In this document: piece by piece, positions 1 to 64,000 of the stretch | How positions within the stretch are numbered: the first letter of the stretch is position 1 | How the letters are laid out: every line of letters starts with the position of its first letter | Assembly (NCBI RefSeq): GCF_003330725.1 | Contig: NZ_CP030840.1 | Coordinates: forward strand, 4,836,001-4,900,000 | DNA from: Acidisarcina polymorpha | GTDB taxonomy: Bacteria > Acidobacteriota > Terriglobia > Terriglobales > Acidobacteriaceae | Reading direction: 5' to 3' | Length of the DNA stretch: 64,000 nt | Made by a program: the position numbers and the translations under genes | The notes under the pieces: generated by a model | Databases searched by the model: none | What the model saw: the letters and a program-made list of their open reading frames with translations, nothing else | Told to the model about the DNA's origin: nothing

Positions 1-410
1 AGCAGCTTCTGAGTCAGAAAAAAGACGCCTTTGAAGTTGACGTTGTAGAGCTGATCCAGTTCCGCCTCGGTTGTCTTCTCGAATGAGGCATGATGAGAGA
101 TGCCCGCGTTATTCACGAGAAAGTCGAAGCGTTCCGCGCCGAACTCTGCGAGTGCACTTCTAACTTGCTCAAGGAAGGGCTCGAAAGAACTTACTTCACC
201 GACGTTTAACTTCAATGCGATGGCCTTGGCTCCCGCCTTGTTCACCTCCGCCACAGCCTTGTCGGCTTCTGCCTGATTGGAGTTGAAGGTGAAAATCGAG
301 TGGACACCCCGTTTCGCAAGGTGAAGCACGGTGTTCCGGCCTAGCCCGCGGCTGCCTCCTGTGACGATTGCTATTTTTCCTGTTATAGACGAGCTTTGTT
401 CTGTCGGCAT
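1..410 (-). CDS. SDR-family oxidoreductase, cut by the window start
   Basis: The first 410 bases, read on the minus strand, encode the N-terminal half of a short-chain dehydrogenase/reductase; the C-terminus lies outside the window. The start is an ATG at 408-410 with a good ribosome binding site (AGGAGG) just upstream. Visible family motifs are the Rossmann glycine motif TGGSRGLGR near residue 17 and NNAG near residue 98, so it should bind NAD(P)H and reduce or oxidise a carbonyl/alcohol substrate in the cytoplasm. The Tyr-x-x-x-Lys catalytic pair is not in view. The gene is divergent from an AraC-type regulator that starts about 140 bases away, so that regulator may control it. Substrate unknown. 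Confidence 0.85.
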   Translation of the reverse strand, partial: MPTEQSSSITGKIAIVTGGSRGLGRNTVLHLAKRGVHSIFTFNSNQAEADKAVAEVNKAGAKAIALKLNVGEVSSFEPFLEQVRSALAEFGAERFDFLVNNAGISHHASFEKTTEAELDQLYNVNFKGVFFLTQKL

Positions 411-552
411 TGTTTCCTCCTGTGCGCGTACTGGTAGTTAGATACATCTCACCGTGGCGAAGCACCTGCCCAAACCCTCCTACTTTCTGCCTAATCCTGC
501 TTTTTTCTGCTAGAATGATCTAGTGAGGTGGCGAAGTAGAAACGGTAGAGAG

Positions 553-1443
553 ATGCTGAGTTTGCTACGGGAAGCTGCGGCACGATACACCAAATCAGAG
601 GGAGGACCGGGTCCCTTTGTGACGGCGGTCCCCGGGCTCACGCTTCTTCGTTCAAACCACGAAAAACGAACAAACTTTCATATCTGCAAGCCGGCGCTTT
701 GCATCGTCGTACAGGGCGCCAAGTGGACCATGTTTGGAGAGACGCGCTTCGATTACCATGCGGGCCAGGCCCTGGTGGTAAGCGTTGAACTGCCTGCGTT
801 CAGCACAATCGTCGAGGCAACTCCGACTAAACCTTATCTTGGTGTCATCATCGAGTTCGACCTTGCCATCATGCGCGAGGTGATGAAGAGCCTGGACTCG
901 CTGCCGGACGTCCGCGAGGACGTTGCCCGAAGCGTCTTCGTAACAGAGTTCGACGGTCCACTGCTCGACTGTGCTGTACGGCTGGTTCGCTTGCTGGAGA
1001 CGCAAAAAGCGATCCCCGTGTTGTACCCCTCTATCATGCGTGAAATCTGCTATTGGCTTTTGACCGGACCCCACGGAGCAGAGGTGATCAGCATGACGGT
1101 CGGAAAGACGCACGCCAAAAATGTGCTTCACGCGATCCATTTCCTTCGCGATCACTTTGCGGAGCCGGTCCGTATTGAGGACCTCGCCTCCCTCGCGCGG
1201 ATGAGTCCGTCTGCTTTTCACCGTCAGTTCAAAGCCATCACGTCGATGACGCCGCTGCAGTATCAGAAGCAGCTTCGTTTGCTTGAGGCACGGAGGGTGA
1301 TGATTGCGGATGAGTTGAATGTGGGAACTACAGCCGCTCAGGTCGGTTATGAGAGCCCGACTCAATTCATTCGCGAGTATGGACGTATGTTCGGAATGCC
1401 GCCTCGACGAGATATCGTCAGCCTGAAAGAAGCTGGTTCTTAG
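553..1443 (+). CDS. AraC-family transcriptional regulator (YqhC-like layout)
   Basis: This 296-residue cytoplasmic regulator has an N-terminal AraC_N-type sensing domain (residues about 15-180, beginning CIVVQGAKW) and a C-terminal double helix-turn-helix (about 190-290; LASLARMSPSAFHRQFK, then AAQVGYESPTQFIREYGRMF). That layout is the same as in YqhC, which activates an aldehyde reductase gene in E. coli. A GTG start at 523 is possible, but the ATG at 553 has a better upstream purine stretch (GGTAGAGAG) and removes a poorly conserved leader. It is divergently placed to an SDR gene, the usual arrangement for an AraC regulator and its redox target. The inducer is not evident; reactive aldehydes or electrophiles are a guess from context. 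Confidence 0.88.
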   Translation: MLSLLREAAARYTKSEGGPGPFVTAVPGLTLLRSNHEKRTNFHICKPALCIVVQGAKWTMFGETRFDYHAGQALVVSVELPAFSTIVEATPTKPYLGVIIEFDLAIMREVMKSLDSLPDVREDVARSVFVTEFDGPLLDCAVRLVRLLETQKAIPVLYPSIMREICYWLLTGPHGAEVISMTVGKTHAKNVLHAIHFLRDHFAEPVRIEDLASLARMSPSAFHRQFKAITSMTPLQYQKQLRLLEARRVMIADELNVGTTAAQVGYESPTQFIREYGRMFGMPPRRDIVSLKEAGS

Positions 1444-1460
1444 CTCCAGTCGTGCGTTGT

Positions 1461-1760
1461 CTAATCAGCGAGTGATCGTTCATTTGTGCTGTCATATTTT
1501 AGGACGTCGGTCTTTAGCCTTTTCGCCCATTTTTCCAGAAATGCTAATGTCTTCTGTGCTTTAAGATGTGTTGTCAAGGATCTCTGGTCAAGCCAGCGCT
1601 CCGCGATCAGCATGCGTCCCGTAAGCGCGCAGTCTAAAGCAATTGCGTAGAAAAGACAGCCATTGTCAGCTGTAGAGCTCGGGTTAAGTGCCTTAACATC
1701 GGCAAGAAGCTCATTCGCAACATCCGGATCCACGTGAATGTAACCCATCACTGTGATCAT
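1461..1760 (-). CDS. ABM-domain protein (putative quinol/antibiotic-biosynthesis-type monooxygenase)
   Basis: A 99-residue protein with the dimeric ferredoxin-like fold signature of the antibiotic biosynthesis monooxygenase family: an opening beta strand MITVMGYIHVD, a central C-x-F-Y-A-I-A-L-D strand, then a helix around THLKAQKTLAFLEKW. Members such as YgiN act on quinols without a cofactor, but many relatives are uncharacterised, so the activity is inferred. The start chosen is the ATG at 1758-1760, 4-5 bases after a strong AGGAGG; a TTG one codon upstream also opens the frame. It lies just upstream, on the same strand as, the gene for a quinone-oxidoreductase-like MDR enzyme, which fits a shared role in electrophile or quinone handling. 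Confidence 0.75.
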   Translation of the reverse strand: MITVMGYIHVDPDVANELLADVKALNPSSTADNGCLFYAIALDCALTGRMLIAERWLDQRSLTTHLKAQKTLAFLEKWAKRLKTDVLKYDSTNERSLAD

Positions 1761-1841
1761 CAATCCTCCTTGTTACCGCTAGCGGAGTGGGGAGCAGTGG
1801 CCTCCCCTTCCGCAGGTACTCCATAAGCACGAAACCCGTCC

Positions 1842-2852
1842 TCACTCCACGGTGAGCACAATCTTGCCCCGGATGTGCCCTTCAGCGGCTCGCTCGTGCG
1901 CTTTATGAGCGTCCGCCAGCGTGAACTTGCTGTCTATGGCTACGCGAACCGTACCCGCATCGAGTAAGTGCGCGAATTCTGCGAGTTGCGGGCCGTTCGA
2001 GCGCACCTGGGTGCTCGAGACGGTGACCCCCAGCCTCTGGGCCTCTTCATGATCGGAGAAGCCCAGGAAGACGGGGAATAATGCGCCCCCGCGCTTGGGC
2101 GTGCGCAGGAAACGACCTGTAGTCGAACCGCCGAGGGTATCGACGACAAGATCAAGGTCATGTGCGACGTCTTCGGCAGCTCTCTTGGTGTAGTCGATGA
2201 ATTCGTCCGCGCCGAGTTCGCGCAGGAAGGACTCCTGCGTGGACGATGCCACGGCAATGACGTGCGCACCCTTCCACTTTGCCAATTGCACGGCGAAGTG
2301 ACCCACGCCGCCCGCAGCACCATTGATGAGTACCGTCTTCCCCCCGAGCGGCACAGGGCGGTGAAGTTCCGCTTGAAGGGGATTCGGATGATCATGTCCG
2401 ACGTCGATCAGAAACTGCCAAGCTGTCAGTCCGGACATAGGCGCCCCCGCGGCATGCACGTGATCGATGTGAGCCGGCTTTAATGCCAGTTCCAGCGCGG
2501 GCGCAGCAATGTACTCGGCATATGCGCGGCTCTCCCCAAAGCTGGGGAAGCGAATCATCCCGAAGACTTCGTCTCCGACCTTTAATTCCTGTACATCCGG
2601 GGCGACCGCCTCTATGACACCCGAGACATCCGTCCCCGGGATGACAGGCAAGGGTACTTGTGGCCTCCAATCAGGAGGCAGGTCCTTATAACCCTCACGT
2701 AGGTACCAGTCAGGGGGATTGATGCCGATCGCGTGAACGCGAACGAGCACCTCTCCCGGCTTCACTTCAGGAACCGCCACGTCTTCGTACCGCAGCACCT
2801 CAGGACCACCAAACTTGTGTAGTTGAATAGCTTTCATAGTATTTGCGGGCAT
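1842..2852 (-). CDS. NADPH:quinone reductase-like medium-chain oxidoreductase
   Basis: A 336-residue zinc-independent medium-chain dehydrogenase/reductase. The GroES-like N-terminal domain (about residues 6-130: GGPEVLRYEDV, GINPPDWYLREG) is followed by the Rossmann domain with the cofactor motif NGAAGGVGHFAVQLAKW near residue 172. The catalytic zinc ligands of alcohol dehydrogenases are absent, as in quinone oxidoreductase (Qor) and enoyl reductase members. It probably reduces quinones or alpha,beta-unsaturated carbonyls with NADPH. The ATG at 2852 follows GGAGGAGAG, a strong ribosome site. It is divergent from a TetR gene and the shared 107-base spacer holds two related palindromes, so repression by that TetR is likely. 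Confidence 0.9.
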   Translation of the reverse strand: MPANTMKAIQLHKFGGPEVLRYEDVAVPEVKPGEVLVRVHAIGINPPDWYLREGYKDLPPDWRPQVPLPVIPGTDVSGVIEAVAPDVQELKVGDEVFGMIRFPSFGESRAYAEYIAAPALELALKPAHIDHVHAAGAPMSGLTAWQFLIDVGHDHPNPLQAELHRPVPLGGKTVLINGAAGGVGHFAVQLAKWKGAHVIAVASSTQESFLRELGADEFIDYTKRAAEDVAHDLDLVVDTLGGSTTGRFLRTPKRGGALFPVFLGFSDHEEAQRLGVTVSSTQVRSNGPQLAEFAHLLDAGTVRVAIDSKFTLADAHKAHERAAEGHIRGKIVLTVE

Positions 2853-2890
2853 CGATCTCTCCTCCCACCCTAGAGTGAGGTATTCTTATC

Positions 2891-2945
2891 CGGAGCATCG
2901 CTCCGTCTCGTTCTCCTTCTAACATACGGAGCACTGCTCCGTATG
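2891..2945. promoter_or_regulatory. Paired TetR-type operators between the MDR gene and its TetR repressor
   Basis: Two palindromes share the core CGGAGC-N3-GCTCCG. The first, CGGAGCATCGCTCCG, lies at 2891-2905. The second, at 2923-2945, has perfect 11-base arms (CATACGGAGCA and TGCTCCGTATG) around a single C. They sit between divergent starts at 2852 and 2960, about 15 bases before the TetR start codon. The match of two half-site sets in one divergent spacer is the classic arrangement for a TetR protein controlling itself and its neighbour. Confidence 0.8.
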
Positions 2946-2959
2946 TCAAACGAATCACT

Positions 2960-3505
2960 ATGAGAGCTGACGCAAAAAAGAACTATGACCACCTCCTCTC
3001 GGTCGCGCGTGCCGCCGTACTCAAGGAGGGCGCTGGGGCCTCGCTGCGTGACATAGCGCGCAAAACGGGGGTCGGTCTCGGCACGCTCTATCGTCACTTT
3101 CCCACGCGGGAGGCACTGCTTGACGCACTACTCCGCGCGCGCTTCGACGAATTGACAGCTAGGGCAGGCAAACTCGAAAGTTCGAACTCGACCGGCGAAG
3201 CCCTCATCGAGTGGCTTCGTGAAACCGTCGCGGTCGCACAGGAATATCGCGGTGTCACAGCTCCGATGATGGCCGCCATCGAGGATCCGAACTCCGCGCT
3301 TCATGCTTCGTGCGTAGCCATGCGCGCGGCGGGCACGCGACTTCTTGCCCGTGCTCAAGCGGACGGTGCGGCGCGCAACGATATCGAGGGCGTCGACCTG
3401 TTCGCGCTTATCGGCGCGCTTGCCTGGATCGGTGACCAGCCAACGCTCACGCCTCGAGTCGATCATCTTTTCGGCGTTATCGCGAGCGCGATCCTGACAG
3501 AGTGA
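2960..3505 (+). CDS. TetR-family transcriptional repressor
   Basis: A 181-residue repressor with the N-terminal TetR helix-turn-helix at about residues 10-55 (ASLRDIARKTGVGLGTLYRHF is the recognition region) and an all-helical C-terminal ligand and dimer domain resembling the TetR_C group found with oxidoreductase genes. It should act as a dimer that binds the palindromes at 2891-2945 and releases on binding a small molecule. It is divergent from the MDR oxidoreductase gene, its probable target. No good ribosome site precedes the ATG; the palindrome occupies that position, so the gene may be weakly translated or its transcript leader very short. Ligand unknown. Confidence 0.9.
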   Translation: MRADAKKNYDHLLSVARAAVLKEGAGASLRDIARKTGVGLGTLYRHFPTREALLDALLRARFDELTARAGKLESSNSTGEALIEWLRETVAVAQEYRGVTAPMMAAIEDPNSALHASCVAMRAAGTRLLARAQADGAARNDIEGVDLFALIGALAWIGDQPTLTPRVDHLFGVIASAILTE

Positions 3506-3698
3506 GTGAGCGTCCGATGCCGCAGCGGGAGCGCTATCGGGAGTACGAGCGAGTGGCTGCAGGAACAATCTCCGTCCTGTCTTCAGCACGTTCGAAGAAC
3601 TCTTTTCATCACGATCCGGAAGCCAGACGGTAACTTATGGCTTGCCTTCGATTTCCGCCATTTAGTCACTTTGACCACTGAATAGAGCATTACTTCAT

Positions 3699-4640
3699 TC
3701 ACATGAGATTTTCTAGCCGGGGAATCAGCTTTGCTGCCCGAGTGTTGATTTGACCGACCTGATCGGGAGTCAGAAGAGTTGAATGGTCGAGGTTAGCGTC
3801 GAACGTCTTACTGACTTCCTCAGATGCATATGGATAGTCTGTGCCGAAGACGATCTGTCCGACAGGAACAGTTCCGATCAGGCTGGGAACGCCGCTCGGC
3901 GCGACCAGAGCCGTGTCGAAGTAGAAGCTCTTTATATCCGTCATGATGTCTTCGGGAGACCGGTCCTTTGCGAGAGATGCCCCGAGTTCTGCGAAACGGG
4001 TTGCGGCAAAGGGAAGATACCCGCCCCCGTGAGACAGGATGACTTTGGTGGATGCGAAGCGCTTACGGTGTCCTTTGAGGACCAGGTCCAGGGCGCAACG
4101 CGTGGTATCGGCTGGATAGTCCGCGAAAGGGCTTGGCGCGCCCGGCAGTACCGGCAGCTGAGGCGGTCGGGTTGGATGGACGAAGACGGTCGCTGAGCGC
4201 CGATCAAGCTCTTGCCAGACCGGATCGAAACGCGGATCCGACAGATAGACTCCGTCATAGTTGCTGTGCAGCGTGACGCCATCCACGTGTAGGACATCCA
4301 GCGATCTCTCAATCTCCGACAAAGCCGCGTCCACATCCGGAAGGGCCAGTGTGGTGAAGTACCCGAACCGGTCTGGACGTTGGTCCATCAATTGTGCACC
4401 ATAGTCGTTAACCCGGCGCGCGATGTCGATTCGTGCAGCACCTTCCCAACCCTCGATGCCGGGCGCGGTCAGCGATAGAACCGAGACGGCAATCTCTTCG
4501 TCATCCATGAACTTGAGAAGCTGCTCCGGACTCCAGTCAGGCGCGCCCCAACCTGAGGGATCGCCGCCGTGGGATTTCAGCTCTTCCGCCCAGAAGGGTG
4601 GAATGAGATGGGTATGAACATCGATTCGCTGCTTTGTCAT
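3699..4640 (-). CDS. Amidohydrolase-2 family metal-dependent hydrolase/decarboxylase
   Basis: A 313-residue TIM-barrel protein of the amidohydrolase-2 (ACMSD-like) family. It shows the metal-binding IDVHTHLIPP motif at the N-terminus, a histidine in VTLHSNYDGVYL, the ILSHGGGYLPF motif and the catalytic aspartate in FGTDYPYASEE. Relatives include amino-carboxymuconate-semialdehyde decarboxylase and resorcylate decarboxylases; which reaction this one runs cannot be told from sequence alone. Start ATG at 4640 has AAGGAG upstream. It stands alone on the minus strand after a 700-base gene-poor stretch. Confidence 0.87.
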   Translation of the reverse strand: MTKQRIDVHTHLIPPFWAEELKSHGGDPSGWGAPDWSPEQLLKFMDDEEIAVSVLSLTAPGIEGWEGAARIDIARRVNDYGAQLMDQRPDRFGYFTTLALPDVDAALSEIERSLDVLHVDGVTLHSNYDGVYLSDPRFDPVWQELDRRSATVFVHPTRPPQLPVLPGAPSPFADYPADTTRCALDLVLKGHRKRFASTKVILSHGGGYLPFAATRFAELGASLAKDRSPEDIMTDIKSFYFDTALVAPSGVPSLIGTVPVGQIVFGTDYPYASEEVSKTFDANLDHSTLLTPDQVGQINTRAAKLIPRLENLM

Positions 4641-5347
4641 TCTGTTCTCCTTGTTTCGGGTCGAAGCTCAATATGTCGCGGTTCCTGCTCCACGTGTTTC
4701 GTACGGCTCAGTCCGAAGAGACCTTCTGAGGGATCCAAAGACAGGCACAATACAATTTGAAATGCCTGTCCGTGTGATGATGATTGAATTGCGGAAAGCT
4801 GCGAATCCAGTATTGCAGTACAGCAAAGTCATTTTGCAGCAAGGGTGACGGCCATAGTACCTTTCGAGGCCCTGACGAAGTGGCTGGACACTCACTTCTT
4901 AGAAAGTGAGAACGAACCGCTTATCAGAGCCAAATGTCAACTGGAAGTAAGTTGCAGTGGCGGCTTCCATGCCAGAGGCAATGCTGGGGTTCCGGTCGGT
5001 CGGACCTTATGTGTCAGCGGTTTGGAAAGATGCTGCTGCGAACGGACGAGCGAACCATTCATCTGCACTCTCAAGACACATCGTCGCCCATGTCTGCCTC
5101 ATCGAATGGATGCCGCACTTTTCATCGAATTAGCGCGTTCGCGAACTGGCGATCACTACAGAAACGCTGTAGAAGGTCGTCTCATCGGCTTCCGCTTGAT
5201 AGTGCCAAGTATCAAGATTAGCTTCGGGATTCCGATTCGGGATACATTGCAATTGGTCGCAGGCAGCTTTCAATCGAATGCATGCTGGCGTTTACTCCTT
5301 ACAGCGGCGCACGGAAGCTGACACTGTGATCAGCTAAACCATCACAC
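4641..5347. other. Gene-poor 707-base stretch
   Basis: No convincing gene is seen on either strand. The longest open frame (about 158 codons from 4845, plus strand) has an improbable Cys/Arg-rich composition and no ribosome site or recognisable domain. The stretch must hold the promoter of the amidohydrolase gene at its left end. Together with the damaged LysR gene that follows, it may be decayed DNA left by a rearrangement. Confidence 0.5.
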
Positions 5348-6241
5348 TTATTCGGGTCTTCCAAACAATCCCTCAAAGGGCGCCTCTTTGACGCGAGGAT
5401 CCCGCTCTGTACCGAGGATCTCTGCCACAAAGTCCAGGAACACTTTGATCTTCGGCGCCAACGCAGCCGGACCGAAGTATAGAGCGGAGATGGTGGCAGG
5501 CCTCGGATGCCACATAGGCAATATTGGAACGAGCCGCTGACTAATTCCTGGTTGCCTCGCCATGTAAAGCGGCAGAACAGCAATGCCCAGACCTGTTAAG
5601 ACCAGATCGCACATGACCACTGGATCATAAGTAGAGACACGAAAAGTTGGAGCAACTTCAACCACTTCAGCCGAGCCGTTGCTTAATTTCCAGGTCCCTG
5701 CACCGATGCAAGCATGTCCGAGCAATTCATTGGGGAGATCCGGTTTACCCGCACGCTGAACATATTCTGTTGCAGCGTACAGACCTCGCAGAGTACTAGG
5801 AAACTTTCGCATGCGCCTGGTGGAGTCTCGCGGCGGCACAATCTTGAAGAATACGTCCACGTCCTCTCTGGGCTCCCGCTCAAAGTCGTCCGTGTACGTT
5901 TCAATAGCAACGCGGATGTCTGGGTATCTTCGCAAGAAGTCCGGGAGCATCTGGACCAGCAGCCCGTTGGCCAAGACGATCGGACTACAGACCCTGAGGA
6001 GACCGCTGGGATTGACGCGCCGTTCTTGCAACGTTTCGCTCCCAATCTTGATCGTCCGAAGCGCCTGATTGCAACTCACCAGAAACTCTGTACCAGCGTC
6101 CGTTAGCAGAACGCCCTTGGGACTTCGCCTCAGGAGAAGCACCTCCAAGTGCTTCTCCAGTCTGGTTGTCGCCCGTGCGACGGTCGATGTCGGCAGGCGC
6201 AGCTCTCTGCCGGCGGCGCTGAACGTTCCCCTGCGCGCCAC
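5348..6241 (-). pseudogene. LysR-family regulator lacking its N-terminal helix (5'-truncated)
   Basis: The open frame encodes a LysR regulator from the middle of the DNA-binding domain onward: RRGTFSAAGRELRLPTSTVA is the helix-turn-helix, followed by the linker helix and the periplasmic-binding-like effector domain (about residues 75-280). Full LysR proteins have 12-18 further residues before this point that form the first helix. Here the frame runs into a TGA two codons upstream of a GTG that has no ribosome site. The same DNA is read in another frame as the C-terminal tail of the upstream SDR. The simplest reading is that a deletion fused the SDR gene end to a beheaded LysR gene, leaving a pseudogene. 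Translation coupled to the SDR is possible but the product would lack helix 1. Confidence 0.75.
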
Positions 6242-7328
6242 GACTCAGCTTAGGTAGTAATCCTTTTGCGCTCATTTGACCGAAGTAGCTTGTGAACATC
6301 TTTTCCGAGTCGATGCAATCCTGGAAGCCGGCCTGCCTGACCTTAACGGTGTTTGAAACGTTGTCGAAGTCCTGCTGAAACGCGAAGTCCCCGTATCCCC
6401 AGCTGACAACTTGATCGTAAGGGATCGGTTGCAGATTGTGCTTCCGCACAATGCTCTCCCACATCGGACCCTTGTCTGCCATGTAGGTGGCTAAAGAGAA
6501 AGGAACGGGATCAGCAACTTCGAGGTCAAACATCTTCGCGATGCGCGGCCACATGTGCTGCCAACGCATCGTGTCGCCGTTGGTTACGTTGAACGTCTGA
6601 TTCTTGGCCGCCTCTGTATCGCCTGCCCACAACGTAGCTCGTGCAAGGATATCTGCGGACGTGACCTGATACATAGCGTGATAGACCTTCTCTGCTCCTG
6701 GAAAACGCAAAGGCAGGCCCATTTCTTTGCATATCGTAGCGTAAACGCCAATGACGGACAAAAGATTCATCGCGCTTCCGACAGACAAGCCGCAGATCGC
6801 ACCTCCTGGCCGAATGATGGTGAAGTTCCAAGCCTTACCCTTCTGCCGGGAGCGCAGAAGGTCCTCCTGTTCGTAGTAGTAGTTGGGCGACATCAGACGC
6901 GGGTCATCCTCTCGTGCCGGTGTCTTGTATGGACCGAGGTCGGACCCATAGGCCTTGCCACCCTGAAAGATGGTGATGTGCTCAAGGGAGGGAACTTGCT
7001 CGTCGAGATATTCGAGAATGCCCTTCAAGAGCTCAACGTTGATCTTGCTTTTCTCGGCGGCGTCTTTTTTGTCTACGTAAGCGCCGAAGAAAAGATGAGT
7101 AGGGTTCGGGATCACCGAAAGCTTCGCCATGATGTCGGGGCGGTCGAGGAGGTCAACCGAGATGTGGCGGATGTTATCGTGACTCTCCGCCGAACGGCGA
7201 GACAGTCCGTACACAGTGTTTGCAGAATTGGCCGCGTAGTGCTCCAGCACGGCAGCCCCGGAGACCCCTTGTGCTCCGGTTACCAAGATCGACCGGTGCG
7301 CTATTTCAGTCCGTCGGACTTGTGTCAT
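5985..7328 (-). CDS. SDR of the progesterone 5-beta-reductase/iridoid synthase-like (PRISE) group, with an aberrant C-terminal tail
   Basis: The first about 357 residues form an atypical SDR with the cofactor motif LVTGAQGVSGAAVLEHY near residue 16, the conserved SVDLLDR, HLFFGAYVDK and YYYEQED segments, and the late GYGDFAFQQDFD and TVKVRQAGF motifs. This pattern is that of plant and bacterial progesterone 5-beta-reductase-like enzymes, which reduce enones with NADPH. Such proteins end soon after a motif like SYFGQMSAKGLLP. Here the frame instead continues about 90 residues through the LysR gene in the wrong frame, giving an Arg/Gln-rich tail of no known fold. The ATG at 7328 follows GGAGG. 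The catalytic part looks intact; the tail is a by-product of the junction near 6245. Confidence 0.82.
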   Translation of the reverse strand: MTQVRRTEIAHRSILVTGAQGVSGAAVLEHYAANSANTVYGLSRRSAESHDNIRHISVDLLDRPDIMAKLSVIPNPTHLFFGAYVDKKDAAEKSKINVELLKGILEYLDEQVPSLEHITIFQGGKAYGSDLGPYKTPAREDDPRLMSPNYYYEQEDLLRSRQKGKAWNFTIIRPGGAICGLSVGSAMNLLSVIGVYATICKEMGLPLRFPGAEKVYHAMYQVTSADILARATLWAGDTEAAKNQTFNVTNGDTMRWQHMWPRIAKMFDLEVADPVPFSLATYMADKGPMWESIVRKHNLQPIPYDQVVSWGYGDFAFQQDFDNVSNTVKVRQAGFQDCIDSEKMFTSYFGQMSAKGLLPKLSRGAQGNVQRRRQRAAPADIDRRTGDNQTGEALGGASPEAKSQGRSANGRWYRVSGELQSGASDDQDWERNVARTARQSQRSPQGL

Positions 7329-7370
7329 GAGGCCTCCTATGTGATCCCGATACCTAACGATCTGAAGAGT

Positions 7371-8504
7371 TCAACTTGCTTGCTGGCCCTGGTAGTAGGG
7401 GTAATCGGTGTATCCCTTGGAAGTGAAAGTGTAAAAGGTACTGCGGTCGTAGTCGTTTAGCGGAAGGCCTTGCTGTATCCTCATGGGCAAGTCTGGATTC
7501 GATAGAAAGTGACGTCCGAACGCCACCAGATCGGCATCGCCCTCTTCGACAATCCTTTCGGCCGTGTCGGCTTCGAAGCCACCCGCAGCAATAATCTTTC
7601 CAGTGAAGATCTTCCGGAGTTCTTGAGCCGCTACAGGAGCCTGACCCTCCTGGAGTACAACGTTCCCTTTGACCCGCGGTTCAACGATATGGAGGTAAGC
7701 CAGGCCGAACCGGTTGAGCGCACCAGCAAGATAATCAAACAGTGCCCGAGGGTTGCTGTCCGACATGTGGTTCCACGTCCCGCTGGGTCCGATCCGGACA
7801 GCAACGCGATCGCCGCCCCATACCGATGTCATGGCTTCAACCACCTGGAGCAGGAAGCGGCATCTATTTGGGACCGATCCTCCATAACCGTCCACGCGAG
7901 TGTTGCTGCCATCCTGTAGGAATTCATCCGGGAGATAACCGTTTGCGGCATGCAACTCGACTCCATCAAAGCCCGCAGCCATCGCGCAGGCTGCGGCCTT
8001 CCGGTAATCCTCTACCACTCCGGTGATCTCTGATAGTTCCAACGCCCGGTGCGGGGAGGGTTTAAACCAACCGGAGGCCGTTGAGACGCTAGGCTCAGAA
8101 TCAAGCCAGTACGAAGCGTCGACCGAAGGAGCCACGGGCATAGCACCGTCCGTCATAGAAAGATTCGAGGAGCGGCCCGCGTGCCATAGTTGGGAGAACA
8201 TGAAGCCGCCTTTGGCGTGCACCGCCTCGGTAATCTGTCTCCAGCCGGCAACGTGTTTGTCGGTATAGATTCCGGGTGCTCCGTACCACCCGCGGCTTGT
8301 AATCGAGATGTTCGTTCCTTCGGAGATGATGAGCCCACCGTCTGTCGCCCTCTGTTGGTAGTACTCCTTCATAAGCGCCCCTGGGATCTCGCCGGGCTCT
8401 TCCGAACGGGAACGAGTCAATGGAGCCATAACGACGCGATGCTTCAATGTAATGGCCCCAATCTGCACAGGCGTGAAGAGCTTCTGATTCGTTTGATTGC
8501 TCAT
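7371..8504 (-). CDS. Old Yellow Enzyme family FMN-dependent ene-reductase (NemA-like)
   Basis: A 377-residue single-domain TIM-barrel flavoenzyme. Family motifs are clear: NRVVMAPLTRSR-type N-terminus, GLIISEGTNIS, QLWHAGRSS, the substrate-binding His/Asn pair in GVELHAANGYL near residue 180, and RVDGYGGSVPNRCRF. Members take electrons from NADPH through FMN to reduce activated C=C bonds, nitrate esters or quinones. It is the second gene of a same-strand group (7.3-10.9 kb) together with an SDR, a second Old Yellow Enzyme and a SnoaL-like protein. The ATG at 8504 follows CGGAGA. All key residues expected for activity are present. Confidence 0.93.
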   Translation of the reverse strand: MSNQTNQKLFTPVQIGAITLKHRVVMAPLTRSRSEEPGEIPGALMKEYYQQRATDGGLIISEGTNISITSRGWYGAPGIYTDKHVAGWRQITEAVHAKGGFMFSQLWHAGRSSNLSMTDGAMPVAPSVDASYWLDSEPSVSTASGWFKPSPHRALELSEITGVVEDYRKAAACAMAAGFDGVELHAANGYLPDEFLQDGSNTRVDGYGGSVPNRCRFLLQVVEAMTSVWGGDRVAVRIGPSGTWNHMSDSNPRALFDYLAGALNRFGLAYLHIVEPRVKGNVVLQEGQAPVAAQELRKIFTGKIIAAGGFEADTAERIVEEGDADLVAFGRHFLSNPDLPMRIQQGLPLNDYDRSTFYTFTSKGYTDYPYYQGQQAS

Positions 8505-8569
8505 GGTTTCTCCGGTTCTTGTGACAGGTATGACCAGCCAGTGCGTTGGTCCTGCTTTGAGCGCTCTGG

Positions 8570-9316
8570 TCAGCGAGCTAATTTGCCGCCATCAACGGCA
8601 AGAGAAGCGCCAGTGATGAAGGACGCATCTCCTGATGCCAAAAACACGATAGCCCTCGCAACTTCATCTGCAAGACCGAAGCGTTTCATCGGCACACGGG
8701 CTATTCCGTCTGCAAGGCTCTCAGCCGATGTATTCAACCGACTCAACATACCCGTTTCGATAGGCCCGGGTGCTACGACGTTGACCCTGACACCGCTCTC
8801 TGCTGCTTCCAAAGCGGCTGCTTTGGTCAGGCCTTCGACTGCGTGCTTGCTGGCGATGTAGAGCGATGCGCCGGGGCCACCAACTCGGCCAAAGGTTGAG
8901 GAAACATTCACAATGCTTCCTGTCTTCTGCTGAAGCATGACTCGTAGCTCGTGCTTCATGCTCAACAAAGTTCCCAGAACATTCGTCTCGAACACAGTGG
9001 CATAGCTTTCCACGGTCTGATCAACGATCGGCCCAGGCTTTCCTTCAGTTCCGGCGTTGTTGACCGCAATGTCCAAGCGGCCGAAATGTGCCACGGCTCC
9101 ATCTACGAGAGCGCGAACTTCATTATCGTTCCTTACGTCCGTCTTGATGAACAGAGCGTCGGAGCCGAGTTCGCGAAGCTCGTTGGCTAAAGCGCTTCCT
9201 TCCTCATCATGCCGACCGGAAATAACAATCCCTACGCCAGTCCTTGCATAGATCAAGGCGGTCGCGCGTCCGATTACGGTAAGTGCCCCTGTGATCAGGA
9301 CGACAACATCAGACAT
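8570..9316 (-). CDS. Classical SDR-family oxidoreductase
   Basis: A 248-residue classical short-chain dehydrogenase with the cofactor motif near residue 9 (ITGALTVIGRATA), the NNAGTEGKPGP segment, the active-site serine in NVSSTFGRVGG, the YIASK catalytic Tyr-Lys pair near residue 153 and the carboxy-terminal FITGASLAVDGG. The glycine motif TGALTVIG departs from the usual TGASSGIG, which may affect the pyrophosphate loop. It lies 11 bases downstream of the second Old Yellow Enzyme gene on the same strand, suggesting co-transcription. Substrate unknown. Confidence 0.9.
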   Translation of the reverse strand: MSDVVVLITGALTVIGRATALIYARTGVGIVISGRHDEEGSALANELRELGSDALFIKTDVRNDNEVRALVDGAVAHFGRLDIAVNNAGTEGKPGPIVDQTVESYATVFETNVLGTLLSMKHELRVMLQQKTGSIVNVSSTFGRVGGPGASLYIASKHAVEGLTKAAALEAAESGVRVNVVAPGPIETGMLSRLNTSAESLADGIARVPMKRFGLADEVARAIVFLASGDASFITGASLAVDGGKLAR

Positions 9317-9327
9317 GTGACCCCTTT

Positions 9328-10476
9328 CTAAGGGAGAACGGCTTCACCAGACTTGGGAAGGATGGTGGGCGGCTCTTCTGGCAGGAACGGATAGTCGGTG
9401 TAGCCTTCTGGAGAGGACCCGTAGTAACCAGCCGGTCTTTGGTCATTGAGGACGGCACCTACCCTGATGCGTTCTACCAGGTCAGGATTTGCGATGTATT
9501 CCCGACCGAACGCCACAAGGATGCGATCATCGTGCGCCGCGAGTTCTCTCGCATGGACGGGATTTATACCCACATTGAGAATCATCGTGCCCGAGTAGAT
9601 GGCTCTGAAGTGAACAATCACGGCATCCCCGGCTAGCGCGGCGAGAGGTGTAGCAGAAAGATCAGCCATCTGCCGCATGACAAATACATGAGACAGCTGG
9701 TACTCATTCAGTTTGGCGTACACATACTCTGCTGTCGCGAGGGTCGATGAATTGGCTACAAACAAGCCGAGTTCATTCGTCATGGGCCCAGTCTTAACGC
9801 CCACGCGTTCACTCGGCCACACCTCCAGAACCGCATCCAGAATGTCGAACAGCAGTCGTGCCCGGTTCGGTATGCTGCCGCCGTACCGGTCCGTTCGTTG
9901 ATTCGTCGACACATTGAGGAACTGGTTGATCAAGTACAAGAAGCCGGCTTGAATCTGAACGCCGTCGAAACCTGCATCCTTCGCAATCCTTGAAGCATGT
10001 CTGTAATCTGCGATGGTTTGAACGATATCGGCGACCGTCATCGCCTGCGGAGTCTCCGTTCTGACCAGGCCGCCCGCTAGATGAACCTGCTGCTCAGGAT
10101 TGATTGCAGAAGCTGACAGAGGAAGTCTTGCATCAGTGAAGAAGGAGGAATGCGAGATAGCCCCTTGATGCCAGAGCTGTGCAAAGATGCGTCCTCCTCG
10201 CTCTCGGACGGCCGCCGTGACTCTTGCCCAGGCTGCACCTTGAACCTCGTCATATATACCGGGTGCGCCGTGCCAGCCTTGGCCGGCTTCACTGACCCAT
10301 GCCCCTTCACTGATGATGAGGCCGGCAGAAGCACGTTGAGCGTAGTATTCGCCCATGAGTGCGGTTGGGACGTGGCCAGGATTGGCGGCCCTCGTTCGAG
10401 TGAGCGGGGCCATGACGATTCTGTTAGGCAGCGCGAGATCACCCAGCAGGTATGGCTTCAGCAATGGGTTGTCCAC
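9328..10476 (-). CDS. Divergent Old Yellow Enzyme homologue without the substrate-binding His/Asn pair
   Basis: A 382-residue protein with the Old Yellow Enzyme barrel: LPNRIVMAPLTRTRAANPG, LIISEGAWVSEAGQGW, QLWHQGAISHSSF, RTDRYGGSIPNRARLLFD and the C-terminal GYTDYPFLP. The segment that normally reads like GVELHAANGYL is GVQIQAGFLYL here, so the conserved His and Asn that position the carbonyl or nitro group are Gln and Phe. FMN-binding residues seem kept, but the active site should bind substrates differently or the protein may have another role. It is transcribed with an SDR (11 bases downstream) and a SnoaL-like gene (35 bases upstream). Confidence 0.88.
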   Translation of the reverse strand: MDNPLLKPYLLGDLALPNRIVMAPLTRTRAANPGHVPTALMGEYYAQRASAGLIISEGAWVSEAGQGWHGAPGIYDEVQGAAWARVTAAVRERGGRIFAQLWHQGAISHSSFFTDARLPLSASAINPEQQVHLAGGLVRTETPQAMTVADIVQTIADYRHASRIAKDAGFDGVQIQAGFLYLINQFLNVSTNQRTDRYGGSIPNRARLLFDILDAVLEVWPSERVGVKTGPMTNELGLFVANSSTLATAEYVYAKLNEYQLSHVFVMRQMADLSATPLAALAGDAVIVHFRAIYSGTMILNVGINPVHARELAAHDDRILVAFGREYIANPDLVERIRVGAVLNDQRPAGYYGSSPEGYTDYPFLPEEPPTILPKSGEAVLP

Positions 10477-10511
10477 ATGGTCCTCCGTCGTGACGGTGCG
10501 ACATGGGCTTG

Positions 10512-10931
10512 CTAGGAAGGAAAGCTGGAGCCGAACATGGGATTGCCGCTCTGAGACTGCAGCTTTGTCGCCTCATCCTGGATCACATCCCAGTGTTCCA
10601 CCAGTACTCCATCTTTGATCGTCATAATGTCCGCCGTTATCCAGCTTGCTGGCAGGCCTATGCCGGAGAACCGCCCGTGCGTGATCACGGTGTCGCCATC
10701 TGCGACGACGAGCTGATTCTCGTAGCGGAGCGTTGGCGGTAGACTCTTGATCAGGTTGAAGAGGCCGTCCCGGCCGGCAGGAATATGAGCGCTGTGTTGG
10801 ATGTAATTGGGTGACCAGAACCTTTCAGCTGCCTCATAGTCCCGTCTGTTGAAGAGCGTGTCAAAAGCTACGAGAGCAATGGCTTTATTCTTTTCCGAAA
10901 AAAGCAGGTCCATACTTTGCCTCACGTCCAA
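10512..10931 (-). CDS. SnoaL-like/NTF2-fold protein
   Basis: A 139-residue protein with the cone-shaped NTF2 fold signature of the SnoaL-like family: an N-terminal helix ending in FDTLFNRRDYEAAERFW, then YIQHSAHIPAG, a VVADGDTVITHGRFSG strand pair and DIMTIKDGVLVEHWDVIQ. Relatives are predicted aldol-condensation-type or isomerase-like proteins and are common beside SDR and ene-reductase genes. No catalytic assignment is justified here. It is the first gene of the group that runs through the divergent Old Yellow Enzyme and the SDR. Confidence 0.82.
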   Translation of the reverse strand: MDVRQSMDLLFSEKNKAIALVAFDTLFNRRDYEAAERFWSPNYIQHSAHIPAGRDGLFNLIKSLPPTLRYENQLVVADGDTVITHGRFSGIGLPASWITADIMTIKDGVLVEHWDVIQDEATKLQSQSGNPMFGSSFPS

Positions 10932-10974
10932 GTTCGTTTAGTGCAGTGTCACTGCTTGTCTTTGGTGTTATTGC

Positions 10975-11727
10975 TCAAGCCTGCGGCTGGAGCATCATGT
11001 CGTTGAATCGGTTTACAACAATGCCCTCGTTCGGCCCGGGATTGCTGCGGAGCGATAGAACGCTTTTCACAAGTGCTTCGTCTGTATCTACGGAAAGAGC
11101 TTCTATCGTTTCACGGATAAAGTCCGCAAGAGGCATCGCGCGAGGTTCTTCATTGCTGTTGAGCAGATCCGTCTGAACCCAGGGCGGCGCGATCTCGATG
11201 ACACGCACGGAGCTCTTCTTCAGCATGTAGCGCTGTGACAAGACGTAGGAGTGGAGTGCAGCCTTGGTCGCGGAATAGACCGCCGTTAAAGCCAGAGGCA
11301 CAAAGGCGAGAATCGAGGTGTTGTAAACAACCGTCGCATCTTCTTGTTGCTTGAGGTGCTCGATGAGCGCCGACGTCACACGAATCGGCCCCATGATGTT
11401 GGTCGTCACGGTAGATGTGAGCAACTCCTCGCTTACATGACCGGATGCATCATCAACCTCCATGATTCCGGCGTTGTTAATCAACACGTTGAGTTTAGGG
11501 TAGTCCTGGATCAACTTCGAAGTCACAGACGCGATGTTGGCAGGATCTTCTATGTCCAGCTCGACAGACTGCATACCCGGGTTGGCCGCTGTGGTCGCAT
11601 CGAGGTGACCCTTACGGCGCCCCGAAATGATCACCTTGTTCCCCAGCTTGTGCAAGGCTTCGGCTAGACCACGTCCGATACCGGACCCGCCACCGGTGAT
11701 GAAGATCGTATTTCCTATGATTTTCAT
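10975..11727 (-). CDS. SDR-family oxidoreductase (DltE-like)
   Basis: A 250-residue SDR with TGGGSGIGRGLAEAL near residue 10, LINNAGIMEVDD, and the catalytic YSATKAALHSY. The overall pattern matches DltE-type SDRs, a group with no fixed substrate. The ATG at 11727 was chosen because AAAGG lies at the right distance; an upstream ATG at 11751 would add an unconserved leader MGGHERHT. It opens the minus-strand redox group ending near 7.3 kb, although gaps of about 40 bases leave operon membership open. Confidence 0.88.
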   Translation of the reverse strand: MKIIGNTIFITGGGSGIGRGLAEALHKLGNKVIISGRRKGHLDATTAANPGMQSVELDIEDPANIASVTSKLIQDYPKLNVLINNAGIMEVDDASGHVSEELLTSTVTTNIMGPIRVTSALIEHLKQQEDATVVYNTSILAFVPLALTAVYSATKAALHSYVLSQRYMLKKSSVRVIEIAPPWVQTDLLNSNEEPRAMPLADFIRETIEALSVDTDEALVKSVLSLRSNPGPNEGIVVNRFNDMMLQPQA

Positions 11728-11751
11728 GGTATGCCTTTCGTGGCCGCCCAT

Positions 11752-12303
11752 GGCAACGGGGGCCGGTGAGTCGGTCGTGAGCCAATTACATAACGGTCTA
11801 CCAGTCTGCGGGGAGAGGACCGTCTGTTGGTGCTAGGCCAGAACGTACGTCCCGTCGGGACGCTGGTCTCTCAGGAACACTTTTCTTTTGGGCCGTTTAC
11901 TCCGCAGACCCTTAGAAGGACTGCTGAAAGGATCACACGAAAGGACCAGCGAAAGATGGTCACTCTAGCTCACACCCGCCTGGCGTCATCTTGTCGGACA
12001 CGATGAGGAACGCCTCCTAGAATTTGGCCTCGGACGAAGACGTGTGACACTTGGCTCGTTTGCCAAGAATTTGTCAAAGGTGACCTGATCACCATCGACT
12101 TATCGCCAAGTGTGCCGCACCCATGCAGGAGTGGATTTACATAGCAACAAGCGACGCAATACTGCCGGAGCTATGCACCCCGCAGGACCCCTGCTGCAGA
12201 CTGTGGCTTGGCACATGGCAGGGAACGTCAGTCAAGGGTATAGCCCAACACCACGTAGCGCGAGAGGGCCGAATCGCGTTGCACAAGAGTCTGTTTAGCT
12301 ACT
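11752..12303. other. Noncoding 550-base region upstream of a resolvase
   Basis: No supported gene on either strand. The region contains a 9-base inverted repeat, ACACTTGGC at 12047-12055 and GCCAAGTGT at 12105-12113, separated by 49 bases. A serine resolvase gene starts at 12304, and resolvases commonly act on sites in their own upstream DNA, so this is a candidate place for res-like sites; that is an inference. The left part must also carry the promoter of the SDR gene starting at 11727. Confidence 0.45.
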
Positions 12304-12936
12304 ATGCTACAGGTCATGGTGAAGGCTAGAGAACCTAACGCAACACAAAAGCCCCGGCACCCTCCGAAGGGGCAGCTCGTCGGCTACGTGCGGGTTAGCA
12401 CCTTCGACCAGAACGAAAATCGCCAGCTCGAAGGCGTACAGATTGATCGGGTGTTTCTGGATAAGGCTTCGGGAAAGGACGTGAACCGTCCGCAGCTCGA
12501 ACTCATGCTCGGCTTCGTCCGTGAAGGCGACACCATTGTGTGCCACTCGATGGACCGGCTCGGCCGCAATCTGGACGATCTGCGGAGGATGGTTCTTGGC
12601 CTGACTGCGCGCGGCGTCCATGTCCGGTTCGTCAAAGAAAGCCTCATCTTCACCGGAGAAGATTCCCCGATGGCTAACCTGCTGCTGAGCGTGATGGGGG
12701 CCTTCGCACAGTTTGAGCGTGAGCTGATTCGCGAGAGGCAGCGGGAGGGAATCGAGCTGGCGAAGAAGGCCGGCGCATACCGGGGCCGGAAGCATTCGCT
12801 GACGATGGACCGGGCGGCGGAGTTGCGGCTACGTCTCAGTGAAGGTGAAAGCAAATCGTCTCTGGCGAGAGAGTTCGGGGTGGACCGGACGACGGTCTAT
12901 CGTTATGCCAAGAATACGACCGGAGGTCGAGCATGA
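12304..12936 (+). CDS. Serine site-specific recombinase (resolvase/invertase family)
   Basis: A 210-residue serine recombinase. The nucleophile serine is in LVGYVRVSTFDQ (about residues 25-36), with conserved arginines in MDRLGRNLDDL and the long E-helix region LLSVMGAFAQFERELIRERQ. A C-terminal helix-turn-helix (SSLAREFGVDRTTVYRYA) binds DNA. It cuts and rejoins DNA through a Ser-DNA link, typically resolving co-integrates or inverting segments. It overlaps the next gene by 4 bases (ATGA), and that gene overlaps an HNH protein gene the same way, so the three form one transcript. On mobile DNA such genes usually serve multimer resolution of plasmids or transposons. Confidence 0.92.
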   Translation: MLQVMVKAREPNATQKPRHPPKGQLVGYVRVSTFDQNENRQLEGVQIDRVFLDKASGKDVNRPQLELMLGFVREGDTIVCHSMDRLGRNLDDLRRMVLGLTARGVHVRFVKESLIFTGEDSPMANLLLSVMGAFAQFERELIRERQREGIELAKKAGAYRGRKHSLTMDRAAELRLRLSEGESKSSLAREFGVDRTTVYRYAKNTTGGRA

Positions 12937-13283
12937 TTCATCCTGGTCTGGCCGCACTAAAGCGTTGGGATAAGGAAGAGTACGCGGCGGGCTACCGCGC
13001 CCGCTTCTCGGAAATCCCGGACTCCGAAGGCGCGCATCTTTGCTGGCGGTGTGGATGGGAAGATGCTGACACGGAGACTATTGAGTCGGCTCGCCACAAA
13101 CAGGCCTTAGCTGAGGGCATGGAAGACCATTTTGAAGACACTTGGGGCAATCTCTTCGACTCAGGGGAAGAGGCGAGAGCCAACGGTATTCCTTTCGATG
13201 AAGATCGGACGGAGCCTTGGAAAGAGGGTTGGATCGCGGTTGATATCAACCTCGGTCTGCTAGCAGAGCGTGAGCATGGATGA
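12933..13283 (+). CDS. Unknown acidic protein between resolvase and HNH genes
   Basis: A 116-residue, strongly acidic protein not recognised. It has a Cys-x-x-Cys pair (LCWRCGWEDAD, about residues 36-46) that could bind a metal or be structural, and several conserved-looking tryptophans. No signal peptide or membrane segment is present. It starts within the last codons of the resolvase gene (ATGA overlap) and ends within the start of the HNH protein gene (ATGA again), so the three are translationally coupled. Its job may therefore relate to recombination or to DNA mimicry, but there is no direct evidence. Confidence 0.7.
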   Translation: MIHPGLAALKRWDKEEYAAGYRARFSEIPDSEGAHLCWRCGWEDADTETIESARHKQALAEGMEDHFEDTWGNLFDSGEEARANGIPFDEDRTEPWKEGWIAVDINLGLLAEREHG

Positions 13284-13732
13284 AGAAGGGAACTCAACGT
13301 GCCATGCATTGCCGCTGCGGGAATCCGAAGATTCTTGCAGTGGGCCTCTGTGCCACCTGCTATACGCTCAAGCGCCAGGATGAGGAGTATTTCGGTGGGC
13401 TGCGTGAGGCCGTGCTGAAGCGAGACGGCCACCGCTGCCGCGTGTGCGGCAAACCTGGAGGCCGGAAGCGAAGCCTTGCTGTTCATCACCGCATTGCCGG
13501 CAAGTCTGAGTTGGATTTGATGATTACGTTATGCCTGGCGCACCATGCCATGGTGACGCGCACCTTGGTTCTGCTCGAAGACTGGCCGAAATTGCTGCGC
13601 GTCCTCTGGCGTGAGCAGCATCCGGAAGCTCATGAACAAACGGCTCTCGATTTTCGAGTTCTTGGTCCTGCCGCCGAACAATCCGAACTCTTGGAGCCCC
13701 CTCGTTCAATCGTCTGGAACTATAAACGATAA
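13280..13732 (+). CDS. HNH-type zinc-ribbon protein, possible HNH endonuclease
   Basis: A 150-residue protein with four Cys-x-x-Cys-like units in the first 60 residues (CRCGNPKILAVGLCATC; CRVCGKPGG) and an HNH-like core: LAVHHRIAGKSELDLMITLC then LAHHAMV. The HH pair, the central segment and the distal His arrangement match HNH nuclease folds with a zinc knuckle. No methyltransferase is nearby. It ends a three-gene coupled unit with a serine resolvase. It may be an endonuclease used by the mobile element, or a DNA-binding relative that lost activity. Confidence 0.7.
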   Translation: MKKGTQRAMHCRCGNPKILAVGLCATCYTLKRQDEEYFGGLREAVLKRDGHRCRVCGKPGGRKRSLAVHHRIAGKSELDLMITLCLAHHAMVTRTLVLLEDWPKLLRVLWREQHPEAHEQTALDFRVLGPAAEQSELLEPPRSIVWNYKR

Positions 13733-13854
13733 GATGGGCCTTTATCAGGATCGGTAAAACAGGTCGCCGCTGGCTAGACAGGACTGAGCTGAACAGCACA
13801 CATCGCAACGCCACATAGACACCATCTACGCCTCTTTTTTCTCTAATGGCATAC

Positions 13855-14763
13855 TCATGGGGCTACAACACCTTTCGCATCTTCGCCTGAGTCTGAAGCA
13901 GCTTGCATCCAGACTGGAATGGGTAGACTTTCCATCTCGGCCGTAAAGCTTTTCATTGTCTGGCTAAGCTGTGAGTCAACTTCGTCTGCGATGGTCATGA
14001 TGCCCTTCATCAAAACGCTAAAGTCCAGTACCCCTACGTTCTCCTGCAGAGTGTGAAAGATGTTGACCTGCAGGATGCGGCTCTCCTCAACCATCATGGA
14101 TGCGGTGTAGCCCTGACGGCGACGGTCGATACCGTGCTGGACAGCCGATGTCGATACCAGTTCCTTCGTTCCGAGCGGCTTGTCCGCATGCAATCTACGT
14201 GTCAGGTCGCGAAATAAGTGTGGCAGGTGAGCACAACGCAACTTACGGTCAAGAGGGATCGCCGTGAGAACGGCCTCCGTTTCAACGGCTGCAAACCAAT
14301 CATCGATGCAATCCGCTGCTGTTCTCTCCAGGACCGCCCCAAGCGATTCAACCCTGCGCTTATGGAGAGGACCCTTCGCAAGCCTTTGTTGGATCGCCTC
14401 GACAAGATCGCCCACTTTCATCGGCTTTACGAGGATCTCATCGGTTTGCATCAGGATAGCGTTCGCGGCAGCAGACATCTCTGGAAATGCACTCAGCAGC
14501 AGCGTCACTGCTTCCGGATTAGCATGTCGCATTGCACTGACAACGGTAAGGCCGTCGCCGGCTCCGGGCATGTGAAGATCACTCAGCAGAACATCGAACT
14601 TCGCCGAGCTGATGTGAAGCAGAGCCTCGTTGACATCCTTCGCGCAGACCACGTCGAAGCCGTGGCCCTCAAGAATCTTGCAAAGGCTGAAGCGAACCAT
14701 CTCGTCGTCATCCACGACCAGAATTCTGGCGATCTTGACGTGTGCCCTTGGTGACTGTGTCAC
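13855..14763 (-). CDS. Response regulator with a C-terminal RsbRD-like helical domain
   Basis: A 302-residue cytoplasmic protein. Residues about 12-125 form a receiver domain with the acidic pair in ILVVDDDEMVRF, the phospho-acceptor Asp in VLLSDLHMPG and the late Lys in EILVKPMKVG. The rest (about 140-285) is helical and resembles the N-terminal domain of RsbR/RsbRD-type stress regulators (AADCIDDWFAAVETE and LPHLFRDLTRRL). No DNA-binding domain is present, so output is probably protein-protein. Translation starts at GTG 14763 after GGAGGAG. Its neighbours include a stress-type protein gene on the same strand and a receiver-like gene on the other. No histidine kinase lies within the window. 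Confidence 0.82.
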   Translation of the reverse strand: MTQSPRAHVKIARILVVDDDEMVRFSLCKILEGHGFDVVCAKDVNEALLHISSAKFDVLLSDLHMPGAGDGLTVVSAMRHANPEAVTLLLSAFPEMSAAANAILMQTDEILVKPMKVGDLVEAIQQRLAKGPLHKRRVESLGAVLERTAADCIDDWFAAVETEAVLTAIPLDRKLRCAHLPHLFRDLTRRLHADKPLGTKELVSTSAVQHGIDRRRQGYTASMMVEESRILQVNIFHTLQENVGVLDFSVLMKGIMTIADEVDSQLSQTMKSFTAEMESLPIPVWMQAASDSGEDAKGVVAP

Positions 14764-14822
14764 TTATCTCCTCCAGAGAGCCCTGCCTCTTGCGTAGCTA
14801 ATATTGGCTGCGTGGGTGCTTG

Positions 14823-15341
14823 TCAAGCCTGGGAGGTATAGACGGCCTCGCCAAGAAGGCTGGTTCCATGTACCGTGTCGAAGACCTTTTCGCCGTGAAT
14901 CGTATGGGAACAGTGTGTGGTCCCACCAATCACCTTCAAGGCCGCGGCAACAGCATCCGGTGAGCCATGTACGACGAGAACATAGCTGTTGTTCTTGAGC
15001 GCAGCCTCATAGTGGAGAATGTCTTCATGTGCGATACCGAGCGTTGCGAGTGCTGCACCCACTACGCTGACGCCTCCTCCGCCTGCTCCGTTGTCAAAGG
15101 CGGTGACAATCCACGAACCCAGAGGGCCGCTTACCAGCAGGAAACCTAAGCCAGGAATGGCGAAGGTCTCATCGCCAACATCGTAGTAATCGACATCGAC
15201 ATCGAGCCGATCTGCAGAGGTGTCCTTGGAGGCAATCGAAAGGGTTCCCGTATCGACGCCGGCAGCTCGCAAGTTGTACATAGCGCGTTGCACTTGCTCA
15301 TGCGTTTCACAGATGCATACAACCGAATTTGCTTGATTCAT
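14823..15341 (-). CDS. Stress-type protein with YflT-like N-terminus
   Basis: A 172-residue protein. The start VVCICETHEQVQRAMYNLRA and the strand-helix pattern after it resemble the heat/general stress protein family (YflT/DUF1269-like) in which a ferredoxin-like domain precedes a glycine-rich central region; here that is IPGLGFLLVSGPLGSWIVTA and the GGGGVSVVGAAL stretch. No transmembrane helix is certain. The role is unknown; families of this kind rise on stress and may sit at the membrane. The ATG follows GAGGGAC at good distance. It precedes, on the same strand, the response regulator gene by about 60 bases. Confidence 0.65.
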   Translation of the reverse strand: MNQANSVVCICETHEQVQRAMYNLRAAGVDTGTLSIASKDTSADRLDVDVDYYDVGDETFAIPGLGFLLVSGPLGSWIVTAFDNGAGGGGVSVVGAALATLGIAHEDILHYEAALKNNSYVLVVHGSPDAVAAALKVIGGTTHCSHTIHGEKVFDTVHGTSLLGEAVYTSQA

Positions 15342-15536
15342 GGATGTCCCTCTCTTCGTTGCATCGGCACGGCTTCGCGCTGGCCGTACATTCCTTCAGG
15401 TTCAGCTAGTGTCGGTTGATTCGCTGAGCAATTCGGCTCACCCAGTCGCTCTTGATCTGGATTCCAAACGAAGGACCGTGCAAAACTGCACAGCTTTTGC
15501 CTGCTTTATGCAGGAATATCGCTATACCACTTTTGT

Positions 15537-15548
15537 GGGAGGCCTCCC
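15537..15548 (+). promoter_or_regulatory. Perfect palindrome that contains the ribosome binding site
   Basis: GGGAGGCCTCCC ends directly before the ATG at 15549; with flanking T and A the palindrome is 14 bases. The GGGAGG half is the only good Shine-Dalgarno sequence for the downstream gene, so folding of the mRNA or binding of a protein here would hide it. It could be an autoregulatory site; this is inferred from position. Confidence 0.5.
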
Positions 15549-16139
15549 ATGCTTGATCGAAACACTTCCGACTCGCCAACGACGATGAGCAGCCAACTCT
15601 ACGTCTGCCCCAGCAACCCTCCTCAGGAATCTCAGACAGTAAACGTTCTCCTGGTTGAGCCCGCGATGTCTCCGCGGTCCGATCGGGAAGCGGTCCTCAG
15701 TGCTGGAGCTTATTGCGTTACGGCTGTGTGCGATGTACGGGGGATCTTTCTTCTGCGAGATGAAAAGCCAGTGGCCTTTGCGGTGATCAATGACACGCTT
15801 GGACCTTTCGGGCTAAGGGCGACTGCTGAATGCGTCCGTCGCCAATGGCCTCTTGCAAAGATCCTGATACTCGGGCGTGCGGCCCCAGCTTTGGAAGATC
15901 ATCTCTACGACGAGGCAATCAGTCATCGGCACGAGGCGACAGCATTCCTGGATGTGCTTCAGATGCTGGTGGAAAATCGATGGAGCAAGAGCATGTCGGC
16001 GGACTACGCAAAGTACGGAAGAGCAGGCGCAACTCTCCAGGAAAGCGACCCGACGAAAAGTCTGGGTCAGGAACCCGCTCAGGCGAGAGATCGGCATGAT
16101 GTACCAGGTGGACTGTACAGAATGAGTGCGACCGGCTAG
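15549..16139 (+). CDS. Receiver-like protein, possibly degenerate
   Basis: A 196-residue protein. Residues about 30-145 look like a receiver fold: VNVLLVEPAMSPRSDREAVL, a strand VAFAVINDTLGPFGLRA where the phosphorylation loop would be, and ILILGRAAPALEDH. The usual acidic pair after strand 1 is replaced by Glu-Pro, and it is uncertain whether the Asp in INDTLG is a true acceptor. No output domain follows; the last 50 residues are low-complexity and charged. It lies between a stress protein gene and a Crp/Fnr gene and could be an atypical single-domain regulator. Confidence 0.6.
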   Translation: MLDRNTSDSPTTMSSQLYVCPSNPPQESQTVNVLLVEPAMSPRSDREAVLSAGAYCVTAVCDVRGIFLLRDEKPVAFAVINDTLGPFGLRATAECVRRQWPLAKILILGRAAPALEDHLYDEAISHRHEATAFLDVLQMLVENRWSKSMSADYAKYGRAGATLQESDPTKSLGQEPAQARDRHDVPGGLYRMSATG

Positions 16140-16273
16140 CGTTCCCTGACTGATAAGGTCAGGGAACGGCAAAAACGTCAAGATTCTGTCGCATAGAGAA
16201 CACAAGGAAGCTATCATCGCTGCATACAAGCCGCTCTTAGACAAGTGCTGCCTATGGGAAGGAGGCACCGATT

Positions 16274-17035
16274 ATGAAGGACCCGGCAGCTCCTGTGCTT
16301 TTCAATGCAGCCACCTACCTCGCAAACGCTGGGCTGGGTCGCAGGATAGTGCACCTGAAAGCCAAAGATGTCTTCTTTGTTCAAGGGAGCACCTGCGAGT
16401 CCGTCTACTACCTGCAGAAGGGGCGAGCGAAACTAACGATCGTTTCTGCAGCTGGCAAGGAAGCGACGATCAGCCTTCTCTCGGAGGGTGACTTCATTGG
16501 TGAGGAATGCGTCGCTGGGGTAGCCGGGCCGCGCTTAGCGACCGCCACGGCCGTTACTGCCTGTACCGCAATGAAGACGGAGAGAAAAGAGATCATTCGC
16601 GCACTTCATGAGGAGCATGCATTTTCTGACTTCTTCGTATCCTTCTTACTGGCGAAAGCCATAAAGACGCAGGCCGATCTGGTTGACCAGCTCTTCAATT
16701 CAAGCGAAAAGCGCCTTGCACGCATCTTGCTGCTGATGGCTGAATTTGGCCAGCCGGGCGCTCAGGAGACGTTGATTCCGAAGATTTCTCAGGAAACCCT
16801 TGCGGATATGATCGGCACTACGCGATCTCGTGTCAGCTTCTTCATGAATCGGTTCCGGAAGCTTGGCTACATCCAATATAAGGACAGGATTCGAGTCCAT
16901 AAATCCCTGCTCAACGTAATTCTGCACGACCAGCCATCAGGAGAAAACTCCCAGAAGGCCTCTCTTCTTGACAGTCGTCGTGACCAGTCAGACGCCGCGA
17001 AGCGTAGCCAGGAACTGGGCCGCCTTACTCTGTAA
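16274..17035 (+). CDS. Crp/Fnr-family transcriptional regulator
   Basis: A 253-residue regulator with an N-terminal cyclic-nucleotide-binding-type beta-barrel (about residues 25-140; VFFVQGSTCESVYYLQKG, SLLSEGDFIGEECVAG) and a C-terminal winged helix-turn-helix (about 160-220; SQETLADMIGTTRSRVSFFM). No Fe-S cysteine cluster like that of Fnr is visible. The cAMP-contact residues are not all conserved, so the ligand is open. A good ribosome site (GGAAGGAGG) precedes the ATG. It is single, not in an obvious operon, though the Mla genes begin 400 bases downstream. Confidence 0.9.
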   Translation: MKDPAAPVLFNAATYLANAGLGRRIVHLKAKDVFFVQGSTCESVYYLQKGRAKLTIVSAAGKEATISLLSEGDFIGEECVAGVAGPRLATATAVTACTAMKTERKEIIRALHEEHAFSDFFVSFLLAKAIKTQADLVDQLFNSSEKRLARILLLMAEFGQPGAQETLIPKISQETLADMIGTTRSRVSFFMNRFRKLGYIQYKDRIRVHKSLLNVILHDQPSGENSQKASLLDSRRDQSDAAKRSQELGRLTL

Positions 17036-17431
17036 GACGAGCTTCCTATGAATGAGCGAGAGGCTATACAGCTAGGAAGGCAACGTCTTCCATACTGAAG
17101 GATTTGTAATCATGACCACAAGTGCATTCGGCGCATTTGTTGGCTGCTGCGCCTTTTTCGATCTCTGCCTGCTCGGCAGTAGTCAGATCCTGAGCGAAAT
17201 TCCGCAGTCATTCCTGCTGTCGTCAACTCTAAGATCAAGCTCCGCAGGTGTACCGGATTGCTCATCAAATCGCGCGGCATTAGCCGAACATGGAAGACGA
17301 TGACTTGAAAGCGAAGCCGTGCTCATGCATCCATGGGGAAGATGCTTCCTTCGATCGAGAGACGCCGTGTTCTGTGCCAACCTGAGTATCGTGCTGTTGG
17401 AAGTTCCGCTAGGGACTCGTTCCGACCGCGC
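17036..17431. other. Intergenic stretch upstream of the Mla operon
   Basis: No supported gene. An open frame at 17112-17303 (63 codons) has no ribosome site and no recognisable product. This region should hold the promoter of the Mla-type operon; no clear consensus promoter was identified. Confidence 0.4.
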
Positions 17432-18208
17432 ATGGTTTTGTGCATGATCGCCCGCTTTTTTGAGCTTTTTGGCAAAATTACGCTGTTCGGGCTTGCCGCC
17501 ATCCGCGATGTCTTCCGGCCCCCGTTTGAGTTGTTCTATTTCCTGCAGCAGCTCTACGAAATCGGTGTCGGTTCACTTTTGCTTATCCTCACCTCCGGCT
17601 TCGCGCTCGGCGTAGTTATGACGCTTCATACCCGCGGCACCCTTATCCAGTTCGGGGCAGAGTCCGAGATTCCGACGTTTCAGGCCATGTCTTTCCTCAA
17701 TGAGATTGGCCCGCTCGTCGCCGCGCTCCTCATCGCCGGTCGAGTCGGGGCAGGCATCGGCGCACAACTCGCCAATATGCGGGCCACCGAGCAGATCGAC
17801 GCAATCGAAACCCTTTCTATCGACTCCTTCAAGTTTCTCGTTGTCACTCGCATTGTCGCCTGCACCCTCATGCTGCCGATCCTTACTGTTTTCATGGACG
17901 CCGCCGGCATCCTCGGCGGCTTCGCATCAGAGCGGGTGGTCTCACACCTTAGCTTTCGACTTTACTTCAGCCGTGCCTTCGATGGCATCGCCATCGCTAA
18001 CTTGATCCCACCCACACTCAAAACTGCCGTTTTTGGCTTCCTCATCGGCACCATCTCCTGCTTTTTCGGATACACCACCGATGAAGGTTCCGATGGTGTT
18101 CGCCGGGCCTCCACCAGCAGTGTCGTCGTTTCCTCACTGGCCGTCATCCTTGCCGATGTCATCCTGGTCAAGCTCATCTTCTTCATATTCCCGGACCAGG
18201 CGATATGA
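17432..18208 (+). CDS. mlaE: MlaE-family ABC transporter permease
   Basis: An inner-membrane permease of about 258 residues with five or six hydrophobic helices. Family motifs are visible: LTSGFALGVVMTLHTRGTLI, the conserved FLNEIGPLVAALLIAGRVGAG stretch, and ATEQIDAIETLSID, the coupling region that touches the ATPase. MlaE works with MlaF and MlaD to move phospholipids between membranes. Initiation at the ATG 17432 fits the family length; the frame opens upstream at 17333 but the extra 33 residues look noncoding. It overlaps the ATPase gene by 4 bases (ATGA), so the three genes are coupled. Confidence 0.9.
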   Translation: MVLCMIARFFELFGKITLFGLAAIRDVFRPPFELFYFLQQLYEIGVGSLLLILTSGFALGVVMTLHTRGTLIQFGAESEIPTFQAMSFLNEIGPLVAALLIAGRVGAGIGAQLANMRATEQIDAIETLSIDSFKFLVVTRIVACTLMLPILTVFMDAAGILGGFASERVVSHLSFRLYFSRAFDGIAIANLIPPTLKTAVFGFLIGTISCFFGYTTDEGSDGVRRASTSSVVVSSLAVILADVILVKLIFFIFPDQAI

Positions 18209-18984
18209 AAAAAGAGCACAAAGACCAGGTTCAGCCCGATCCGAATATGCCCGCGATTGCCTTCTCTCAGGTCCATAAGGGCTTCGACAGCCGCAAGGTG
18301 CTTGACGATATTTCCTTCTCCATCGTCACGGGTGAGACCATCTGCATCCTTGGCCGTAGCGGTACCGGGAAAAGCGTCGCCCTTCGCCTCATGATTGGTC
18401 TGATGAAGGCCGATAGTGGCACGGTGACGGTCATGGGAGAAGACGTGGCCACACTCGATGCCGTGGGCCTTTCTCATATGCGCCGCAGAATGGGTTTTCT
18501 GTTTCAGAGCGGAGCCCTTTTTGATTCTTTTTCCGTCCGCGACAATCTGGCGCTTCCGTTGCGGCGCTTGAATAAGGAGAAATCCGAAGGCGAGATCAAG
18601 GACGCCGTCGAGGAAGCGCTCCAACAAGTCGGACTTGAAGAAGAGGGCGAAAAGATGCCCTCCGCTCTTTCAGGGGGTATGCAGAAACGCGCCGGTCTCG
18701 CACGCGCTCTCGTTCTTCAGCCACAGATCCTGCTCATCGACGAACCCAGTAGCGGCCTTGATCGCATCACCGCCTGTGAGATCAACGACCTCCTGCTTAA
18801 AATCAAAACTGAGCGCCACACCACCATGGCGATCGTCACCCACGATATCTACGGCGCGCGACGCATCGGAGACAAGTTCGTCGTGCTTGATGAAACCAAA
18901 CTGCTTGCCTTCGGCACGCCGAAAGAGCTTGACGAGCGGCATGACCATCGTCTGAATCAATTCATCTCGGAGGCCGGGCGGTGA
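18205..18984 (+). CDS. mlaF: MlaF-family ABC transporter ATPase
   Basis: A 259-residue ATP-binding subunit with Walker A GRSGTGKSVALR, the Q-loop in FLFQSGALFDSFSVRDN, the signature LSGGMQKRAGLARAL, Walker B ILLIDEPSSGLD and the H-loop in AIVTHDI. The RMGFLFQSGALFDS and GGMQKRAGLARA forms are typical of MlaF/Ttg2A-type ATPases. It energises phospholipid movement through the MlaE permease. Coupled by ATGA overlaps to both neighbours. Nothing unusual in key residues. Confidence 0.92.
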   Translation: MKKEHKDQVQPDPNMPAIAFSQVHKGFDSRKVLDDISFSIVTGETICILGRSGTGKSVALRLMIGLMKADSGTVTVMGEDVATLDAVGLSHMRRRMGFLFQSGALFDSFSVRDNLALPLRRLNKEKSEGEIKDAVEEALQQVGLEEEGEKMPSALSGGMQKRAGLARALVLQPQILLIDEPSSGLDRITACEINDLLLKIKTERHTTMAIVTHDIYGARRIGDKFVVLDETKLLAFGTPKELDERHDHRLNQFISEAGR

Positions 18985-20366
18985 ATCAACGCAATCTATG
19001 GGTCGGCATTCTCGTCGCGGTCGCCATCGTCCTCTTCGGCACGGGTCTCTTCTTAATAGGGAGTCAGCATCGAGCCTTTCGCCACCACGTCGTTTTCTAC
19101 AGCGATCTCGCCAATGTCGATGGCATCGGCAAGGGTGCCAAGGTGCGCGTCAACGGCATGGACGCAGGAGAAGTCGAAAATATCTCCATTCCCTCCCGGC
19201 CGTCGCAGAAGTTCCGTATCAAGCTCAAGCTGGATGAGCGTCTTCATGGCCTCATTCGCGAGGATTCCCTCGTATCCATAGAGACGGAGGGCCTCGTCGG
19301 TGACAAGTTCCTCCTCGTGCGCAGCGGCACAGATCAGTCCCCCGAGGCTCCTGCGAGCTTCACTCTGCCAAGCAAAGAGCCGTTTGAGATCGGCAAGATG
19401 CTCGATAAGGCCGACGGCCTTATCGCGCAAATGGGCGGCACCATCACGCAGGTCAATGGCACCATTGCCGACGTCCAGGGCCACCTCGATGGCGCTCTCG
19501 GCGCGGTCACCACCACGGTCAACAACACGAACGGCATCGTAACCGACATCCGCCACGGCAAAGGTACCGCTGGCGTCCTGCTCGAAGACCCCGCTACCGC
19601 GGCAAACGTCCGCCATATCGTCACCAACACCCAACAGGTGACCCAGAGCCTCCAAGCTACTGCGGAGCAGGTCAACGGTATCGTGCAAGACGTCCAGCAA
19701 CGCCAACTCGTCGCGAAGATCGATGACACCATCAATAGTGCAAAGAGCGCTTCACAGCAACTCGATCAGGCTTCGCGTCACGTCAATACGACGCTGCAGA
19801 CTGCGCTCGGTCCAGACCAGTACGGGAGAGACGGCGGCGTCAACTTGCGTCAGTCCCTCACTAACGTCAACGATGCCAGTGGCAATCTTGCCGACGATAC
19901 AGAGGCCCTCAAGCATGAGTTCTTCTTCAGGGGTTTCTTTAAGAGTCGCGGCTATGACAATCTGGACCAGATTCCGGTTCAGCCCTACCGCAACCGGAAG
20001 ATATTCCGCAAGCTCTCGGAAGACCGGCAGTGGATTGACGCCCCGGCCCTGTTCACAGAAAACCCGGACGGGACCGAGACCCTTTCCGCCGCCGGTCGCC
20101 TGCAGTTGGACAACGACGCCGCCCGCATTGACGGGCTGCACGACTCACCGCTCATCGTGGAAGGTTATGCTGACGCCGGTACCCCAGCGGATCAGCTCAT
20201 TGGCTCACGCGAGCGCGCTGCGCTCGTTCGCACCTACCTGCAGCATCGTTTTCAGATCGCACCAAAAAATACCGGCATTATCGGTCTAAGTGCCACACCG
20301 CCTAGAGCCGCCGGTAAATCCACCTGGAACGGCATCTGCCTAGTCCACCTCAGCAAGTCCAAGTAG
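18981..20366 (+). CDS. mlaD: MlaD/MCE-domain protein with a C-terminal OmpA-like domain
   Basis: A 461-residue protein with one N-terminal membrane helix (residues 7-26), an MCE domain (about 35-120; VFYSDLANVDGIGKGAKVRVN is the opening), a long helical Asn/Gln/Thr-rich region (about 150-300) and a C-terminal OmpA-like region (about 370-455; LIVEGYADAG then SRERAALVRTYL). MCE proteins bind lipids; the longer helical region resembles those of tunnel-forming MCE proteins. An OmpA-like end could anchor it to peptidoglycan, linking the inner-membrane transporter to the envelope. E. coli MlaD lacks such an end. It is coupled to the ATPase gene by ATGA overlap. Confidence 0.85.
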   Translation: MNQRNLWVGILVAVAIVLFGTGLFLIGSQHRAFRHHVVFYSDLANVDGIGKGAKVRVNGMDAGEVENISIPSRPSQKFRIKLKLDERLHGLIREDSLVSIETEGLVGDKFLLVRSGTDQSPEAPASFTLPSKEPFEIGKMLDKADGLIAQMGGTITQVNGTIADVQGHLDGALGAVTTTVNNTNGIVTDIRHGKGTAGVLLEDPATAANVRHIVTNTQQVTQSLQATAEQVNGIVQDVQQRQLVAKIDDTINSAKSASQQLDQASRHVNTTLQTALGPDQYGRDGGVNLRQSLTNVNDASGNLADDTEALKHEFFFRGFFKSRGYDNLDQIPVQPYRNRKIFRKLSEDRQWIDAPALFTENPDGTETLSAAGRLQLDNDAARIDGLHDSPLIVEGYADAGTPADQLIGSRERAALVRTYLQHRFQIAPKNTGIIGLSATPPRAAGKSTWNGICLVHLSKSK

Positions 20367-20543
20367 CCTGTGGCGTAGATCGCTGGCGTACGTAAATGTC
20401 CGTTTCGTCCGCACCCCACCCCCGAGTAGGGCACTTCTATCCGGCGTTAAGACGATCACTATACAGAATCAGTCTTATCAGACGTAACCTGTTTAGAATC
20501 ATATAGTTATCTGACCGCCGATTGACCTGGGGTGAAGCGGCCT

Positions 20544-20655
20544 CTACCTACCGTCCAGTTGTAGAAAATCTTCGAACTTTCGCTCGACGAGTGCAATGGC
20601 CTGTTCTCGCCAGTCGAGATCGGCATTGGTAAACACAATGCGACTTGTCGGGAGT
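20544..20655 (-). pseudogene. C-terminal remnant of an unidentified gene
   Basis: On the minus strand about 36 codons read as protein-like sequence ending in a TAG at 20544-20546. The readable core includes FTNADLDWREQAIALVERKF, with normal amphipathic spacing, and the frame is closed by a TAA upstream without a start codon or ribosome site. It appears to be the tail of a gene whose 5' part has been lost. The family is not recognised. It lies in the 330-base space between the MlaD and VOC genes. Confidence 0.35.
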
Positions 20656-20695
20656 TATCTTCTGGGTTGACGCCCCGACCTGCATATCGGGCCGC

Positions 20696-21343
20696 CTAGT
20701 CGGCGGGTCCTGCAAAGAGAATCAGGTTGCCGTCCAGATCCGCAACAACAAAGGTTCTGCTGCCCCACGGTTCCTTCTTCAATGCTTGTTGAAATGGAAC
20801 TTCTGCGCCCTTGAAGTCTAAGAACAACTGCTTGATTTCGCTCGCCGTGGCAACTGTGATTGAAGCGGAGAGCAAACCTTCCCGCTTGCGAACGTCACCA
20901 ACAAAAACGGGTTCAAAAACTAGCCGCAAGTTCAATCGGGCGTTGTCGCGACTAAGCTGCCCATAGAATGGCGGATCGCCGTAGACGAATTCCACTTTGA
21001 AGCCAAGCTTCTCTGTGTAGAAGTCGCATGATCGTTGAAAATTCGCAACGAAGAGTTGCGCTTCGATGAAGGCGAAAATAGGAAGGGACGGTGTCTGCTT
21101 AGGTGTATCGCTCATGGGATCTGCTCCTGATATGAGCGCCTGCCACTTGTCGAATCCCTCTTGTCGCGCAACAAGCTCCTGGGCATCCGCGAGCTTGAAA
21201 CCTGATTCCAGTATTTCCAAGTCTCCCATCGAACTGAATCGAGGCAGCGTGGACCTGATCTGAGCCGCGACGGGGTAATACCGTTCACGGTGCCAGCGCA
21301 GATACTGTTTGGCTTGCTTCTTAAGGTTGTCGATGTTCGGCAT
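20696..21343 (-). CDS. VOC (glyoxalase/bleomycin-resistance fold) protein with an extra N-terminal helical module
   Basis: A 215-residue protein in two parts. Residues about 1-75 are helical (LKKQAKQYLRWHRERYYPVA; ELVARQEGFDKWQALI) and resemble the first 65 residues of the ankyrin protein encoded at 23573-24811. Residues about 88-213 form a vicinal-oxygen-chelate domain: FVANFQRSCDFYTEKLGFKVEF, YGQLSRDNARLNLRLVF and the closing TFVVADLDGNLILFAGP. Such domains bind metals or sequester toxic molecules; without the full metal ligands this may be a binding protein rather than an enzyme. Weak ribosome site. In minus-strand order it follows the ankyrin gene, interrupted only by a group II intron. 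Confidence 0.82.
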   Translation of the reverse strand: MPNIDNLKKQAKQYLRWHRERYYPVAAQIRSTLPRFSSMGDLEILESGFKLADAQELVARQEGFDKWQALISGADPMSDTPKQTPSLPIFAFIEAQLFVANFQRSCDFYTEKLGFKVEFVYGDPPFYGQLSRDNARLNLRLVFEPVFVGDVRKREGLLSASITVATASEIKQLFLDFKGAEVPFQQALKKEPWGSRTFVVADLDGNLILFAGPAD

Positions 21344-21540
21344 AGGCGCAACTTCGCTCGAAGATCGTAGGTAGGCGTTGCCTTTTCGATCTACCGTTGC
21401 GCCCTACGCAGCACTATTAGTTTCGCTTTGAAGCGCTTCGTTGTCAATCCATATACTCGTGGGCCGGAGTGAGAAGCGAAAGTCCCTTAAACGCATTTGT
21501 CGGAATTGATGACTCTCGGTTGAGCTAAATCGCCGATGTA

Positions 21541-23442
21541 GTGCGCCGGGATAAACCGGCATGAAGCAGGGAATGCAAGAGTCCTACGAGAAAGGAGTAG
21601 CGAACCGCTCGGCCCCGAGTTTTGCGTTGCGCACCGCGAGGTGCTCGGCGAAGCGTAAACAGGGGTACAGGTGGGCTGGGTATTGAGCTTCGAAAAGATG
21701 CAATCAGGACGCTGACGCTTTTGCATTGGCGGAAGGCAACACGGGAGGGAGCGATATCGCGAGTTCCTGACCGATCCTGCGTAGTCGTAGACCCCAGACA
21801 CGCCTGGAAGCTTCATGCACGAGAACCGGGAGACCTCGGAGGCTCCTGCTGGCAACAGTAGCAGGACGGCGGGTAAAGGCTCAGGCCGTAAGGCCCGCAT
21901 GAACGTCCCCGAGGAGTCGGACAGCGGCGTATTACCTATGAATCATTCGAACAAAATCGAGCAGTCGATGGCGGAGAGTGAGGAGGGAAGGCCGCTGATC
22001 AAGGAGAACATCCATCAGTCCAGCACGCGCCCGACACAGAGCGGGGCACGCGTGTCACAGGGGCTGGCGGGTGTGCGGAAAGCAGCAAGGGAACACAAGG
22101 AGAGGAAGTTCACCACTCTGCTTCACCACGTCACAGTCGATCTGCTAAGGGACAGCTTCGGTTCTCTGAAGCGCAAGGCTGCACCCGGCGTGGATGGGAT
22201 GACGTGGCAGGAGTATGAAGCTGGGCTGGAGGGTCGGCTTGCCGATCTGCACAGCCGGGTGCATCGCGGCGCGTATCGGGCGCTTCCATCGAGAAGGGTT
22301 TACATCGAGAAAGGCGACGGACGGAAACGTCCGCTCGGGATCGCGGCAGTGGAGGACAAGATCGTCCAGCACGCAGTGGTCACCATCCTCAACCAGATTT
22401 ATGAGGAGGACTTCCTCGGCTTCTCGTACGGTTTTCGTCCGGGACGCAGCCAGCATAAGGCGCTGGATGCGTTGTTTTATGCGCTCGTGAAGAGGAAGGT
22501 GAACTACGTACTTGATGCCGACATCCAGGGCTTCTTCGATAACCTCGACAAAGCGTGGATGATCAAGTTCGTCGAGCATCGCGTCGCCGACCGACGCATC
22601 CTGCGCCTGATCCAGAAATGGCTCAAGGCCGGGGTGATGGAGGACGGGAAATGGTCGGACACGGAGACAGGTACTCCGCAGGGGTCGGTGATCTCACCGC
22701 TCCTTGCCAACATCTATCTCCACTATGTGTTCGATCTCTGGGTGGACGTCTGGCGCAAGAAGTGTGCGCGAGGCGAGGTGATCGTTCTCCGCTATGCGGA
22801 CGACATCGTCCTCGGCTTCCAGTGGGGTACGGACGCAGACCGTTTCCGCAAGAGCTTGGAAGAACGGCTGGGGAAGTTCAGACTGGAGCTGCACCCGGAA
22901 AAGACGCGCCGGATCGAATTCGGGCGGTATGCCGAACAGAACCGGAAACGAAGAGGAGAAGGCAAGCCGGAGACCTTCGACTTCCTTGGCTTCACGCATA
23001 TCAGCGGGAAGAATGGGAACGGGTCTTATGCCGTGCGGCGCATGACGATCCGCAAGCGCATGCGAAAGAAGCTGCAAGAGATCAAGCAGCAACTCAGGAT
23101 GCGCATGCATGATCCCGTGCCTGAGACCGGCGCGTGGCTCAGGTCAGTTGTACAGGGGTACTTCCACTACTACGCTGTGCCCGGAAATCTCGATAGCCTC
23201 GGGCTTTTCCGGGAACGCGTGCTCCGCTACTGGGGGCAAGCGCTGAAGCGCCGTAGTCAGAGACACCGGTACGCCTGGGCGCGTCGTCTCAAACTGGCCG
23301 CACAATGGCTTCCTACACCTCGCGTGATGCATCCTTGGCCCCTTGACCGCTTCGCCGCCACTCATCCGAGATAGGAGCCGCATGCGCTAAGGAGCGCTCG
23401 TGCGGATCTGTGCGGGGGGCGATCAGTAATGATCGTCCCTAC
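21541..23442 (+). mobile_element. Group II intron with an encoded reverse transcriptase
   Basis: The 5' end matches the group II consensus (GTGCGCCGGG at 21541). The 3' part has a domain V-like hairpin at 23375-23408 (GAGCCGCATGCGCT, an AAGG loop, and the pairing strand ending CGTGCGGATC) and a domain VI hairpin around GATCAGTAATGATC, ending in CTAC near 23442. The exact 3' end is uncertain by a few bases. Size about 1.9 kb. It lies between the VOC and ankyrin genes without breaking an obvious gene. The intron-encoded protein occupies most of it. It moves by retrohoming through an RNA intermediate. Confidence 0.88.
21899..23374 (+). CDS. ltrA: Group II intron reverse transcriptase/maturase without endonuclease domain
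   Basis: An approximately 491-residue reverse transcriptase-maturase. Visible RT blocks include AAPGVDGMTWQEYE, RPLGIAAVEDKIVQ, GFSYGFRPGRS, LDADIQGFFDNLDK, GTPQGSVISPLLANIYLHY and the catalytic YADDIVLGF. The maturase X region follows (TFDFLGFTHISGK, GWYHYYAVPGN-like FHYYAVPGN). The protein ends soon after, with no HNH endonuclease domain, so mobility would rely on nicked or replicating targets. The frame opens upstream (ATG at 21815), but ATG 21899 (MNVPEESDSG) matches the usual start of this group. The stop lies right at the domain V RNA. Confidence 0.92.
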   Translation: MNVPEESDSGVLPMNHSNKIEQSMAESEEGRPLIKENIHQSSTRPTQSGARVSQGLAGVRKAAREHKERKFTTLLHHVTVDLLRDSFGSLKRKAAPGVDGMTWQEYEAGLEGRLADLHSRVHRGAYRALPSRRVYIEKGDGRKRPLGIAAVEDKIVQHAVVTILNQIYEEDFLGFSYGFRPGRSQHKALDALFYALVKRKVNYVLDADIQGFFDNLDKAWMIKFVEHRVADRRILRLIQKWLKAGVMEDGKWSDTETGTPQGSVISPLLANIYLHYVFDLWVDVWRKKCARGEVIVLRYADDIVLGFQWGTDADRFRKSLEERLGKFRLELHPEKTRRIEFGRYAEQNRKRRGEGKPETFDFLGFTHISGKNGNGSYAVRRMTIRKRMRKKLQEIKQQLRMRMHDPVPETGAWLRSVVQGYFHYYAVPGNLDSLGLFRERVLRYWGQALKRRSQRHRYAWARRLKLAAQWLPTPRVMHPWPLDRFAATHPR

Positions 23443-23572
23443 CGCGACCGTTTCGAGCAAAGATCGATCTGGAAACGTGCATCGGCCTGAAGTCACCACT
23501 TGAGCGTCAAACGGTATACACAACCCAAGTCGACACCCACCGAGACTTCTTGGTGGATTCGAAGGGCGTTCG

Positions 23573-24811
23573 TCAGTCCGAATCTTTCGAGTTGGGATGA
23601 TTTCTCAACAGCGCGACAGCTTGGTTGCCTGATTCCGGGAAGCGCTCGGCATATTCGAGCGCACTCCCCTCAAACACTTCGTCAAGGCGTTCGTAGTGAC
23701 CGGGTATGCGGCAGCGCACGCTAAGGTCCGCTCCTTTTTCTAATAGCAGCCGCACAACTGCAAGACCGCGGTCGCCACCCTGCGTAGCAGCGTGGAATAT
23801 CGGTGTTTGTCCTCCGATCCCATCCGCGTCTATCAAAGCAGTCTCATTGACGCCGGCACCGGAATCGATCAGTAATCGGGCGACATCAGCGTGCCCGAAT
23901 TCCGCTGCGACGTGTAGCAACGTGGCGCCTTTCAAGGTCAGCATTCTCCCGCCGGTAGTCCCGATATCAAGGGACGGATACCTCTTCTGCAAGATTGACC
24001 GATCCTCATGAATCAGTTCGCTCACCATCTGGACATCACCACGAATGGCGGCGAGGACACCCAGCTCGTCGTACTTGGAGGTGCCTCCGGCATCTTGCAA
24101 AAGTTTGATCGATTCGTTCAGAGCATCCGAGCTTCGGACATAGGTCCCCAGGAGGCTGTCCAGGGCAGTTCCCGGATGTGCCTTGCCCATACGCTGCCAT
24201 CGTGATGCTGTGCCACAATCGGGGTCCGCGCCATGCTGTAGAAGCCAGCTCAGGGATGTCGGATCGATGACCTCGCACGGGGCGTACAGGATGGGAAAAC
24301 AATCGTGCCAGGCTGCATTCACATCCGCTCCGTGGCTCACGAGAAGCGCCATCATAGATGTTCGCGAACCACTGAGGCTCGCCCTCATCAGTGGCCCGTC
24401 TCCTCCCTCATGAACGTCGCATCCACTGCTGATCAGCCACTCCACGAGTTTCAGCCGTTCCTTCGTCGGTTCTCCATATCCGCGGCATTCGGCAGCCCAG
24501 CTCAACGGCCCATCGCCTCCATAGCCGATTGGCGCGATTCTCAGCTCCGGGTGTTTTGACAGCAACTTTCGAACTTCGGGCAGATCGTCGCCATCAATCG
24601 CTCCCTTCAGTGCGCCCGCCAGTGTTAGCGAAAGAACGTGGGCCTTCAGCTTTGGCCAACTCTGAAAGCCGTACAGGCATGCCGTTTCAAATAGCGCCGA
24701 TGCGAGCGAAGGCGCCGAGCCGCTTCTGAGGAGATCCTTGGCTTGATCTCTCAGGTGACGGAGGTTGGGGTTTGCAGGAAGTGTGAGCGCGGGGGGACGG
24801 GAATCTGACAT
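23573..24811 (-). CDS. Ankyrin-repeat protein
   Basis: A 412-residue protein with an N-terminal helical module (residues about 14-65; LRHLRDQAKDLLRSG then YGFQSWPKLKAHVLSL) and ankyrin repeats through much of the rest. Clear repeats include GATLLHVAAEFGHADVARLL followed by IDSGAGVNETALI, and QTPIFHAATQGGDRGLAVVR followed by LLLEKGADLSVRC. The N-terminal module recurs in the VOC gene at 20696-21343. No catalytic or export signal is visible; ankyrin repeats usually bind proteins. The ATG at 24811 follows AAAGGAG. Function unknown. Confidence 0.85.
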   Translation of the reverse strand: MSDSRPPALTLPANPNLRHLRDQAKDLLRSGSAPSLASALFETACLYGFQSWPKLKAHVLSLTLAGALKGAIDGDDLPEVRKLLSKHPELRIAPIGYGGDGPLSWAAECRGYGEPTKERLKLVEWLISSGCDVHEGGDGPLMRASLSGSRTSMMALLVSHGADVNAAWHDCFPILYAPCEVIDPTSLSWLLQHGADPDCGTASRWQRMGKAHPGTALDSLLGTYVRSSDALNESIKLLQDAGGTSKYDELGVLAAIRGDVQMVSELIHEDRSILQKRYPSLDIGTTGGRMLTLKGATLLHVAAEFGHADVARLLIDSGAGVNETALIDADGIGGQTPIFHAATQGGDRGLAVVRLLLEKGADLSVRCRIPGHYERLDEVFEGSALEYAERFPESGNQAVALLRNHPNSKDSD

Positions 24812-25429
24812 GCGAACTCCTTTCAAATGCCCGATGTTCGCTTTAGCGGGCTGAAAGAAGTTGCGCTAGGTCGGTCAAGCAAAGGTGGGCTTCTACCCTG
24901 TCCGCGAACCGGATGCGTCCTTCACGCTGGCTGAATGCTATACCTCCGTGGGCGTCGGTTCAAGCAAAGCCCCGCGTCGGGGATTTGACTCTACGGAATT
25001 CACTCGATCGGCGGATGAGTGCATCGGCCATCTCGTTAGCTCGAGTCCTCGGTTGCCGCTAAATCGCCGAGTCTCTTTGAGCCGCGGAGGGAAGGGTTGT
25101 CGCTTGTCTAGATAACTTAGTTGAAAAGCATGCCTTACAAAGTGCGCGTGCGATCTGGAGGAAGATATGCGCCTCCATCTCGAGCTTCGATGTTGAAGGT
25201 CTCAACCTTCAGTTCGAATTGATTGTGAACGAGCACGCGGTTGAAGAAAACCGTGGCATACGACGGCTAGGACCACGGAGCCGCGACGTAGTTCCAGCCG
25301 GAAATTCTCAAATGGTTTTTGTTTCATCCCTCCACCGTGTGACACATAGCGTGTCATGCATACTACGTATCAGAAGGTATTGAAGGTCACGCGATCAGTT
25401 TGGCTTTTTTTTGAGCTGGGCGGGTTTGG
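24812..25429. other. Gene-poor stretch with one gene remnant
   Basis: Apart from the remnant at 25135-25310 (minus strand) no gene can be supported. It contains a short inverted repeat TGACAC-N5-GTGTCA near 25338-25354, just beyond the 3' end of the secreted-protein gene that stops at 25430, which could aid termination. A 13-base string around 25067 (GCTAAATCGCCGA) also occurs immediately before the group II intron at about 21523. Confidence 0.45.
25135..25310 (-). pseudogene. Degraded C-terminal gene fragment with an internal stop
   Basis: On the minus strand a 43-codon segment ending in TAA at 25135-25137 reads as a plausible protein C-terminus (core FFNRVLVHNQFELKVETFN, then ARDGGAYLPPDR). 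It is preceded in the same frame by an in-frame TAG near 25268-25270 and a further protein-like segment (ISGWNYVAAPW). No start or ribosome site is present. It looks like a decayed gene; family not recognised. Confidence 0.35.
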
Positions 25430-26347
25430 CTACTTGGATTTTTCTGCCAACAGAAAGATTTGCCTTCGGATGTGGTATCGCTGCGGAGCACCGCAATTCA
25501 ATAGCGCAGCATCATCGCAGTCTCTTCCAAGCACGTCGACCGGATTATCCATTTTCGCCGACAGGATCCGTCCGGATGGCAAGGATAGCCTGATCGCAAC
25601 CTCAAAGGTTTCCTTGCCGACCTCCGCCGAGTATTTGCCCTGAGCCGTTTTTTCGACCTCGACCCAATTGTTGGGATGATCGCCTACGGGAGCGACCATC
25701 CATCTTGCTGGAAACTGAATTTGCGCTTGCACGGGGGGAACGTGGCGAATGAGCAGTGTTGCTTCATGGGCGGTTTGATCCATCTCCGTTAGGGTGATAT
25801 CGAAGTCGATAGAGTCCTGACCGAAAACTGTATAGGTTCCGTCAGCCCATGAGCTGGGTGTTCCGTGCTTTACATAGATGTGGTCTCCAGTTCGAAGGAG
25901 ATTCTTTTGCCTCATCGCAAGCTGCACGTCGGCGTAGAAGGTGAGTAGGTCTGTGATCGGCCCGATCAAAATGGGTTGAACCTTGCTGAGGTCGGGCACG
26001 GACAGCGTGTACTCGGGCGAAAGCGACAGATCTTCTCGGAACTGCAGGCTGGTAGGTGTCAGCGGAACTGTCTGCCCATTGACGAGCAAACCGGTCCAAG
26101 CGAAATTTTCGACGAGAGGCCCTGAGGGCTTTCGCTCGACCCGTGCATTCGCTTGAGCCTCATAACGAATCGTTCTCATATGCCCCGCGTTGATGGCCTT
26201 CATCTGGTAGGAGATCGTCTCGCCCTCAACATAGTTTCGTGTAAGGGTTACGTCTCGGTCAGGGTTTATCGTCTGGCACTCGATGAGCCAGGGATCTAAT
26301 AGAACCAGACCAGCTACGATGATCATTCTCCAACCGTTTGCAAGCAT
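25430..26347 (-). CDS. Putative exported protein of unknown function
   Basis: A 305-residue protein starting at the ATG 26347 (an upstream in-frame start at 26389 adds a leader without support). The first 25 residues look like a signal peptide (MLANGWRMIIVAGLVLLDP, then a short polar region), so it is probably periplasmic. The mature part is beta-rich, with segments such as ISYQMKAINAGHMRTIRYEA and RHVPPVQAQIQFPARW. Similar acidobacterial proteins are annotated only as hypothetical. Its start overlaps the last 25 bases of the PadR gene, so the two are translated from one message and PadR likely controls it. Confidence 0.65.
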   Translation of the reverse strand: MLANGWRMIIVAGLVLLDPWLIECQTINPDRDVTLTRNYVEGETISYQMKAINAGHMRTIRYEAQANARVERKPSGPLVENFAWTGLLVNGQTVPLTPTSLQFREDLSLSPEYTLSVPDLSKVQPILIGPITDLLTFYADVQLAMRQKNLLRTGDHIYVKHGTPSSWADGTYTVFGQDSIDFDITLTEMDQTAHEATLLIRHVPPVQAQIQFPARWMVAPVGDHPNNWVEVEKTAQGKYSAEVGKETFEVAIRLSLPSGRILSAKMDNPVDVLGRDCDDAALLNCGAPQRYHIRRQIFLLAEKSK

Positions 26348-26901
26348 TTTGTCGTTCCTCCATAAACGCTGATGGCATGAGCCACCCATTGAGATTGCGC
26401 TTTGTAGCCGCGCCAGCCGCTCTCCAATGCCAATTGTCCTGATCTCGATAGAGAGCTTGACTCAGCTGTTACGTAGCTCGCGAGCAAGGGTATGTACGCG
26501 TTCAACTCTCGTTGGAATGAGCGAAGGAACCGGAGTGTGGCAGTTTCTCCGAGTACACCGTCCATAAAAGCAAACTTGAGCATGAGGGTATCCATGTGGC
26601 TGGTCACATCCGCTCGTTCAACAGGGCTTCTCAGCCATGCTTTCAGTGCCGCCACCCCTCCGGGAGTGATTTGCAGAGGCTTGCGTCGCCGCTTGCTCGG
26701 TCGGACGACCTGATCTTCGATAATCAACTGCCGCTCTTCCAGGCGTCGCAATGCTGGATAAATCGCGCCAGGGCTGTCACTGAATCTGCCCAGAGGCGTC
26801 TCGGTGAATATTTTCCGCAGATCGTACCCAGAGCTTGCTTTGCCGTGCAGCAGTCCGAGCAGAGCGTAACCAAGCAGTGTAATCGACTGCATAGTACGCA
26901 T
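26323..26901 (-). CDS. PadR-family transcriptional regulator
   Basis: A 192-residue repressor with the winged-helix PadR N-domain (residues about 8-90: LGYALLGLLHGKASSGYDLR; GAIYPALRRLEERQLI) and a C-terminal helical dimer region of the Vir_act_alpha_C type (about 100-180). PadR proteins bind short palindromes and release upon binding phenolic or hydrophobic ligands. The 3' end overlaps the exported-protein gene. A 7-base-arm palindrome overlaps the start codon, and a promoter lies directly upstream, so autoregulation of a short or leaderless transcript is likely. ATG 26901 or 26892 could start translation; neither has a Shine-Dalgarno sequence. Confidence 0.9.
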   Translation of the reverse strand: MRTMQSITLLGYALLGLLHGKASSGYDLRKIFTETPLGRFSDSPGAIYPALRRLEERQLIIEDQVVRPSKRRRKPLQITPGGVAALKAWLRSPVERADVTSHMDTLMLKFAFMDGVLGETATLRFLRSFQRELNAYIPLLASYVTAESSSLSRSGQLALESGWRGYKAQSQWVAHAISVYGGTTKCLQTVGE

Positions 26902-26935
26902 CGTACTATAAACCTACTGCGTTCTGCGTTGAAGA
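26892..26935 (-). promoter_or_regulatory. Promoter and PadR operator of a probably leaderless operon
   Basis: On the minus strand a -35-like TTCAAC is followed, after a 17-base spacer, by TATAGT (-10). Just downstream lies the palindrome TAGTACG-ATG-CGTACTA at 26892-26908, which contains the ATG of the PadR gene. The expected transcription start is at or within a few bases of that ATG, leaving no room for a ribosome site. A repressor bound here would block the promoter. Confidence 0.65.
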
Positions 26936-27509
26936 GCCATATTCCAGCTTATCTAGCAGAGTTGGCTGATCGCGAGACTGATGAAGCGAGGGATGACGAA
27001 ACACCGTTGGGAGCCGCTTTTTGAAAGAACCTTCGTCGCTGGCAACGTTCCGTGTCTTAGCACCACAAAGTCTGTTCGCGTCAGCTGTGATCTCGATAAG
27101 TACAAAATCGCCAAAGCACTCATCGACAACGATCACGACGAACGCTTGCTTGCGAGTACGGCCCATTGCGCTGATCGATATGGCTGTAAAACCAGCGTCG
27201 CCCGGGCGGAAGGCAGGCCATGGAAATGACAGAGTATGGAAAGCATGGAAAGCCAAGAAGCCGGCTTCCCACCCTTGTATGTTGCGTTCAGAGGCGTGAC
27301 GATAGGTTACGTTTCGGCGGAGAGGCCGTTCCCACCCGAGGCCAGCCTTGCTGAGCCTGATGCGAAGATCGGCCGCCGTCCCTCTCTTTTTATGCTGTGG
27401 AGAATCGGAGGCCTTTGGAGCCTGCATGTTCAAGGTCAGCAGAAAGAGGAAGCCCGTGGACGCGGACAGGGACGGCTGCTGAAGCCCATCCTAGTGCCGA
27501 AGGAGGTCT
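26936..27509. other. Noncoding stretch left of the IS110 transposase
   Basis: No gene is supported; open frames on both strands lack ribosome sites and recognisable domains. The right part (after about 27400) should include the left end of the IS110-family element. The exact boundary cannot be fixed from one copy. Confidence 0.4.
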
Positions 27510-28890
27510 ATGAGCAAGCAGATCGTTGCTCTTGGTAAGCCCGCAGTTTCAACCGAGAAATACCCAGATCGCCAAGTGAAGAAGTTGTTTTGCGGTATTG
27601 ATATAGGCGCGGAAACTCTGGCGATTGCAGTGATGGAGGTGGACCATCCGTGGGTGCAACGCGAGTTTGCCAACACCGTTGCGGGACACAAGGCGCTGCT
27701 CAACTGGCTGGGAAAGATGAAGGCGCCGGTGCGGGTATCGCTGGAGGCCACCGGCATTTATTCGATGGACCTGGCCTTGGCCCTGGATGCGACCGAGTTT
27801 GTGGAGGTAGCGGTGCTGAACCCAAAAAGGGTTCACGACTTTGCGCGGACACTTCGCCGGTCCAAAACGGACTCAGCAGATGCTCAGGTGCTGGCAGAGT
27901 TCAGTCTGCGCATGCCCTTTGCAGCCTGGCAAAAGCCCAGTCAAAGCGCCCTCGCTCTGCGCGCCATCAGCCGGCATCTGGAGGCGTTGGTGGTCCAGCA
28001 AAGGCGGGAAGGTAATCGCCTGCACGCCGCCGAAAGATCGTTAGCCACGCCGCGCTGTGTGATCGCGGACCTGAAGCGTTCGCTGGCCGGAGTTGACCGG
28101 CGCATCGTGAAGCTGCGCCGTGAGGCCCTGACGTTGATCGCCGCTGATGCCCACTTGAGCCAGCGTTTCAGGCTGTTAACAAGCGTTCCGGGCATCGCGG
28201 CCGTCAGCGCGTTGCAGATCCTGGGCGAACTGGTCCTGCTGGCCCCAGACATGAAGGTGCGTCAATGGGTCGCGCGCAGCGGGCTCGATCCGGTACACCA
28301 AGACTCTGGCACTTCGGTGCATAAACCATCGCGCATCAGTCGCGCTGGCAGTCGCCACCTGCGCCGGGCGCTTTATATGCCGGCTCTGGCCGCAGTGCGT
28401 TGGGACCCACATCTAAAGGCGTTCTATGAAGCCTTGCTTGCGCGGCACAAACGCAAACTGCAGGCACTGATCGCGGTCGCTCGCAAACTGCTTCACGCCA
28501 TCTACGGCATCTTCGGCAGCCAAACTCCCTACGACGGAAGCAAGCTCTTCCCGCATCTGCTGACCATATAAACGCTACAATCGCCTCATCAAGTGAAACG
28601 GAAGCGGGCTCTGCTGGGAAGCAACCATGCCGAGGGATAACTTGGTGGGCTCATCCCGACGATGAACCAACAGCCGAGCGGGGATATCCTCGCTCGGCCC
28701 AGACAGGCATCGGAGGGAAAGACCCACCATGCCTTGAAAATCCATTCCATCCCCACCGAAAATGCTTGCACTACAAGAGAGAATCTTCCCACACTCTTTG
28801 GAAATCCCTTCGGGATTCCCACATTCCCACGACCTCGACGACTGGATATATGTTTCCGTGTCCGCTCAACTCGAACCATAGCCAACGCAA
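27400..28890 (+). mobile_element. IS110-family insertion sequence, limits approximate
   Basis: The intact transposase gene is followed by about 300 bases of structured noncoding DNA with two clear hairpins: CCGAGCG...CGCTCGG at 28674-28697 and AATCCC-TTC-GGGATT within 28800-28820. A long noncoding end is where IS110-group elements carry their bridge RNA. The ends given are estimates since no second copy or target duplication is available; the family makes none. Confidence 0.55.
27510..28571 (+). CDS. IS110-family transposase (DEDD recombinase)
   Basis: A 353-residue transposase with both parts of the IS110 family. The N-terminal RuvC-like DEDD domain shows FCGIDIGAETLAIAV (first Asp), SLEATGIYSMDL (Glu) and KTDSADAQVLAEF (Asp residues). 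The C-terminal Tnp_20-type domain shows LLTSVPGIAAVSALQILGEL and the region around the catalytic serine, KPSRISRAGSRHLRRALY. IS110 elements insert through a bridge RNA transcribed from a noncoding end. The reading frame is intact and the ATG follows GGAGG, so it may be active. Confidence 0.93.
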   Translation: MSKQIVALGKPAVSTEKYPDRQVKKLFCGIDIGAETLAIAVMEVDHPWVQREFANTVAGHKALLNWLGKMKAPVRVSLEATGIYSMDLALALDATEFVEVAVLNPKRVHDFARTLRRSKTDSADAQVLAEFSLRMPFAAWQKPSQSALALRAISRHLEALVVQQRREGNRLHAAERSLATPRCVIADLKRSLAGVDRRIVKLRREALTLIAADAHLSQRFRLLTSVPGIAAVSALQILGELVLLAPDMKVRQWVARSGLDPVHQDSGTSVHKPSRISRAGSRHLRRALYMPALAAVRWDPHLKAFYEALLARHKRKLQALIAVARKLLHAIYGIFGSQTPYDGSKLFPHLLTI

Positions 28891-29117
28891 GGGGCTTGTA
28901 ACGGATGTCTCAGGTCCACAGCGTAACGGATGTTCCGGTACACTCACCCCTTAGCGAGGCTTGTCTTCCTTACTGCGCGCGTAGCGCGGGACTGGCAGGG
29001 GCCGGCGTTGCGGGCAGGAACAGGCCCGCTGAGGTGGGTGTCGCAGGACGCAGAGCGGCCGCAGACAGGGAGGAGCCGTCCTCCCTATTCAGTCATCAGT
29101 TTTGGGCTTTGAGGAAA
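28572..29117. other. Noncoding region after the transposase: candidate bridge-RNA end, tandem repeats, hairpin
   Basis: No gene is seen in this 546-base stretch. It holds the hairpins of the IS110 right end, then an 11-base direct repeat GTAACGGATGT at 28898-28908 and 28923-28933, followed by a GC-rich run and a perfect hairpin AGGGAGGA-GCCG-TCCTCCCT at 29067-29086. That last hairpin lies just past the stop of the minus-strand gene ending at 29118 and could terminate it, although no T-run follows. Confidence 0.5.
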
Positions 29118-29336
29118 TCAGATTGCAACTGGATAAGAGGTGTAATCTTTCAAAATCTGCGGCTCGCCACCCTGGTCATGGATGCATTTCGCTTCGATTG
29201 AGACCTTGGTGTTGAGGCGGGCAGAGAAGGTGGTGTCATCGGTGAACTCGATGTGAACTTCTGGTCCGGAGCTGCCGTCTTCGTAGATGTGACAGGCGCG
29301 GATGACTTTACCGGCAAGTTCTTTGCATTCAATCAT
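29118..29336 (-). CDS. Small protein of unknown function, divergent from an XRE regulator
   Basis: A 72-residue protein from the ATG at 29336 (the frame stays open further upstream but that part overlaps the XRE gene and looks noncoding). It has alternating beta strands: KVIRACHIYEDGSSGPEVHI, then FTDDTTFSARLNTKVSIEAK. It is soluble and without a recognised domain; small beta-rich proteins with EFTDGT-like strands occur on plasmids. It is divergent from an XRE-family gene, separated by 163 bases that contain a short inverted repeat. Confidence 0.6.
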   Translation of the reverse strand: MIECKELAGKVIRACHIYEDGSSGPEVHIEFTDDTTFSARLNTKVSIEAKCIHDQGGEPQILKDYTSYPVAI

Positions 29337-29449
29337 GGTTTTCGTGGAAGGGTTTACACACAATACGGTAACGCAAAACCTTAGTGGAATCGCTGTGATT
29401 TTGAGAGAATGTTGCGCCGATGGTCTGGCTACCAACGGTCGCAGAATAT

Positions 29450-29464
29450 CACACTCATCGTGTG
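29450..29464. promoter_or_regulatory. Short inverted repeat in the divergent XRE spacer
   Basis: CACAC-TCATC-GTGTG lies between the divergent starts at 29336 and 29500. It is placed where an XRE-type regulator could control itself and the neighbour. Arms are only 5 bases, so this is a weak call. Confidence 0.3.
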
Positions 29465-29499
29465 TAGACTCATAGTGGTCAAGCGCCAAGCATGAGGGA

Positions 29500-29721
29500 G
29501 TGCCTAAAGCTTCGGTTAAGACCATCTTCGGGACGGCTTTACGCTCCTTGCGAGAGGAACGCGGCTATTCCCAGGAGCATCTTGCAGAGCGAGCTGGTCT
29601 GCACCGAAACTACGTGGGCGGAGTTGAACGCGGGGAGCGAAACATAGCCCTGGAGAACATCGTGAAACTGGCGCAGGCGCTGTCAGTTCGAGCGAAGGAT
29701 CTGTTCGACGCCCTGCCCTGA
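29500..29721 (+). CDS. XRE-family helix-turn-helix regulator
   Basis: A 73-residue protein that is almost entirely a lambda-Cro/XRE DNA-binding domain: FGTALRSLREERGYSQEHLA, then RAGLHRNYVGGVERGERNIA with the closing IVKLAQALSV. The start is GTG at 29500. Proteins of this size act as dimeric repressors or as restriction-modification controllers. No restriction enzyme is adjacent. It stands at the left edge of the cargo block leading to the SRAP gene and the GTPase operon. Confidence 0.88.
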   Translation: MPKASVKTIFGTALRSLREERGYSQEHLAERAGLHRNYVGGVERGERNIALENIVKLAQALSVRAKDLFDALP

Positions 29722-29751
29722 GTCGTCACGCCGTCCGAGTGGGGTTCGGCG

Positions 29752-30039
29752 CTACTCGGCAAGATCTTCGTCGTAAACGCCATCGAAGATCGGCTCTTTC
29801 TTACCCGGAAAGATACCCTCATGCTTCTTTATCAATTCATGCATGACCCGGAGTGTGATCCGCGCGGCGTAGCTGATCTCGCGGTCCAATTCGGTATCGA
29901 CATCAGAAAAGTTGGGGTCGCTTCCGGCCTTCGCCGCCCATTTAGCGGTCCTGATCGCCACAATCAGCGCGGTTGCGATAAGAATGGACGGGCCCATCTT
30001 CGGCCAGTCGATTTTCCACTGGGTTCCCACCTGTTTCAT
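29752..30039 (-). CDS. Small membrane protein of unknown function
   Basis: A 95-residue protein with one hydrophobic stretch (PSILIATALIVAIRTAKWAA, about residues 17-36) near the N-terminus and a charged, soluble C-terminal part with ITLRVMHELIKKHEGIFPG. It probably sits in the inner membrane with the tail in the cytoplasm. Not recognised as a known family. It faces the XRE gene tail to tail. Confidence 0.6.
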   Translation of the reverse strand: MKQVGTQWKIDWPKMGPSILIATALIVAIRTAKWAAKAGSDPNFSDVDTELDREISYAARITLRVMHELIKKHEGIFPGKKEPIFDGVYDEDLAE

Positions 30040-30118
30040 TGCGTCAGTATAGGCGAAGATTAGGCGAATATGTCACAATGATGGAGCCGCGCGCTGTGCG
30101 CACCTGCTCGGAGATGTC

Positions 30119-30346
30119 ATGGCTCGAAAAGGGATCTCGCGTGAAGACCCAATTGTCCAGGTTTTCTTTCCCTGTGACATTGGCACGCGATTGCTCGAAG
30201 AGTTTGCCGCCGCGCGCCCTGAGGACTACACGTTCCTTGAACCGAAGGACTTCAACGATCTGAGGAGCTCGGCTTTTGCTGGTATCCCCGAATGGGACGC
30301 TTTCGCGGACCACGTGCAACAATGCATCCGTTGCGGTGAGGTGTAG
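30119..30346 (+). CDS. Small soluble protein coupled to the SRAP gene
   Basis: A 75-residue protein with a GGAG ribosome site 8 bases before the ATG. It contains two cysteines near the end (QQCIRCGEV) and one at residue 19. It ends two bases before the SRAP start codon, so it is probably translated with it. No family recognised. The tight spacing and normal composition argue it is real. Confidence 0.6.
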   Translation: MARKGISREDPIVQVFFPCDIGTRLLEEFAAARPEDYTFLEPKDFNDLRSSAFAGIPEWDAFADHVQQCIRCGEV

Positions 30347-30348
30347 CC

Positions 30349-31068
30349 ATGTGCGGACGATACGTGCGACGTACTGACAAGCAGAAGATAGCGGAATGGT
30401 TCAAGGCCAAGAACGACACGGCAAATCTGCCAATGCCAGACGCGGATTACAACATCGCGCCGACGACGCATCAGCCGATAATTCGTCAGAGCAAGGAAAC
30501 GAACGAGCGCGAGATGGTCTTAGCCCGTTGGGGTTTGGTGCCGTTCTTCACAAAGGAGCTATCGGACATCAAGGGACTGACGACGATCAACGCACGGTCT
30601 GAGACCATCGCGACAGCGAAAACTTGGCGAGAGCCAATGAAAAAGCGGCGTTGCATCATCCCAGCAAGCGCGTTTTATGAGTGGCCGAAGGAGGGAAAGC
30701 CGCCTAAGCAGCCGTATGCTATCGAGGTTTCCAGCGGCAACCTGTTCGCGTTCGCAGGTTTGTGGGACGCATGGAAAGACAAAGACGGCCACTGGCTGCA
30801 ATCGTTCGCGATTGTCACAACTGACGCTAACGAACTCATGTCCCGCATACATCCGCGTATGCCCGTCATCCTTCACGCACGAGATTATGACCGATGGCTA
30901 GACCGCGAAGAGACCGAACGGCTTCCATTGGATTTGCTCAAACCATATGAGTCTGAAGAGATGGAGATGTACGAAGCCAATCCGAAGGTCGGCAACTTCC
31001 GCAACAACGGGCCTGAGATGCTGCAAAAAGCTCTCGACGCGGCGGAGTCTGGAACGCTACCCATCTGA
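30349..31068 (+). CDS. SRAP-family protein (YedK/HMCES-like abasic-site crosslinker)
   Basis: A 239-residue SOS-response-associated peptidase family protein. After removal of Met1 the catalytic Cys2 (MCGRYVRR) forms a thiazolidine link to abasic sites in single-stranded DNA. Other family marks are present: DYNIAPTTHQPI, ARWGLVPFF, TINARSETI, the FYEWP glutamate and the active-site histidine in RIHPRMPVIL. Such proteins shield abasic sites during replication and are often carried on plasmids and conjugative elements, where single-stranded DNA is exposed during transfer. It follows a coupled 75-residue gene. Confidence 0.93.
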   Translation: MCGRYVRRTDKQKIAEWFKAKNDTANLPMPDADYNIAPTTHQPIIRQSKETNEREMVLARWGLVPFFTKELSDIKGLTTINARSETIATAKTWREPMKKRRCIIPASAFYEWPKEGKPPKQPYAIEVSSGNLFAFAGLWDAWKDKDGHWLQSFAIVTTDANELMSRIHPRMPVILHARDYDRWLDREETERLPLDLLKPYESEEMEMYEANPKVGNFRNNGPEMLQKALDAAESGTLPI

Positions 31069-31091
31069 TCGACAAGGGGTCTTGTGACGCG

Positions 31092-31118
31092 TGAAGACGA
31101 GGGTTGTAGGCGTCTTCA
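31092..31118 (+). terminator. Stem-loop after the SRAP gene
   Basis: TGAAGACG and CGTCTTCA form a perfect 8-base stem with an 11-base loop, 24 bases after the SRAP stop codon. There is no T-run, so it is not a standard intrinsic terminator, but its position between the SRAP unit and the GTPase operon fits transcript processing or termination. Confidence 0.4.
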
Positions 31119-31138
31119 AGCAGAGGAAGGATTAAACG

Positions 31139-31255
31139 ATGAAGGCGATCAGAAGGTCTGTGATTTTCCCGCCGACGAGGCCTAAGTATCTCTATAACGG
31201 AGGTTTACCGCTTTGTTTCCAGCCTGCTCCTCTGTGGCGGAGGATGATAAGCTGA
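31139..31255 (+). CDS. Possible 38-residue peptide
   Basis: An ATG at 31139 follows AGAGGAAGG at good distance and opens a 38-codon frame whose start reads MKAIRRSVIFPPTRPKYLYN. It lies alone between the SRAP gene and the phosphoesterase gene. Composition is plausible but there is no recognised family; it could also be an untranslated leader of the downstream operon. Confidence 0.25.
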   Translation: MKAIRRSVIFPPTRPKYLYNGGLPLCFQPAPLWRRMIS

Positions 31256-31328
31256 GACGTGGCACGGCGCGGTCTCCAACGGGCTCTAGGAAGGTGAATC
31301 CGACGACGACACTCTGGGAGCAGAAGGA

Positions 31329-32590
31329 ATGCCGGACACGATTTCGTTCTTACATCTTTCGGATATTCACTTTACCAAAGGCACCAGCAATGTCAGTTCC
31401 TTTGATATTGATCGGATTGTTCGGAACGAACTTGTCCGTGACGCCGCTAATTTACTTCCGGCGGTTCAGCCCCTGACAGGAATCATCGTTTCCGGTGACA
31501 TAGCATTTGCTGGTAAACCGGACGAATTCAAGACCGGAATTGATTGGCTAGCAGAACTCTCTGCCAAGCTCAACTGCGATCCAAGTTTGGTCTGGTGCGT
31601 ACCTGGCAACCATGATGTTGACCGCAATGTGATACGTGAACACACAGGTATCACTCCCATCCAAAACGAAATCCGCGTATCAACGGACCTTAACGCGTGC
31701 ATGAAGAGGCACCTGACAGCGGCGATGCTGCAGTGCTTTTCGAGCCTCTCAGAGCCTATAACGACAGCATTGGTCAAAGATTTGAATGTGCATCAGTTCC
31801 AGCAAAGCCGTGGTGGGAATTCGATCTTGGCCTCAATGACGGATCAACACTTAGGCTACGAGGTCTAAACAGCTCAATCATCTCCGGCGACAACGACAAA
31901 GAACACACCTGCCTGCTTTGTCTTGGCCCCGCTCAGTACGAGTACATGCGCGAAGATGACGTGACCTACCTCACGATTTGCCATCATCCTCCTGATTGGC
32001 TCGTGGATGGAGCAGAAGCCCGGACAGCACTGAAGGCCTATTCGAAGGTCATTCTCACAGGGCATAAGCATTTCCACGAAGAAGAGGAAGTGAATGGGAC
32101 TCTCTGGCTCAGTTCTGGGGCCGTACATCCTTCCCGAGCTGAACAAAAGTGGGAACCAACGTACTACTACCTCAGGTTTGAAGTAGAGGACACTGATTGT
32201 CAAAGGCTCCTAATAGTGGATGTCTTTCGGCGCATCTGGAACGACTCTTCGAAGATGTTCGTGCGTCCCGCGGGTCAGCAAGAAGATTTCAAGACATACA
32301 AGCTGCCTCTTTCGAAGAGGCAAAAAACAGGCGAGAGTGTAACACTAGTCACCCAACCTTCTACTGGAGGTGTCGAAGTGTCATTGAACAGGAAAAAACT
32401 TCTCTATGCGTTCGTGGCATTGCCGTACCACACCCGGCTTTCGATCATGGAACAACTGAAACTGATTGACGAAGACAATCGCGGACTTCCGGATAACGAA
32501 CGGTTCGCATCCTGCTTTGATCGAGCAGAGAAACAAAACCGCCTGAACGATGTGTGGGACTTGGTTGAGTCAAGGCAAGCGACTTCTTAG
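31329..32590 (+). pseudogene. Calcineurin-like metallophosphoesterase, split by a frameshift
   Basis: Two overlapping frames together encode one metallophosphoesterase of about 420 residues. The first (31329-31868) carries LHLSDIHF, VSGDIAFAG and the VPGNHDVDR motif. The second (open from 31694 to 32590) carries TICHHPPDW and LTGHKHFHEEEE. All five metal-site motifs are present only if the frame shifts by -1 between about 31710 and 31725, where KRHL in the first frame leads into DSGDAAVLFEPLRAYN in the second. No classical slippery heptamer is seen, so a one-base deletion or sequencing error is likelier than programmed shifting. It is the first gene of the GTPase operon, ending 9 bases before the next start. 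Confidence 0.8.
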
Positions 32591-32599
32591 GAGAATATT

Positions 32600-33655
32600 G
32601 TGCACGAATTATTTCCGAATTGGATGAACAAGGTATCACCGCAGATTGATGAGGCGCGTTTGACGGCGCGTTGGAACGCTGCAAAGAAGGTCGCCGACGA
32701 AGCGAATGAGGCGGGCATACTGGCACTTGCCGAACAAGCACTCAATCTCAGTTCCGCTGCAACTGAGACGGTACGCGTTTCAGCACGCTTGGCGGACACT
32801 ACCTATGTCTCAGAAGATGATGCACTTGAGCTGTCCGCTCTGGCAGCGGGAGCTCTTGCGTCACTCATGACCACCAATTCCCGCAAGGGGGAGACAGCAG
32901 CGGCATCAGTTCGAGCGGGCCTGTTCGGCCGTTCGAGTAGTAAAGGGATGACCCAAGATCTCCGCCGTTTGGCGGACGCCGCAATCCAGCGAATCTCCGA
33001 AGAGGACCGTAAAGACGCAGTGGTACCAACTTGGGCAGGAAAGGCGATCACTGATGTTACCGGCAAGCAAGCGGTTGTCGTCGATTTGTCCACAACCCAC
33101 ACGTTGGTTCTTGATGCCGCGCAAGCAACGATCAATTCGGTGAAGGCACAATTCCAGAAGTTCACCGACGCTTTGTCTAAAATGAGCTCCCTGCAAAAAG
33201 AATCATCCGACCTCGCATATCTGCTTGTGTCGCAATACTCCTTCGTCGCAGGGAAAGTCATTTCATCTATGAGCGCAAGTGATGCTGCTTTTTGTTCGAG
33301 TAGAGACCTTTTCAACGCAACACAGTTCACATCGACGCTTCCCGCATTCGAGGCCTCGCTCGCGATGCTCTTGAGGCCAGCGAAGTTGTCTAAGAAGGCC
33401 GTTACGCTATCGCAGGCTGTTAGTGGTCTCGACGGGGAAATCCGCCAGGCAATCATAAGTAATTCGGTTGTCTTTCCTAAAATTCTCCCGCTTCATTTTG
33501 CCGTCCTCAAGTGCCAAGAAGTCTCAGGAGGGGAGACGTGGGCTCCGGCCTTCGAGACAGTTACAGGTTTGAAGAGTAGCCTCTCGCAGACCCCTGAAGA
33601 GCTTGCCGCTCAGTTTTATCTCGAATCGATATTGATCTGGCATCTGGAAGGCTAA
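32600..33655 (+). CDS. GTPase-associated helical protein (GASH-like)
   Basis: A 351-residue, largely alpha-helical, alanine-rich cytoplasmic protein starting at a GTG. The first 70 residues (HELFPNWMNKVSPQIDEARL; RWNAAKKVADEANEAGILAL) and later helical repeats match, by recognition, the GTPase-associated system helical domain described with predicted bacterial conflict systems. It has no catalytic motif. Position second in the operon, 9 bases after the phosphoesterase and 5 bases before a GTPase, indicates tight co-expression. It may be a scaffold or regulator of the GTPases. The family name is from memory and should be confirmed by a profile search. Confidence 0.6.
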   Translation: MHELFPNWMNKVSPQIDEARLTARWNAAKKVADEANEAGILALAEQALNLSSAATETVRVSARLADTTYVSEDDALELSALAAGALASLMTTNSRKGETAAASVRAGLFGRSSSKGMTQDLRRLADAAIQRISEEDRKDAVVPTWAGKAITDVTGKQAVVVDLSTTHTLVLDAAQATINSVKAQFQKFTDALSKMSSLQKESSDLAYLLVSQYSFVAGKVISSMSASDAAFCSSRDLFNATQFTSTLPAFEASLAMLLRPAKLSKKAVTLSQAVSGLDGEIRQAIISNSVVFPKILPLHFAVLKCQEVSGGETWAPAFETVTGLKSSLSQTPEELAAQFYLESILIWHLEG

Positions 33656-33660
33656 GAACG

Positions 33661-34536
33661 ATGATTAAGTTGCATCCGGGATTGGCACTGAAGGCGGATG
33701 ATGTCTATCAGATTTGCCGTGGAGGCGACACGAAAATTGTCGCGCTCATGGGGACGATCGGTTGCGGGAAAACGACGTTGATAGCGGGGATTTTTCAAGC
33801 TTTTCTCGAGGGGAGTGTTGCCGGATATAGCTTCCGAAGGTCAGACACGCTGGTGGCTTTCGAAGAGAAGTGCTTTAACTCGCGCACATCTTCGGAGAGC
33901 TCAGTCGCTTCAATGCCCCGGACTTCGGGGCAGGTAGGTGCGGAGTTCTATCATTTGGAGGTCGTTCGAGATGCGGACCGATCCATCCACCGAATCTTGC
34001 TTCTGGATTTATCGGGTGAGGTATACGAAGGGGCGATGCACGTCGAAGACGATGCGGCCAAGCTCACAGTTCTTCGCGACGTAAGCCTCCTTGTTCAATT
34101 GATCGACGGCAAGAAGTTGTCCTCGGGCGCGACACGCGAAAAGGTCTATTCGGATGCAAAAGGGCTTCTGCGTCGTCTGTTCGAAGTGAACTCGATCACC
34201 GCTCAGACGCCGTTGCAGGTGGTTGTCTCAAAAGTAGATCAACTCGTGGGCGATGACACTTCGCAGCGAGCGCTTGAAGCTGTGCGCGCGACGGTCGCCA
34301 GCCGGTTTGCCAAAGAGAGTCAAAGACCACATTTTGAGATTCGTGAAATAGCAGCCAGCCCGGCGCAGGAGACGACGGTCCCGATGAGATTTGGTGTGAA
34401 TGGCTTACTGAGCTCATGGCTTGCAGACGAGGAATCTGCCATGCCGGCTTTGCCCAAGCTCAAAGTGTCTGGTGACCGATTGCAGCATCGGCTCGGCGAA
34501 GTCTGGATGCCAGAAAGGTTCGAAGCAAGTGAGTAA
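33661..34536 (+). CDS. P-loop GTPase of the double-GTPase conflict system (first)
   Basis: A 291-residue small GTPase-like protein. Walker A is GTIGCGKTT at residues 31-39, the G3-type motif is LLLDLSGEVYEG with DLSGE at 116-120, and the G4 base-recognition motif is VVSKVDQ at 190-193. The DLSGE form (rather than DxxGQ) is shared with the next protein. The layout matches the DO-GTPase families described as paired GTPases in predicted conflict systems. It overlaps the next GTPase gene by 8 bases. It probably senses an invader or a partner and switches an effector; that is inference. Confidence 0.75.
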   Translation: MIKLHPGLALKADDVYQICRGGDTKIVALMGTIGCGKTTLIAGIFQAFLEGSVAGYSFRRSDTLVAFEEKCFNSRTSSESSVASMPRTSGQVGAEFYHLEVVRDADRSIHRILLLDLSGEVYEGAMHVEDDAAKLTVLRDVSLLVQLIDGKKLSSGATREKVYSDAKGLLRRLFEVNSITAQTPLQVVVSKVDQLVGDDTSQRALEAVRATVASRFAKESQRPHFEIREIAASPAQETTVPMRFGVNGLLSSWLADEESAMPALPKLKVSGDRLQHRLGEVWMPERFEASE

Positions 34537-35413
34537 TTCCGCGGAAAAGGGCATACTGCTGGTGGGTCTACCAAAGGCTGGCAAGACCACATTCGTTGCT
34601 GCGTTGTGGCATGTCCTCAACTCCGAGGAGATCACGGATTCTCTGCGTCTGAGCGTTCTAGGCGGTGACGACACATATTTAAATCAGATTCGGGACGAGT
34701 GGCTGAACTACCAAGAAGTCATTCGGACTACACAGCAGAATGAAGCGATTCCGACGATGCATCTTGTCGACAAAAGCGGCCAGCTGAAGTGTGCGTTGAG
34801 CGTGCCAGATCTCTCAGGTGAGACCTATGTTAGCCAGTGGTTGGACCGGGAGTGGTCCGACAAATTCGCGGCTGCAGCAAGGGGCGCATCGGGAATACTT
34901 GTTTTTATTCATCCAAATCAGCCCTTGGAAGCTCCAGAGATTACAACAACGATGCGGATGCTTGCGCCGTTCCCGGAAGAAGAATCTTCCTCCGAAGACC
35001 CTGTGGATGAAGCAGTCTGGGACCCAGAAAGGGCAGCGGGAATCGTTCAGTTGGTTGAGGTGTTGCAGTTCTTGCAAAAAAATCTTCACCGACCCCTGAG
35101 GATCGCAGTGATGGTATCTGCTTGGGATCTCATTAAGGCGCGTTACGCGACGCCGCAGGAGTTCATTCGCACACGCACTCCGCTCTTGGAGCAATACATG
35201 CGGACGAACGGCGACACGCTGAATTTTACGGTCTTTGGGGTCAGCGCCCTGGGCGGAGACCTAGAAAGCAAAACGGACACTGATCGCTTGCAAAATGAGA
35301 CAGCATGCGCATCAGATCGCATCGAAGTCGTTCCCTCCACGGCGGAAAACCTCCATGACATAACTCGTCCATTGCGGTGGGCTTTATCGTGGCCAGAAGG
35401 CGAGTCCGCATGA
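34529..35413 (+). CDS. P-loop GTPase of the double-GTPase conflict system (second)
   Basis: A 294-residue GTPase-like protein translated from GTG 34529, within the end of the first GTPase gene; the frame is open further upstream but that part overlaps the neighbour. Walker A is GLPKAGKTT at residues 13-21, DLSGE recurs at 94-98, and VSAWD at 196-200 replaces the usual NKxD base-recognition motif. The alteration may relax guanine specificity. It shares little sequence with the first GTPase beyond the motifs, so the two are likely distinct partners, not a tandem duplication. Its stop overlaps the next gene by ATGA. Confidence 0.75.
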   Translation: MSNSAEKGILLVGLPKAGKTTFVAALWHVLNSEEITDSLRLSVLGGDDTYLNQIRDEWLNYQEVIRTTQQNEAIPTMHLVDKSGQLKCALSVPDLSGETYVSQWLDREWSDKFAAAARGASGILVFIHPNQPLEAPEITTTMRMLAPFPEEESSSEDPVDEAVWDPERAAGIVQLVEVLQFLQKNLHRPLRIAVMVSAWDLIKARYATPQEFIRTRTPLLEQYMRTNGDTLNFTVFGVSALGGDLESKTDTDRLQNETACASDRIEVVPSTAENLHDITRPLRWALSWPEGESA

Positions 35414-37395
35414 GGCTCGAACAGGCACTTTTCGGATACAAAGGTGGCCATCGGCGCATCTCTAGTTCGATTTCGTTTCAACCCGGAGATGAACGATTTC
35501 TCGTACGTATGACGGACCTGTCGGGCTCGCGGTCAGTGCCCGGATTCGAAAATTACGTGAGTGGGTATGCGCTTCCATCGAAGTCTGGATATGTGTTTGC
35601 AAAGACCTGGAATGCACCTGAGTGTGAGCGCCCGGGCTGTGTCTGGACGCACGTGATGTTGGTCGGGTCGGGAGATTGGCGTGGACTCACTCCTGCCGGT
35701 ATATCCGAATCGTTCCATCGCCCCGCTGCTGAGAAGCTTGGATTCGATTCATATTCCAACTGTTTGGTAGTTGGAACTGAGCCTGGCGACGAGCGCTTAC
35801 CGAAACTAGAAATGAGAGAAAACATCGTCCGTGCGCTTTACTCCGATGATCGTCCCATCATCATCTCTGAGTCCGAGGAGCGAACACAACTCAGTTTGTT
35901 TTTGATGAGTTTGGTGATGCAGCGTCCACTCGCGACGAGGCTGTCTCTCTCCTTCTGCACAGGAGCTCTGAGCTATCTAGAAGCTAACTCTGTCCCAATC
36001 CGCATTCAAGCCATGCCATCGCGAATTGCGCGGATGGTCAGGGACGAAGTTCATCTTCTTCATGGTGAGGAAGAGCCTCTTGTATCAGAGTGGGCAAAGT
36101 GGCTCGTGAAGGACCTAAAACGAAAAGACATCGTTCTCGAGGAGCTTTTCGCTCCCTTTGATAACACAAGCCAGACGTATGAAGAGCCGGAGTCGGTTGC
36201 GATCATTCGCAAGCTCTCCGAAGCCCGCGTTTTATTTCAATGCGCTCACGATGGGAGTCAGACAGCCGAAGATGTGTTGCGTGGAGTGACCACGCTTTTT
36301 CCTGATGGCGAGACACAAGTCCCGTTTAAAAACGCTCTTGTTGGGGAGCTTGCGAAGACCTCATCTCAGAGAAATTCTCTGGTTAGAGTTCTGTTTGATT
36401 CGGAGGAGATTGCTTTTGCACTACAGGAATCAAAATCTTCACTGCTTTCGGTCGCTTCGCTTCTTGCGAAGCAGGACCCAACGCTGGCTCTGAACCTATT
36501 GAATGATGTGCTCTTTCGGCCTTACAAGAATAAGGTCCAACAAGACTTGGTCCACTTTCTGCTATCCGAGATCCAACTCTTAGCGGCTGAGCCGACGCGC
36601 CCATTAGAGACGCAGGTGCTATTTGCCATTGCTCGTGAACAGAAGGAGCTGATCTCGCGCCCAGGGTTCTGGCTATTACAGCGGTCTTTTGACGAATCGA
36701 TTGAGCTCGCGGAAACTCTGGCCGAAGACTTAGACGACGAGCTTGTCCTGGCAGGCTTACTCGCTGCTGGTAGATTCGATCTGCTTGTTCGGATACTCAG
36801 AATGAGAGGCGCGCAAGGTGCGAGAGAGGCACTTAGTTTAGCGAGGAGCTTAAAACTCAACGATTCGAGTGAGTACCAGAAAGTGCTAGCTTTGCGTGGC
36901 GAAGTGTTAGATTTCGCGCAAACACTTGCTTGGGGGGAAGCATATTCCATGCGACCTTTGAACGAAGCGCAGCTATTCATTCTTGCGAGTTCAAGTGTTG
37001 AGCCGCACCGCCTTGTTGCGCTGGCGCCCGATATCTCGATCTGGTTAAATGCGTTGAGCGCGCTCCCATCAGAACCGCAAAGGATGTTTGCAATCGCCGT
37101 ATTCCTGGCCTGCGGAGAAGAATTTGCAGAAGGGTGGAGACTGCTGAGAAAGTCCTTTGATGTTATTCATCAATCGACAGGTTCGAAAACGATTCCATCT
37201 GAGTGGTGGGGGCTCGTCAAGTCGCGGCTCCCCACGCTAGCTGTTTGGGAAAAGTGGGATAAGTGTGAGCGATTACGCAGGGGGGCCGTGGACTCAATCC
37301 TTCGAGCAGGATTACCTGAGTCGATGGTTGAACAGGTTTCCCAAGATCGAACCCTGCAGCAGCGGCTCAGAGAGATCTATAGGAACCGCCGATAG
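35410..37395 (+). CDS. GAP1-type protein (GTPase-associated protein 1)
   Basis: A 661-residue cytoplasmic protein starting at ATG 35410 (ATGA overlap). The N-terminus is distinctive: LEQALFGYKGGHRRISSSIS followed by FLVRMTDLSGSRSVPGFENY and a GYVFAKTWNAPECERPGCVW segment. This pattern is that of the GAP1 N-terminal domain, found only with DO-GTPases in predicted conflict systems. The middle and C-terminal parts (about 200-661) are helical and leucine-rich, with acidic patches, and resemble the GAP1 M and C regions. It has no nuclease or protease motif; it may transmit the GTPase signal. Family assignment from memory. Confidence 0.72.
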   Translation: MRLEQALFGYKGGHRRISSSISFQPGDERFLVRMTDLSGSRSVPGFENYVSGYALPSKSGYVFAKTWNAPECERPGCVWTHVMLVGSGDWRGLTPAGISESFHRPAAEKLGFDSYSNCLVVGTEPGDERLPKLEMRENIVRALYSDDRPIIISESEERTQLSLFLMSLVMQRPLATRLSLSFCTGALSYLEANSVPIRIQAMPSRIARMVRDEVHLLHGEEEPLVSEWAKWLVKDLKRKDIVLEELFAPFDNTSQTYEEPESVAIIRKLSEARVLFQCAHDGSQTAEDVLRGVTTLFPDGETQVPFKNALVGELAKTSSQRNSLVRVLFDSEEIAFALQESKSSLLSVASLLAKQDPTLALNLLNDVLFRPYKNKVQQDLVHFLLSEIQLLAAEPTRPLETQVLFAIAREQKELISRPGFWLLQRSFDESIELAETLAEDLDDELVLAGLLAAGRFDLLVRILRMRGAQGAREALSLARSLKLNDSSEYQKVLALRGEVLDFAQTLAWGEAYSMRPLNEAQLFILASSSVEPHRLVALAPDISIWLNALSALPSEPQRMFAIAVFLACGEEFAEGWRLLRKSFDVIHQSTGSKTIPSEWWGLVKSRLPTLAVWEKWDKCERLRRGAVDSILRAGLPESMVEQVSQDRTLQQRLREIYRNRR

Positions 37396-37801
37396 ATCGA
37401 GCGATTTGACAACCGCCAGATCTCGAGCAGTCCCTCAGGCGGGACCGGAGTGGTGATGGTTGAGCAATGCCGCACATGAGGCATTGCTGCGCTCAAATGT
37501 TGGTTATTTACGAGCCGCTATTGAAGTCCAAATCGTCTACTCTTTGGCTCCTCTACGAGCTTTAAGTGGAGCGAACGCAAAGTCTAGAAGGGCATTCCAC
37601 GATAAGATTTCAACTGGACCCCGACATGGATTACAGCTAGGTCGTTTCGCGCTTCGGAACGCGATTTGAAGCACCAGAGGGTGCCCGATGCTCCGGCGTT
37701 GGGTTGGGAACGGGACCGAATAGAGGAGTAGTGTTGAGCGTGCTGTCGGCAAATTCGAGGGTGGTCAGAGTCTTCAATTGCAGCGCGAGCTGGGGGTGCG
37801 T
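37396..37801. other. 406-base gap between the GTPase operon and the helicase gene, with a hairpin
   Basis: No gene is supported. A perfect 9-base stem AGCAATGCC / GGCATTGCT with an 8-base loop lies at 37463-37488, about 70 bases after the GAP1 stop; no T-run follows. The gap and the change in base composition on either side suggest that the helicase pair is a separate transcription unit with its promoter here. No clear promoter consensus was found. Confidence 0.5.
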
Positions 37802-40800
37802 ATGACGCCTGAAGCGCCCCTGGTCCTTGACCTCCTTACATATATCGAACAAGTCGAAAAGCTCAAAGCAAAACCCGCCTTTACGGTGCCGACCGATTTC
37901 TTCCTCGCCAATCAGCACGACCTAAAGGGTCTGCCTGAATTGCAGTTCAATGTCCAAGACGCGGGCGGTGACATCTGGCTCCGCATTCCGCGTCTCCATG
38001 AAATCGCGCCGCCGCCGCCCGATGCAACGCTTGTTGCATGGGTCACTCTGCCCAAAGTGCCGACGAAGCTGCCTGACCTCAAAACCCAGATTGAAATTCA
38101 CAATGGCAAGCAATTCGTCCGCACGGAGCGCTTGGAAGAGCGCCCCGAAGTCTCTGAGTTGTTCGCTTGGTATGTCGAAAACCAGTGGAAGCCCTGGGCC
38201 GCTGCGGAAGCGCCGAGGCGTCAGACCATCAAGCGCTACAACGAGATGTTTTCGTTGCAGCAGACGATTTCGACCGAAGGCTCTGAGACGCAACTGGAAC
38301 TGGTTTGGGGTCTGGGTTATGCAGTCTGGAAGAAGGAGGGCGCGGGGCCCGCGCTCAAGCACCCGCTGATAACCCAGTCTTGCGAAATCACCCTGAACGA
38401 AAGCAATTTCGATCTGGAGATTCGCCCGCGCGAGGTTGACCCGCGCATTGAACTAGATACCTACACGGCAATGGAATTGCCGGGAGTGCGCCAACTTGAA
38501 ATTTTCTGGAAGTCCTCCTTAGAGAACGGCGCGAACCGGCCCAATCCATTCGAGGCGTCCACCTATGAAGGCGCACTCAAGGCCGCTGTCGGTCATCTCG
38601 ACCCCACGGGTGAATACGTCGTCCTCACCGACGATCCGACGCCGCCGGCAGCCGGCGACAAACTCAAAATTACCAATAGCTGGGTTGTCTTCGCACGGCG
38701 GCGCTCAAGCGGCATTTTTCTGGAAGATGTCGCCCGTCTTAAAAAGAGCGTCGAAAAGGCCACCAAGCTTCCGGCTGTCGTCCGAGATTTTGTGGAGCGT
38801 GGTGATCACGAAATCAAAGAACCGGTGATGCAAAGCTACCGGGGTCTGTCATCCAGCGAAGGCGACCATACCGCGTCTGAGCTGTATTTCCCGATGGCTT
38901 ATAACGATGAGCAAGTCTCCATCGTGCAGAAATTGCAATACGGCAATGGCGTTGTCGTGCAAGGGCCACCGGGCACGGGCAAAACGCACACAATCGCGAA
39001 CATCATTTCGCACTACCTCGCGCAAGGGTTGCGCGTCCTGGTCACGTCCAAGGGCGAGAGCGCCTTGAACGAAGTCATCGGGAAACTGCCGGAGCGCATT
39101 CGCCCGCTTTGCGTCGGCTTGCTATCGAACGAGAGTGACGGGATGCGGAAGTTTGAGCATTCCATCCAGACGATTGCGGCGAACATTTCCGGCATGAACG
39201 CGGCGCGGGCACACGCGGAAATCACCGCCCTGCAAGACAAGCTCAATCAACTTCACGGCAAAATCTCGAATGTCGACCGGCAGGTTGCGCACTACGCATC
39301 GCAGCACATGAGGAACTACACCTTCCAAGGCCGGGAAGTGACGCCGGAAGAAATGGCAAAGCTGGTGTTGGCCCAAGCCGACGATCACCAGTGGATGGAT
39401 GACGATCTCCCGGAAGACGATGTGGCGATACTCTTTAGCGAGGCGGACGTAAATGCCTTGCGGCAGGCGCGTATTAAAGTCGGCAAAGATATTGTTTATC
39501 TCAACTGCTCGGTTCCGCCCGTGGACGCCTTTCCGGGCTGGGCAGTTTTGAGCGAACTGCACCGCGATCTTTCGCGGTCGAAATCAATCGAAGCCGATAT
39601 TGCTTTGGGCTCGGTCATACCGCTCAAGGATGCAACATTCGAGACATTCGAGGCCGGTAAGGGCTTGATGGAGTTTCTTGACCGCCGTCAGGCGCTGCAA
39701 AAGAAACTCGCGCAGTCGAGCACTCCCATTCTCGAAGCTATCTCAACGCATCTCGGCAATATGCGGGCCGATGATCTGCTGCTGTCGGCCCTACTGCAAT
39801 CCTGCGCCGATGTCCGCGCTTTGGAGACGCGGCGTAAGGATTTGCTCACCAAGGCGGTCTCAGTGCCGCAGGATGCCGAAGCGAACCTGGACTTTTTGGA
39901 GGCAGTTCAACGGTTGCGCACCGGCAAGAGTGCCTTTGCGTTGCCGTTTGGCAAGGGTGAAGCCCGCAAGCTCGTGGCGGCGGTGACTGTCGTCGGCTCT
40001 GCGCCGTCCACATCCGCCGATTGGGAGTTGGTCGAAGAAGCGCTGCGATGGCGGGCGGATGCGAAGAAGACAATCGCCAAGTGGAATTCGGTAGCCGCTG
40101 AATTCGGGATTGAAGCCCAGACGGGTGCACTCGATCTTGCCTGCCGGTCGATGACACAACTGCAAGAGTTCGTCCAAGACACACACGCGCTTGCGTTTGA
40201 CTACGACGCCAAGCTCCGGGATGAAACGGAAAAGGTCTTTGACACCCGGTCGGCGGAAACGCTGCTTGAAAAAGGCGAGGGCACTGTTGTTGCGATCCGC
40301 GAATCCCTTCATGCGCATGTCGATAAGGGTCGTTTGTCCTATGCCATGAATCGGTTGGGCGAGGTAGTGGGCAAGCTCACCGGCCGCAACGGCCAAGTCG
40401 TCGATGCGTTGCGGTCATTCCTGACGGAAGTCATTGGCAAGCAAGAGCAGGAAGATTCCACACTGCACAACCTCTGGCTTTCCCTGCAGACCGAATTGAC
40501 CCGGGTGAATAGCTTGCGGCCCGGGCTTGATGACATTCTGCGCGTATCGGCCCTGATTGAAGCTGGCGGCGCAAAGAAGTGGGCGCATCGTATTCGCACC
40601 GAACCTGCCGAGAGTGACAACGATCCGGTCGTTTTGGCGACGTGGCGCGAGGCTTGGAATTGGCGTTGCGCCGTCATGTTCCTAGAGAAGATCGACGGTC
40701 ACGCGAAGCTGCGCGAACTGTTCGGCCATCGCAAGATAATGACGACGATTTTGGCGAGAACCTATCAAGACCTGGTCGCCGAAAAGACTTGGCTCGGGGT

Positions 40801-42274
40801 CTACAACAATTCGCCAACGGCGATTCAGCAAGCTTTGCAAGCCTATTTGAATTCCATTCAGGCGATGGGAGCGGGGACAGGTGTCCGTGCCGTTCGCCAT
40901 CGCCGCAGTGCCCGCGAGGCAATGAAGCTGGCTTATAAGGCGGTACCTTGCTGGGTGTTGCCGGAATGGCGCATTTCGGAAACACTGCCGCCCGACCTTG
41001 GCTTGTTTGACCTGGTTATCATTGACGAAGCCTCTCAGTCGGATATCTGGGCTTTGCCCGCGCTATTGCGCGGTGAAAAGCTCCTGGTCGTTGGCGACCA
41101 TAAGCAAGTCTCGCCGTCTGCCATCGGCGTCCCGGAAGAGAAGATCAAAGAGCTTCGCGACCGCTTCCTTACCAATCAGCCCTTCGGTTCTGAGATGACA
41201 CCGGACAAGTCGATATATGACTTGGCGCGCGTTGTCTTCGCGGGTAGCTCGGTCATGCTGCGCGAACACTTCCGCTGCGTCCCGGCCATCATCGAATACT
41301 CGAACCGCGAATTCTATGAAGGCGACATCAAGCCCCTCCGTTTGCCAAAGGCAAACGAACGTCTCGACCCGCCTTTGATCGACGTGTTTGTCAAAGGTGG
41401 ATATCGCCAGACGGATGTGAACCAGGCGGAAGCCAAGGCCATCGTCGATGAAATCGACTTAATCTTGGCCGACCCTGACCTTGCTGGTCGGTCTATCGGT
41501 GTTGTCACGCTGCTTGGCACCGCGCAGGCCGCGCATATTCAAGCGCTCGTTGGCGACCGTATCTCGCCGGTCGATGTCATTAGCCGTCAAATCGCGGTCG
41601 GGCCGCCGCCTGTCTTCCAAGGGCGTGAGCGGGACATCATGCTTGTCTCAATGGTCTTAGGTCCGAATGAGCGCGGCGCGGCCAATCGCGCCGATATGAA
41701 GCAGCGCTACAACGTAGCGATGTCTAGGGCACGTGACCGCATGTATCTGTTCCGCTCCGTCGAAAGCAACGCTTTCGGGGAAGACACCTTAAACGGTCGT
41801 CTAATCCGGCATTTCAAAGAACCGTTCCGGATTGACGGGCGAAGCTCCCAGCTTCTCCGCGATCGCTGCGAGTCCGGCTTTGAGTTCGATATGTTCGACG
41901 AACTAGTGAAACGCGGCTACCGCGTCGAGCCGCAGGTTCGCTGCGGTGCTTTTAAGATTGATTTTGTTGTCGAAGGGCGGGAGGGTCGTCGCTTGGCTAT
42001 CGAGTGCGACGGCGACCGTTTCCACGGGCCCGGCCAATGGTCGGACGACATGGCCCGTCAACGCGTCTTGGAGCGGGCGGGCTGGACATTCTGGCGTTGC
42101 TTCGCCTCAAGCTGGGCGCGTCGCCGAGATGAAGTGGTCGGCGATCTTTTGCAAACCCTCGACTCCTTGGGCATTGAACCGTTGGGCTCCGAAGCGGTCG
42201 ATAACACTGTGTGGGTTCACTACAAGGAAGTCGACCCGTTCCAAATTGAGGAGCCACTTGCAGAAACGCTATGA
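37802..42274 (+). CDS. SF1 (Upf1-like) helicase with C-terminal Vsr/DUF559-type nuclease domain
   Basis: A 1490-residue protein. The start is the ATG at 37802 with GGGGG upstream; the frame is open 26 codons further. An N-terminal region of about 350 residues has no recognised domain. The helicase core has Walker A GPPGTGKTHTI at about 387, a long helical insertion (about 470-1040), motif II IIDEASQSD at about 1073 with VVGDHKQVSPSA, REHFRCVPAII, QGRERDIMLVSMV and motif VI NVAMSRARDRMY at about 1306. Residues about 1365-1450 form a PD-(D/E)XK nuclease: CGAFKIDFVVEG, LAIECDGDRFHG, and RVLERAGWTFWRCF. Single-protein helicase-Vsr architectures have known antiphage members. It should unwind and cut foreign nucleic acid. 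Confidence 0.85.
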   Translation: MTPEAPLVLDLLTYIEQVEKLKAKPAFTVPTDFFLANQHDLKGLPELQFNVQDAGGDIWLRIPRLHEIAPPPPDATLVAWVTLPKVPTKLPDLKTQIEIHNGKQFVRTERLEERPEVSELFAWYVENQWKPWAAAEAPRRQTIKRYNEMFSLQQTISTEGSETQLELVWGLGYAVWKKEGAGPALKHPLITQSCEITLNESNFDLEIRPREVDPRIELDTYTAMELPGVRQLEIFWKSSLENGANRPNPFEASTYEGALKAAVGHLDPTGEYVVLTDDPTPPAAGDKLKITNSWVVFARRRSSGIFLEDVARLKKSVEKATKLPAVVRDFVERGDHEIKEPVMQSYRGLSSSEGDHTASELYFPMAYNDEQVSIVQKLQYGNGVVVQGPPGTGKTHTIANIISHYLAQGLRVLVTSKGESALNEVIGKLPERIRPLCVGLLSNESDGMRKFEHSIQTIAANISGMNAARAHAEITALQDKLNQLHGKISNVDRQVAHYASQHMRNYTFQGREVTPEEMAKLVLAQADDHQWMDDDLPEDDVAILFSEADVNALRQARIKVGKDIVYLNCSVPPVDAFPGWAVLSELHRDLSRSKSIEADIALGSVIPLKDATFETFEAGKGLMEFLDRRQALQKKLAQSSTPILEAISTHLGNMRADDLLLSALLQSCADVRALETRRKDLLTKAVSVPQDAEANLDFLEAVQRLRTGKSAFALPFGKGEARKLVAAVTVVGSAPSTSADWELVEEALRWRADAKKTIAKWNSVAAEFGIEAQTGALDLACRSMTQLQEFVQDTHALAFDYDAKLRDETEKVFDTRSAETLLEKGEGTVVAIRESLHAHVDKGRLSYAMNRLGEVVGKLTGRNGQVVDALRSFLTEVIGKQEQEDSTLHNLWLSLQTELTRVNSLRPGLDDILRVSALIEAGGAKKWAHRIRTEPAESDNDPVVLATWREAWNWRCAVMFLEKIDGHAKLRELFGHRKIMTTILARTYQDLVAEKTWLGVYNNSPTAIQQALQAYLNSIQAMGAGTGVRAVRHRRSAREAMKLAYKAVPCWVLPEWRISETLPPDLGLFDLVIIDEASQSDIWALPALLRGEKLLVVGDHKQVSPSAIGVPEEKIKELRDRFLTNQPFGSEMTPDKSIYDLARVVFAGSSVMLREHFRCVPAIIEYSNREFYEGDIKPLRLPKANERLDPPLIDVFVKGGYRQTDVNQAEAKAIVDEIDLILADPDLAGRSIGVVTLLGTAQAAHIQALVGDRISPVDVISRQIAVGPPPVFQGRERDIMLVSMVLGPNERGAANRADMKQRYNVAMSRARDRMYLFRSVESNAFGEDTLNGRLIRHFKEPFRIDGRSSQLLRDRCESGFEFDMFDELVKRGYRVEPQVRCGAFKIDFVVEGREGRRLAIECDGDRFHGPGQWSDDMARQRVLERAGWTFWRCFASSWARRRDEVVGDLLQTLDSLGIEPLGSEAVDNTVWVHYKEVDPFQIEEPLAETL

Positions 42275-42756
42275 GCCGTCCTCTGATTCAAAAACGCATT
42301 GATGAACTCGAAGCGATGTTCGACGCCGAAAAAGGCGATCCCGACGCATTGCGGCTGTTAGAAAACGAACTGGCCTTCCGCTCTGTGCCCCGCGCGACAA
42401 CGCTCTTAAATAAGGTGAAGCGCGTCCTCGCCGGTGGCACGGTTGCTGAAGCAAAGCAAGATGAATTATTCGCGCACAGACCACCGGTCGCCGTGCAAGT
42501 TCCTCTGATGCCAATCAAACCAACATCCTCGCCGAAGCCGGTCATTTCCATGACCATTGACGAAGCGCTCAAGGTTTTGAAGGTCACCGCCAGCACCGGT
42601 TGGGAAGCGGTCGAGCAAAGCCGCCGGGACGCAGTTGAACGTGCCCGACCGGACAGGCTGACGTCACTCAGTGAAACAAAGCGCCGTACGTTGCGAGAAG
42701 ACGCCCGAAGCGCAAACGCGGCATACCTCGTAATGCTGCAAGCCAGAAAAGCCTAA
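42271..42756 (+). CDS. Protein with a degenerate J-domain-like C-terminus, coupled to the helicase-nuclease
   Basis: A 161-residue protein. The C-terminal 70 residues have J-domain layout: DEALKVLKVTASTGWEAVE, a second helix SRRDAVERA, then RPD at 126-128 where active J-domains have HPD, and a closing NAAYLVMLQARK like the fourth J helix. The N-terminal part has a helix (RIDELEAMFDAEKGDPDAL) and a Pro-rich linker. Loss of the histidine should prevent stimulation of Hsp70, so it may be an adaptor or inhibitor. It overlaps the helicase-nuclease stop by ATGA, which argues that they act together, for example as a control subunit. Confidence 0.65.
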   Translation: MSRPLIQKRIDELEAMFDAEKGDPDALRLLENELAFRSVPRATTLLNKVKRVLAGGTVAEAKQDELFAHRPPVAVQVPLMPIKPTSSPKPVISMTIDEALKVLKVTASTGWEAVEQSRRDAVERARPDRLTSLSETKRRTLREDARSANAAYLVMLQARKA

Positions 42757-42769
42757 ACGCGATTACTGT

Positions 42770-42831
42770 CCGCGAGCCTCGCGGCCAAGAACATGGGAGC
42801 AAAGGACGTGCTACCGAAAACGTCTCCCATC
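42770..42831. terminator. Hairpins between convergent genes
   Basis: CCGCGA-GCC-TCGCGG (42770-42784) and a second imperfect hairpin from GGGAG to CTCCC up to about 42830 lie between the stop at 42756 (plus strand) and the relaxase stop at 42830 (minus strand). Such paired hairpins between convergent genes can stop transcription from both sides. No clear T-run is present. Confidence 0.45.
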
Positions 42832-45529
42832 AGATGCCAAAGCCAGTTCCCACTTCGATCGCCGATGTCTTGGATACTGCATTGGTGAGATTAGTGGCAA
42901 GCTTCGACGCATCATTGGTGAAAATTTGAGCATCCTGAGCTGCGCGCGAGACGGACACGTAGGCAAAGCGGGTATTGATGAGCTCTGGGTGGCTACGGGT
43001 GTCGATATTCACCAAAACTCGGTCGGCTGTCAGCCCTTGTGAGCTGTGTGATGTGACGGCATAGCCGTGGTCGATGTGTCGCATTTGGTTGGCGTCGAAG
43101 CTGATGGATTTACCGTTGTCCATCTTCACCGAAAGTTGATTGCCTTTGTCGATATGCTGCACCGTGCCAAGGTCTCGGTTGGCAACGCCTAACTCTTTGG
43201 AAGGCGCAGTAAAGCCCAGTCGATCGCCTACAGCGAACTCCCGCTCCAACTCGCGGTAGACGTTTACCCCATAGAGCCGTGCGGGGTTGTAGGTGACGGT
43301 GGCTCCATCTTCTTTCAGGACGGTCAGCAGGTTGTTTTTGGATTGGGTAGCGATCACCTTTGTATAGCTTTGTCGCCCGATTCCGATGTCTTGGCTGCCA
43401 CGCGGATAGTACAGAACGTCATCTACGGCGTAGCGAGCAGCCCAGGTTCTATCCGCACCGGTCATGTCCGAACGAGGGGCGAGTACGCGCATGGCATAAC
43501 CCTCTGAAGCGACTGCTCCGAGGGCTTGCAATTCGGAACGCACCGCCTGATTGATCTGACGGCGCGAGGCATTATCGGGGGAAACAACGATGGTGTTTTC
43601 CGGGCTGGCGGCGTAGCTCCGCGCAATCGCCGCGATGCGCTGTTGCGGGTCGGCAATCTCGGTAACTCGGCCCTGCTGTTCCAGGAGCGCCACCCCCTCG
43701 GCGATTTCGCCACGCGACAAATGCTCGACCGCCCTCAACAACTCAGGGGCCTCTCGTTGACGCACGATCTGGTCAAGCTGGGCCGTCTTCATTCCGGCCT
43801 TCACCAACTGCTCGAAAGGCTTGCCGGCTTCGACGCCCTGATGCTGTCGTGTATCTCCGATGAGCAACACGCGGTCGCCGGATTCCAGCTTGGTGAGGAA
43901 GTCGCGCACTTGCTTGGTGCTGGCGAGACTGGATTCATCGACCATGTACAGATGGCGGTCGGCGGTAGCCTGGCGGGCGCGAACTAGGAAGCCCTGTAAG
44001 GTATCGGCGGAGATCCCGGCCTCGCGGAGTTGGTTCGCGGCGCGGGAAGTCGGGGCGAAGCCTTCGACGACATAGCCGCGCGTTTCGGCCGCTTCGCGGA
44101 CGGATTTTAAGAGGGTCGTTTTCCCGACACCGGCCCTTCCCTCCAGCCCTTGTACAACGTCGCGCGAGGTCAAAATCTCTTCAGCAGCAGCCCGCTGTCC
44201 GGCGTTCAAATGCTGCTGCTTTTCTGTGTGGGCGACAGCGGCCTGGATAGACATGATCTGTTCGGCGCGCCCGTGTCCTTGCTGCATCTGGCGCAAAATT
44301 TCTTTCTCGGTGCGTATCGTCTCTGCCGTCGTGAACTGCCGCCCGGTCTCATGTTTTTCTCCGGGCACAAGCTGGAACTCGCCGGAGGCAATGCGCGTCT
44401 CGAAGTTAGCGCGTACTTCGGTATAGGTGACTTCGCTCATCCCGCGGCGCAAAGCGTCGCGGAAGAGGTCGCGCTCATCGGTGACGGCTTCGCGCTCGAA
44501 GCTGCGCTCGCGGGCAAAGGTGACCGCTTCGCGGGCGACTTTCTGCACGGTTTCGTGAGTGCGTTCGGCGGTGTGAATGCGCGCGCGCTCCTGGGCCTCA
44601 GCCACGACATGATCGGGCTGGTTACCGTACTCGGCGGCAAGGTGCCGATGGGCGGCAAGCACCTCGGCGGGTGTCTGCATAAGTTTTTCGCTGCGGCTGG
44701 CGTGTGCCGCGATATCCGCCGCTTCATAGCCGTGAAGGCCGTGTTTTTCCATGCGCTCACGTATCTGATCGCGGCGTGCGCTAGAGGCGTCGAGATACTC
44801 CAAGGTGTATCCCTTGATCTCAGGTGCTCCGCTTCTACCGGCTTCGATTTCATAGCCAAGATTCCGAAGTCGATACGTCAACTCTGATTGATATACGGCA
44901 GTGGCGAACTGCTGAGAATCGAAGTAGCCGTGCTCTTGGAGCGCTCGGGTTTGCCCGTTCTCGCGCTGAGTGACATTGAAGATGACAGCGTGGGTGTGGA
45001 GCTGCGGCGCGGCATAGCCGTCAACGGGACGGGCGGTGTCGTGCTCGAACTTGGCAACGACGAACTGCCCGGTGGTTTCGGCTGGGTGGTTTCCGCCAAG
45101 CCGCGCCTGGGTATAGCGTTCCAACTCCGTCAACGCGATGGTGACGGCCTCGGAGTGCGCTGTTCGTATCCGTTCATCGCCGCCTACCAGGGCGGTCAGC
45201 GACACCGACTTGGGAGGCGAAAACGTAGCATCCCAACCTGCGCGATGTTGTACGGAGTTGACGGTCTTTCCATCAGCGTTCGCGTACTCAAAGGACTGCC
45301 GGTGCATGACAAGCTGCTCGGCAGTGTACGGATGTTGCCCTTCGGATAGACGTTGAAACTCTTCCGCGCCTACCGCGCCGGACAGGCCAAACTTCTCCGC
45401 AAGTTGTCCTTGCCACTGGCCCTGCACCTGCTCTCTCTGACTCCAATAGTTCTGGTCAGGCGAGGTGAATTCGCGCTTGTGGTAGTCCTGTAATTTAGAG
45501 GCCGAAAGCGCCTTGGAGATTTGCAGCAT
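42830..45529 (-). CDS. MobF/TrwC-family conjugative relaxase-helicase
   Basis: An 899-residue relaxase that nicks oriT and unwinds DNA for transfer. The N-terminal relaxase domain (about 1-290) shows catalytic tyrosines near residues 16 and 28 (LQDYHKREF, DQNYWSQRE), a signature AGWDATFSPPKSVSLTAL and the metal-binding histidines in APQLHTHAVIFN near residue 176. The helicase part has Walker A LEGRAGVGKTTLLK at about 463, LYMVDESSLASTKQ, GDTRQHQGVEAGKPF and the late HGYAVTSHSSQGL motif. It is the last gene of the transfer operon, 3 bases after the coupling protein gene. Length is typical of the family. Confidence 0.95.
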   Translation of the reverse strand: MLQISKALSASKLQDYHKREFTSPDQNYWSQREQVQGQWQGQLAEKFGLSGAVGAEEFQRLSEGQHPYTAEQLVMHRQSFEYANADGKTVNSVQHRAGWDATFSPPKSVSLTALVGGDERIRTAHSEAVTIALTELERYTQARLGGNHPAETTGQFVVAKFEHDTARPVDGYAAPQLHTHAVIFNVTQRENGQTRALQEHGYFDSQQFATAVYQSELTYRLRNLGYEIEAGRSGAPEIKGYTLEYLDASSARRDQIRERMEKHGLHGYEAADIAAHASRSEKLMQTPAEVLAAHRHLAAEYGNQPDHVVAEAQERARIHTAERTHETVQKVAREAVTFARERSFEREAVTDERDLFRDALRRGMSEVTYTEVRANFETRIASGEFQLVPGEKHETGRQFTTAETIRTEKEILRQMQQGHGRAEQIMSIQAAVAHTEKQQHLNAGQRAAAEEILTSRDVVQGLEGRAGVGKTTLLKSVREAAETRGYVVEGFAPTSRAANQLREAGISADTLQGFLVRARQATADRHLYMVDESSLASTKQVRDFLTKLESGDRVLLIGDTRQHQGVEAGKPFEQLVKAGMKTAQLDQIVRQREAPELLRAVEHLSRGEIAEGVALLEQQGRVTEIADPQQRIAAIARSYAASPENTIVVSPDNASRRQINQAVRSELQALGAVASEGYAMRVLAPRSDMTGADRTWAARYAVDDVLYYPRGSQDIGIGRQSYTKVIATQSKNNLLTVLKEDGATVTYNPARLYGVNVYRELEREFAVGDRLGFTAPSKELGVANRDLGTVQHIDKGNQLSVKMDNGKSISFDANQMRHIDHGYAVTSHSSQGLTADRVLVNIDTRSHPELINTRFAYVSVSRAAQDAQIFTNDASKLATNLTNAVSKTSAIEVGTGFGI

Positions 45530-45532
45530 GGC

Positions 45533-47449
45533 CTAGTCTCCGAGGGAGAATCCGGCCTGTACGGATTCTGCGGCTTCTTCGATCGCATCGGTTTGGGACG
45601 GCTTCTTCGTGAGCGTCTTCGGGTCGAAGGTAAGATCGTCGTCGTCCAATGGACGCGGCACGAACGCCGGCTGGGTTGCGGGGATGTCGTGATAGGCAAA
45701 TGAGAATCTGGCCACCGTGTTTCCCAGCTTCAGGAATGCGTGCCTGTCGGGGAGCCCGGAAATTTCCGAGTCCAGTACCAAAGGCTCGACCTGGCGCTCC
45801 ACGCTGAAGTTGTTGCCAGCCCGCAGGCCGGTGGAGTGCGTCTCCCGCAGCCGCTCAATCTCGACCTTGCCGATGGCGTTCGACACCCATTCGGCAGCCT
45901 TGGGCTCCGTGATTTTCAGGAATATCTTGGTCGCTGGCTGCGACAGCATCACCTCGGCCAGATGCCCGTAGATCATCTCAAGCTGGGCCTTACCTTGAAA
46001 GCCAAGGATCAGGGGGTTCTTTGCCTTTCTGTTCTCGGTGATCGCAGTGTGCAGCTGCGGGAGACGCTGCAAACTGGCCAACTCGTCCAGCACGAACCAG
46101 ACCGGATGCTGGCTCTCTTTGGGCTCGTTCAGGAGACGAAGCACAAGCAGGTCGATCCATAGACTATGCAGGGGACGGAGCGCCTCCCGCTCGCTCGGTT
46201 TGGACGTAATGAATATCCATCCCTTGCGATGCTCCGACCATTCGGTCGCGGTCCAATGGCTTGTTGCTTTCTCTTTCCGTGGGAGCATTCGCAAGCTGTC
46301 GGCGATTAGGCCAAGGGAAGCCAGGACGCCGTTGCGCTGCTGCTGCGCACCCTTCGCAATCATCATGGCCATCTCGGTATTCTGCACCCGCCGGTCGATT
46401 TCTTCGGGGTTCGCCATCCACTCCACCAACTCCTGCGGCGTTGGGCCAAAGGTCAGAAGATGTGCGAAGATTTTCTGCGGTGTCTCGGTGAAAAACTCGC
46501 CTTTCTTGTCCGTGGTCGGTTGATATAGCGACGCGGCTATGGCCCTGGCTTCGGCGCGGCGGCGCAGCTCTTCGGATGGTCCCCAGTAGGGGCAGCGCGC
46601 GTCGAGCGGATTCAAAATAATGTCGCCACGGTCGGCATCGTAAAACCGCTGCACGAACTCGCAAGCCGGGTCATAGACGATGGCAGAATGGCCGCGTTCC
46701 TTGATCTGTGCGAGAAGCTGCATGACCAGCCGGGACTTTCCCGCGCCGGTATCGCCCATGATTTCGATGTGCTGCCCTTCGGCGCGTAGGGGGATGCGCA
46801 TGAGCTCTTTGGACTCGGTAGTTTTGAACCCGATGCCATCGCCCTTGACGACCTTATTGAAGCCGTTTGGAGAGACCAGGACGGGGCCTTTTAGCAGTCG
46901 TCCATACTTCATCTCTTTGAGCCGTCGAACGTCTTTGCGGACGGCGAATGGGAGTTGGAGAAGAAAGACGGCAAGCCCTGACCACAGCGGTATGCCGAAG
47001 ATGCCTAAGACAGAAGCACCGTCATAAACGAAGCGGCGAAGGTAGTCATGAAGAGGGCGGTTCATGTAGGCAACCTTCGGTCCCCGATAGAGAAAAACGA
47101 CGCCGGAGGCATGGGCCGCTGGGGAGAGCGCCAAGGGTATCGGCTTGCCGATTAGCTGCGGCGTAGAACCTGGTTGCACATCGGCTTCCGCGACAGGCCG
47201 GGTGTGGCGCTGGCGGTCTGCCACCGTAACAAGCTGGTACTCGCTGCGCTGGCGCATGGTGCCAACGAAACCCGTTTCGGCATAGCAGGAGAGGTAATAG
47301 CGTTGCAGCGGAGTCATGACAAAAGCGAGGTGGAGGTAAACGCAGACGACGGTCACCATGAGCGCAACAAACACGGCTCCGAAGCTGTAGACGGGATAGT
47401 GCGGCGGACGAACGATGGTTTCTTTGCGGCCCCATTGTGTGTTGGTCAT
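45533..47449 (-). CDS. Type IV coupling protein (TraD/TrwB/VirD4-like)
   Basis: A 638-residue inner-membrane ATPase that connects the relaxosome to the secretion channel. Two membrane segments lie in the first 180 residues (VFVALMVTVVCVYLHLAFVM; FGIPLWSGLAVFLLQLPF). Walker A is MGDTGAGKSRLVMQLL at about 232 and Walker B WFVLDELASLQRLPQL at about 435; LGFQGKAQLEMIYG follows. The TrwB-like pattern fits its pairing with a TrwC-type relaxase. Its start overlaps the MobC-type gene by ATGA. Confidence 0.94.
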   Translation of the reverse strand: MTNTQWGRKETIVRPPHYPVYSFGAVFVALMVTVVCVYLHLAFVMTPLQRYYLSCYAETGFVGTMRQRSEYQLVTVADRQRHTRPVAEADVQPGSTPQLIGKPIPLALSPAAHASGVVFLYRGPKVAYMNRPLHDYLRRFVYDGASVLGIFGIPLWSGLAVFLLQLPFAVRKDVRRLKEMKYGRLLKGPVLVSPNGFNKVVKGDGIGFKTTESKELMRIPLRAEGQHIEIMGDTGAGKSRLVMQLLAQIKERGHSAIVYDPACEFVQRFYDADRGDIILNPLDARCPYWGPSEELRRRAEARAIAASLYQPTTDKKGEFFTETPQKIFAHLLTFGPTPQELVEWMANPEEIDRRVQNTEMAMMIAKGAQQQRNGVLASLGLIADSLRMLPRKEKATSHWTATEWSEHRKGWIFITSKPSEREALRPLHSLWIDLLVLRLLNEPKESQHPVWFVLDELASLQRLPQLHTAITENRKAKNPLILGFQGKAQLEMIYGHLAEVMLSQPATKIFLKITEPKAAEWVSNAIGKVEIERLRETHSTGLRAGNNFSVERQVEPLVLDSEISGLPDRHAFLKLGNTVARFSFAYHDIPATQPAFVPRPLDDDDLTFDPKTLTKKPSQTDAIEEAAESVQAGFSLGD

Positions 47450-47838
47450 GGCTGTTCTGTTGTCCCTTCCGCATAGCTGGCGAGCATGTCTGCAGCCGCT
47501 TTGCGCTTATTGGTTTTCACGTACCGGAGCATTTCTTTGAACTGCTCCGGCGTCATCTTTTCGCCGCGCAGCAACGGCTCAAGGGTGTTGATGAGCAGGA
47601 GACGTAAGGCTTGCACTTCGGCAAACAACGCCGCCCCATCGCCGTGTTGCTGTGCGTTCGCGGCATCCAACAAAACCTCCCGCGCCCATTCGCGGAGGTT
47701 CTTTCCGCAGCTTGCGGCAACCCGCAATAATGCTCGTTCTTCAGTGCGGGTAAACCGCGTGGCAATGCTCTGGGTGCGGGTTTCCCGTCCCTTGAGCCGC
47801 TGCAGGCGGCCTTCGATTTCAGAGGTCTGTGAAAGCAT
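47446..47838 (-). CDS. Relaxosome accessory protein (MobC/TrwA-like)
   Basis: A 130-residue basic protein. The core RTQSIATRFTRTEERALLR and KNLREWAREVLLDAA matches the MobC/ribbon-helix-helix accessory proteins that bind oriT and help the relaxase open it. The remaining C-terminal helices include MTPEQFKEMLRYVKTNKRK. It lies directly downstream of the inverted repeats at 47852-48008, its likely binding region, and is coupled to the coupling-protein gene. Confidence 0.8.
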   Translation of the reverse strand: MLSQTSEIEGRLQRLKGRETRTQSIATRFTRTEERALLRVAASCGKNLREWAREVLLDAANAQQHGDGAALFAEVQALRLLLINTLEPLLRGEKMTPEQFKEMLRYVKTNKRKAAADMLASYAEGTTEQP

Positions 47839-47851
47839 CGCTGACCCTTCT

Positions 47852-48008
47852 GAGGCCAGCTTCGGGTGCGGTTCCCAATGGAACCGCCCGAATTTGGCCT
47901 CGGCGGCAAGCCGGCTGTTTTCTGCACGTTTCCCGTTGGAACCAAATTGGTTCCCAACGCAACCCTTTCAGGGATGGATTGTCAACATTCTTCCGGTGCG
48001 CAGCACCG
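47852..48008. other. oriT: Nested inverted repeats: candidate origin of transfer (oriT)
   Basis: The 200-base gap between two transfer genes holds three inverted repeats. The first (47852-47901) pairs GAGGCCA, TTCGG and GCGGTTCC with GGAACCGC, CCGAA and TGGCCTC around a CAAT loop: 20 paired bases with two 2-base internal loops. The second (47934-47959) pairs GGAACCAA with TTGGTTCC around one A and extends to CGTT/AACG across a bulge. The third (47994-48008) is CGGTGC-GCA-GCACCG. GGTTCC/GGAACC recurs four times. Position next to MobC-like, coupling and relaxase genes is as expected for oriT. The nic site is not identified. Confidence 0.7.
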
Positions 48009-48039
48009 TAGTGCCTTTGCCCCGGAATGAAATGGAGGA

Positions 48040-48354
48040 TCAAGCGCCTTTCGCCTGGGTTACGGGAGCTGCAACCGGTGCTGGAAGAGACTTCTGAGCG
48101 ACCGGCTCACATGCCTCGGCAGCGGGAACCTTCCTGATCCGCAACGTCGCAGCGACCTTCCGGGCTTCCGGGGTCTTGAGGAAGTCCTGGAAATCACGGT
48201 CTTTGCTGAAGACATAGGCAAGAGCTTGCTCGACAACATCGTCAGCGCAGGCGCGGATGAAGGCGGCGTACTGATCGACCTGAGTAGCGGTTGTGTCAGT
48301 GAGCCGGATGGATGCGCTGATCTGACGGGTTTGGACGACTTCAAGCAGTGGCAT
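48040..48354 (-). CDS. Small protein of the transfer region, unknown function
   Basis: A 104-residue protein starting at the ATG 48354 after AAAGGAG. The N-terminal half (LLEVVQTRQISASIRLTDTT) has beta-helix character like a ribbon-helix-helix or small DNA-binding protein, followed by ATQVDQYAAFIRACADDVVE and a Pro/Ala-rich tail. It lies between the primase gene (overlapping it by 14 bases) and the oriT candidate. A role in replication or in oriT binding is plausible but not shown. Confidence 0.6.
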   Translation of the reverse strand: MPLLEVVQTRQISASIRLTDTTATQVDQYAAFIRACADDVVEQALAYVFSKDRDFQDFLKTPEARKVAATLRIRKVPAAEACEPVAQKSLPAPVAAPVTQAKGA

Positions 48355-49330
48355 TATCGTTCTCCTTTGGGTGATGAGTTGAAGCAAACTTGGAGCGCGC
48401 AATCATTCGCTGCGCTGTGGTCGCGATCTCCCGCGCTCTGGAGGCACAAAGCGAGGCCGGCAACTCGGCAGAATGGCGATCTTCCAGGACGGCGATTACG
48501 TCTTCGATTGCCGCGCCTTCCATCAGCAAAAAACGAGCGGATGCGACGTCGATAGTGCGCTGGGCGTAGTAGAGAGGATTGGGTTTATCCGAGCGGCGGG
48601 AAGCGAGCATGAGCGTTAGCTTGCCGACATCCTCACCGAGCGAGAGCTCGCGCACTGCCCATGCCCAATCCTGTTCGGAGTGTGTGTTCTTCCCTATCGG
48701 GGACATCCGCTCAGAACCACAAAGCGGGCGCACGGAATTCAGCAACGTATCGTCCAGTCCAAAGTCTGCGGGACCGTAGACGGAGTCACTGGGATAATCG
48801 ACAGTGACAAGGTGAGCAGGATCGTACTTGCGATTCTGGAATCCCGGCAAACGGAGAACGCGGTTGCGGTCGGTGCAAGCGGAGTCACCGCCGAAGGCGA
48901 TAACAAGCAACTTCATCATGTTTTCCTGTTGGTCGAAGTCGAATCCCTCGACCCTCCATAGAACTTGATACTTGTCCGGCGATGTGGAGAGGATGACGGT
49001 CGGAACCGGCACGGCCGCCGACTCCATGAGCGCGGTGACTCTGGTGTCGCCGTCTAAGTCGATGTCGAGGTACAGATGACGAACTACTGCGATGCAATCC
49101 TTCGTCCTCTTGCGGCTCCCGGTGCGAAGCGGATTGGCAGCGACATAGACGTTCGCGCCATTGTGGTTCTCGTAACGCAGCCATGCGAGATAACGCGGTG
49201 CGATGGCCTGCTCCAAGGTCACGATGCGTTGCGTCGTCGATGCTGGGTTCTCTCTGCGGAGCAGGAGAGCAATCGTCTCTCCCGGGAGGAAGCATCGGGT
49301 CAGGAATTCGTGTGCGGTCTGCGTGTTCAT
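48341..49330 (-). CDS. RepB-type DNA primase-like protein
   Basis: A 329-residue protein with the RepB-primase/AEP layout found on plasmids: RHLYLDIDLDGDTRV carries the catalytic acidic residues, followed by STSPDKYQVLWRVEGFD and TDRNRVLRLPGFQNRK. These match primases of RSF1010 RepB-primase type and DNA-primase domains on other mobile elements. It probably primes synthesis on transferred single strands or initiates element replication. No separate replication initiator was recognised. It follows SSB in the same orientation with a 69-base gap. Confidence 0.8.
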   Translation of the reverse strand: MNTQTAHEFLTRCFLPGETIALLLRRENPASTTQRIVTLEQAIAPRYLAWLRYENHNGANVYVAANPLRTGSRKRTKDCIAVVRHLYLDIDLDGDTRVTALMESAAVPVPTVILSTSPDKYQVLWRVEGFDFDQQENMMKLLVIAFGGDSACTDRNRVLRLPGFQNRKYDPAHLVTVDYPSDSVYGPADFGLDDTLLNSVRPLCGSERMSPIGKNTHSEQDWAWAVRELSLGEDVGKLTLMLASRRSDKPNPLYYAQRTIDVASARFLLMEGAAIEDVIAVLEDRHSAELPASLCASRAREIATTAQRMIARSKFASTHHPKENDNATA

Positions 49331-49399
49331 GGCGGGTGTCTCACAGGGGTGGAAGCCCGGCGTTTACCGGGCTCCCGAGTTGATGGAAGAAAAAGCGGC

Positions 49400-49795
49400 T
49401 TATGCGGCCGCTTCCTCCGGGTTGTGGTCTGCTGCTTCCTGATCCTCCGGGCTGGCCTTCTCCGCCCGGTCCAGCTTGAGAATCGAGTTCACCCGAATCT
49501 CCCAGATGGTCTTCTTCTGGGCTGGCTTCTTGCCGACCTTCTTGGCCTCGTACTCCCGGCTGCGCAGCTCGCCTTCCACCTGCAGATGAGCGCCCTTCTT
49601 CAACGTGCCGGCGAACTCACTGAGCTTGCTGAAGACAACGCAACGGTGCCACTCGGTGTGCGAGATGTACTGGCCGTCCTTCTTGTAGGAGCTCTTGGTT
49701 GCCAGCGAGAGGGTTGTGAAGCTGCGGTTGTCGTTGGTGCGAACTTCTGCGTCGTTGCCGAGGAAGCCGATGAGGGTGACTTTGTTCGAGTACAT
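49400..49795 (-). CDS. ssb: Single-stranded DNA-binding protein
   Basis: A 131-residue SSB with the OB-fold core: MYSNKVTLIGFLGNDAEVRT, FTTLSLATKSSYK, TEWHRCVVFSKLSEFAG and LKKGAHLQVEGELRSREYE. The ATG at 49795 follows GGAG; an earlier in-frame start would add 15 unconserved residues. The C-terminus is acidic (EDQEAADHNPEEAAA) but lacks the usual DDIPF-like tip used to recruit partner proteins. Plasmid SSBs cover transferred strands. It precedes the primase gene. Confidence 0.92.
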   Translation of the reverse strand: MYSNKVTLIGFLGNDAEVRTNDNRSFTTLSLATKSSYKKDGQYISHTEWHRCVVFSKLSEFAGTLKKGAHLQVEGELRSREYEAKKVGKKPAQKKTIWEIRVNSILKLDRAEKASPEDQEAADHNPEEAAA

Positions 49796-49799
49796 GGTG

Positions 49800-50314
49800 T
49801 GTCTCCGTTTTGTTGAATTTCCCGATCTTGCTCGGGTCACTAATAAGCGAAGTGGGCCCGGCTCCCAAGTGCCAAGGAGTGCTTTCTTGGCGGGGCCCGG
49901 AAGAAGTTTGTGCGGCGCATTTGCCGCGCGTTTACAAACTTGTTCTGGGAGGAACCGAGACCCTGAAAGGGTGGCGAAGCCAAAGCAGAACGACGCCGAG
50001 CCGCAGGGCGCCGGTTAAGCCCCGAAGCAGTGACCGTGCAAAAGGCGGGATACGAGACGGCAGACTCCCACTGGACCGAAGTCACTCTCTCGCTTCTCGG
50101 CTGCGGAAGCTCGCCCAAAACGCTGCGAACTTCGCTGGCTAGAGCGCCTGGAAAGGACGGCCTTTCGCCATTGCCGTTGCGGTCTTCGCGGCTCAGGGAC
50201 GGCGCGCTGAAGGCGTTTAGAGACAGGTTGGGCTTTGCCGCCGGGATGGGAGCATAAGGGTGCATCGGTAGGACCTCGGGTACGGGTTGGGTTCTCTAGC
50301 GTTTGGACTGGCGG
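49800..50314. other. Noncoding 515-base region inside the transfer operon
   Basis: No gene is supported on either strand. The left part has a compound inverted repeat: GTTTGT-GCGGC (49906-49916) pairs with GCCGC (49923-49927) and ACAAAC (49934-49939). GGGCCCGG occurs twice, near 49853 and 49893. The region is GC-rich with many short repeats and could be an origin of replication, a structured RNA, or the leader of the SSB-primase-Mob unit. Its length stands out in an otherwise compact operon. Confidence 0.5.
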
Positions 50315-51283
50315 TCAGGCTGCGGAGGCGCGGTAGACCTCCTCGGTCTGGAAGGTCTGGTCTGCATGGCTGTAGCCGGTGACTGTAATCAACTCGCGCA
50401 CGCGACGCCGGCCTGTATGGTCGCGCTCACAATAGAGCACGAAGTCGATTGCTTCTGCCGTCTCAGACCGCATGAAGGCGTGGTTGAGATTCGGCCTGGC
50501 ACTGAGAGCGAGATTGGAGAGACGATTGAGGGCGTCCCATGCTGACTTTGCATGGATCGTAGAGAGGGTTCCGCCGTGGCCCGTGTTCATCGCCTGGAGC
50601 AGGTCGTAGCCGCATTCGTTGCGAATTTCTCCCATGATGATGCGATCTGGACGATGCCGGAGAGCCGCTGCCAATAGCTCGCTTGGCGTGATGGCAACTT
50701 GCCCCGGAATCTCCTCCACTGCCTCCCAACGAACAGCGTTCTTATGGGCGACCTTCAACTCTGCCGGTTGCTCGATAATGAGCAGCCGTTCGGTCTCCGG
50801 GATATGGTCAAGGAATGCCTTCATCAAGGTCGTCTTGCCCGAACCCGTTCCGCCGCTGATGATGCCATTCTTTTTCTTGCCGATCAGCTCCACCACCGTG
50901 TTCCGGACTTGCTGGGGCATACTACCTGATTCGATCAGCTCATCGGACGTATACCAGCGGTTGAACTTGCGAATGGTTAGCGTTGGCCCATTGATGGACG
51001 ATGGCGCACCCACAACGGCGACACGAGAGCCGTCCGGCAGACGGGTATTCAAGATCGGATTCTGGGCCGTCAAGTCCTGGCCCAGAATTCGTGCCACACG
51101 CTCAATAGCCGCCTGTAGCCGGTCGTTCGTGTACGGCTCGGACAGCGGAATGTGCTGCACGACGCCATCGCGGTCCGCATACACGCCGGTAGTGCCGTTA
51201 ATCATCAGGTCCGAGATGGAAGGATCGAGCAATAGCTCGCGCAGTTCTTCGGGAAAGAACGGCAGAATGAGGTGGTAGCTCAT
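50315..51283 (-). CDS. VirB11/TrbB-family secretion ATPase
   Basis: A 322-residue hexameric cytoplasmic ATPase of the type IV secretion system. Motifs in order: Walker A ISGGTGSGKTTLMKA near 145, Asp box LLIIEQPAELKV, Walker B DRIIMGEIRNECG and His box NTGHGGTLSTIHA. The N-terminal domain has the TrbB-type SDLMINGTTGVYADRDG. It powers pilus assembly and DNA transfer with VirB4. Its start overlaps the VirB8 gene end. Confidence 0.95.
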   Translation of the reverse strand: MSYHLILPFFPEELRELLLDPSISDLMINGTTGVYADRDGVVQHIPLSEPYTNDRLQAAIERVARILGQDLTAQNPILNTRLPDGSRVAVVGAPSSINGPTLTIRKFNRWYTSDELIESGSMPQQVRNTVVELIGKKKNGIISGGTGSGKTTLMKAFLDHIPETERLLIIEQPAELKVAHKNAVRWEAVEEIPGQVAITPSELLAAALRHRPDRIIMGEIRNECGYDLLQAMNTGHGGTLSTIHAKSAWDALNRLSNLALSARPNLNHAFMRSETAEAIDFVLYCERDHTGRRRVRELITVTGYSHADQTFQTEEVYRASAA

Positions 51284-52086
51284 CGCGCTCCCTCCGTGAC
51301 TGGCGGCGTCGCTATAGCTGGCGGGGCAGCGTTGACTCCGACTGCAATGGGATCGACTGACATCCGGTTTTCGTGGAACTCCGTAATGGTCAATCCGAGC
51401 GGGTTGATCGTCTCGAATTGTGGGAATATCCGTGCCTGATCGCTCACCTGCCTGGGGTTCAGATAGTAGGTGACGCTGAGCAGCCAGTGTTCTGTTCTTG
51501 GCTCTCGCGAGTTCCGCTGCGAGTAGAGCTTGTCGATGGTGACAAGTGCCGTTCCTCGGGCGATCGTGGTGCCTTGGACTGTCTCCTCGGACATGGTTGT
51601 GATTGTGACGTTCTTGACCTCGACATCGCTCTGCTCAACCTGTCCTCCGACCACCTGTGAGACAAAGTGATTCTGGTTGTCCGCCGTCATCAACTGCGAT
51701 GCCAAGCTCGCGGACAGAAAGTAATAATTGAGCGGGTACTTCTTCCCGATTGTGTCCCGGTTGAGCGTATAGCGATAGTTCGCCCAATCCGTCAGATACG
51801 TTCGCACTTCGCCCTCGCGGGGGCTGTAGTTGAGGTCGGTATAGGCGATGGCCTGGGCGCGTCCCATCTCGTCGATGCGGATGTAGCGGTTTGCAATGGG
51901 ACGGTGTGCGAGAGAGAAGATCAAGCCCATTGCTCCAAGCAGCAGGACTGACTCAGTTCCGATGACGAATCGGCTAAGTTTCCGCTCGGCATAATGTGAG
52001 GCATACACCTCGTTGCCGATCTGGTCGGTGAGGAGGACTTGCTCCGGGGTAAGCCGGGCTTCAATGGGTAGAGTGGCGCTGGACAT
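51280..52086 (-). CDS. VirB8/TrbF-like inner-membrane protein
   Basis: A 268-residue bitopic protein with a short cytoplasmic head, a membrane helix (FVIGTESVLLLGAMGLIFSL, about residues 40-60) and a periplasmic NTF2-like domain of VirB8 type (IRIDEMGRAQAIAYTDLNYS; YTLNRDTIGKKYPLNYYF; SVTYYLNPRQVSDQARIFP). VirB8 nucleates assembly of the type IV channel. The ATG at 52086 is preferred; an upstream frame start would overlap the small membrane protein gene more deeply. Confidence 0.85.
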   Translation of the reverse strand: MSSATLPIEARLTPEQVLLTDQIGNEVYASHYAERKLSRFVIGTESVLLLGAMGLIFSLAHRPIANRYIRIDEMGRAQAIAYTDLNYSPREGEVRTYLTDWANYRYTLNRDTIGKKYPLNYYFLSASLASQLMTADNQNHFVSQVVGGQVEQSDVEVKNVTITTMSEETVQGTTIARGTALVTIDKLYSQRNSREPRTEHWLLSVTYYLNPRQVSDQARIFPQFETINPLGLTITEFHENRMSVDPIAVGVNAAPPAIATPPVTEGAR

Positions 52087-52246
52087 GGGGAGCACGATTC
52101 CTTTCGGTGACGGCATGAAAAACAACTGACGCGTAGATGAGGCCGGCAATCAAACAGCCAAGCAAGACTGCCAGGAAGACGAGGAGTATCGGTTTTCCCA
52201 AGCCGAGGCGTCGTATCGAGAGATATTGGAGAAATGTCCAGAGCAT
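52061..52246 (-). CDS. Small single-span membrane protein in the T4SS operon
   Basis: A 61-residue protein with one strong membrane helix (PILLVFLAVLLGCLIAGLIY) flanked by positive residues. It lies between VirB6 and VirB8 and overlaps the VirB8 start by 26 bases, so it is translated with them. Such small proteins often stabilise the inner-membrane complex or act in entry exclusion. No homologue recognised. Confidence 0.65.
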   Translation of the reverse strand: MLWTFLQYLSIRRLGLGKPILLVFLAVLLGCLIAGLIYASVVFHAVTERNRAPHVQRHSTH

Positions 52247-52248
52247 AG

Positions 52249-53172
52249 TTACCCCGCAGCGACCGCGACAGCAGCCATGGATACAACCTTACTAACAGCA
52301 CCACCCATGCTCCCGGCCATGCCAGCGGCACCGCCGAAGATAGCTTGAGTCATGCTCGGAATGAACAGCATGTTGATGATGAACGCGACGAAAACCATTG
52401 TGCAGGGGATTAGATTGGCAAGCCAGATCTCCATCGAATAGTTGCCATTGAAGGTCTGCTGGATAAAGGCATTAAGGAACCCGCCCCACACAAAGATGAA
52501 AGCTGCTGCAACTGCCCGGATCATGGCGAAGCCGATGAGTACATCAAGGAAGCTGAAGAACTTCGCGCGAAACGTCCTTGTCATGAGCAAAGGAACAAAG
52601 ATTGGACCGAATAAGGCCGTGACTCCATAGAGGATGAAGGCGCTGCAGTTAATGAGAAACAAGATGGCTGATGCCAGTCCCAATAGCGCCTGCACAAAGA
52701 AGTAGCAGAGGATCTGAATCGGTGCTGTGATCCCCGGCATGGCGGTATTGTCGCCGGCAGTTTTCAGCAGTTGGAGCAACGAGTCGAGCGAGCTTTGGTC
52801 AAACGCTGCAACCATTGCCTGTGCGATGTAAGAAAAGAAGTGGTTGATACCGAAGCTCGCGCCAGGGAACGGATTGACCCAGTAGGTCTCCAAGAGACAG
52901 CAGATGATGAGCTGGAGCAAGAATTTGGTCAGATCGCCCGCTTGAATCGGATGATGGTGCAAGCGGAACGTCATGGTGGAGGTCTGCCAGTTGATGACCA
53001 TGCTGACAAGTATGAAGAATGATATGCAGGCCAACTCCGTCATTCCAAGCTGAGTGAGAGCCCCGCCATTTTGTGTTGTGAGATTCGTCAGATTGTTGGT
53101 GAACTGATACAGCCAATCGACGCCGGAACTCGTACTTGGAAGGGCCTGCGCTAACAACACAATGGAAGCCAT
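52249..53172 (-). CDS. VirB6/TrbL-like polytopic membrane protein
   Basis: A 307-residue protein with about six membrane helices: ACISFFILVSMVINW, a region near LIICCLLETYWVNPF, ILCYFFVQALLGLASAILFL, ILYGVTALFGPIFVPLL, MIRAVAAAFIFVWGGFL and MVFVAFIINMLFI, then a Gly/Ala/Val-rich tail. This fits TrbL/VirB6, a part of the inner-membrane channel. A putative signal segment is at the start. It follows the VirB5 gene on the same strand. Confidence 0.85.
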   Translation of the reverse strand: MASIVLLAQALPSTSSGVDWLYQFTNNLTNLTTQNGGALTQLGMTELACISFFILVSMVINWQTSTMTFRLHHHPIQAGDLTKFLLQLIICCLLETYWVNPFPGASFGINHFFSYIAQAMVAAFDQSSLDSLLQLLKTAGDNTAMPGITAPIQILCYFFVQALLGLASAILFLINCSAFILYGVTALFGPIFVPLLMTRTFRAKFFSFLDVLIGFAMIRAVAAAFIFVWGGFLNAFIQQTFNGNYSMEIWLANLIPCTMVFVAFIINMLFIPSMTQAIFGGAAGMAGSMGGAVSKVVSMAAVAVAAG

Positions 53173-53208
53173 GTCGGGTGCTCTCTCTCAGGTTCGGATG
53201 CTTAGGGT

Positions 53209-53997
53209 TTAGGGGATGTAAGTCTGCCAGGTATGGCCTTCGTTGGCCGCACTGGTGTCATTCATCGCACGTTGCTGTTGGACCATGGCGGCAGAGTTTA
53301 AGTCCTGGGCGGCGGCGTTGCGCTGCTGCATGTTTGCGACGGTCATCTGCGAAGCAAGACAGGTCTGCATCGTTCCCTGTGATTGCATCTCAGACAGCTT
53401 TTGAGCCTCCGCTGCGTTCAGGAGGTTTAGCTGCTGAACCTCGCTGTTCGTCGCAGACGTTCCGTCGAACTGGTTCTGCAGAAGCGTTGTGTTAGCTGTT
53501 TGGTTTTGGCTGCGATTCGCCCGATACTGTCCAACTGCCGTAAGGCAGTCTGGTGAGACCGAATCCGCCATTTCGATCATCGCCAACTGCGAGAGCTGGG
53601 TGCTGCTCCCAACCGTTTGCCCTTTCAGGAAGGTACTGGTGCTGCTGTTCACGGGGACGGTCGCGGTCTTCCAGGCCGTGATCGAACCGCTCGGCGAGTT
53701 GGTATTGAGTGCGATGCTCATGCCGGCTGTCTCGCCGAACATGTTCGCCACGTTGACGTTCTTGAGCTGAGTGAGCGTTGTCTGCCACTGCTGCTTGAGC
53801 GAAAAGTGCGTGACGTTGTTCTTCAGCATGTTGTATTGCGATTCCAGCGTGGTGAGCTGGGACACGAGACTGGCGTAGCTAGTCGGATCGAAGACGATGT
53901 CGCCGATTCCGAAGAGCGCGAAGCTCGGCGTAGCCGTAGCTAAGAGCAGTCCGCCTGCAAGCAGGTACTTTCTGTGCTTTTTCATGTTGAACTTCAT
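53209..53997 (-). CDS. VirB5/TrbJ-like exported protein
   Basis: A 262-residue protein with a signal peptide (KKHRKYLLAGGLLLATATPS, cleavage likely after SFA), then the TrbJ-type opening FGIGDIVFDPTSYASLVSQL and long coiled helices rich in Gln and Asn. TrbJ/VirB5 proteins sit at the pilus tip or in the periplasm and aid pilus assembly. ATG 53997 has GGAG 7 bases away. Order next to VirB6 agrees with the assignment. Confidence 0.85.
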   Translation of the reverse strand: MKFNMKKHRKYLLAGGLLLATATPSFALFGIGDIVFDPTSYASLVSQLTTLESQYNMLKNNVTHFSLKQQWQTTLTQLKNVNVANMFGETAGMSIALNTNSPSGSITAWKTATVPVNSSTSTFLKGQTVGSSTQLSQLAMIEMADSVSPDCLTAVGQYRANRSQNQTANTTLLQNQFDGTSATNSEVQQLNLLNAAEAQKLSEMQSQGTMQTCLASQMTVANMQQRNAAAQDLNSAAMVQQQRAMNDTSAANEGHTWQTYIP

Positions 53998-54019
53998 AGA
54001 GGCTCCTGAAGGGTTGGGG

Positions 54020-54232
54020 TTAGTTGCACTCAGAGAGGGTGGGGTTCATCCGCTCCGGAAGCGTTTTGAAGCTGGCGACGGCTTCGGTGAAGCGGTCCGG
54101 AAAGTCACTGTAGAACCGGACAGCCTCTAGCGCATCGCTGAAGCTCACCGTCCGCACGGCAGCGGTGGCGCCTAAGCTGACTGGCACGGCGAGGGCCAGC
54201 GAAATCAGGATTTTGAGAATACGGGACTGCAT
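54020..54232 (-). CDS. Small exported protein in the T4SS operon
   Basis: A 70-residue protein. The ATG at 54232 has GGAGG 5 bases upstream; a GTG at 54259 is an alternative. The first 25 residues are a signal peptide (MQSRILKILISLALAVPVSL) without a lipobox cysteine. The remainder is about 45 residues with RFYSDFPDRFTEAVASF and one cysteine at the end. It takes the place where VirB7-type or entry-exclusion genes often lie. Not recognised. Confidence 0.6.
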   Translation of the reverse strand: MQSRILKILISLALAVPVSLGATAAVRTVSFSDALEAVRFYSDFPDRFTEAVASFKTLPERMNPTLSECN

Positions 54233-54255
54233 GTATGCCTCCAGAGCCGCAATAA

Positions 54256-55581
54256 TCACAGGGTGGGATCTACGCGATGCTCTGCGTAGGACGGAATCAG
54301 GATGTCGCGGCCGATATATACGCGGGCGCGAGAGCCCTCTTTGAGCGTGATGATCGGCAACCGGTTAAGGAAGTGGTTGAGCACTTGTTCGCCCTCAGTG
54401 GCGGCCTGCTCCGAGATTCCGTTCCGACTCTGAGTGGACGAAGACAGGACGCTCCCGCTGTTGCCGATCTGCGCGAGTCCTCCCAGACCGCCTACTGCAG
54501 CGGCTGCGGCGAACGCCTGGAGATAGCCATGATCCACATTCGTTGCCAAGCCGGTCGTTCCTAGAGGGTCAAGGCCGATGTACTTGTCGAAGTCGAGAGA
54601 GAAACCATCCGGGCACACTGCACGGTGGAAGGTGACGAACATCTTCCTCTGTTGGGCATTGCCCACGCTCTGTACGTTCCCAATCAGCCGCGTTCCTTGC
54701 GGCATAAGAAGTTGCTGGTGGTCGTGGGAGTAGTAGTCCGTGGTGAGCATGATGAGGATGGGACCAGTCAAGCCGCCGTCGATGTGATTGGTCACGACGC
54801 CTTCAAGGACTGTTCCCTCAAACACGCGATAGAGCCTTCCTTGGTAGCTGTCGAAGTCGTAACCAGCCATCGGGTCGCTCTTGCCGTTGGTCTTCGGCTG
54901 TGGCTCTGCGGCGGCTTGGACGCTCGGCTGCTTTCTACCATCCCCTCCATTGGAGGGGATGGCCGCAAGGGTCTCCGTGGAGGCATTTGGTGTCATCTCC
55001 TCGCGTTCGCCCAAAACAGCGGTAGGCTGTACTGGGATTCCGGTCGGTGCCGCAGCGTGGGCGAAGTCGATTGCCACGGTATCGCTGCTGAGAGCGTCTT
55101 GATGCAACTTCTCTCGCACCAAAGCCTTCTGCTTGGCCTCAGCCTGTGCCTGAGAGACATTGGACGTCTGCTTAGGCGCGTTAGGACTATCGCCATAGAT
55201 GGCGTTGCGCTGCGCGGCAGTCATGGGAGCGGTCCCGGCGGATTCAGGGCCGGGTACGGCCTGTTCAGCCTGGAGCTGCTGCTGTAAGGCAGCAAGCTCC
55301 TGTTGGTGCTGACGGTCATCGGCATCTCGCTGCGCCTGCATGTGCTGCTGCGTCTCGAAGCTGCTAACCTGCTGCGGGTTGGCTGACGCAGGGCGCATGG
55401 GCATCGCACTGACTGGCGCGGACTTCTTGTTGCCACTTACGAGGCTGGAAAGGTTTGCAATGCCGATCAGGGCTACGATGGCGATGAGGCCGACGATAAC
55501 CGGAGTGCTCTTCTTCAATGGAGAAGGGGCCTCTGGCTGCTGCGGCACGGTGGCTGGCTGGTTCTGATTTGTCTCGGGCAT
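54256..55581 (-). CDS. VirB10/TrbI-like channel protein
   Basis: A 441-residue protein with a cytoplasmic N-tail, one membrane helix (VIVGLIAIVALIGIANLSSL, about residues 29-48), a long Gln/Ala-rich periplasmic linker and the C-terminal TrbI/VirB10 beta-barrel domain: AGYDFDSYQGRLYRVFEGTV, TNHIDGGLTGPILIMLTTDY, LLMPQGTRLIGNVQ and LDPLGTTGLATNVDHGYLQA. It forms the outer-membrane core with VirB9. The ATG follows AAGGAG. VirB9 ends 2 bases upstream of its ATG region. Confidence 0.93.
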   Translation of the reverse strand: MPETNQNQPATVPQQPEAPSPLKKSTPVIVGLIAIVALIGIANLSSLVSGNKKSAPVSAMPMRPASANPQQVSSFETQQHMQAQRDADDRQHQQELAALQQQLQAEQAVPGPESAGTAPMTAAQRNAIYGDSPNAPKQTSNVSQAQAEAKQKALVREKLHQDALSSDTVAIDFAHAAAPTGIPVQPTAVLGEREEMTPNASTETLAAIPSNGGDGRKQPSVQAAAEPQPKTNGKSDPMAGYDFDSYQGRLYRVFEGTVLEGVVTNHIDGGLTGPILIMLTTDYYSHDHQQLLMPQGTRLIGNVQSVGNAQQRKMFVTFHRAVCPDGFSLDFDKYIGLDPLGTTGLATNVDHGYLQAFAAAAAVGGLGGLAQIGNSGSVLSSSTQSRNGISEQAATEGEQVLNHFLNRLPIITLKEGSRARVYIGRDILIPSYAEHRVDPTL

Positions 55582-55583
55582 GA

Positions 55584-56423
55584 TTACTCCTTCCCGTCGA
55601 TGCGGTGGAAGTCCACCCTTTGCTTGCCGATGGTGAGATACCCGTTATCAAGTTGCTTGGGAACGGTATAGAGGCCGGCGTTGTAATCAAAGTTGATGAG
55701 CGAGCCCTTCTTGTCCTTCAACTCATACAGCGCCGGAGTCTCCTGGAAATGACCGCGCAGGTAAGTGAACTTGTCGTCATGCCAAATCTGCTGAAGTCCA
55801 AGCTCCTTGCCCTTCTTGTCGTCCCAGGTAAAGTCAAAGTGCAGGCTGCCTGGATACTGGCTCCGGTACGTCTCGGCCTTGGCCTCTTCCGCCTTCAGCT
55901 CTGCTGTTTGCGCAGCTTTTGCGGAGACGGCTTCCTGCTTGGCCTTCTCCAACTCGGCCGCGGGAACGAAGACTGGCAGGTCCGTGAGCCTATCCTTCGC
56001 AACCTTGTCTCCGGGAATGATGAACACTTTGGAATCGAAGTGAGCGTCGGCGTCACTGGAGATCTCCTGAAGCTGCAACGTGTATTCGTTGCCGTGGTCG
56101 GAGACGATGTGGATGTCCGTGCTCGTGTTCGCCAGCTTCGGCTTGATGCTGATGAAGCGGCTGGCCACATGGCCGCCGTCGAAAACCCAGTCCACCGTGT
56201 CTCCACCGAAGACGGTAGCGATCTTCTCCTCGGCGGGTAGGAGGATGAGCGTCGATTGCAGCAGACCCGCACGGATCACCGGTGGCGTCTCGGCCTCCGT
56301 GACGGTGACAGAACGCGGAGCGTTCGACTGGAGATGGTGCGGCTCCGAGGTCGTGACCGCATTTGCGGTGGCCGTTGCGAGAGTGAGTCCAAAGGTTACG
56401 AAGACGAGGAAGAGGGGCTTCAC
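55584..56423 (-). CDS. VirB9/TrbG-like outer-membrane core protein
   Basis: A 279-residue exported protein translated from GTG 56423. A signal peptide (PLFLVFVTFGLTLATATANA) is followed by the VirB9 fold: EEKIATVFGGDTVDWVFDGG, ASRFISIKPKLANTSTDIHI, VSDHGNEYTLQLQEIS and the C-terminal domain FDFTWDDKKGKELGLQQIWH with ETPALYELKDKKGS. It pairs with VirB10 in the core complex. No frameshift or odd feature. Confidence 0.92.
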   Translation of the reverse strand: MKPLFLVFVTFGLTLATATANAVTTSEPHHLQSNAPRSVTVTEAETPPVIRAGLLQSTLILLPAEEKIATVFGGDTVDWVFDGGHVASRFISIKPKLANTSTDIHIVSDHGNEYTLQLQEISSDADAHFDSKVFIIPGDKVAKDRLTDLPVFVPAAELEKAKQEAVSAKAAQTAELKAEEAKAETYRSQYPGSLHFDFTWDDKKGKELGLQQIWHDDKFTYLRGHFQETPALYELKDKKGSLINFDYNAGLYTVPKQLDNGYLTIGKQRVDFHRIDGKE

Positions 56424-56458
56424 AGGTGATGTCCTTTCAGTTGGGAGCGTGGATAGGG

Positions 56459-58828
56459 TTAGACAGTCTCGCCGAGGGCGAAGCGGGAGATGCCCTCGGA
56501 GAGTCCGTATTTGTCGATTAGCTTGGTCCGGCGCACCCGGTCCTTCGGCTTGGTTGAAAAGGTGGCGTAGCTGCGGCTGTCGAGATTGAGGGTGACAACC
56601 TTGGTCAGCCCGTCGCGCCGCATGTAAAGTCCTTCGCGATCCTGCAAGCTCTCGAAGAGAGCGAGCTGTTGCTCGTTCATCTTGAAAAGTTCGGCATACC
56701 GCTTCCTGTTGAAGGTGGCGTCTTTCAGGAAGAGAAACGAAGTGCAGGAGTTCACGATGCTGTCCGCATTCGCTCCAAGATCGTCGGCGGACTGGCCGAT
56801 CATGGTCACGCCGCCGAGGTTCTTGCGAACGGTCTTGATGGAAGCGAGCGCACCATCCAAGAGCTGCTTGTTCTTCATCGAAGAGAAGATCTCTTCGATG
56901 AGAATGTGCTTCGGTACTCCGAGATTGGCCGGGTTGTAGAGCACATCATTGATTCGGCGTAGCAGCCACACCATCAGCGGCTCGATCAGGTCGGCGTACT
57001 GTTCCTTGTTAACGCCCTGGAAGTCGAAGCATTGGAGCCGAGAGAGTGAGAGGCTGTCTTCCACGTTGTCGAAGACGGCATTATAGATGCCCTTGCCAAC
57101 CCACTTGGACAAATACCGGTCGAGCTTCTTCGGGAGGAAAAGATTGGAGAGGCGGCGATTCGCGGCATCGAGCAGGTACATATCCTGCACCGCCTTATGG
57201 ATCACGTCGTCATCCTCCGGCTCAAGTTCCGCTCCGCCATTGGCGAGCAGGAGCTTGACGAACGAGTACAAGAATTTGATGTTGCTCTCGGTCGGCTCCA
57301 AGGCGAACGGGTTTACCCGTGGACCGTCCTTGCCAACGCGATCGACACGACCGCCATACAGTTCAACGACGCTTTCGTAGCTGCCGCCGATGTCGAAGAT
57401 GTAAGTGAATCCGCCATATTTCTGCTCAAGCGAGATGATCTGATTTCCGTGCACCGACTTCCCGGTCCCTGTCGGACCAATGATGAGCATGACCCGTACG
57501 CCGTCCACATACACGTCCTGAAAGAACGGCGTCCTCGTGCGCGTCTCGAAGATGTTGAGGTACTCCGAATCGAGGTCTTCCGAGTGAGGATGTCCGATAT
57601 GGGGAGCGAACACAGAGGAGAGGCGAGCGTGATGATCCTCTGCAAGCCACAGTGGAAAGACACTGAACTTTCGATTGCCGGGAAACATGGCGTAGAAGGC
57701 AGAGAGATTGCCAAGCGTCTCCTCCATCACCTGCGCACGCGCATCCACAAACACTCGATGCACAGTGGGAACGATGTCACGGAGCTGCTCTGGGCTTGTG
57801 GCCGCAAGAAGCAAACGAAGCGAAAACTCGCCCTGGGCTTTCTTGTCGAGAGAACGGATGACGTCGCTGAGGTCATCGACGTTATTGTTCGCGGCCTTCG
57901 CTCCGGCTCCCGTATCCAGCGAAGCGCTATCGCGCCCGCTCATCACCCGCTGCATAACGCCAACTTTGAAGAAGGAAATGAACTTCTCCTGGGCGTCGAT
58001 CTCGCTGCGGGCTGCTGAAGTTGACTTCACCCGCCATGTCGAACACAGCACGCTATCGCAGTCGATAGTTAGCAGTCCGGAGAACATGCAAGGCCGGGAT
58101 GCTTCGGGGGTCGTCTTGAGCGAGAACATTTGGACGTGCCGCTTGCCTACCTGCACATGATCGCTATGCCAGGCGACCGGACTCTTGACGATCTGGCGGT
58201 CAACACTGGTGTCTTCTCGGAGCTGATCGCGATCCGCCCACTCTTCAAGATTGAAGAGATAGCTAAAGAACTGGAAGGCTTCGGCCTTACCCAGCAGGTT
58301 GAGGCCGAGAGAACTTCCGAGGTGTCCTTCCAGCAATGTCGCTGTCTTCTCAAGGTCAGACAGCATACGGGAGGTATCGACCGCGTTCTCCTGCGGCTTG
58401 CGCTCGAAGGCTTTGGCCTTCGACGGCTCCAGCGTCAGGCACCAGTGGAGGTCGATGCGTCGAAAACCTGCCGTCTTGTCGAGATGGGTCAGACGGTCGC
58501 TGGCGAACGTCTCAGTCACCTCGTTCGCATACTGCTTCTCTCGGGGAAGATCGAAGCCGGACATGACACGGGTGTACTGATAGAGGCACGATCCCTCCGG
58601 CAGTCCGCGCAAAGCGCCTTCCACCTGACGAACGCGGGCCTCAAGTTCCAGGTCGGTCAGGGCTTCTTCATCCAAGCCAGTCAGAGAAAAGAGGCATCCG
58701 TAGCCGCCGCCCTTCAGGGCGAAGATGTTTGGCCCCACGAAGCGGGAGATGGGCACGATGCTGCAGGCCGCTCCCGCCTTCGCAAACCACGGGGTATGTT
58801 TTTGTTGTTCAGCGTTTGCGCGGGTCAT
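56459..58828 (-). CDS. VirB4/TrbE-family conjugative ATPase
   Basis: A 789-residue cytoplasmic/peripheral ATPase with the N-terminal CagE/TrbE domain (about 1-400; FALKGGGYGCLFSLTGLDEE) and a RecA-like C-terminal domain. Walker A is IIGPTGTGKSVHGNQI at about 449, FTYIFDIGGSYESVVELYGG follows, and ILIEEIFSSMKNKQLLDGAL is the Walker B helix. It energises pilus biogenesis and substrate movement. It overlaps the VirB3 gene by 20 bases. Size is as expected. Confidence 0.95.
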   Translation of the reverse strand: MTRANAEQQKHTPWFAKAGAACSIVPISRFVGPNIFALKGGGYGCLFSLTGLDEEALTDLELEARVRQVEGALRGLPEGSCLYQYTRVMSGFDLPREKQYANEVTETFASDRLTHLDKTAGFRRIDLHWCLTLEPSKAKAFERKPQENAVDTSRMLSDLEKTATLLEGHLGSSLGLNLLGKAEAFQFFSYLFNLEEWADRDQLREDTSVDRQIVKSPVAWHSDHVQVGKRHVQMFSLKTTPEASRPCMFSGLLTIDCDSVLCSTWRVKSTSAARSEIDAQEKFISFFKVGVMQRVMSGRDSASLDTGAGAKAANNNVDDLSDVIRSLDKKAQGEFSLRLLLAATSPEQLRDIVPTVHRVFVDARAQVMEETLGNLSAFYAMFPGNRKFSVFPLWLAEDHHARLSSVFAPHIGHPHSEDLDSEYLNIFETRTRTPFFQDVYVDGVRVMLIIGPTGTGKSVHGNQIISLEQKYGGFTYIFDIGGSYESVVELYGGRVDRVGKDGPRVNPFALEPTESNIKFLYSFVKLLLANGGAELEPEDDDVIHKAVQDMYLLDAANRRLSNLFLPKKLDRYLSKWVGKGIYNAVFDNVEDSLSLSRLQCFDFQGVNKEQYADLIEPLMVWLLRRINDVLYNPANLGVPKHILIEEIFSSMKNKQLLDGALASIKTVRKNLGGVTMIGQSADDLGANADSIVNSCTSFLFLKDATFNRKRYAELFKMNEQQLALFESLQDREGLYMRRDGLTKVVTLNLDSRSYATFSTKPKDRVRRTKLIDKYGLSEGISRFALGETV

Positions 58829-59078
58829 AGTAGCTCTTCTGGTTGAGGCTCAGGCCCCAGAGTTGGAACATCTTTGGGTGTTTGCGGACGATCAGCCATG
58901 CGCCGCCCGCCAGTGTTGGAAAGCTAAGAATTGCCACTATTCGGAAACCGACGAGGAAAACCGTCACGCAGACAAACACGATGGCCATCCATGCCGAGAG
59001 GTCAAGCCCTAGCTTGGCTCTCGGCCTGTTCAACGCCTGATTGATCGGTAACGGTTCCCCCCGCTTGGTCATATGCAT
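58809..59078 (-). CDS. VirB3/TrbD-like membrane protein
   Basis: An 89-residue inner-membrane protein starting at ATG 59078 after GGAG. It has one or two hydrophobic segments (WMAIVFVCVTVFLVGFRIVA; ILSFPTLAGGAWLIVRK) and the terminal YYDPRKR found in VirB3-type proteins. It lies between VirB2 and VirB4, the canonical position, and overlaps the VirB4 start by 20 bases. Confidence 0.85.
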   Translation of the reverse strand: MHMTKRGEPLPINQALNRPRAKLGLDLSAWMAIVFVCVTVFLVGFRIVAILSFPTLAGGAWLIVRKHPKMFQLWGLSLNQKSYYDPRKR

Positions 59079-59086
59079 GGCAGCTC

Positions 59087-59455
59087 CTACATCGACTGCC
59101 CGGTGAGAGACCCAATCCAGCCCGCGCCCCATCCGAGAACGCCAGCACCAAACAGCGCACCGAAGAGACCCGGAATAGCGTCCTGAAAGCGACCGCTCAT
59201 CATCCGAATGCCGGCGAAGATCAAACCGCCAAAACAGATGACAGCGCCGGCATAGACGGCAAACGTTTTGAATGTCCCCATGAGCGTCTGAGCGCCGGAG
59301 AAGTCCATCGTCCCCTGTGCGTGTGCGGCACTCGCAAAAGAGAGCGCGATTAGGGTTGGTGCCAACATACGCGCGGCGTTGGCAATCTTTTGTTTAGTGA
59401 AGCGTTGCGCCCACCTGTTGGCGAGCCGGGACTTAAGCTGAACTGTCGTCTTCAT
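59087..59455 (-). CDS. VirB2/TrbC-like prepilin
   Basis: A 122-residue prepilin. A basic leader is followed by a signal peptide (AARMLAPTLIALSFASAAHA, cleavage after HAQ region) and two membrane helices of the mature pilin (KTFAVYAGAVICFGGLIFAG; LFGALFGAGVLGWGAGWIG). This is the standard VirB2/TrbC form. Start ATG 59455 has GAGGTG upstream. It is the first gene of the minus-strand transfer operon. Confidence 0.9.
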   Translation of the reverse strand: MKTTVQLKSRLANRWAQRFTKQKIANAARMLAPTLIALSFASAAHAQGTMDFSGAQTLMGTFKTFAVYAGAVICFGGLIFAGIRMMSGRFQDAIPGLFGALFGAGVLGWGAGWIGSLTGQSM

Positions 59456-59762
59456 TAGCACCTCGATCAACCGTGGAATCGGTTGGGATATGCGTAACGT
59501 AGAGGCTCATCGTTTAGCGAGTCCAATAACTTTCGATAGCTCACTTATTCATAAAACGAATTAGAGGGTAAATTTTGCGGGTCCGATTCGGGCGACACTG
59601 GCCGTCGCCGCTCAGGTTCTGCGCGCAATTTCAAGCCATTCTGCGGCGATTCTTCAGAAAGAGTTGCGCTCTTATTTCGACATGGAGGGAGATACTGCAG
59701 GCGGAGTCGGGAAACTTCAGCAACATTGCGTAACGCACTCTTGCGTGATACAAAAGTGCGTG
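59456..59762. promoter_or_regulatory. Divergent control region between the transfer operon and an ATPase gene
   Basis: Three copies of TGCGT(A/G)A begin at 59727, 59742 and 59757, exactly 15 bases apart; the last overlaps the ATG of the plus-strand ATPase gene. A fourth copy, TGCGTAACG, lies alone at 59491-59499, 36 bases before the VirB2 start. TGCGTAACGCA at 59727-59737 is also a palindrome around a central A. Such phased repeats resemble binding sites for a regulator shared by both units or iterons. No gene lies here. Confidence 0.55.
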
Positions 59763-60968
59763 ATGAATAATCCTTTCGAATTCGGTCGGGAACTGGGAAC
59801 CGAAGAACTCGTAGATCGCGCAGACGAGGTTGCCGCGGTCGTTCAGACCATCCGCCAAGGCTCAAAGCTGTTCCTCGTTGGGCCAAGACGTTTCGGGAAG
59901 ACCTCAATCCTCAAGACATCGGAAGATCGTCTGAGCACGACTGATGCCGTCGTTCTGCGGTTCGACGCAGAGAGCTACCCTGCGTTGGACACCTTCGTGA
60001 CGAGCCTTATTTCAACCGCGGCAAAAGCTCTGAAGGGGCCTGTCGAACGGGTTGGAGAGCAAGTCCGCGGCTTCTTTTCCCGGCTTCGACCCGAACTGAG
60101 TTTCAACATTACCCAGGATGCTTGGAGCGCCAAGTTGGGAATGAATGTTGCATCAACCCAAGAGGCCCATCTGACCCTACTGGTTGAAGCCCTGAATGGC
60201 CTGGAAGCTCTCGCGGCGGCTCAGCCAAAGGGTCGACCGGTTGGCCTCATTGTCGATGAGTTTCAGAAAGTCATCGAGATGGGCGGCACCCAGGCCGAAT
60301 CGCAAATTCGCGCGGCCATTCAGCGACACAAGCGGGTCGGGTATGTGTTCGCGGGCTCGAAGACGCGGATGCTCACCGCAATGACGATGGACGCGGCGAG
60401 ACCCTTCTACCGGCTGGGTGCGGTTCGCTTCATTGGACCGGTGCCCAAAGCCGATTTTGTCGCATTTCTCCGTTCCAAGTTCGAAGAAAGTGGCTACCGC
60501 ATCGAAGACGACGCTGCGCTTCAGGCCATTCTCGACTTGTCGGAAGAAGTGCCATACAACGTGCAGATGTTAGCGCACGCCTGTTGGGACCAACTGCGCA
60601 CGCGGCCCAAGCAGACAGCCGTTCTCACCTCGATTCTCGTCCATGAGGCAATGAGCCTCATCGTGAGGCAATACGACCCTTTCTACACACAAATCTGGTC
60701 ATCTCTCACCGCCGTTCAGCAGAAGACCTTGCTGGCAGTGATTCAAGAGGCTGGTGCTCGACTTCAATCTCAGAAGGTGGCGCTATCGGTGGGCAAAGGA
60801 GCCTCAACGGTACAGCGCGCTCTCGAAGCTCTCACCGACAAGGAAATCCTTCGTGAAGAGGAACACGAAGGCGGCGTCAGAATGAGATTTGAAGATCCAT
60901 TCCTATCGCAGTGGATACGCGCATTCCCGGCGCGGGTCACAGGTTTCATCGTCCCCCAAACCCGATAA
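59763..60968 (+). CDS. AAA/archaeal-ATPase-like (STAND-type) protein
   Basis: A 401-residue ATPase from the ATG at 59763 (MNNPFEFG; the frame opens 33 codons earlier without support). Walker A is LVGPRRFGKTSILK near 38, and Walker B is PVGLIVDEFQKVIEMGG near 162, with GYVFAGSKTRML after it. The C-terminal 90 residues form a winged-helix-like region (VGKGASTVQRALEALTDKEI). This is the layout of COG1672-type predicted ATPases, common on mobile elements and related to STAND NTPases. Role unknown; it may be a regulator, a toxin component or a defence sensor. It is divergent from the transfer operon. Confidence 0.75.
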   Translation: MNNPFEFGRELGTEELVDRADEVAAVVQTIRQGSKLFLVGPRRFGKTSILKTSEDRLSTTDAVVLRFDAESYPALDTFVTSLISTAAKALKGPVERVGEQVRGFFSRLRPELSFNITQDAWSAKLGMNVASTQEAHLTLLVEALNGLEALAAAQPKGRPVGLIVDEFQKVIEMGGTQAESQIRAAIQRHKRVGYVFAGSKTRMLTAMTMDAARPFYRLGAVRFIGPVPKADFVAFLRSKFEESGYRIEDDAALQAILDLSEEVPYNVQMLAHACWDQLRTRPKQTAVLTSILVHEAMSLIVRQYDPFYTQIWSSLTAVQQKTLLAVIQEAGARLQSQKVALSVGKGASTVQRALEALTDKEILREEEHEGGVRMRFEDPFLSQWIRAFPARVTGFIVPQTR

Positions 60969-61309
60969 GGGACCTCCCAGCCAGTGGGACAAGGCGATCT
61001 TGGGGGACTGCGAAGGCAAACGACTCGTTGGTAGCAGACCGGGAACCGGTCTTTCAGAAGCACCTACCAAAATGACGAGAAGAGCGTTTCACAGGATCTA
61101 TGTTGCGGGGACGGCACAAACCAGGTTCGATGGCTGCTGTAAACGCTCCATTTCCGCCGCAATCTGAGGGACAAACTCTTGTGACTGCTGGATGATTTTG
61201 CTTGGCAATTTTCCTGTTTAGAGGGTATCGCCGAGTGAACCCGCAGAGCTTAGCTGTTCAAATTGGCGTGAACGGCGTTTCTCGTTCACAGAAGACGGGG
61301 GCGTCCGGG
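60969..61309. other. Intergenic stretch with a possible gene remnant
   Basis: No complete gene. On the minus strand a segment ending in TAG at 61098-61100 reads as a protein-like helix (KIIQQSQEFVPQIAAEMERL) for about 38 codons, without start or ribosome site. It may be the tail of a lost gene, or chance. The rest shows nothing. Confidence 0.3.
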
Positions 61310-62233
61310 TCACTTTGTCTCGATGCTGCCTTCCAGTGTGGCATCGGTTGTCAGTGCTGCAACCGTCTCGGCCCAGGCGGGTTCTCCGGGGTGGAGCGCG
61401 CTGCGGAGGAAGGCTGTTGAAAGGCGCTGGATCGCGGAGACCCGCTGGGGTCGTTCGTCCGTCGTCTCGCGCACCTCGTATCCGGGGATGCCGCCAAGCG
61501 AATGTTCGCCACCAAAGGCCGTGAACAACGCCTTGGGGGATGGGCTCAGATCGTAGGCGTCGCGCCACCAGTCGGCGCCGCGTGTCGAAAGCCTGCTCAT
61601 GTCATGGTCGCCCACGACGAGCAGGGTTGGTGCCGTCATGGTCGAGAAATCTGGATACATGAACGGAAAGGTGCGAGCTGCATGTTCGGTCAGGTCGTTG
61701 CCGCTGCCGGGCGCCGCGAGCAGCACGCCCGCCTTGATGCGAGCGTCCTGCCTGTTGACCACCGATTCGTCGTCAGGATCTGGATGGGTGACACCGAGCA
61801 AGGTGCCGGCGGTCTGCCCACCCCAAGAATGACCGGCAACCGCGATGCGCGAGCGGTCGAGCCGTCCCCGGATCATCGGTGCCTCGCTCTCGATGCGATC
61901 GAGTCCGTCGAGCACGGCCGCCAAGTCTTCCTCACGGAAGCGCCAGAGCTGCGGGCGGCGAGGATCGTCCGGCGCGAGGCCCAGCGTTCGCGAATCCAGG
62001 TGCGTCGGTTGGATCACGACAAAGCCATGCGCCGCCCAATAGTCAGTGAGGGGGCCGTAGGCGTGAAGCGACTGACCGTTGCCGTGCGAGAAAATGATGA
62101 CGGACAGCGCGTCGCCCGTGATTGGTGCGGACACTCTAACGTGCAGGTCAACGCCCCTGCGCGGTGACGGCAAGACAACGGGAGCGATGGAAACGACAGC
62201 GGATGGGCCGACTGCGGCGAGCGAACTGGACAT
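61310..62233 (-). CDS. Alpha/beta-hydrolase (dienelactone hydrolase/PAF-acetylhydrolase-like)
   Basis: A 307-residue serine hydrolase. The nucleophile elbow is IAVAGHSWGGQTAGTLL near 133, preceded by the oxyanion-type IIFSHGNGQSLHAYGPL near 46; an acid in LLVVGDHDMSRL and a histidine in FTAFGGEHSLGGI complete a triad. Similar proteins are annotated as predicted dienelactone hydrolases or PAF acetylhydrolase-like lipases; substrate unknown. A secretion signal is not clear. It lies alone, convergent with nothing, with the TetR gene 140 bases beyond its start. Confidence 0.88.
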   Translation of the reverse strand: MSSSLAAVGPSAVVSIAPVVLPSPRRGVDLHVRVSAPITGDALSVIIFSHGNGQSLHAYGPLTDYWAAHGFVVIQPTHLDSRTLGLAPDDPRRPQLWRFREEDLAAVLDGLDRIESEAPMIRGRLDRSRIAVAGHSWGGQTAGTLLGVTHPDPDDESVVNRQDARIKAGVLLAAPGSGNDLTEHAARTFPFMYPDFSTMTAPTLLVVGDHDMSRLSTRGADWWRDAYDLSPSPKALFTAFGGEHSLGGIPGYEVRETTDERPQRVSAIQRLSTAFLRSALHPGEPAWAETVAALTTDATLEGSIETK

Positions 62234-62373
62234 CAGACGGGTACCTCCAAACTAGCAAGCGGATCGATGATCTATTAAAGATTAATCGGATCGTTATTCC
62301 GCTCCATCTCGAACCGCGCTACAGGAACGGGAGCCGGAATAATTTCTCTTGTGTTTCAGAATGTTTGCAGCAG

Positions 62374-63120
62374 TCATGCGTCGTCCTTTCGGCGTTCCGG
62401 TTCAGACGGGTGGGTTTCGGTGCGAGGGAAAAGGTGCTCAACCACTTTGGGCAGGTAGCGGTTGACGAAATTCTTTGCTGTTGCACCCTTGAAGAACTGC
62501 ATCGCCTTCTCTTCAATCACCATGTTGGCAAGCCCGTGAAGGGCTGCAATGCCGCATAGCATCTCTGCCGAATCCTCGAAACTGCCCGGTTGCGGAACAG
62601 CGTTGGAACGGTAGGCGAGGACCGCATGTCCAAGGCGGATACCTGGCTCCTTGCTGGCCTTTGAGAGCCGTGGATCACTACGATCAACCAGATCGTTGCG
62701 AAACATCAGGCGGAAGTGCCCCGGGTAATCGATGGCGAATTTGATGAAGGCCAGTCCCACCGCGCGTACATCGGCAACGATGTCGTTCGAATGGCCAGCA
62801 CCGTCGATATACCTTCCCGCTCGTTCGTAGGCCAGAATCGCCACCTCCGTCAGAAGTCCTTTCGCTCCGCCGAAGTGATGCGCGGGCGCCGCAGGCGACA
62901 CACCGGCCCTCTGTGCGGCTGCACGTAGAGAAAAACCCTCGATGCCACCCTGCGCAATCATCTCGTCAGCAGCCTGGATGAGTGCCACGCGTAGATCGCC
63001 GTGATGGTAGCTGTCTCGTGCTTTGCAAATGATAGCAGGTTTATCTTGACGCTGTTTAGATAAGGGGTTAGTGTTGTGTAGAGTGGTCGAAGGGGTTGCC
63101 GAAGGATTGGTGCGGCTCAT
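62374..63120 (-). CDS. TetR-family transcriptional regulator
   Basis: A 248-residue regulator with a disordered, Ser/Thr/Asn-rich leader of about 30 residues, then the TetR helix-turn-helix (about 40-85; GFSLRAAAQRAGVSPAAPAH with HHFGGAKGLLTEVA) and a WHG-type C-terminal domain (AIDYPGHFRLMFRNDLVD). YHHGDLRVALIQAA is the common TetR-WHG opening and could mark the true domain start. It is divergent from an SDR gene at 63177, its likely target, across a 56-base spacer holding CTGTACAG. Confidence 0.9.
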   Translation of the reverse strand: MSRTNPSATPSTTLHNTNPLSKQRQDKPAIICKARDSYHHGDLRVALIQAADEMIAQGGIEGFSLRAAAQRAGVSPAAPAHHFGGAKGLLTEVAILAYERAGRYIDGAGHSNDIVADVRAVGLAFIKFAIDYPGHFRLMFRNDLVDRSDPRLSKASKEPGIRLGHAVLAYRSNAVPQPGSFEDSAEMLCGIAALHGLANMVIEEKAMQFFKGATAKNFVNRYLPKVVEHLFPRTETHPSEPERRKDDA

Positions 63121-63129
63121 AACTAAACA

Positions 63130-63137
63130 CTGTACAG
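63130..63137. promoter_or_regulatory. Possible operator in the TetR-SDR spacer
   Basis: CTGTACAG is a perfect 8-base palindrome centred 17 bases beyond the TetR start and 43 bases before the SDR start at 63177. TAAACA-like strings flank it on both sides. Location is right for TetR autoregulation; the arms are short. Confidence 0.4.
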
Positions 63138-63176
63138 ATAAACGCCGAGGAAATACATTTCCGGCTGGAGGAATGC

Positions 63177-63986
63177 ATGAGTAAGGTTTGGTTCATCACA
63201 GGAGCATCGCGCGGTTTTGGGCGTGTCTGGGCTGAGGCCGCATTGGAGCGCGGCGACAAGGTTGTCGCGACGGCTCGCAAACTGGAGAGCCTCGGGGATC
63301 TGAAGGAGCGATTTGGCGATAGCGTCCTGCCGTTAGAGCTGGATGTAACAAACGCCGTGCGTGTGCCCGTCGTGGTGCGCGAGGCCTTCGAGCACTTCGG
63401 GCGCGTCGATGTCCTGCTTAACAACGCCGGATACAGCCTGATTGCCACGACGGAGGAGGCAACTGACGAACAGATTGCAAACCTGTTCGACGCAAACTAC
63501 ACTGGCGTAGTGCGCGTTCTGCGCGCGGCTTTGCCCCTCATGCGGCAGCAGGGAGGCGGTCACATCCTCGGTGTGACAAGCAGCGTGGGTGTGGTCCCCG
63601 CACCGTTCATCGGTGTCTACTCCGCCACGAAAGCGGCTGCTGAAGCTTTGCACGAAGCTCTGGCCAAAGAGGTTGCGCAGTTCGGGATCAAGGTCACGAT
63701 GATCGAACCTGGAGCGTATGCCACGGAGTTTGGAAAGAGCGCTACGCGAGCGAACACGCTGGAGGTCTATGACACTCTCCGCAAGGACTTCATCGGCACC
63801 CTGATGAAGTTAGAGCGCGGCAATCCCAAAGCTACGGGAGAGGCCATCCTGAAAGTTGTGGATGCGCCGGAACCGCCGCTGCGCCTCATCCTTGGAAGCA
63901 CTGCGCTTCCAGAGATACGTTCGACGTATGCTGACCGACTCGCCACCTGGGATGCATGGAAGGCTGTTTCGGACTCCGCACAGTAA
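63177..63986 (+). CDS. SDR-family oxidoreductase
   Basis: A 269-residue classical SDR with the cofactor motif FITGASRGFGRVWAEAAL near residue 6, LLNNAGYSLIATTEEA, the Ser of GVTSSVGVVPAPFIG and the catalytic YSATKAAAEAL. The long C-terminal part, including MIEPGAYATEFG, fits the oxidoreductase SDR group often regulated by adjacent TetR genes. A GGAGGAA ribosome site precedes the ATG. Substrate unknown; it probably reduces carbonyls with NADPH. It ends just inside the window. Confidence 0.92.
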   Translation: MSKVWFITGASRGFGRVWAEAALERGDKVVATARKLESLGDLKERFGDSVLPLELDVTNAVRVPVVVREAFEHFGRVDVLLNNAGYSLIATTEEATDEQIANLFDANYTGVVRVLRAALPLMRQQGGGHILGVTSSVGVVPAPFIGVYSATKAAAEALHEALAKEVAQFGIKVTMIEPGAYATEFGKSATRANTLEVYDTLRKDFIGTLMKLERGNPKATGEAILKVVDAPEPPLRLILGSTALPEIRSTYADRLATWDAWKAVSDSAQ

Positions 63987-64000
63987 GGATCGACGCCTCT

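What the first reader, a model, noticed from the sequence alone, without database searches (positions are those of the whole stretch)
31329..37395. Operon encoding phosphoesterase, GASH-like protein, two GTPases and a GAP1 protein: a predicted GTPase-switched conflict system
Five genes on one strand with gaps or overlaps of -8 to +9 bases encode a calcineurin-like phosphoesterase, a helical GASH-like protein, two distinct GTPases that share a DLSGE G3 motif, and a protein with the characteristic LEQALFGYKGGHR start of GAP1. The families were described computationally as parts of bacterial conflict systems; I know of no experimentally worked-out mechanism for this combination. Being on a conjugative element beside a helicase-nuclease strengthens a defence reading. 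A phosphoesterase could be the effector or could remove a signalling nucleotide.
Basis: partly seen in the sequence, partly recalled or inferred. Interest (0 to 1): 0.87.

Follow-up and report, generated by a model that had tools for sequence, protein, structure and literature searches.

The report
GTPase-switched conflict operon, effector broken
A mobile element carries a five-gene, GTPase-controlled system predicted to fight invaders; its effector gene is broken here, but its control protein resembles GTPase regulators of our own cells and keeps an unvarying arginine where some of those regulators have their catalytic one.

Summary
The operon is real and belongs to a described but, as far as my searches show, untested kind: the GAP1-N1 DO-GTPase conflict systems (PMC7159879). 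Pfam confirms phosphoesterase, GASH, DO-GTPase2, DO-GTPase1 and GAP1-N1. The same gene order stands in 65 of 80 stretches from many phyla. In two close pairs of systems the core proteins are 57-83% and the GAADs 71-75% identical, yet the effector domains are unrelated; this supports GAAD as the effector plug. New here: the modelled GAP1 N-terminus has longin strand order; the only listed matches spanning it are longin-DENN proteins and TagF, at middling Z 6.3-6.6. One arginine, found in 76 of 76 GAP1-N1 and 15 of 15 GAP1-N2 sequences examined, sits in the loop where DENN GAPs keep their arginine finger. I propose that GAP1 turns the GTPases off. No sequence link to DENN was found; this is a prediction.

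The parts
31329..31868 (+). Effector gene, first reading frame: N-terminal half of a calcineurin-like phosphoesterase; frame lost within the overlap with the next part
   Evidence: Metallophos 2.2e-4; profile positions 7-192 of 440; motifs DxH, GD, GNHD
31697..32590 (+). Effector gene, second reading frame: C-terminal half of the phosphoesterase
   Evidence: Profile positions 133-432 of 440; Metallophos_2 1.2e-4, below its cut-off; motifs HH and GHxH
32390..32569 (+). GAAD adaptor domain (residues 232-291 of the second frame)
   Evidence: PF19976 E 9e-20
32600..33655 (+). GASH protein, all-helical
   Evidence: PF19994 E 7.7e-7; model pLDDT 91.8; no solved structure matched at E 0.001
33661..34536 (+). 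DO-GTPase2, canonical G4 motif (SKVD), no zinc ribbon
   Evidence: PF19993 E 1.4e-38; motifs; alignment
34529..35413 (+). DO-GTPase1, unusual G4 motif (SAWD)
   Evidence: PF19975 E 2.3e-75 for the longer ORF from 34421; motifs
35410..37395 (+). GAP1: longin-like N-terminus, mixed alpha/beta part, helical repeats
   Evidence: PF20012 E 2e-24; model pLDDT 85.1, pTM 0.70; fold comparison
35410..35712 (+). Longin-ordered domain (residues 1-101), about the span of Pfam GAP1-N1
   Evidence: Strands 2-10, 14-19, helix 25-35, strands 48-54, 60-68, 78-86, helix 95-101
35629..35631 (+). Codon of Arg74, proposed arginine finger in the beta4-beta5 loop
   Evidence: Arg in 76 of 76 GAP1-N1 sequences; position of the DENN GAP arginine from PMC12803157

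Best explanation
A GAP1-N1-type DO-GTPase conflict operon on a conjugative element. Shown: the families, the conserved order, intact nucleotide-binding motifs in both GTPases, a full set of metal-site motifs split over two frames in the effector gene, and exchange of effector domains on a constant GAAD in relatives. Inferred: the two unlike GTPases form the switch. GAP1 touches them through its longin-like N-terminus and, with the invariant Arg74, speeds GTP hydrolysis, so the switch rests in the GDP state. An invader's trigger, sensed by GASH or by GAP1's helical repeats, lifts this brake. The GTP-bound core then gathers or releases the GAAD-bearing phosphoesterase, which cuts a nucleotide or nucleic acid and stops growth of the infected cell. 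In this copy the effector gene is out of frame, so the switch probably has no working output.
For: Pfam families. Same order in 65 of 80 stretches. Matching description in PMC7159879. Metal-site residues in 56-57 of 57 phosphoesterases; nearest solved relatives are a phosphohydrolase (2dxl) and Rv0805. Effector domain exchanged while GAAD (71-75%) and core (57-83%) stay alike in two close pairs; at least 5 effector changes on the core tree. G1, G3 and G4 motifs conserved, unlike G4 in DO1 and DO2. GAP1: longin order, the only listed matches spanning the N-terminus are longin-DENN proteins and TagF, arginine in the beta4-beta5 loop in 76 of 76 and, in GAP1-N2, 15 of 15 examined. Among 106 nearest flanking proteins, 6 are phage integrases and several match restriction, Lamassu, Dnd, Dsr1, PifA or SoFic models.
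Against: No experiment on any homologue was seen. The window's effector is frame-broken. The DENN likeness rests on one predicted model with middling Z; PDB profile search gave 0 hits, Pfam scan gave no DENN or longin family, hhalign against TagF gave nothing. Foldseek's best PDB match to GAP1 was AP-2 at E 2.5e-3, i.e. helical repeats. The sensor and the phosphoesterase substrate are guesses. The loci were picked by a DO1 motif and are not a random sample.
Confidence: 0.55

Rival explanations
1. GAP1 is a scaffold or a nucleotide-exchange factor, not a GTPase-activating protein; the longin-DENN likeness is a common arrangement, and Arg74 is there for folding.
For: Z 6.3-6.6 is within the range the tool calls common. 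No sequence link. Arg74 stands in a wholly conserved loop (TWxAPExxRPGxVWTH), as a structural turn might. Many DENN proteins are exchange factors (PMC12803157 passages).
Against: Arg74 is the only one of the 20 tabulated positions without exception in 76 sequences and is matched in the separate GAP1-N2 type.
Confidence: 0.45
2. The phosphoesterase is not the killing effector but clears or tunes a nucleotide signal, while another component acts.
For: Its nearest solved relatives by profile include Rv0805, a phosphodiesterase by recall. PMC7159879 predicts a nucleotidyl phosphodiesterase and notes SLATT partners in some systems.
Against: Unrelated domains (PNP-type, alpha/beta hydrolase, a 1205-aa protein with a weak NTPase match) take the same place on a GAAD, which fits exchangeable effectors. 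No nucleotide-making enzyme was found among the five genes.
Confidence: 0.2
3. The system serves the mobile element (element-element competition or maintenance) rather than anti-phage defence.
For: It lies beside relaxase and T4SS genes; 23 of 29 plasmid records with a relative are typed conjugative; no relative in 50,697 phage records or by two viral-contig scans.
Against: Flanks of chromosomal relatives include restriction and other defence models. Defence genes often ride on such elements, so the readings overlap.
Confidence: 0.25
4. The frame break is an assembly error and the window's operon is intact.
For: All motifs are kept in both halves and the halves together span nearly the whole profile; long neighbouring ORFs are open, so only this gene is affected.
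Against: The same openness of the neighbours (1498, 899 and 672 aa) speaks for a low error rate.
Confidence: 0.4

Closest known systems
GAP1-N1 DO-GTPase conflict systems (Kaur et al. 2020, PMC7159879; section 28 read, other passages seen)
   Same: GAP1-N1, GASH, two DO-GTPases, calcineurin phosphoesterase with GAAD; one operon
   Different: Effector gene frame-broken here; no zinc ribbon on DO-GTPase2; the paper's text does not mention longin or DENN
DENN-domain GAPs (Avl9 type; PMC12803157, passages seen)
   Same: Longin strand order in the model; conserved arginine between strands beta4 and beta5; acts beside GTPases
   Different: No detectable sequence similarity; helical repeats follow; partners are DO-GTPases; activity untested
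C9orf72-SMCR8 and FLCN-FNIP longin-domain GAPs (PMC8213707, PMC7464330, PMC8336837, passages seen)
   Same: Longin-based GTPase control with a catalytic arginine; a GTPase pair in the Rag case
   Different: Those GAPs are pairs of two longin-DENN subunits; only one such protein is encoded here
TagF of type VI secretion (PDB 9t0n)
   Same: Fold match to GAP1 residues 1-277, Z 6.5, 220 aligned, rmsd 5.0
   Different: hhalign against eight TagF sequences gave Prob 0.0; different gene context

Membership tests
GAP1-N1 DO-GTPase conflict system | GAP1 protein with a type 1 N-terminal domain | tested here: met
   PF20012 E 2e-24, above cut-off
GAP1-N1 DO-GTPase conflict system | Two DO-GTPase genes | tested here: met
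   PF19993 1.4e-38 and PF19975 2.3e-75; intact G1, G3, G4
GAP1-N1 DO-GTPase conflict system | GASH protein | tested here: met
   PF19994 E 7.7e-7, above cut-off
GAP1-N1 DO-GTPase conflict system | Variable effector coupled by fusion to GAP1, EAD1 or GAAD | tested here: met
   GAAD E 9e-20 on the second effector fragment; the gene is frame-broken
GAP1-N1 DO-GTPase conflict system | Usual but not defining: N-terminal zinc ribbon on one GTPase | tested here: not met
   Absent in the window; the pattern is found in 41 of 77 DO2 proteins of such loci, so I do not treat it as defining
GAP1-N1 DO-GTPase conflict system | Protects against invaders | not testable with these tools
   Needs phage and plasmid challenge of an intact homologue
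Longin-DENN GTPase regulators | Longin domain order (beta-beta-alpha-beta-beta-beta-alpha; order recalled) | tested here: met
   DSSP of the GAP1 model
Longin-DENN GTPase regulators | Whole longin-DENN fold | tested here: inconclusive
   Z 6.6 (8p0v_M, 232 aligned), 6.3 (6ekk_A, 240 aligned); below 8, so possibly a common arrangement
Longin-DENN GTPase regulators | Sequence kinship with DENN or longin families | tested here: inconclusive
   None detected: Pfam scan of 56 members, PDB profile search
DENN GAPs (Avl9 type) | Conserved arginine between strands beta4 and beta5 of the longin domain | tested here: met
   Arg74 between strands 60-68 and 78-86; 76 of 76; 15 of 15 GAP1-N2 examined
DENN GAPs (Avl9 type) | Stimulates GTP hydrolysis by its partner | not testable with these tools
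   Needs purified proteins

The most novel reading that the evidence does not exclude
GAP1, the core protein of the DO-GTPase systems, is a bacterial longin-DENN GTPase-activating protein that uses an arginine finger in the beta4-beta5 loop to hold an asymmetric GTPase pair off until an invader is sensed. The DENN-type GTPase control of eukaryotic traffic and nutrient signalling would then have a bacterial immune counterpart, by descent or by convergence.
Probability: 0.4. Interest if true: 0.85.

Novelty: new member of a known kind. Interest (0 to 1): 0.6.

Why it matters
These systems were described from sequence, and I saw no worked-out mechanism. A fold and one unvarying residue for their core protein turn 'GTPase-associated' into an enzyme activity that can be measured. 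Passages of PMC3521125 place the joining of longin, DENN and d-DENN in the eukaryotic stem lineage; a bacterial protein with longin order, a matching arginine and a partner GTPase pair bears directly on that. The effector exchanges on a constant GAAD show a natural plug for directing different enzymes from one switch.

Tried and rejected
Programmed frameshifting in the phosphoesterase gene: rejected, since the 57 homologous ORFs are single frames and the region has no unusual RNA structure (z 0.68). Helicase-nuclease as a sixth component: rejected, a relative in 1 of 79 other stretches (flanks of at most 10 kb, many shorter). GASH as a known fold: Foldseek best E 0.29, best Z 4.2; left open. 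Viral homologues: none confirmed in two viral-contig scans or in phage records. Sequence link between GAP1 and TagF: none. Foldseek of GAP1 against viral models: nothing at E 0.001. Near DNA relatives: none in plasmids; in 40 relatives' genomes one 35-base match. The tree warns of long branches, the window's among them, so its sister row L059 is unsure. A first, strict motif count (GD in 42, HH in 47 of 57) undercounted, because of the neighbouring letters that I had fixed, and was replaced by aligned columns. Of 16 GAP1-N2 matches one (L110, under the cut-off) was not examined. The tree used 72 of 80 stretches; the 8 without all four core genes were left out. Of 76 GAP1 proteins, 56 went into the model's alignment, because only sequences from the window and the search for related loci are allowed and near-copies and some outliers were dropped.
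Full report
What is there. Searches show co-directional genes at 31329-37395. Pfam gives calcineurin phosphoesterase, GASH, DO-GTPase2, DO-GTPase1 and GAP1-N1, in that order. The phosphoesterase gene is split over two frames whose ORFs overlap at 31697-31868; the second part ends in a GAAD domain. The two ORFs cover positions 7-192 and 133-432 of a 440-position profile, and the five metal-site motifs are all present, three in the first part and two in the second. The break is therefore recent or an assembly error; I could not tell which. The first fragment also matches, far below their cut-offs, NCBIfam models named anti-phage phosphoesterase (DS9_1, E 8.2e-17, 61.2 bits against 420) and DS8; a paper search for these names found nothing.

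Setting. The window holds a TrwC relaxase, a TrwB-type coupling protein, and T2SSE, TrbI and CagE_TrbE_VirB type genes of a T4SS. Downstream, 37778-42274 encodes an SF1 helicase with an MTES_1575 nuclease domain, distantly like ProA and PDC-S37 (below the NCBIfam cut-off). A relative occurs in 1 of 79 other stretches, so I treat it as a neighbour.

Spread. GAP1-N1 occurs in 3 of 396 genomes of the phylum, the own genome included. Plasmid records with a match: 29, of which 23 are typed conjugative, 5 mobilizable and 1 non-mobilizable. A scan with an alignment of DO-GTPase1 found 72 loci in genome contigs. The order effector-GASH-DO2-DO1-GAP1 stands in 65 of 80 (the window is counted with its broken effector, and an effector was counted if it matched my phosphoesterase-GAAD profile). 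Of the other 15, eight are cut at or near an end of the sequence held (L010, L037, L041, L049, L052, L068, L075, L077), four have a core without a recognised effector (L005, L044, L078, L079), and in three only DO1-like GTPases were recognised (L080-L082). The sample was picked by a DO1 motif and is not random.

Effectors. Of 65 ORFs in the effector place (the window's not included), 62 match GAAD, 57 Metallophos, 2 PNP_UDP_1 and 1 an alpha/beta hydrolase. L055 has 1205 aa with a weak NTPase match, and L045, L059 and L061 show GAAD alone. The metal-site residues are present in 56-57 of 57 phosphoesterases. On the core tree the effector type changes at least 5 times. In two close pairs (L007 with L054 or L026; L055 with L048) the four core proteins are 57-83% identical and the last 75 residues, holding GAAD, 71-75%, while the rest of the effector aligns only over 17-45 residues with scores of 35-49, which I take as chance. 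This supports the published prediction that GAAD is the adaptor (PMC7159879, section 28). Nearest solved relatives of the phosphoesterase by profile are 2dxl (E 2.3e-9) and Rv0805 (E 1e-5).

Flanks. I scanned the nearest ORF of 120 aa or more on either side of 63 stretches (50 upstream, 56 downstream). Of these 106 proteins 6 match Phage_integrase and 2 Mrr_cat. PADLOC models matched include LmuB (2 members) and, with one member each, type I and IIG restriction-modification, PifA, SoFic, Dsr1 and DndC; only the first 25 of 76 families are listed. There was no control set, so this is suggestive only.

Switch. The P-loop lysine is present in 80 of 80 DO1 and in 74 of 77 DO2 rows (the other three have gaps), and the G3 glutamate in 80 of 80 and 76 of 77. 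DO2 has a canonical G4 (lysine and aspartate in 77 of 77). DO1 has SAWD there (S 76, A 71, W 75, D 80 of 80). The two GTPases are thus unlike, and the window's copies keep every motif.

GAP1. The AlphaFold model (56 sequences, pLDDT 85.1, pTM 0.70) starts with strand-strand-helix-strand-strand-strand-helix, which is the longin order (recalled), then a mixed alpha/beta part, then helices to the end. Foldseek against the PDB gave nothing at E 0.001. Its best rows are AP-2 and other helical-repeat proteins (E 2.5e-3 downwards); TagF came at E 0.29, probability 0.84, and a chain of C9orf72-SMCR8 at E 0.18, probability 0.51, the aligned part not stated. In the second look, 3 of the 50 rows shown span residues 1 to about 280: 8p0v chain M (an entry with DENND10; that chain M is DENND10 is my inference), TagF, and 6ekk chain A (DENND1A with Rab35; likewise), at Z 6.6, 6.5 and 6.3. 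The other 47 rows match the helical repeats. The tool warns that Z under 8 may reflect a common arrangement. Sequence methods give no link to DENN, longin or TagF.

The arginine. PMC12803157 (passages seen) says that the predicted catalytic arginines of monomeric DENN GAPs lie between strands beta4 and beta5 of the longin subdomain. In the GAP1 model beta4 is 60-68 and beta5 78-86; Arg74 lies between them. It is found in 76 of 76 GAP1-N1 sequences, and of the 20 conserved positions that I tabulated it is the only one without an exception. In the separate GAP1-N2 type, 15 of 15 sequences examined (of 16 matches) carry an arginine in the matching loop; hhalign pairs it with Arg74 (Prob 42.5, P 2.6e-4, against Prob 0.0-4.2 for five other alignments), and a histidine follows, matching His81 (counted by eye, and one row, L107, has two arginines there). 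PMC7159879 has no occurrence of longin, DENN or roadblock in its text. The rows listed by three searches showed no report of a bacterial DENN or longin protein in defence; one search matched 1,365 papers of which 20 were listed, so this is a weak negative.

Mechanism proposed. GAP1 would be a GTPase-activating brake on the DO-GTPase pair; release of the brake lets the core deploy a GAAD-bearing enzyme. The brake, the sensor (GASH or the repeats) and the substrate of the phosphoesterase are inferred. In the window the output gene is broken.

Verdict. A new member of a known kind with a broken effector. What may matter beyond it is the longin-DENN-like GAP1 with its unvarying arginine, which is a prediction to be tested and not a family assignment.

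Noticed in passing
L073 10630-16263: In a Clostridium contig DO-GTPase1 is found in two pieces about 5.4 kb apart, the second just before GAP1: something seems to have inserted into the gene.
   Followed up: no
L068 and L069: Core proteins of a Bacteroidota bin and of a Clostridium are nearly the same (end branches 0.05): recent transfer between phyla, or a wrongly binned contig.
   Followed up: no
L007 3797-4984: On an Acetobacter plasmid the phosphoesterase is replaced by an alpha/beta hydrolase on a 71-75% identical GAAD.
   Followed up: yes
L055 4427-8044: A 1205-aa GAAD protein with a weak NTPase match stands in the effector place; its sister system L048 has a phosphoesterase there.
   Followed up: partly
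window 37778-42756: SF1 helicase-MTES_1575 nuclease (1498 aa) with a 161-aa partner gene of no known family; distant likeness to ProA and PDC-S37.
   Followed up: partly
window 30349-31068: Gene upstream of the operon that resembles an SOS-response-associated peptidase; relatives also lie in stretches L009, L013 and L018 beside the same system, 3 of 79.
   Followed up: partly
window 21815-23374: 519-aa reverse transcriptase (PF00078, 1.2e-35); not classified.
   Followed up: no
L080, L081, L082: Distant, longer DO1-like GTPases (about 530 to 550 aa) with no GAP1 or GASH recognised in the stretch held.
   Followed up: no
L042 3255-4320: About 1 kb lies between GASH and the DO-GTPase2 ORF in Camelimonas, where other systems have almost no gap.
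   Followed up: no

Follow-up and report, generated by a model that had tools for sequence, protein, structure and literature searches.

A pair of overlapping genes in the window, the whole 64,000-nucleotide stretch of the Acidisarcina polymorpha genome analysed here, more likely than not constitutes a horizontally mobile, two-gene defence module. The larger gene encodes an SF1 helicase with a nuclease at its C-terminus that has the appearance of a weapon of bacteria against phages, and would be the effector. The smaller one encodes a protein with an N-terminal domain and a J-like C-terminal domain, and would be a dedicated docking adaptor. The motor and nuclease are of a known kind. A search of the open literature and the libraries found no J-like partner described for such helicases, and as far as these sources go the partner and its shared N-terminal domain are undescribed. 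The features of the two genes are listed in Table 1.

Table 1. Features of the helicase-nuclease gene and its small partner (window coordinates).
Feature	Position	Strand	Basis
SF1 (AAA_11/AAA_12, UPF1-like) helicase with C-terminal PD-(D/E)XK nuclease, 1490 aa	37802..42274	+	ORF, Pfam, motif conservation
Helicase N-terminal domain, residues 1-330, mixed alpha/beta, long helix 115-157	37802..38791	+	AF2 pLDDT 82, pTM 0.70
Walker A, GPPGTGKTHT	38963..38992	+	Conserved in 30 homologues
Motif II / Walker B, LVIIDEASQSD	41012..41044	+	Motif conservation
Motif VI, RYNVAMSRARDRMYLFRS	41705..41758	+	Motif conservation
MTES_1575 / Vsr-like REase domain, D-x(n)-ExDG core	41879..42160	+	PF18741 2.6e-29; core residues conserved
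Small partner gene of 161 aa, overlapping the helicase stop by ATGA	42271..42756	+	ORF; homologous loci
N-terminal SF1-helicase-associated domain, residues ~1-55, four helices	42271..42435	+	Alignment, AF2, fusions to SF1 helicases
Variable linker, residues ~56-90, predicted disordered	42436..42540	+	pLDDT <50 at residues 57-89; weakest constraint
J-like domain, residues ~91-161	42541..42753	+	Profile and predicted fold
HPD tripeptide position, RPD in the window	42646..42654	+	Family alignment

The Helicase-Nuclease

The helicase frame runs from an ATG at 37802 to a stop codon ending at 42274. An alternative TTG at 37778 would give 1498 residues; the ATG was adopted because homologues begin there. 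Pfam recognizes AAA_11 (6e-19) and AAA_12 (3e-14) in the motor, and the nuclease end matches the MTES_1575 REase family (PF18741) above its cut-off (2.6e-29, residues 1368-1461 of the longer frame), with a weaker match to DUF559 (3e-4). SF1 motifs I, II, III, IV and VI are intact and are kept across 30 homologues, in which GPPGTGKT (Walker A), DEAS, VGDxKQ and SRARDR are conserved. The D...ExDG...H core of the nuclease is also conserved across the 30, so that the acidic PD-(D/E)XK core is intact. A preliminary description of this DNA had placed here a 1490-residue helicase with a Vsr-type nuclease end, followed with an ATGA overlap by a 161-residue gene; open reading frames, Pfam and motifs bear out its coordinates and the helicase, and the reading frames bear out the overlap and the downstream gene.

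The N-terminal domain of the helicase has no Pfam match and Foldseek returned no significant PDB match, so its assignment to a known fold was rejected. Phage-borne copies of the helicase were likewise rejected, since a pattern scan of viral contigs yielded none.

The Small Partner Gene and Its Co-inheritance

The small gene is not a chance reading frame, because homologues lie behind the helicase in other phyla and its dN/dS is low. Overall values of 0.17-0.39 indicate purifying selection, with values down to 0.05 in the N-terminal domain; by part, the N-terminal and J domains are lowest and the linker highest. AF2 predicts two helical domains joined by a disordered linker (pLDDT 76). The pTM is low (0.42), as expected for a linked domain pair. 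The alignment used for this prediction left out one row from a plasmid collection.

Scanning genome contigs with the helicase gave 24 loci. Wherever the helicase was at least 53% identical and the contig continued, the small gene was directly behind it (L031-L039). For L040 the contig ends inside the helicase, and a second contig of the same genome (L120) carries the C-terminal part of the helicase together with the small gene. The pair is also found on a Variovorax plasmid (L055), where the small gene is unannotated. When the N-terminal domain alone was used as a query against 350 genomes of the class to which L041 belongs, a further J-like copy (L130) was recovered directly behind a helicase of 65% identity. 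The pair is thus present in 13 of 13 clade loci with a visible flank (the window, L031-L039, L120, L055 and L130). An additional J-like copy, L115, sits at a contig end and is outside the 13. In one of these loci (L038, Nitrosospira briensis Nsp8) the partner gene, at 14476-15116, is frameshifted and the helicase frame is open.

In a quick tree the helicases with a J-like partner form one clade (support 100) that includes both Acidobacteriota and Pseudomonadota. The partner label requires 1 change on this tree versus 9.6 in shuffles, and helicase and partner identities run parallel (r=0.83, with 0 of 5000 permutations as high). The co-occurrence check proposed in the preliminary description therefore comes out in its favor, the small gene standing beside all close homologues. 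The coupling has a limit that the description overlooked. Helicase-nucleases of about 40% identity, in which this motor and nuclease are likewise intact, lack the J-like partner and were found with no detected partner, so an adaptor is not essential for the family as a whole. The C-terminal extensions of this group were considered as the site of a hidden adaptor domain; inspection by eye recognized none, and the extensions are of several unrelated kinds.

A short ribbon-helix-helix-like gene overlaps or abuts the helicase start in L032, L033, L034, L036, L037, L055 and L056. It was rejected as a third core component since it is absent from the window and from L031. The protein is accessory and probably a regulator.

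The N-terminal Domain

The N-terminal domain of about 55 residues follows the pattern RPL..I..LE..F...D...L..LE.EL..R..PRA..LL..V in the alignment and corresponds to no Pfam family. It also heads other proteins. It opens one UvrD-like SF1 helicase (L117), one MkoA-like one (L119) and several MkoC-like ones, of which PADLOC identifies L114, L116 and L118 and similarity identifies L131 and L132. Pfam recognized no nuclease domain on the MkoC-like and MkoA-like chains. In L041 and L042 a single gene continues from the domain into a zinc ribbon (PF22747, a sub-threshold match at 1.7e-3) and a membrane helix, and has no J-like domain; it is directly upstream of a helicase-nuclease about 40% identical to that of the window. 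The full-length profile that retrieved these two loci was built without them.

Since some genomes have the domain as part of a helicase and others encode it next to one, it is, by gene fusion logic, most simply read as a helicase-docking or helicase-guiding domain. The preliminary description was right about the J-like part of the small protein and passed over this domain, which is the stronger lead. Matches in histidine kinases (L125, L127) are weak and were set aside as chance coiled-coil matches. A weak match (3e-7) fused to an unknown domain occurs in an Acidobacteriaceae genome (L133, 5019-5717, minus strand) and may be a further variant; a likely NERD-type protein (8138-9760) lies about 2.4 kb away.

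The J-like Domain and Its Possible Roles

Several observations agree with the J-domain topology that had been proposed for the small protein. The Pfam DnaJ family PF00226 matches seven of ten members of the small-protein family (best 5.5e-5), a match that does not extend to the window's own protein. Against unrelated genomes the family profile retrieved real DnaJ proteins in 8 of 8 checked matches. The top PDB and viral matches in Foldseek are J-domains with probabilities of 0.99-1.0, although E-values of single matches are not significant (0.02-1). AF2 gives the C-terminal domain a helical J fold with helices II and III antiparallel, and the helix-II arginines are conserved in the family. In L064 and L083 a single chain holds both a J-domain and an FtsK gamma DNA-binding domain, an unusual combination.

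The H and D of the HPD tripeptide are needed for stimulation of Hsp70. Only 2 of the 14 members (L032 and L037) keep HPD intact. The other 12 have RPD (the window and its closest relative, L031), QPD, HPA, NPE, HPE, SPA, HPS or HPV. With the motif eroded in most members, an Hsp70-stimulating Hsp40 role is unlikely for those; in the two that keep HPD, a link to Hsp70 may remain. The chaperone-type action that had been suggested for the partner is thus disfavored. A J-type domain mostly stripped of its chaperone motif suggests a built-in sensor or recruiting arm.

The proposed module would work as follows; its presumed elements, reasoned from sequence, are physical docking, a recognition role for the J-like domain, the DNA substrate and the defence activity. 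The large protein, as motor and effector, would engage single-stranded or otherwise abnormal DNA (candidate substrates are replication, transfer or damaged DNA intermediates), move along it by the SF1 motor and cleave it by means of the Vsr-type nuclease at the C-terminus. Its partner would be a dedicated adaptor whose N-terminal domain docks on the helicase and whose flexible linker presents the J-like domain. Largely without its HPD trigger, that domain would serve not as an Hsp70 co-chaperone but as a binding module, either for a chaperone complex or for J-domain-binding proteins of phages or plasmids, and binding would target or license the nuclease. In related loci the J-like module is replaced by a zinc ribbon and membrane anchor, as if the sensing or tethering module can be swapped.

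A sharper form of the adaptor explanation can be offered tentatively. The J-like domain may be an integrated decoy, bound by phage or plasmid proteins that hijack DnaJ, for instance for replication initiation or lysis, and binding would trigger the helicase-nuclease. A fast-evolving domain with an eroded catalytic motif and a conserved fold fits this, as does the swapping of the module in relatives (L041, L042). Phages exploit DnaJ, and a defence protein that senses through DnaJ has already been reported (PMC12169576). However, the loss of HPD fits a plain structural role as well. Stated in full, an HPD-eroded J-like decoy or sensor for DnaJ hijackers might steer the helicase-nuclease through an unnamed docking domain that several families of defence-type SF1 helicases share, fused or as a separate gene, and that carries swappable tails, a possibility to be held with reserve.

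It is rather doubtful that the small protein is instead an inhibitor or antidote that blocks the helicase-nuclease until it is itself removed on infection, in line with the preliminary suggestion that the partner could hold the nuclease off. Such a role would suit a protein that is translationally coupled to a potentially harmful nuclease, is strictly co-inherited with it in the clade and is built flexibly from two domains. There is also a precedent in Hachiman HamAB, in which the helicase holds the nuclease in check until DNA damage (PMC12278908). That system resembles the window pair in its two-gene logic of a helicase and a nuclease with controlled cutting; it differs in that its helicase and nuclease are separate proteins, whereas the window has both in one chain plus a J-like adaptor. 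Against an inhibitor, relatives that share this motor and nuclease in intact form have no detected partner, and the nuclease is therefore not obviously toxic by itself. The N-terminal domain is moreover fused to helicases in which no nuclease domain is recognized, which argues for docking or guiding over nuclease inhibition.

Genomic Setting

The defence role proposed for the pair draws on its genomic context and from the fact that the nearest families are defence models. Wadjet is found near L055 and L050, a type I R-M system near L038 and Lamassu near L034; BREX is directly before L058 and a restriction endonuclease directly before L057. In the window, conjugation genes occupy 42830-52149 on the minus strand and include those for a MobF relaxase, a VirD4-type coupling protein, a VirB11-like ATPase and others. 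By its position the pair is cargo carried on the margin of an integrative element. Relaxase and coupling-protein genes of the same kind flank a related helicase in L043.

The pair could in principle be a repair or mobile-element housekeeping enzyme carried on integrative elements. Its position beside the relaxase and coupling-protein genes, with a similar arrangement in L043, is what such an enzyme would show, but the repeated siting beside Wadjet, BREX, Lamassu and R-M genes, and nearest PADLOC and NCBIfam families that are defence models, make this improbable.

Other neighbors were also observed. SRAP (HMCES/YedK-like) genes are found near the pair in the window (30349-31068) and in L031, where the gene directly follows that of the small protein (15019-15729). 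Immediately upstream of the pair, at 31329-37395 on the plus strand, is a GAP1-N1 GTPase-centred conflict system of the type described in PMC7159879. Pfam identifies its parts as a calcineurin-type phosphoesterase with a GAAD adaptor domain, a GASH protein, DO-GTPase2, DO-GTPase1 and GAP1-N1. The phosphoesterase frame is split into overlapping reading frames (31329-31868 and 31697-32590), which marks it as a pseudogene, a recoding site or the result of an assembly error. The idea that the pair belongs to this system was rejected: no GAP1, DO-GTPase or GASH genes are found beside the homologous helicase loci, so the system is a neighbor and not a component.

Comparison with Known Systems

The nearest named families are PDC-S37 (PADLOC) and ProA (NCBIfam), both large SF1 helicase-nuclease defence proteins with which the window helicase shares, over about 1100 residues, the order of SF1 motor followed by Vsr-type nuclease. 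PDC-S37 matches at 9e-65 (217 bits, positions 298-1340 of 1550). ProA matches at 7e-79, with 265.8 bits against a curated cut-off of 1500. In contrast to the window pair, these families have no J-like partner on record in the searched papers and libraries, and the N-terminal part of the helicase is unmatched. Hhe, the DUF4011 helicase-endonuclease, matches the C-terminal motor and nuclease region with 127-163 bits. Pfam finds no DUF4011 in the window helicase, the match is partial (163 bits against a cut-off of 2000), and the window system has an extra partner gene. A fusion of the window's nuclease family to an SF1 helicase, for which action in the absence of a methylase was proposed, has been described in PMC3710099; in contrast to that system, no HEPN, transglutaminase or wHTH was found in the window, which has the small J-like partner instead.

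The likeness to Mokosh is that some MkoC-like and MkoA-like helicases bear the N-terminal domain of the small partner. There the domain is fused and the chains have no Pfam nuclease domain, whereas MkoC and MkoA match only motor segments of the window helicase, in which no kinase domain is present. The pair is therefore outside Hhe and ProA by their cut-offs, outside Mokosh, and not part of the DO-GTPase/GAP1-N1 system.

A functional parallel is bNACHT25, a DNA-degrading defence system whose phage sensing requires host DnaJ; HPD mutants fail, and both H and D are needed (PMC12169576). Both cases tie a J-domain protein to such a system. In bNACHT25 it is the host's own HPD-dependent protein, whereas the window has a dedicated, linked gene with HPD eroded. 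It is unlikely that the small protein acts as a true J-domain co-chaperone through which DnaK is recruited for loading, folding or remodelling the helicase or its target complexes: the J-like fold, the conserved helix-II arginines, the intact HPD of L032 and L037 and the bNACHT25 case fit that role, but 12 of 14 members, those of the window and L031 among them, have an altered motif.

Significance

For many large defence helicases neither a sensor nor a way of recruitment is known. If the docking/J-like adaptor reading is correct, one small constant domain with interchangeable tails would link several helicase families and provide a common handle on how they are aimed. In a J-like tail without an Hsp70 trigger, bacteria would have a counterpart of decoy sensing, relevant to phages that need DnaJ.
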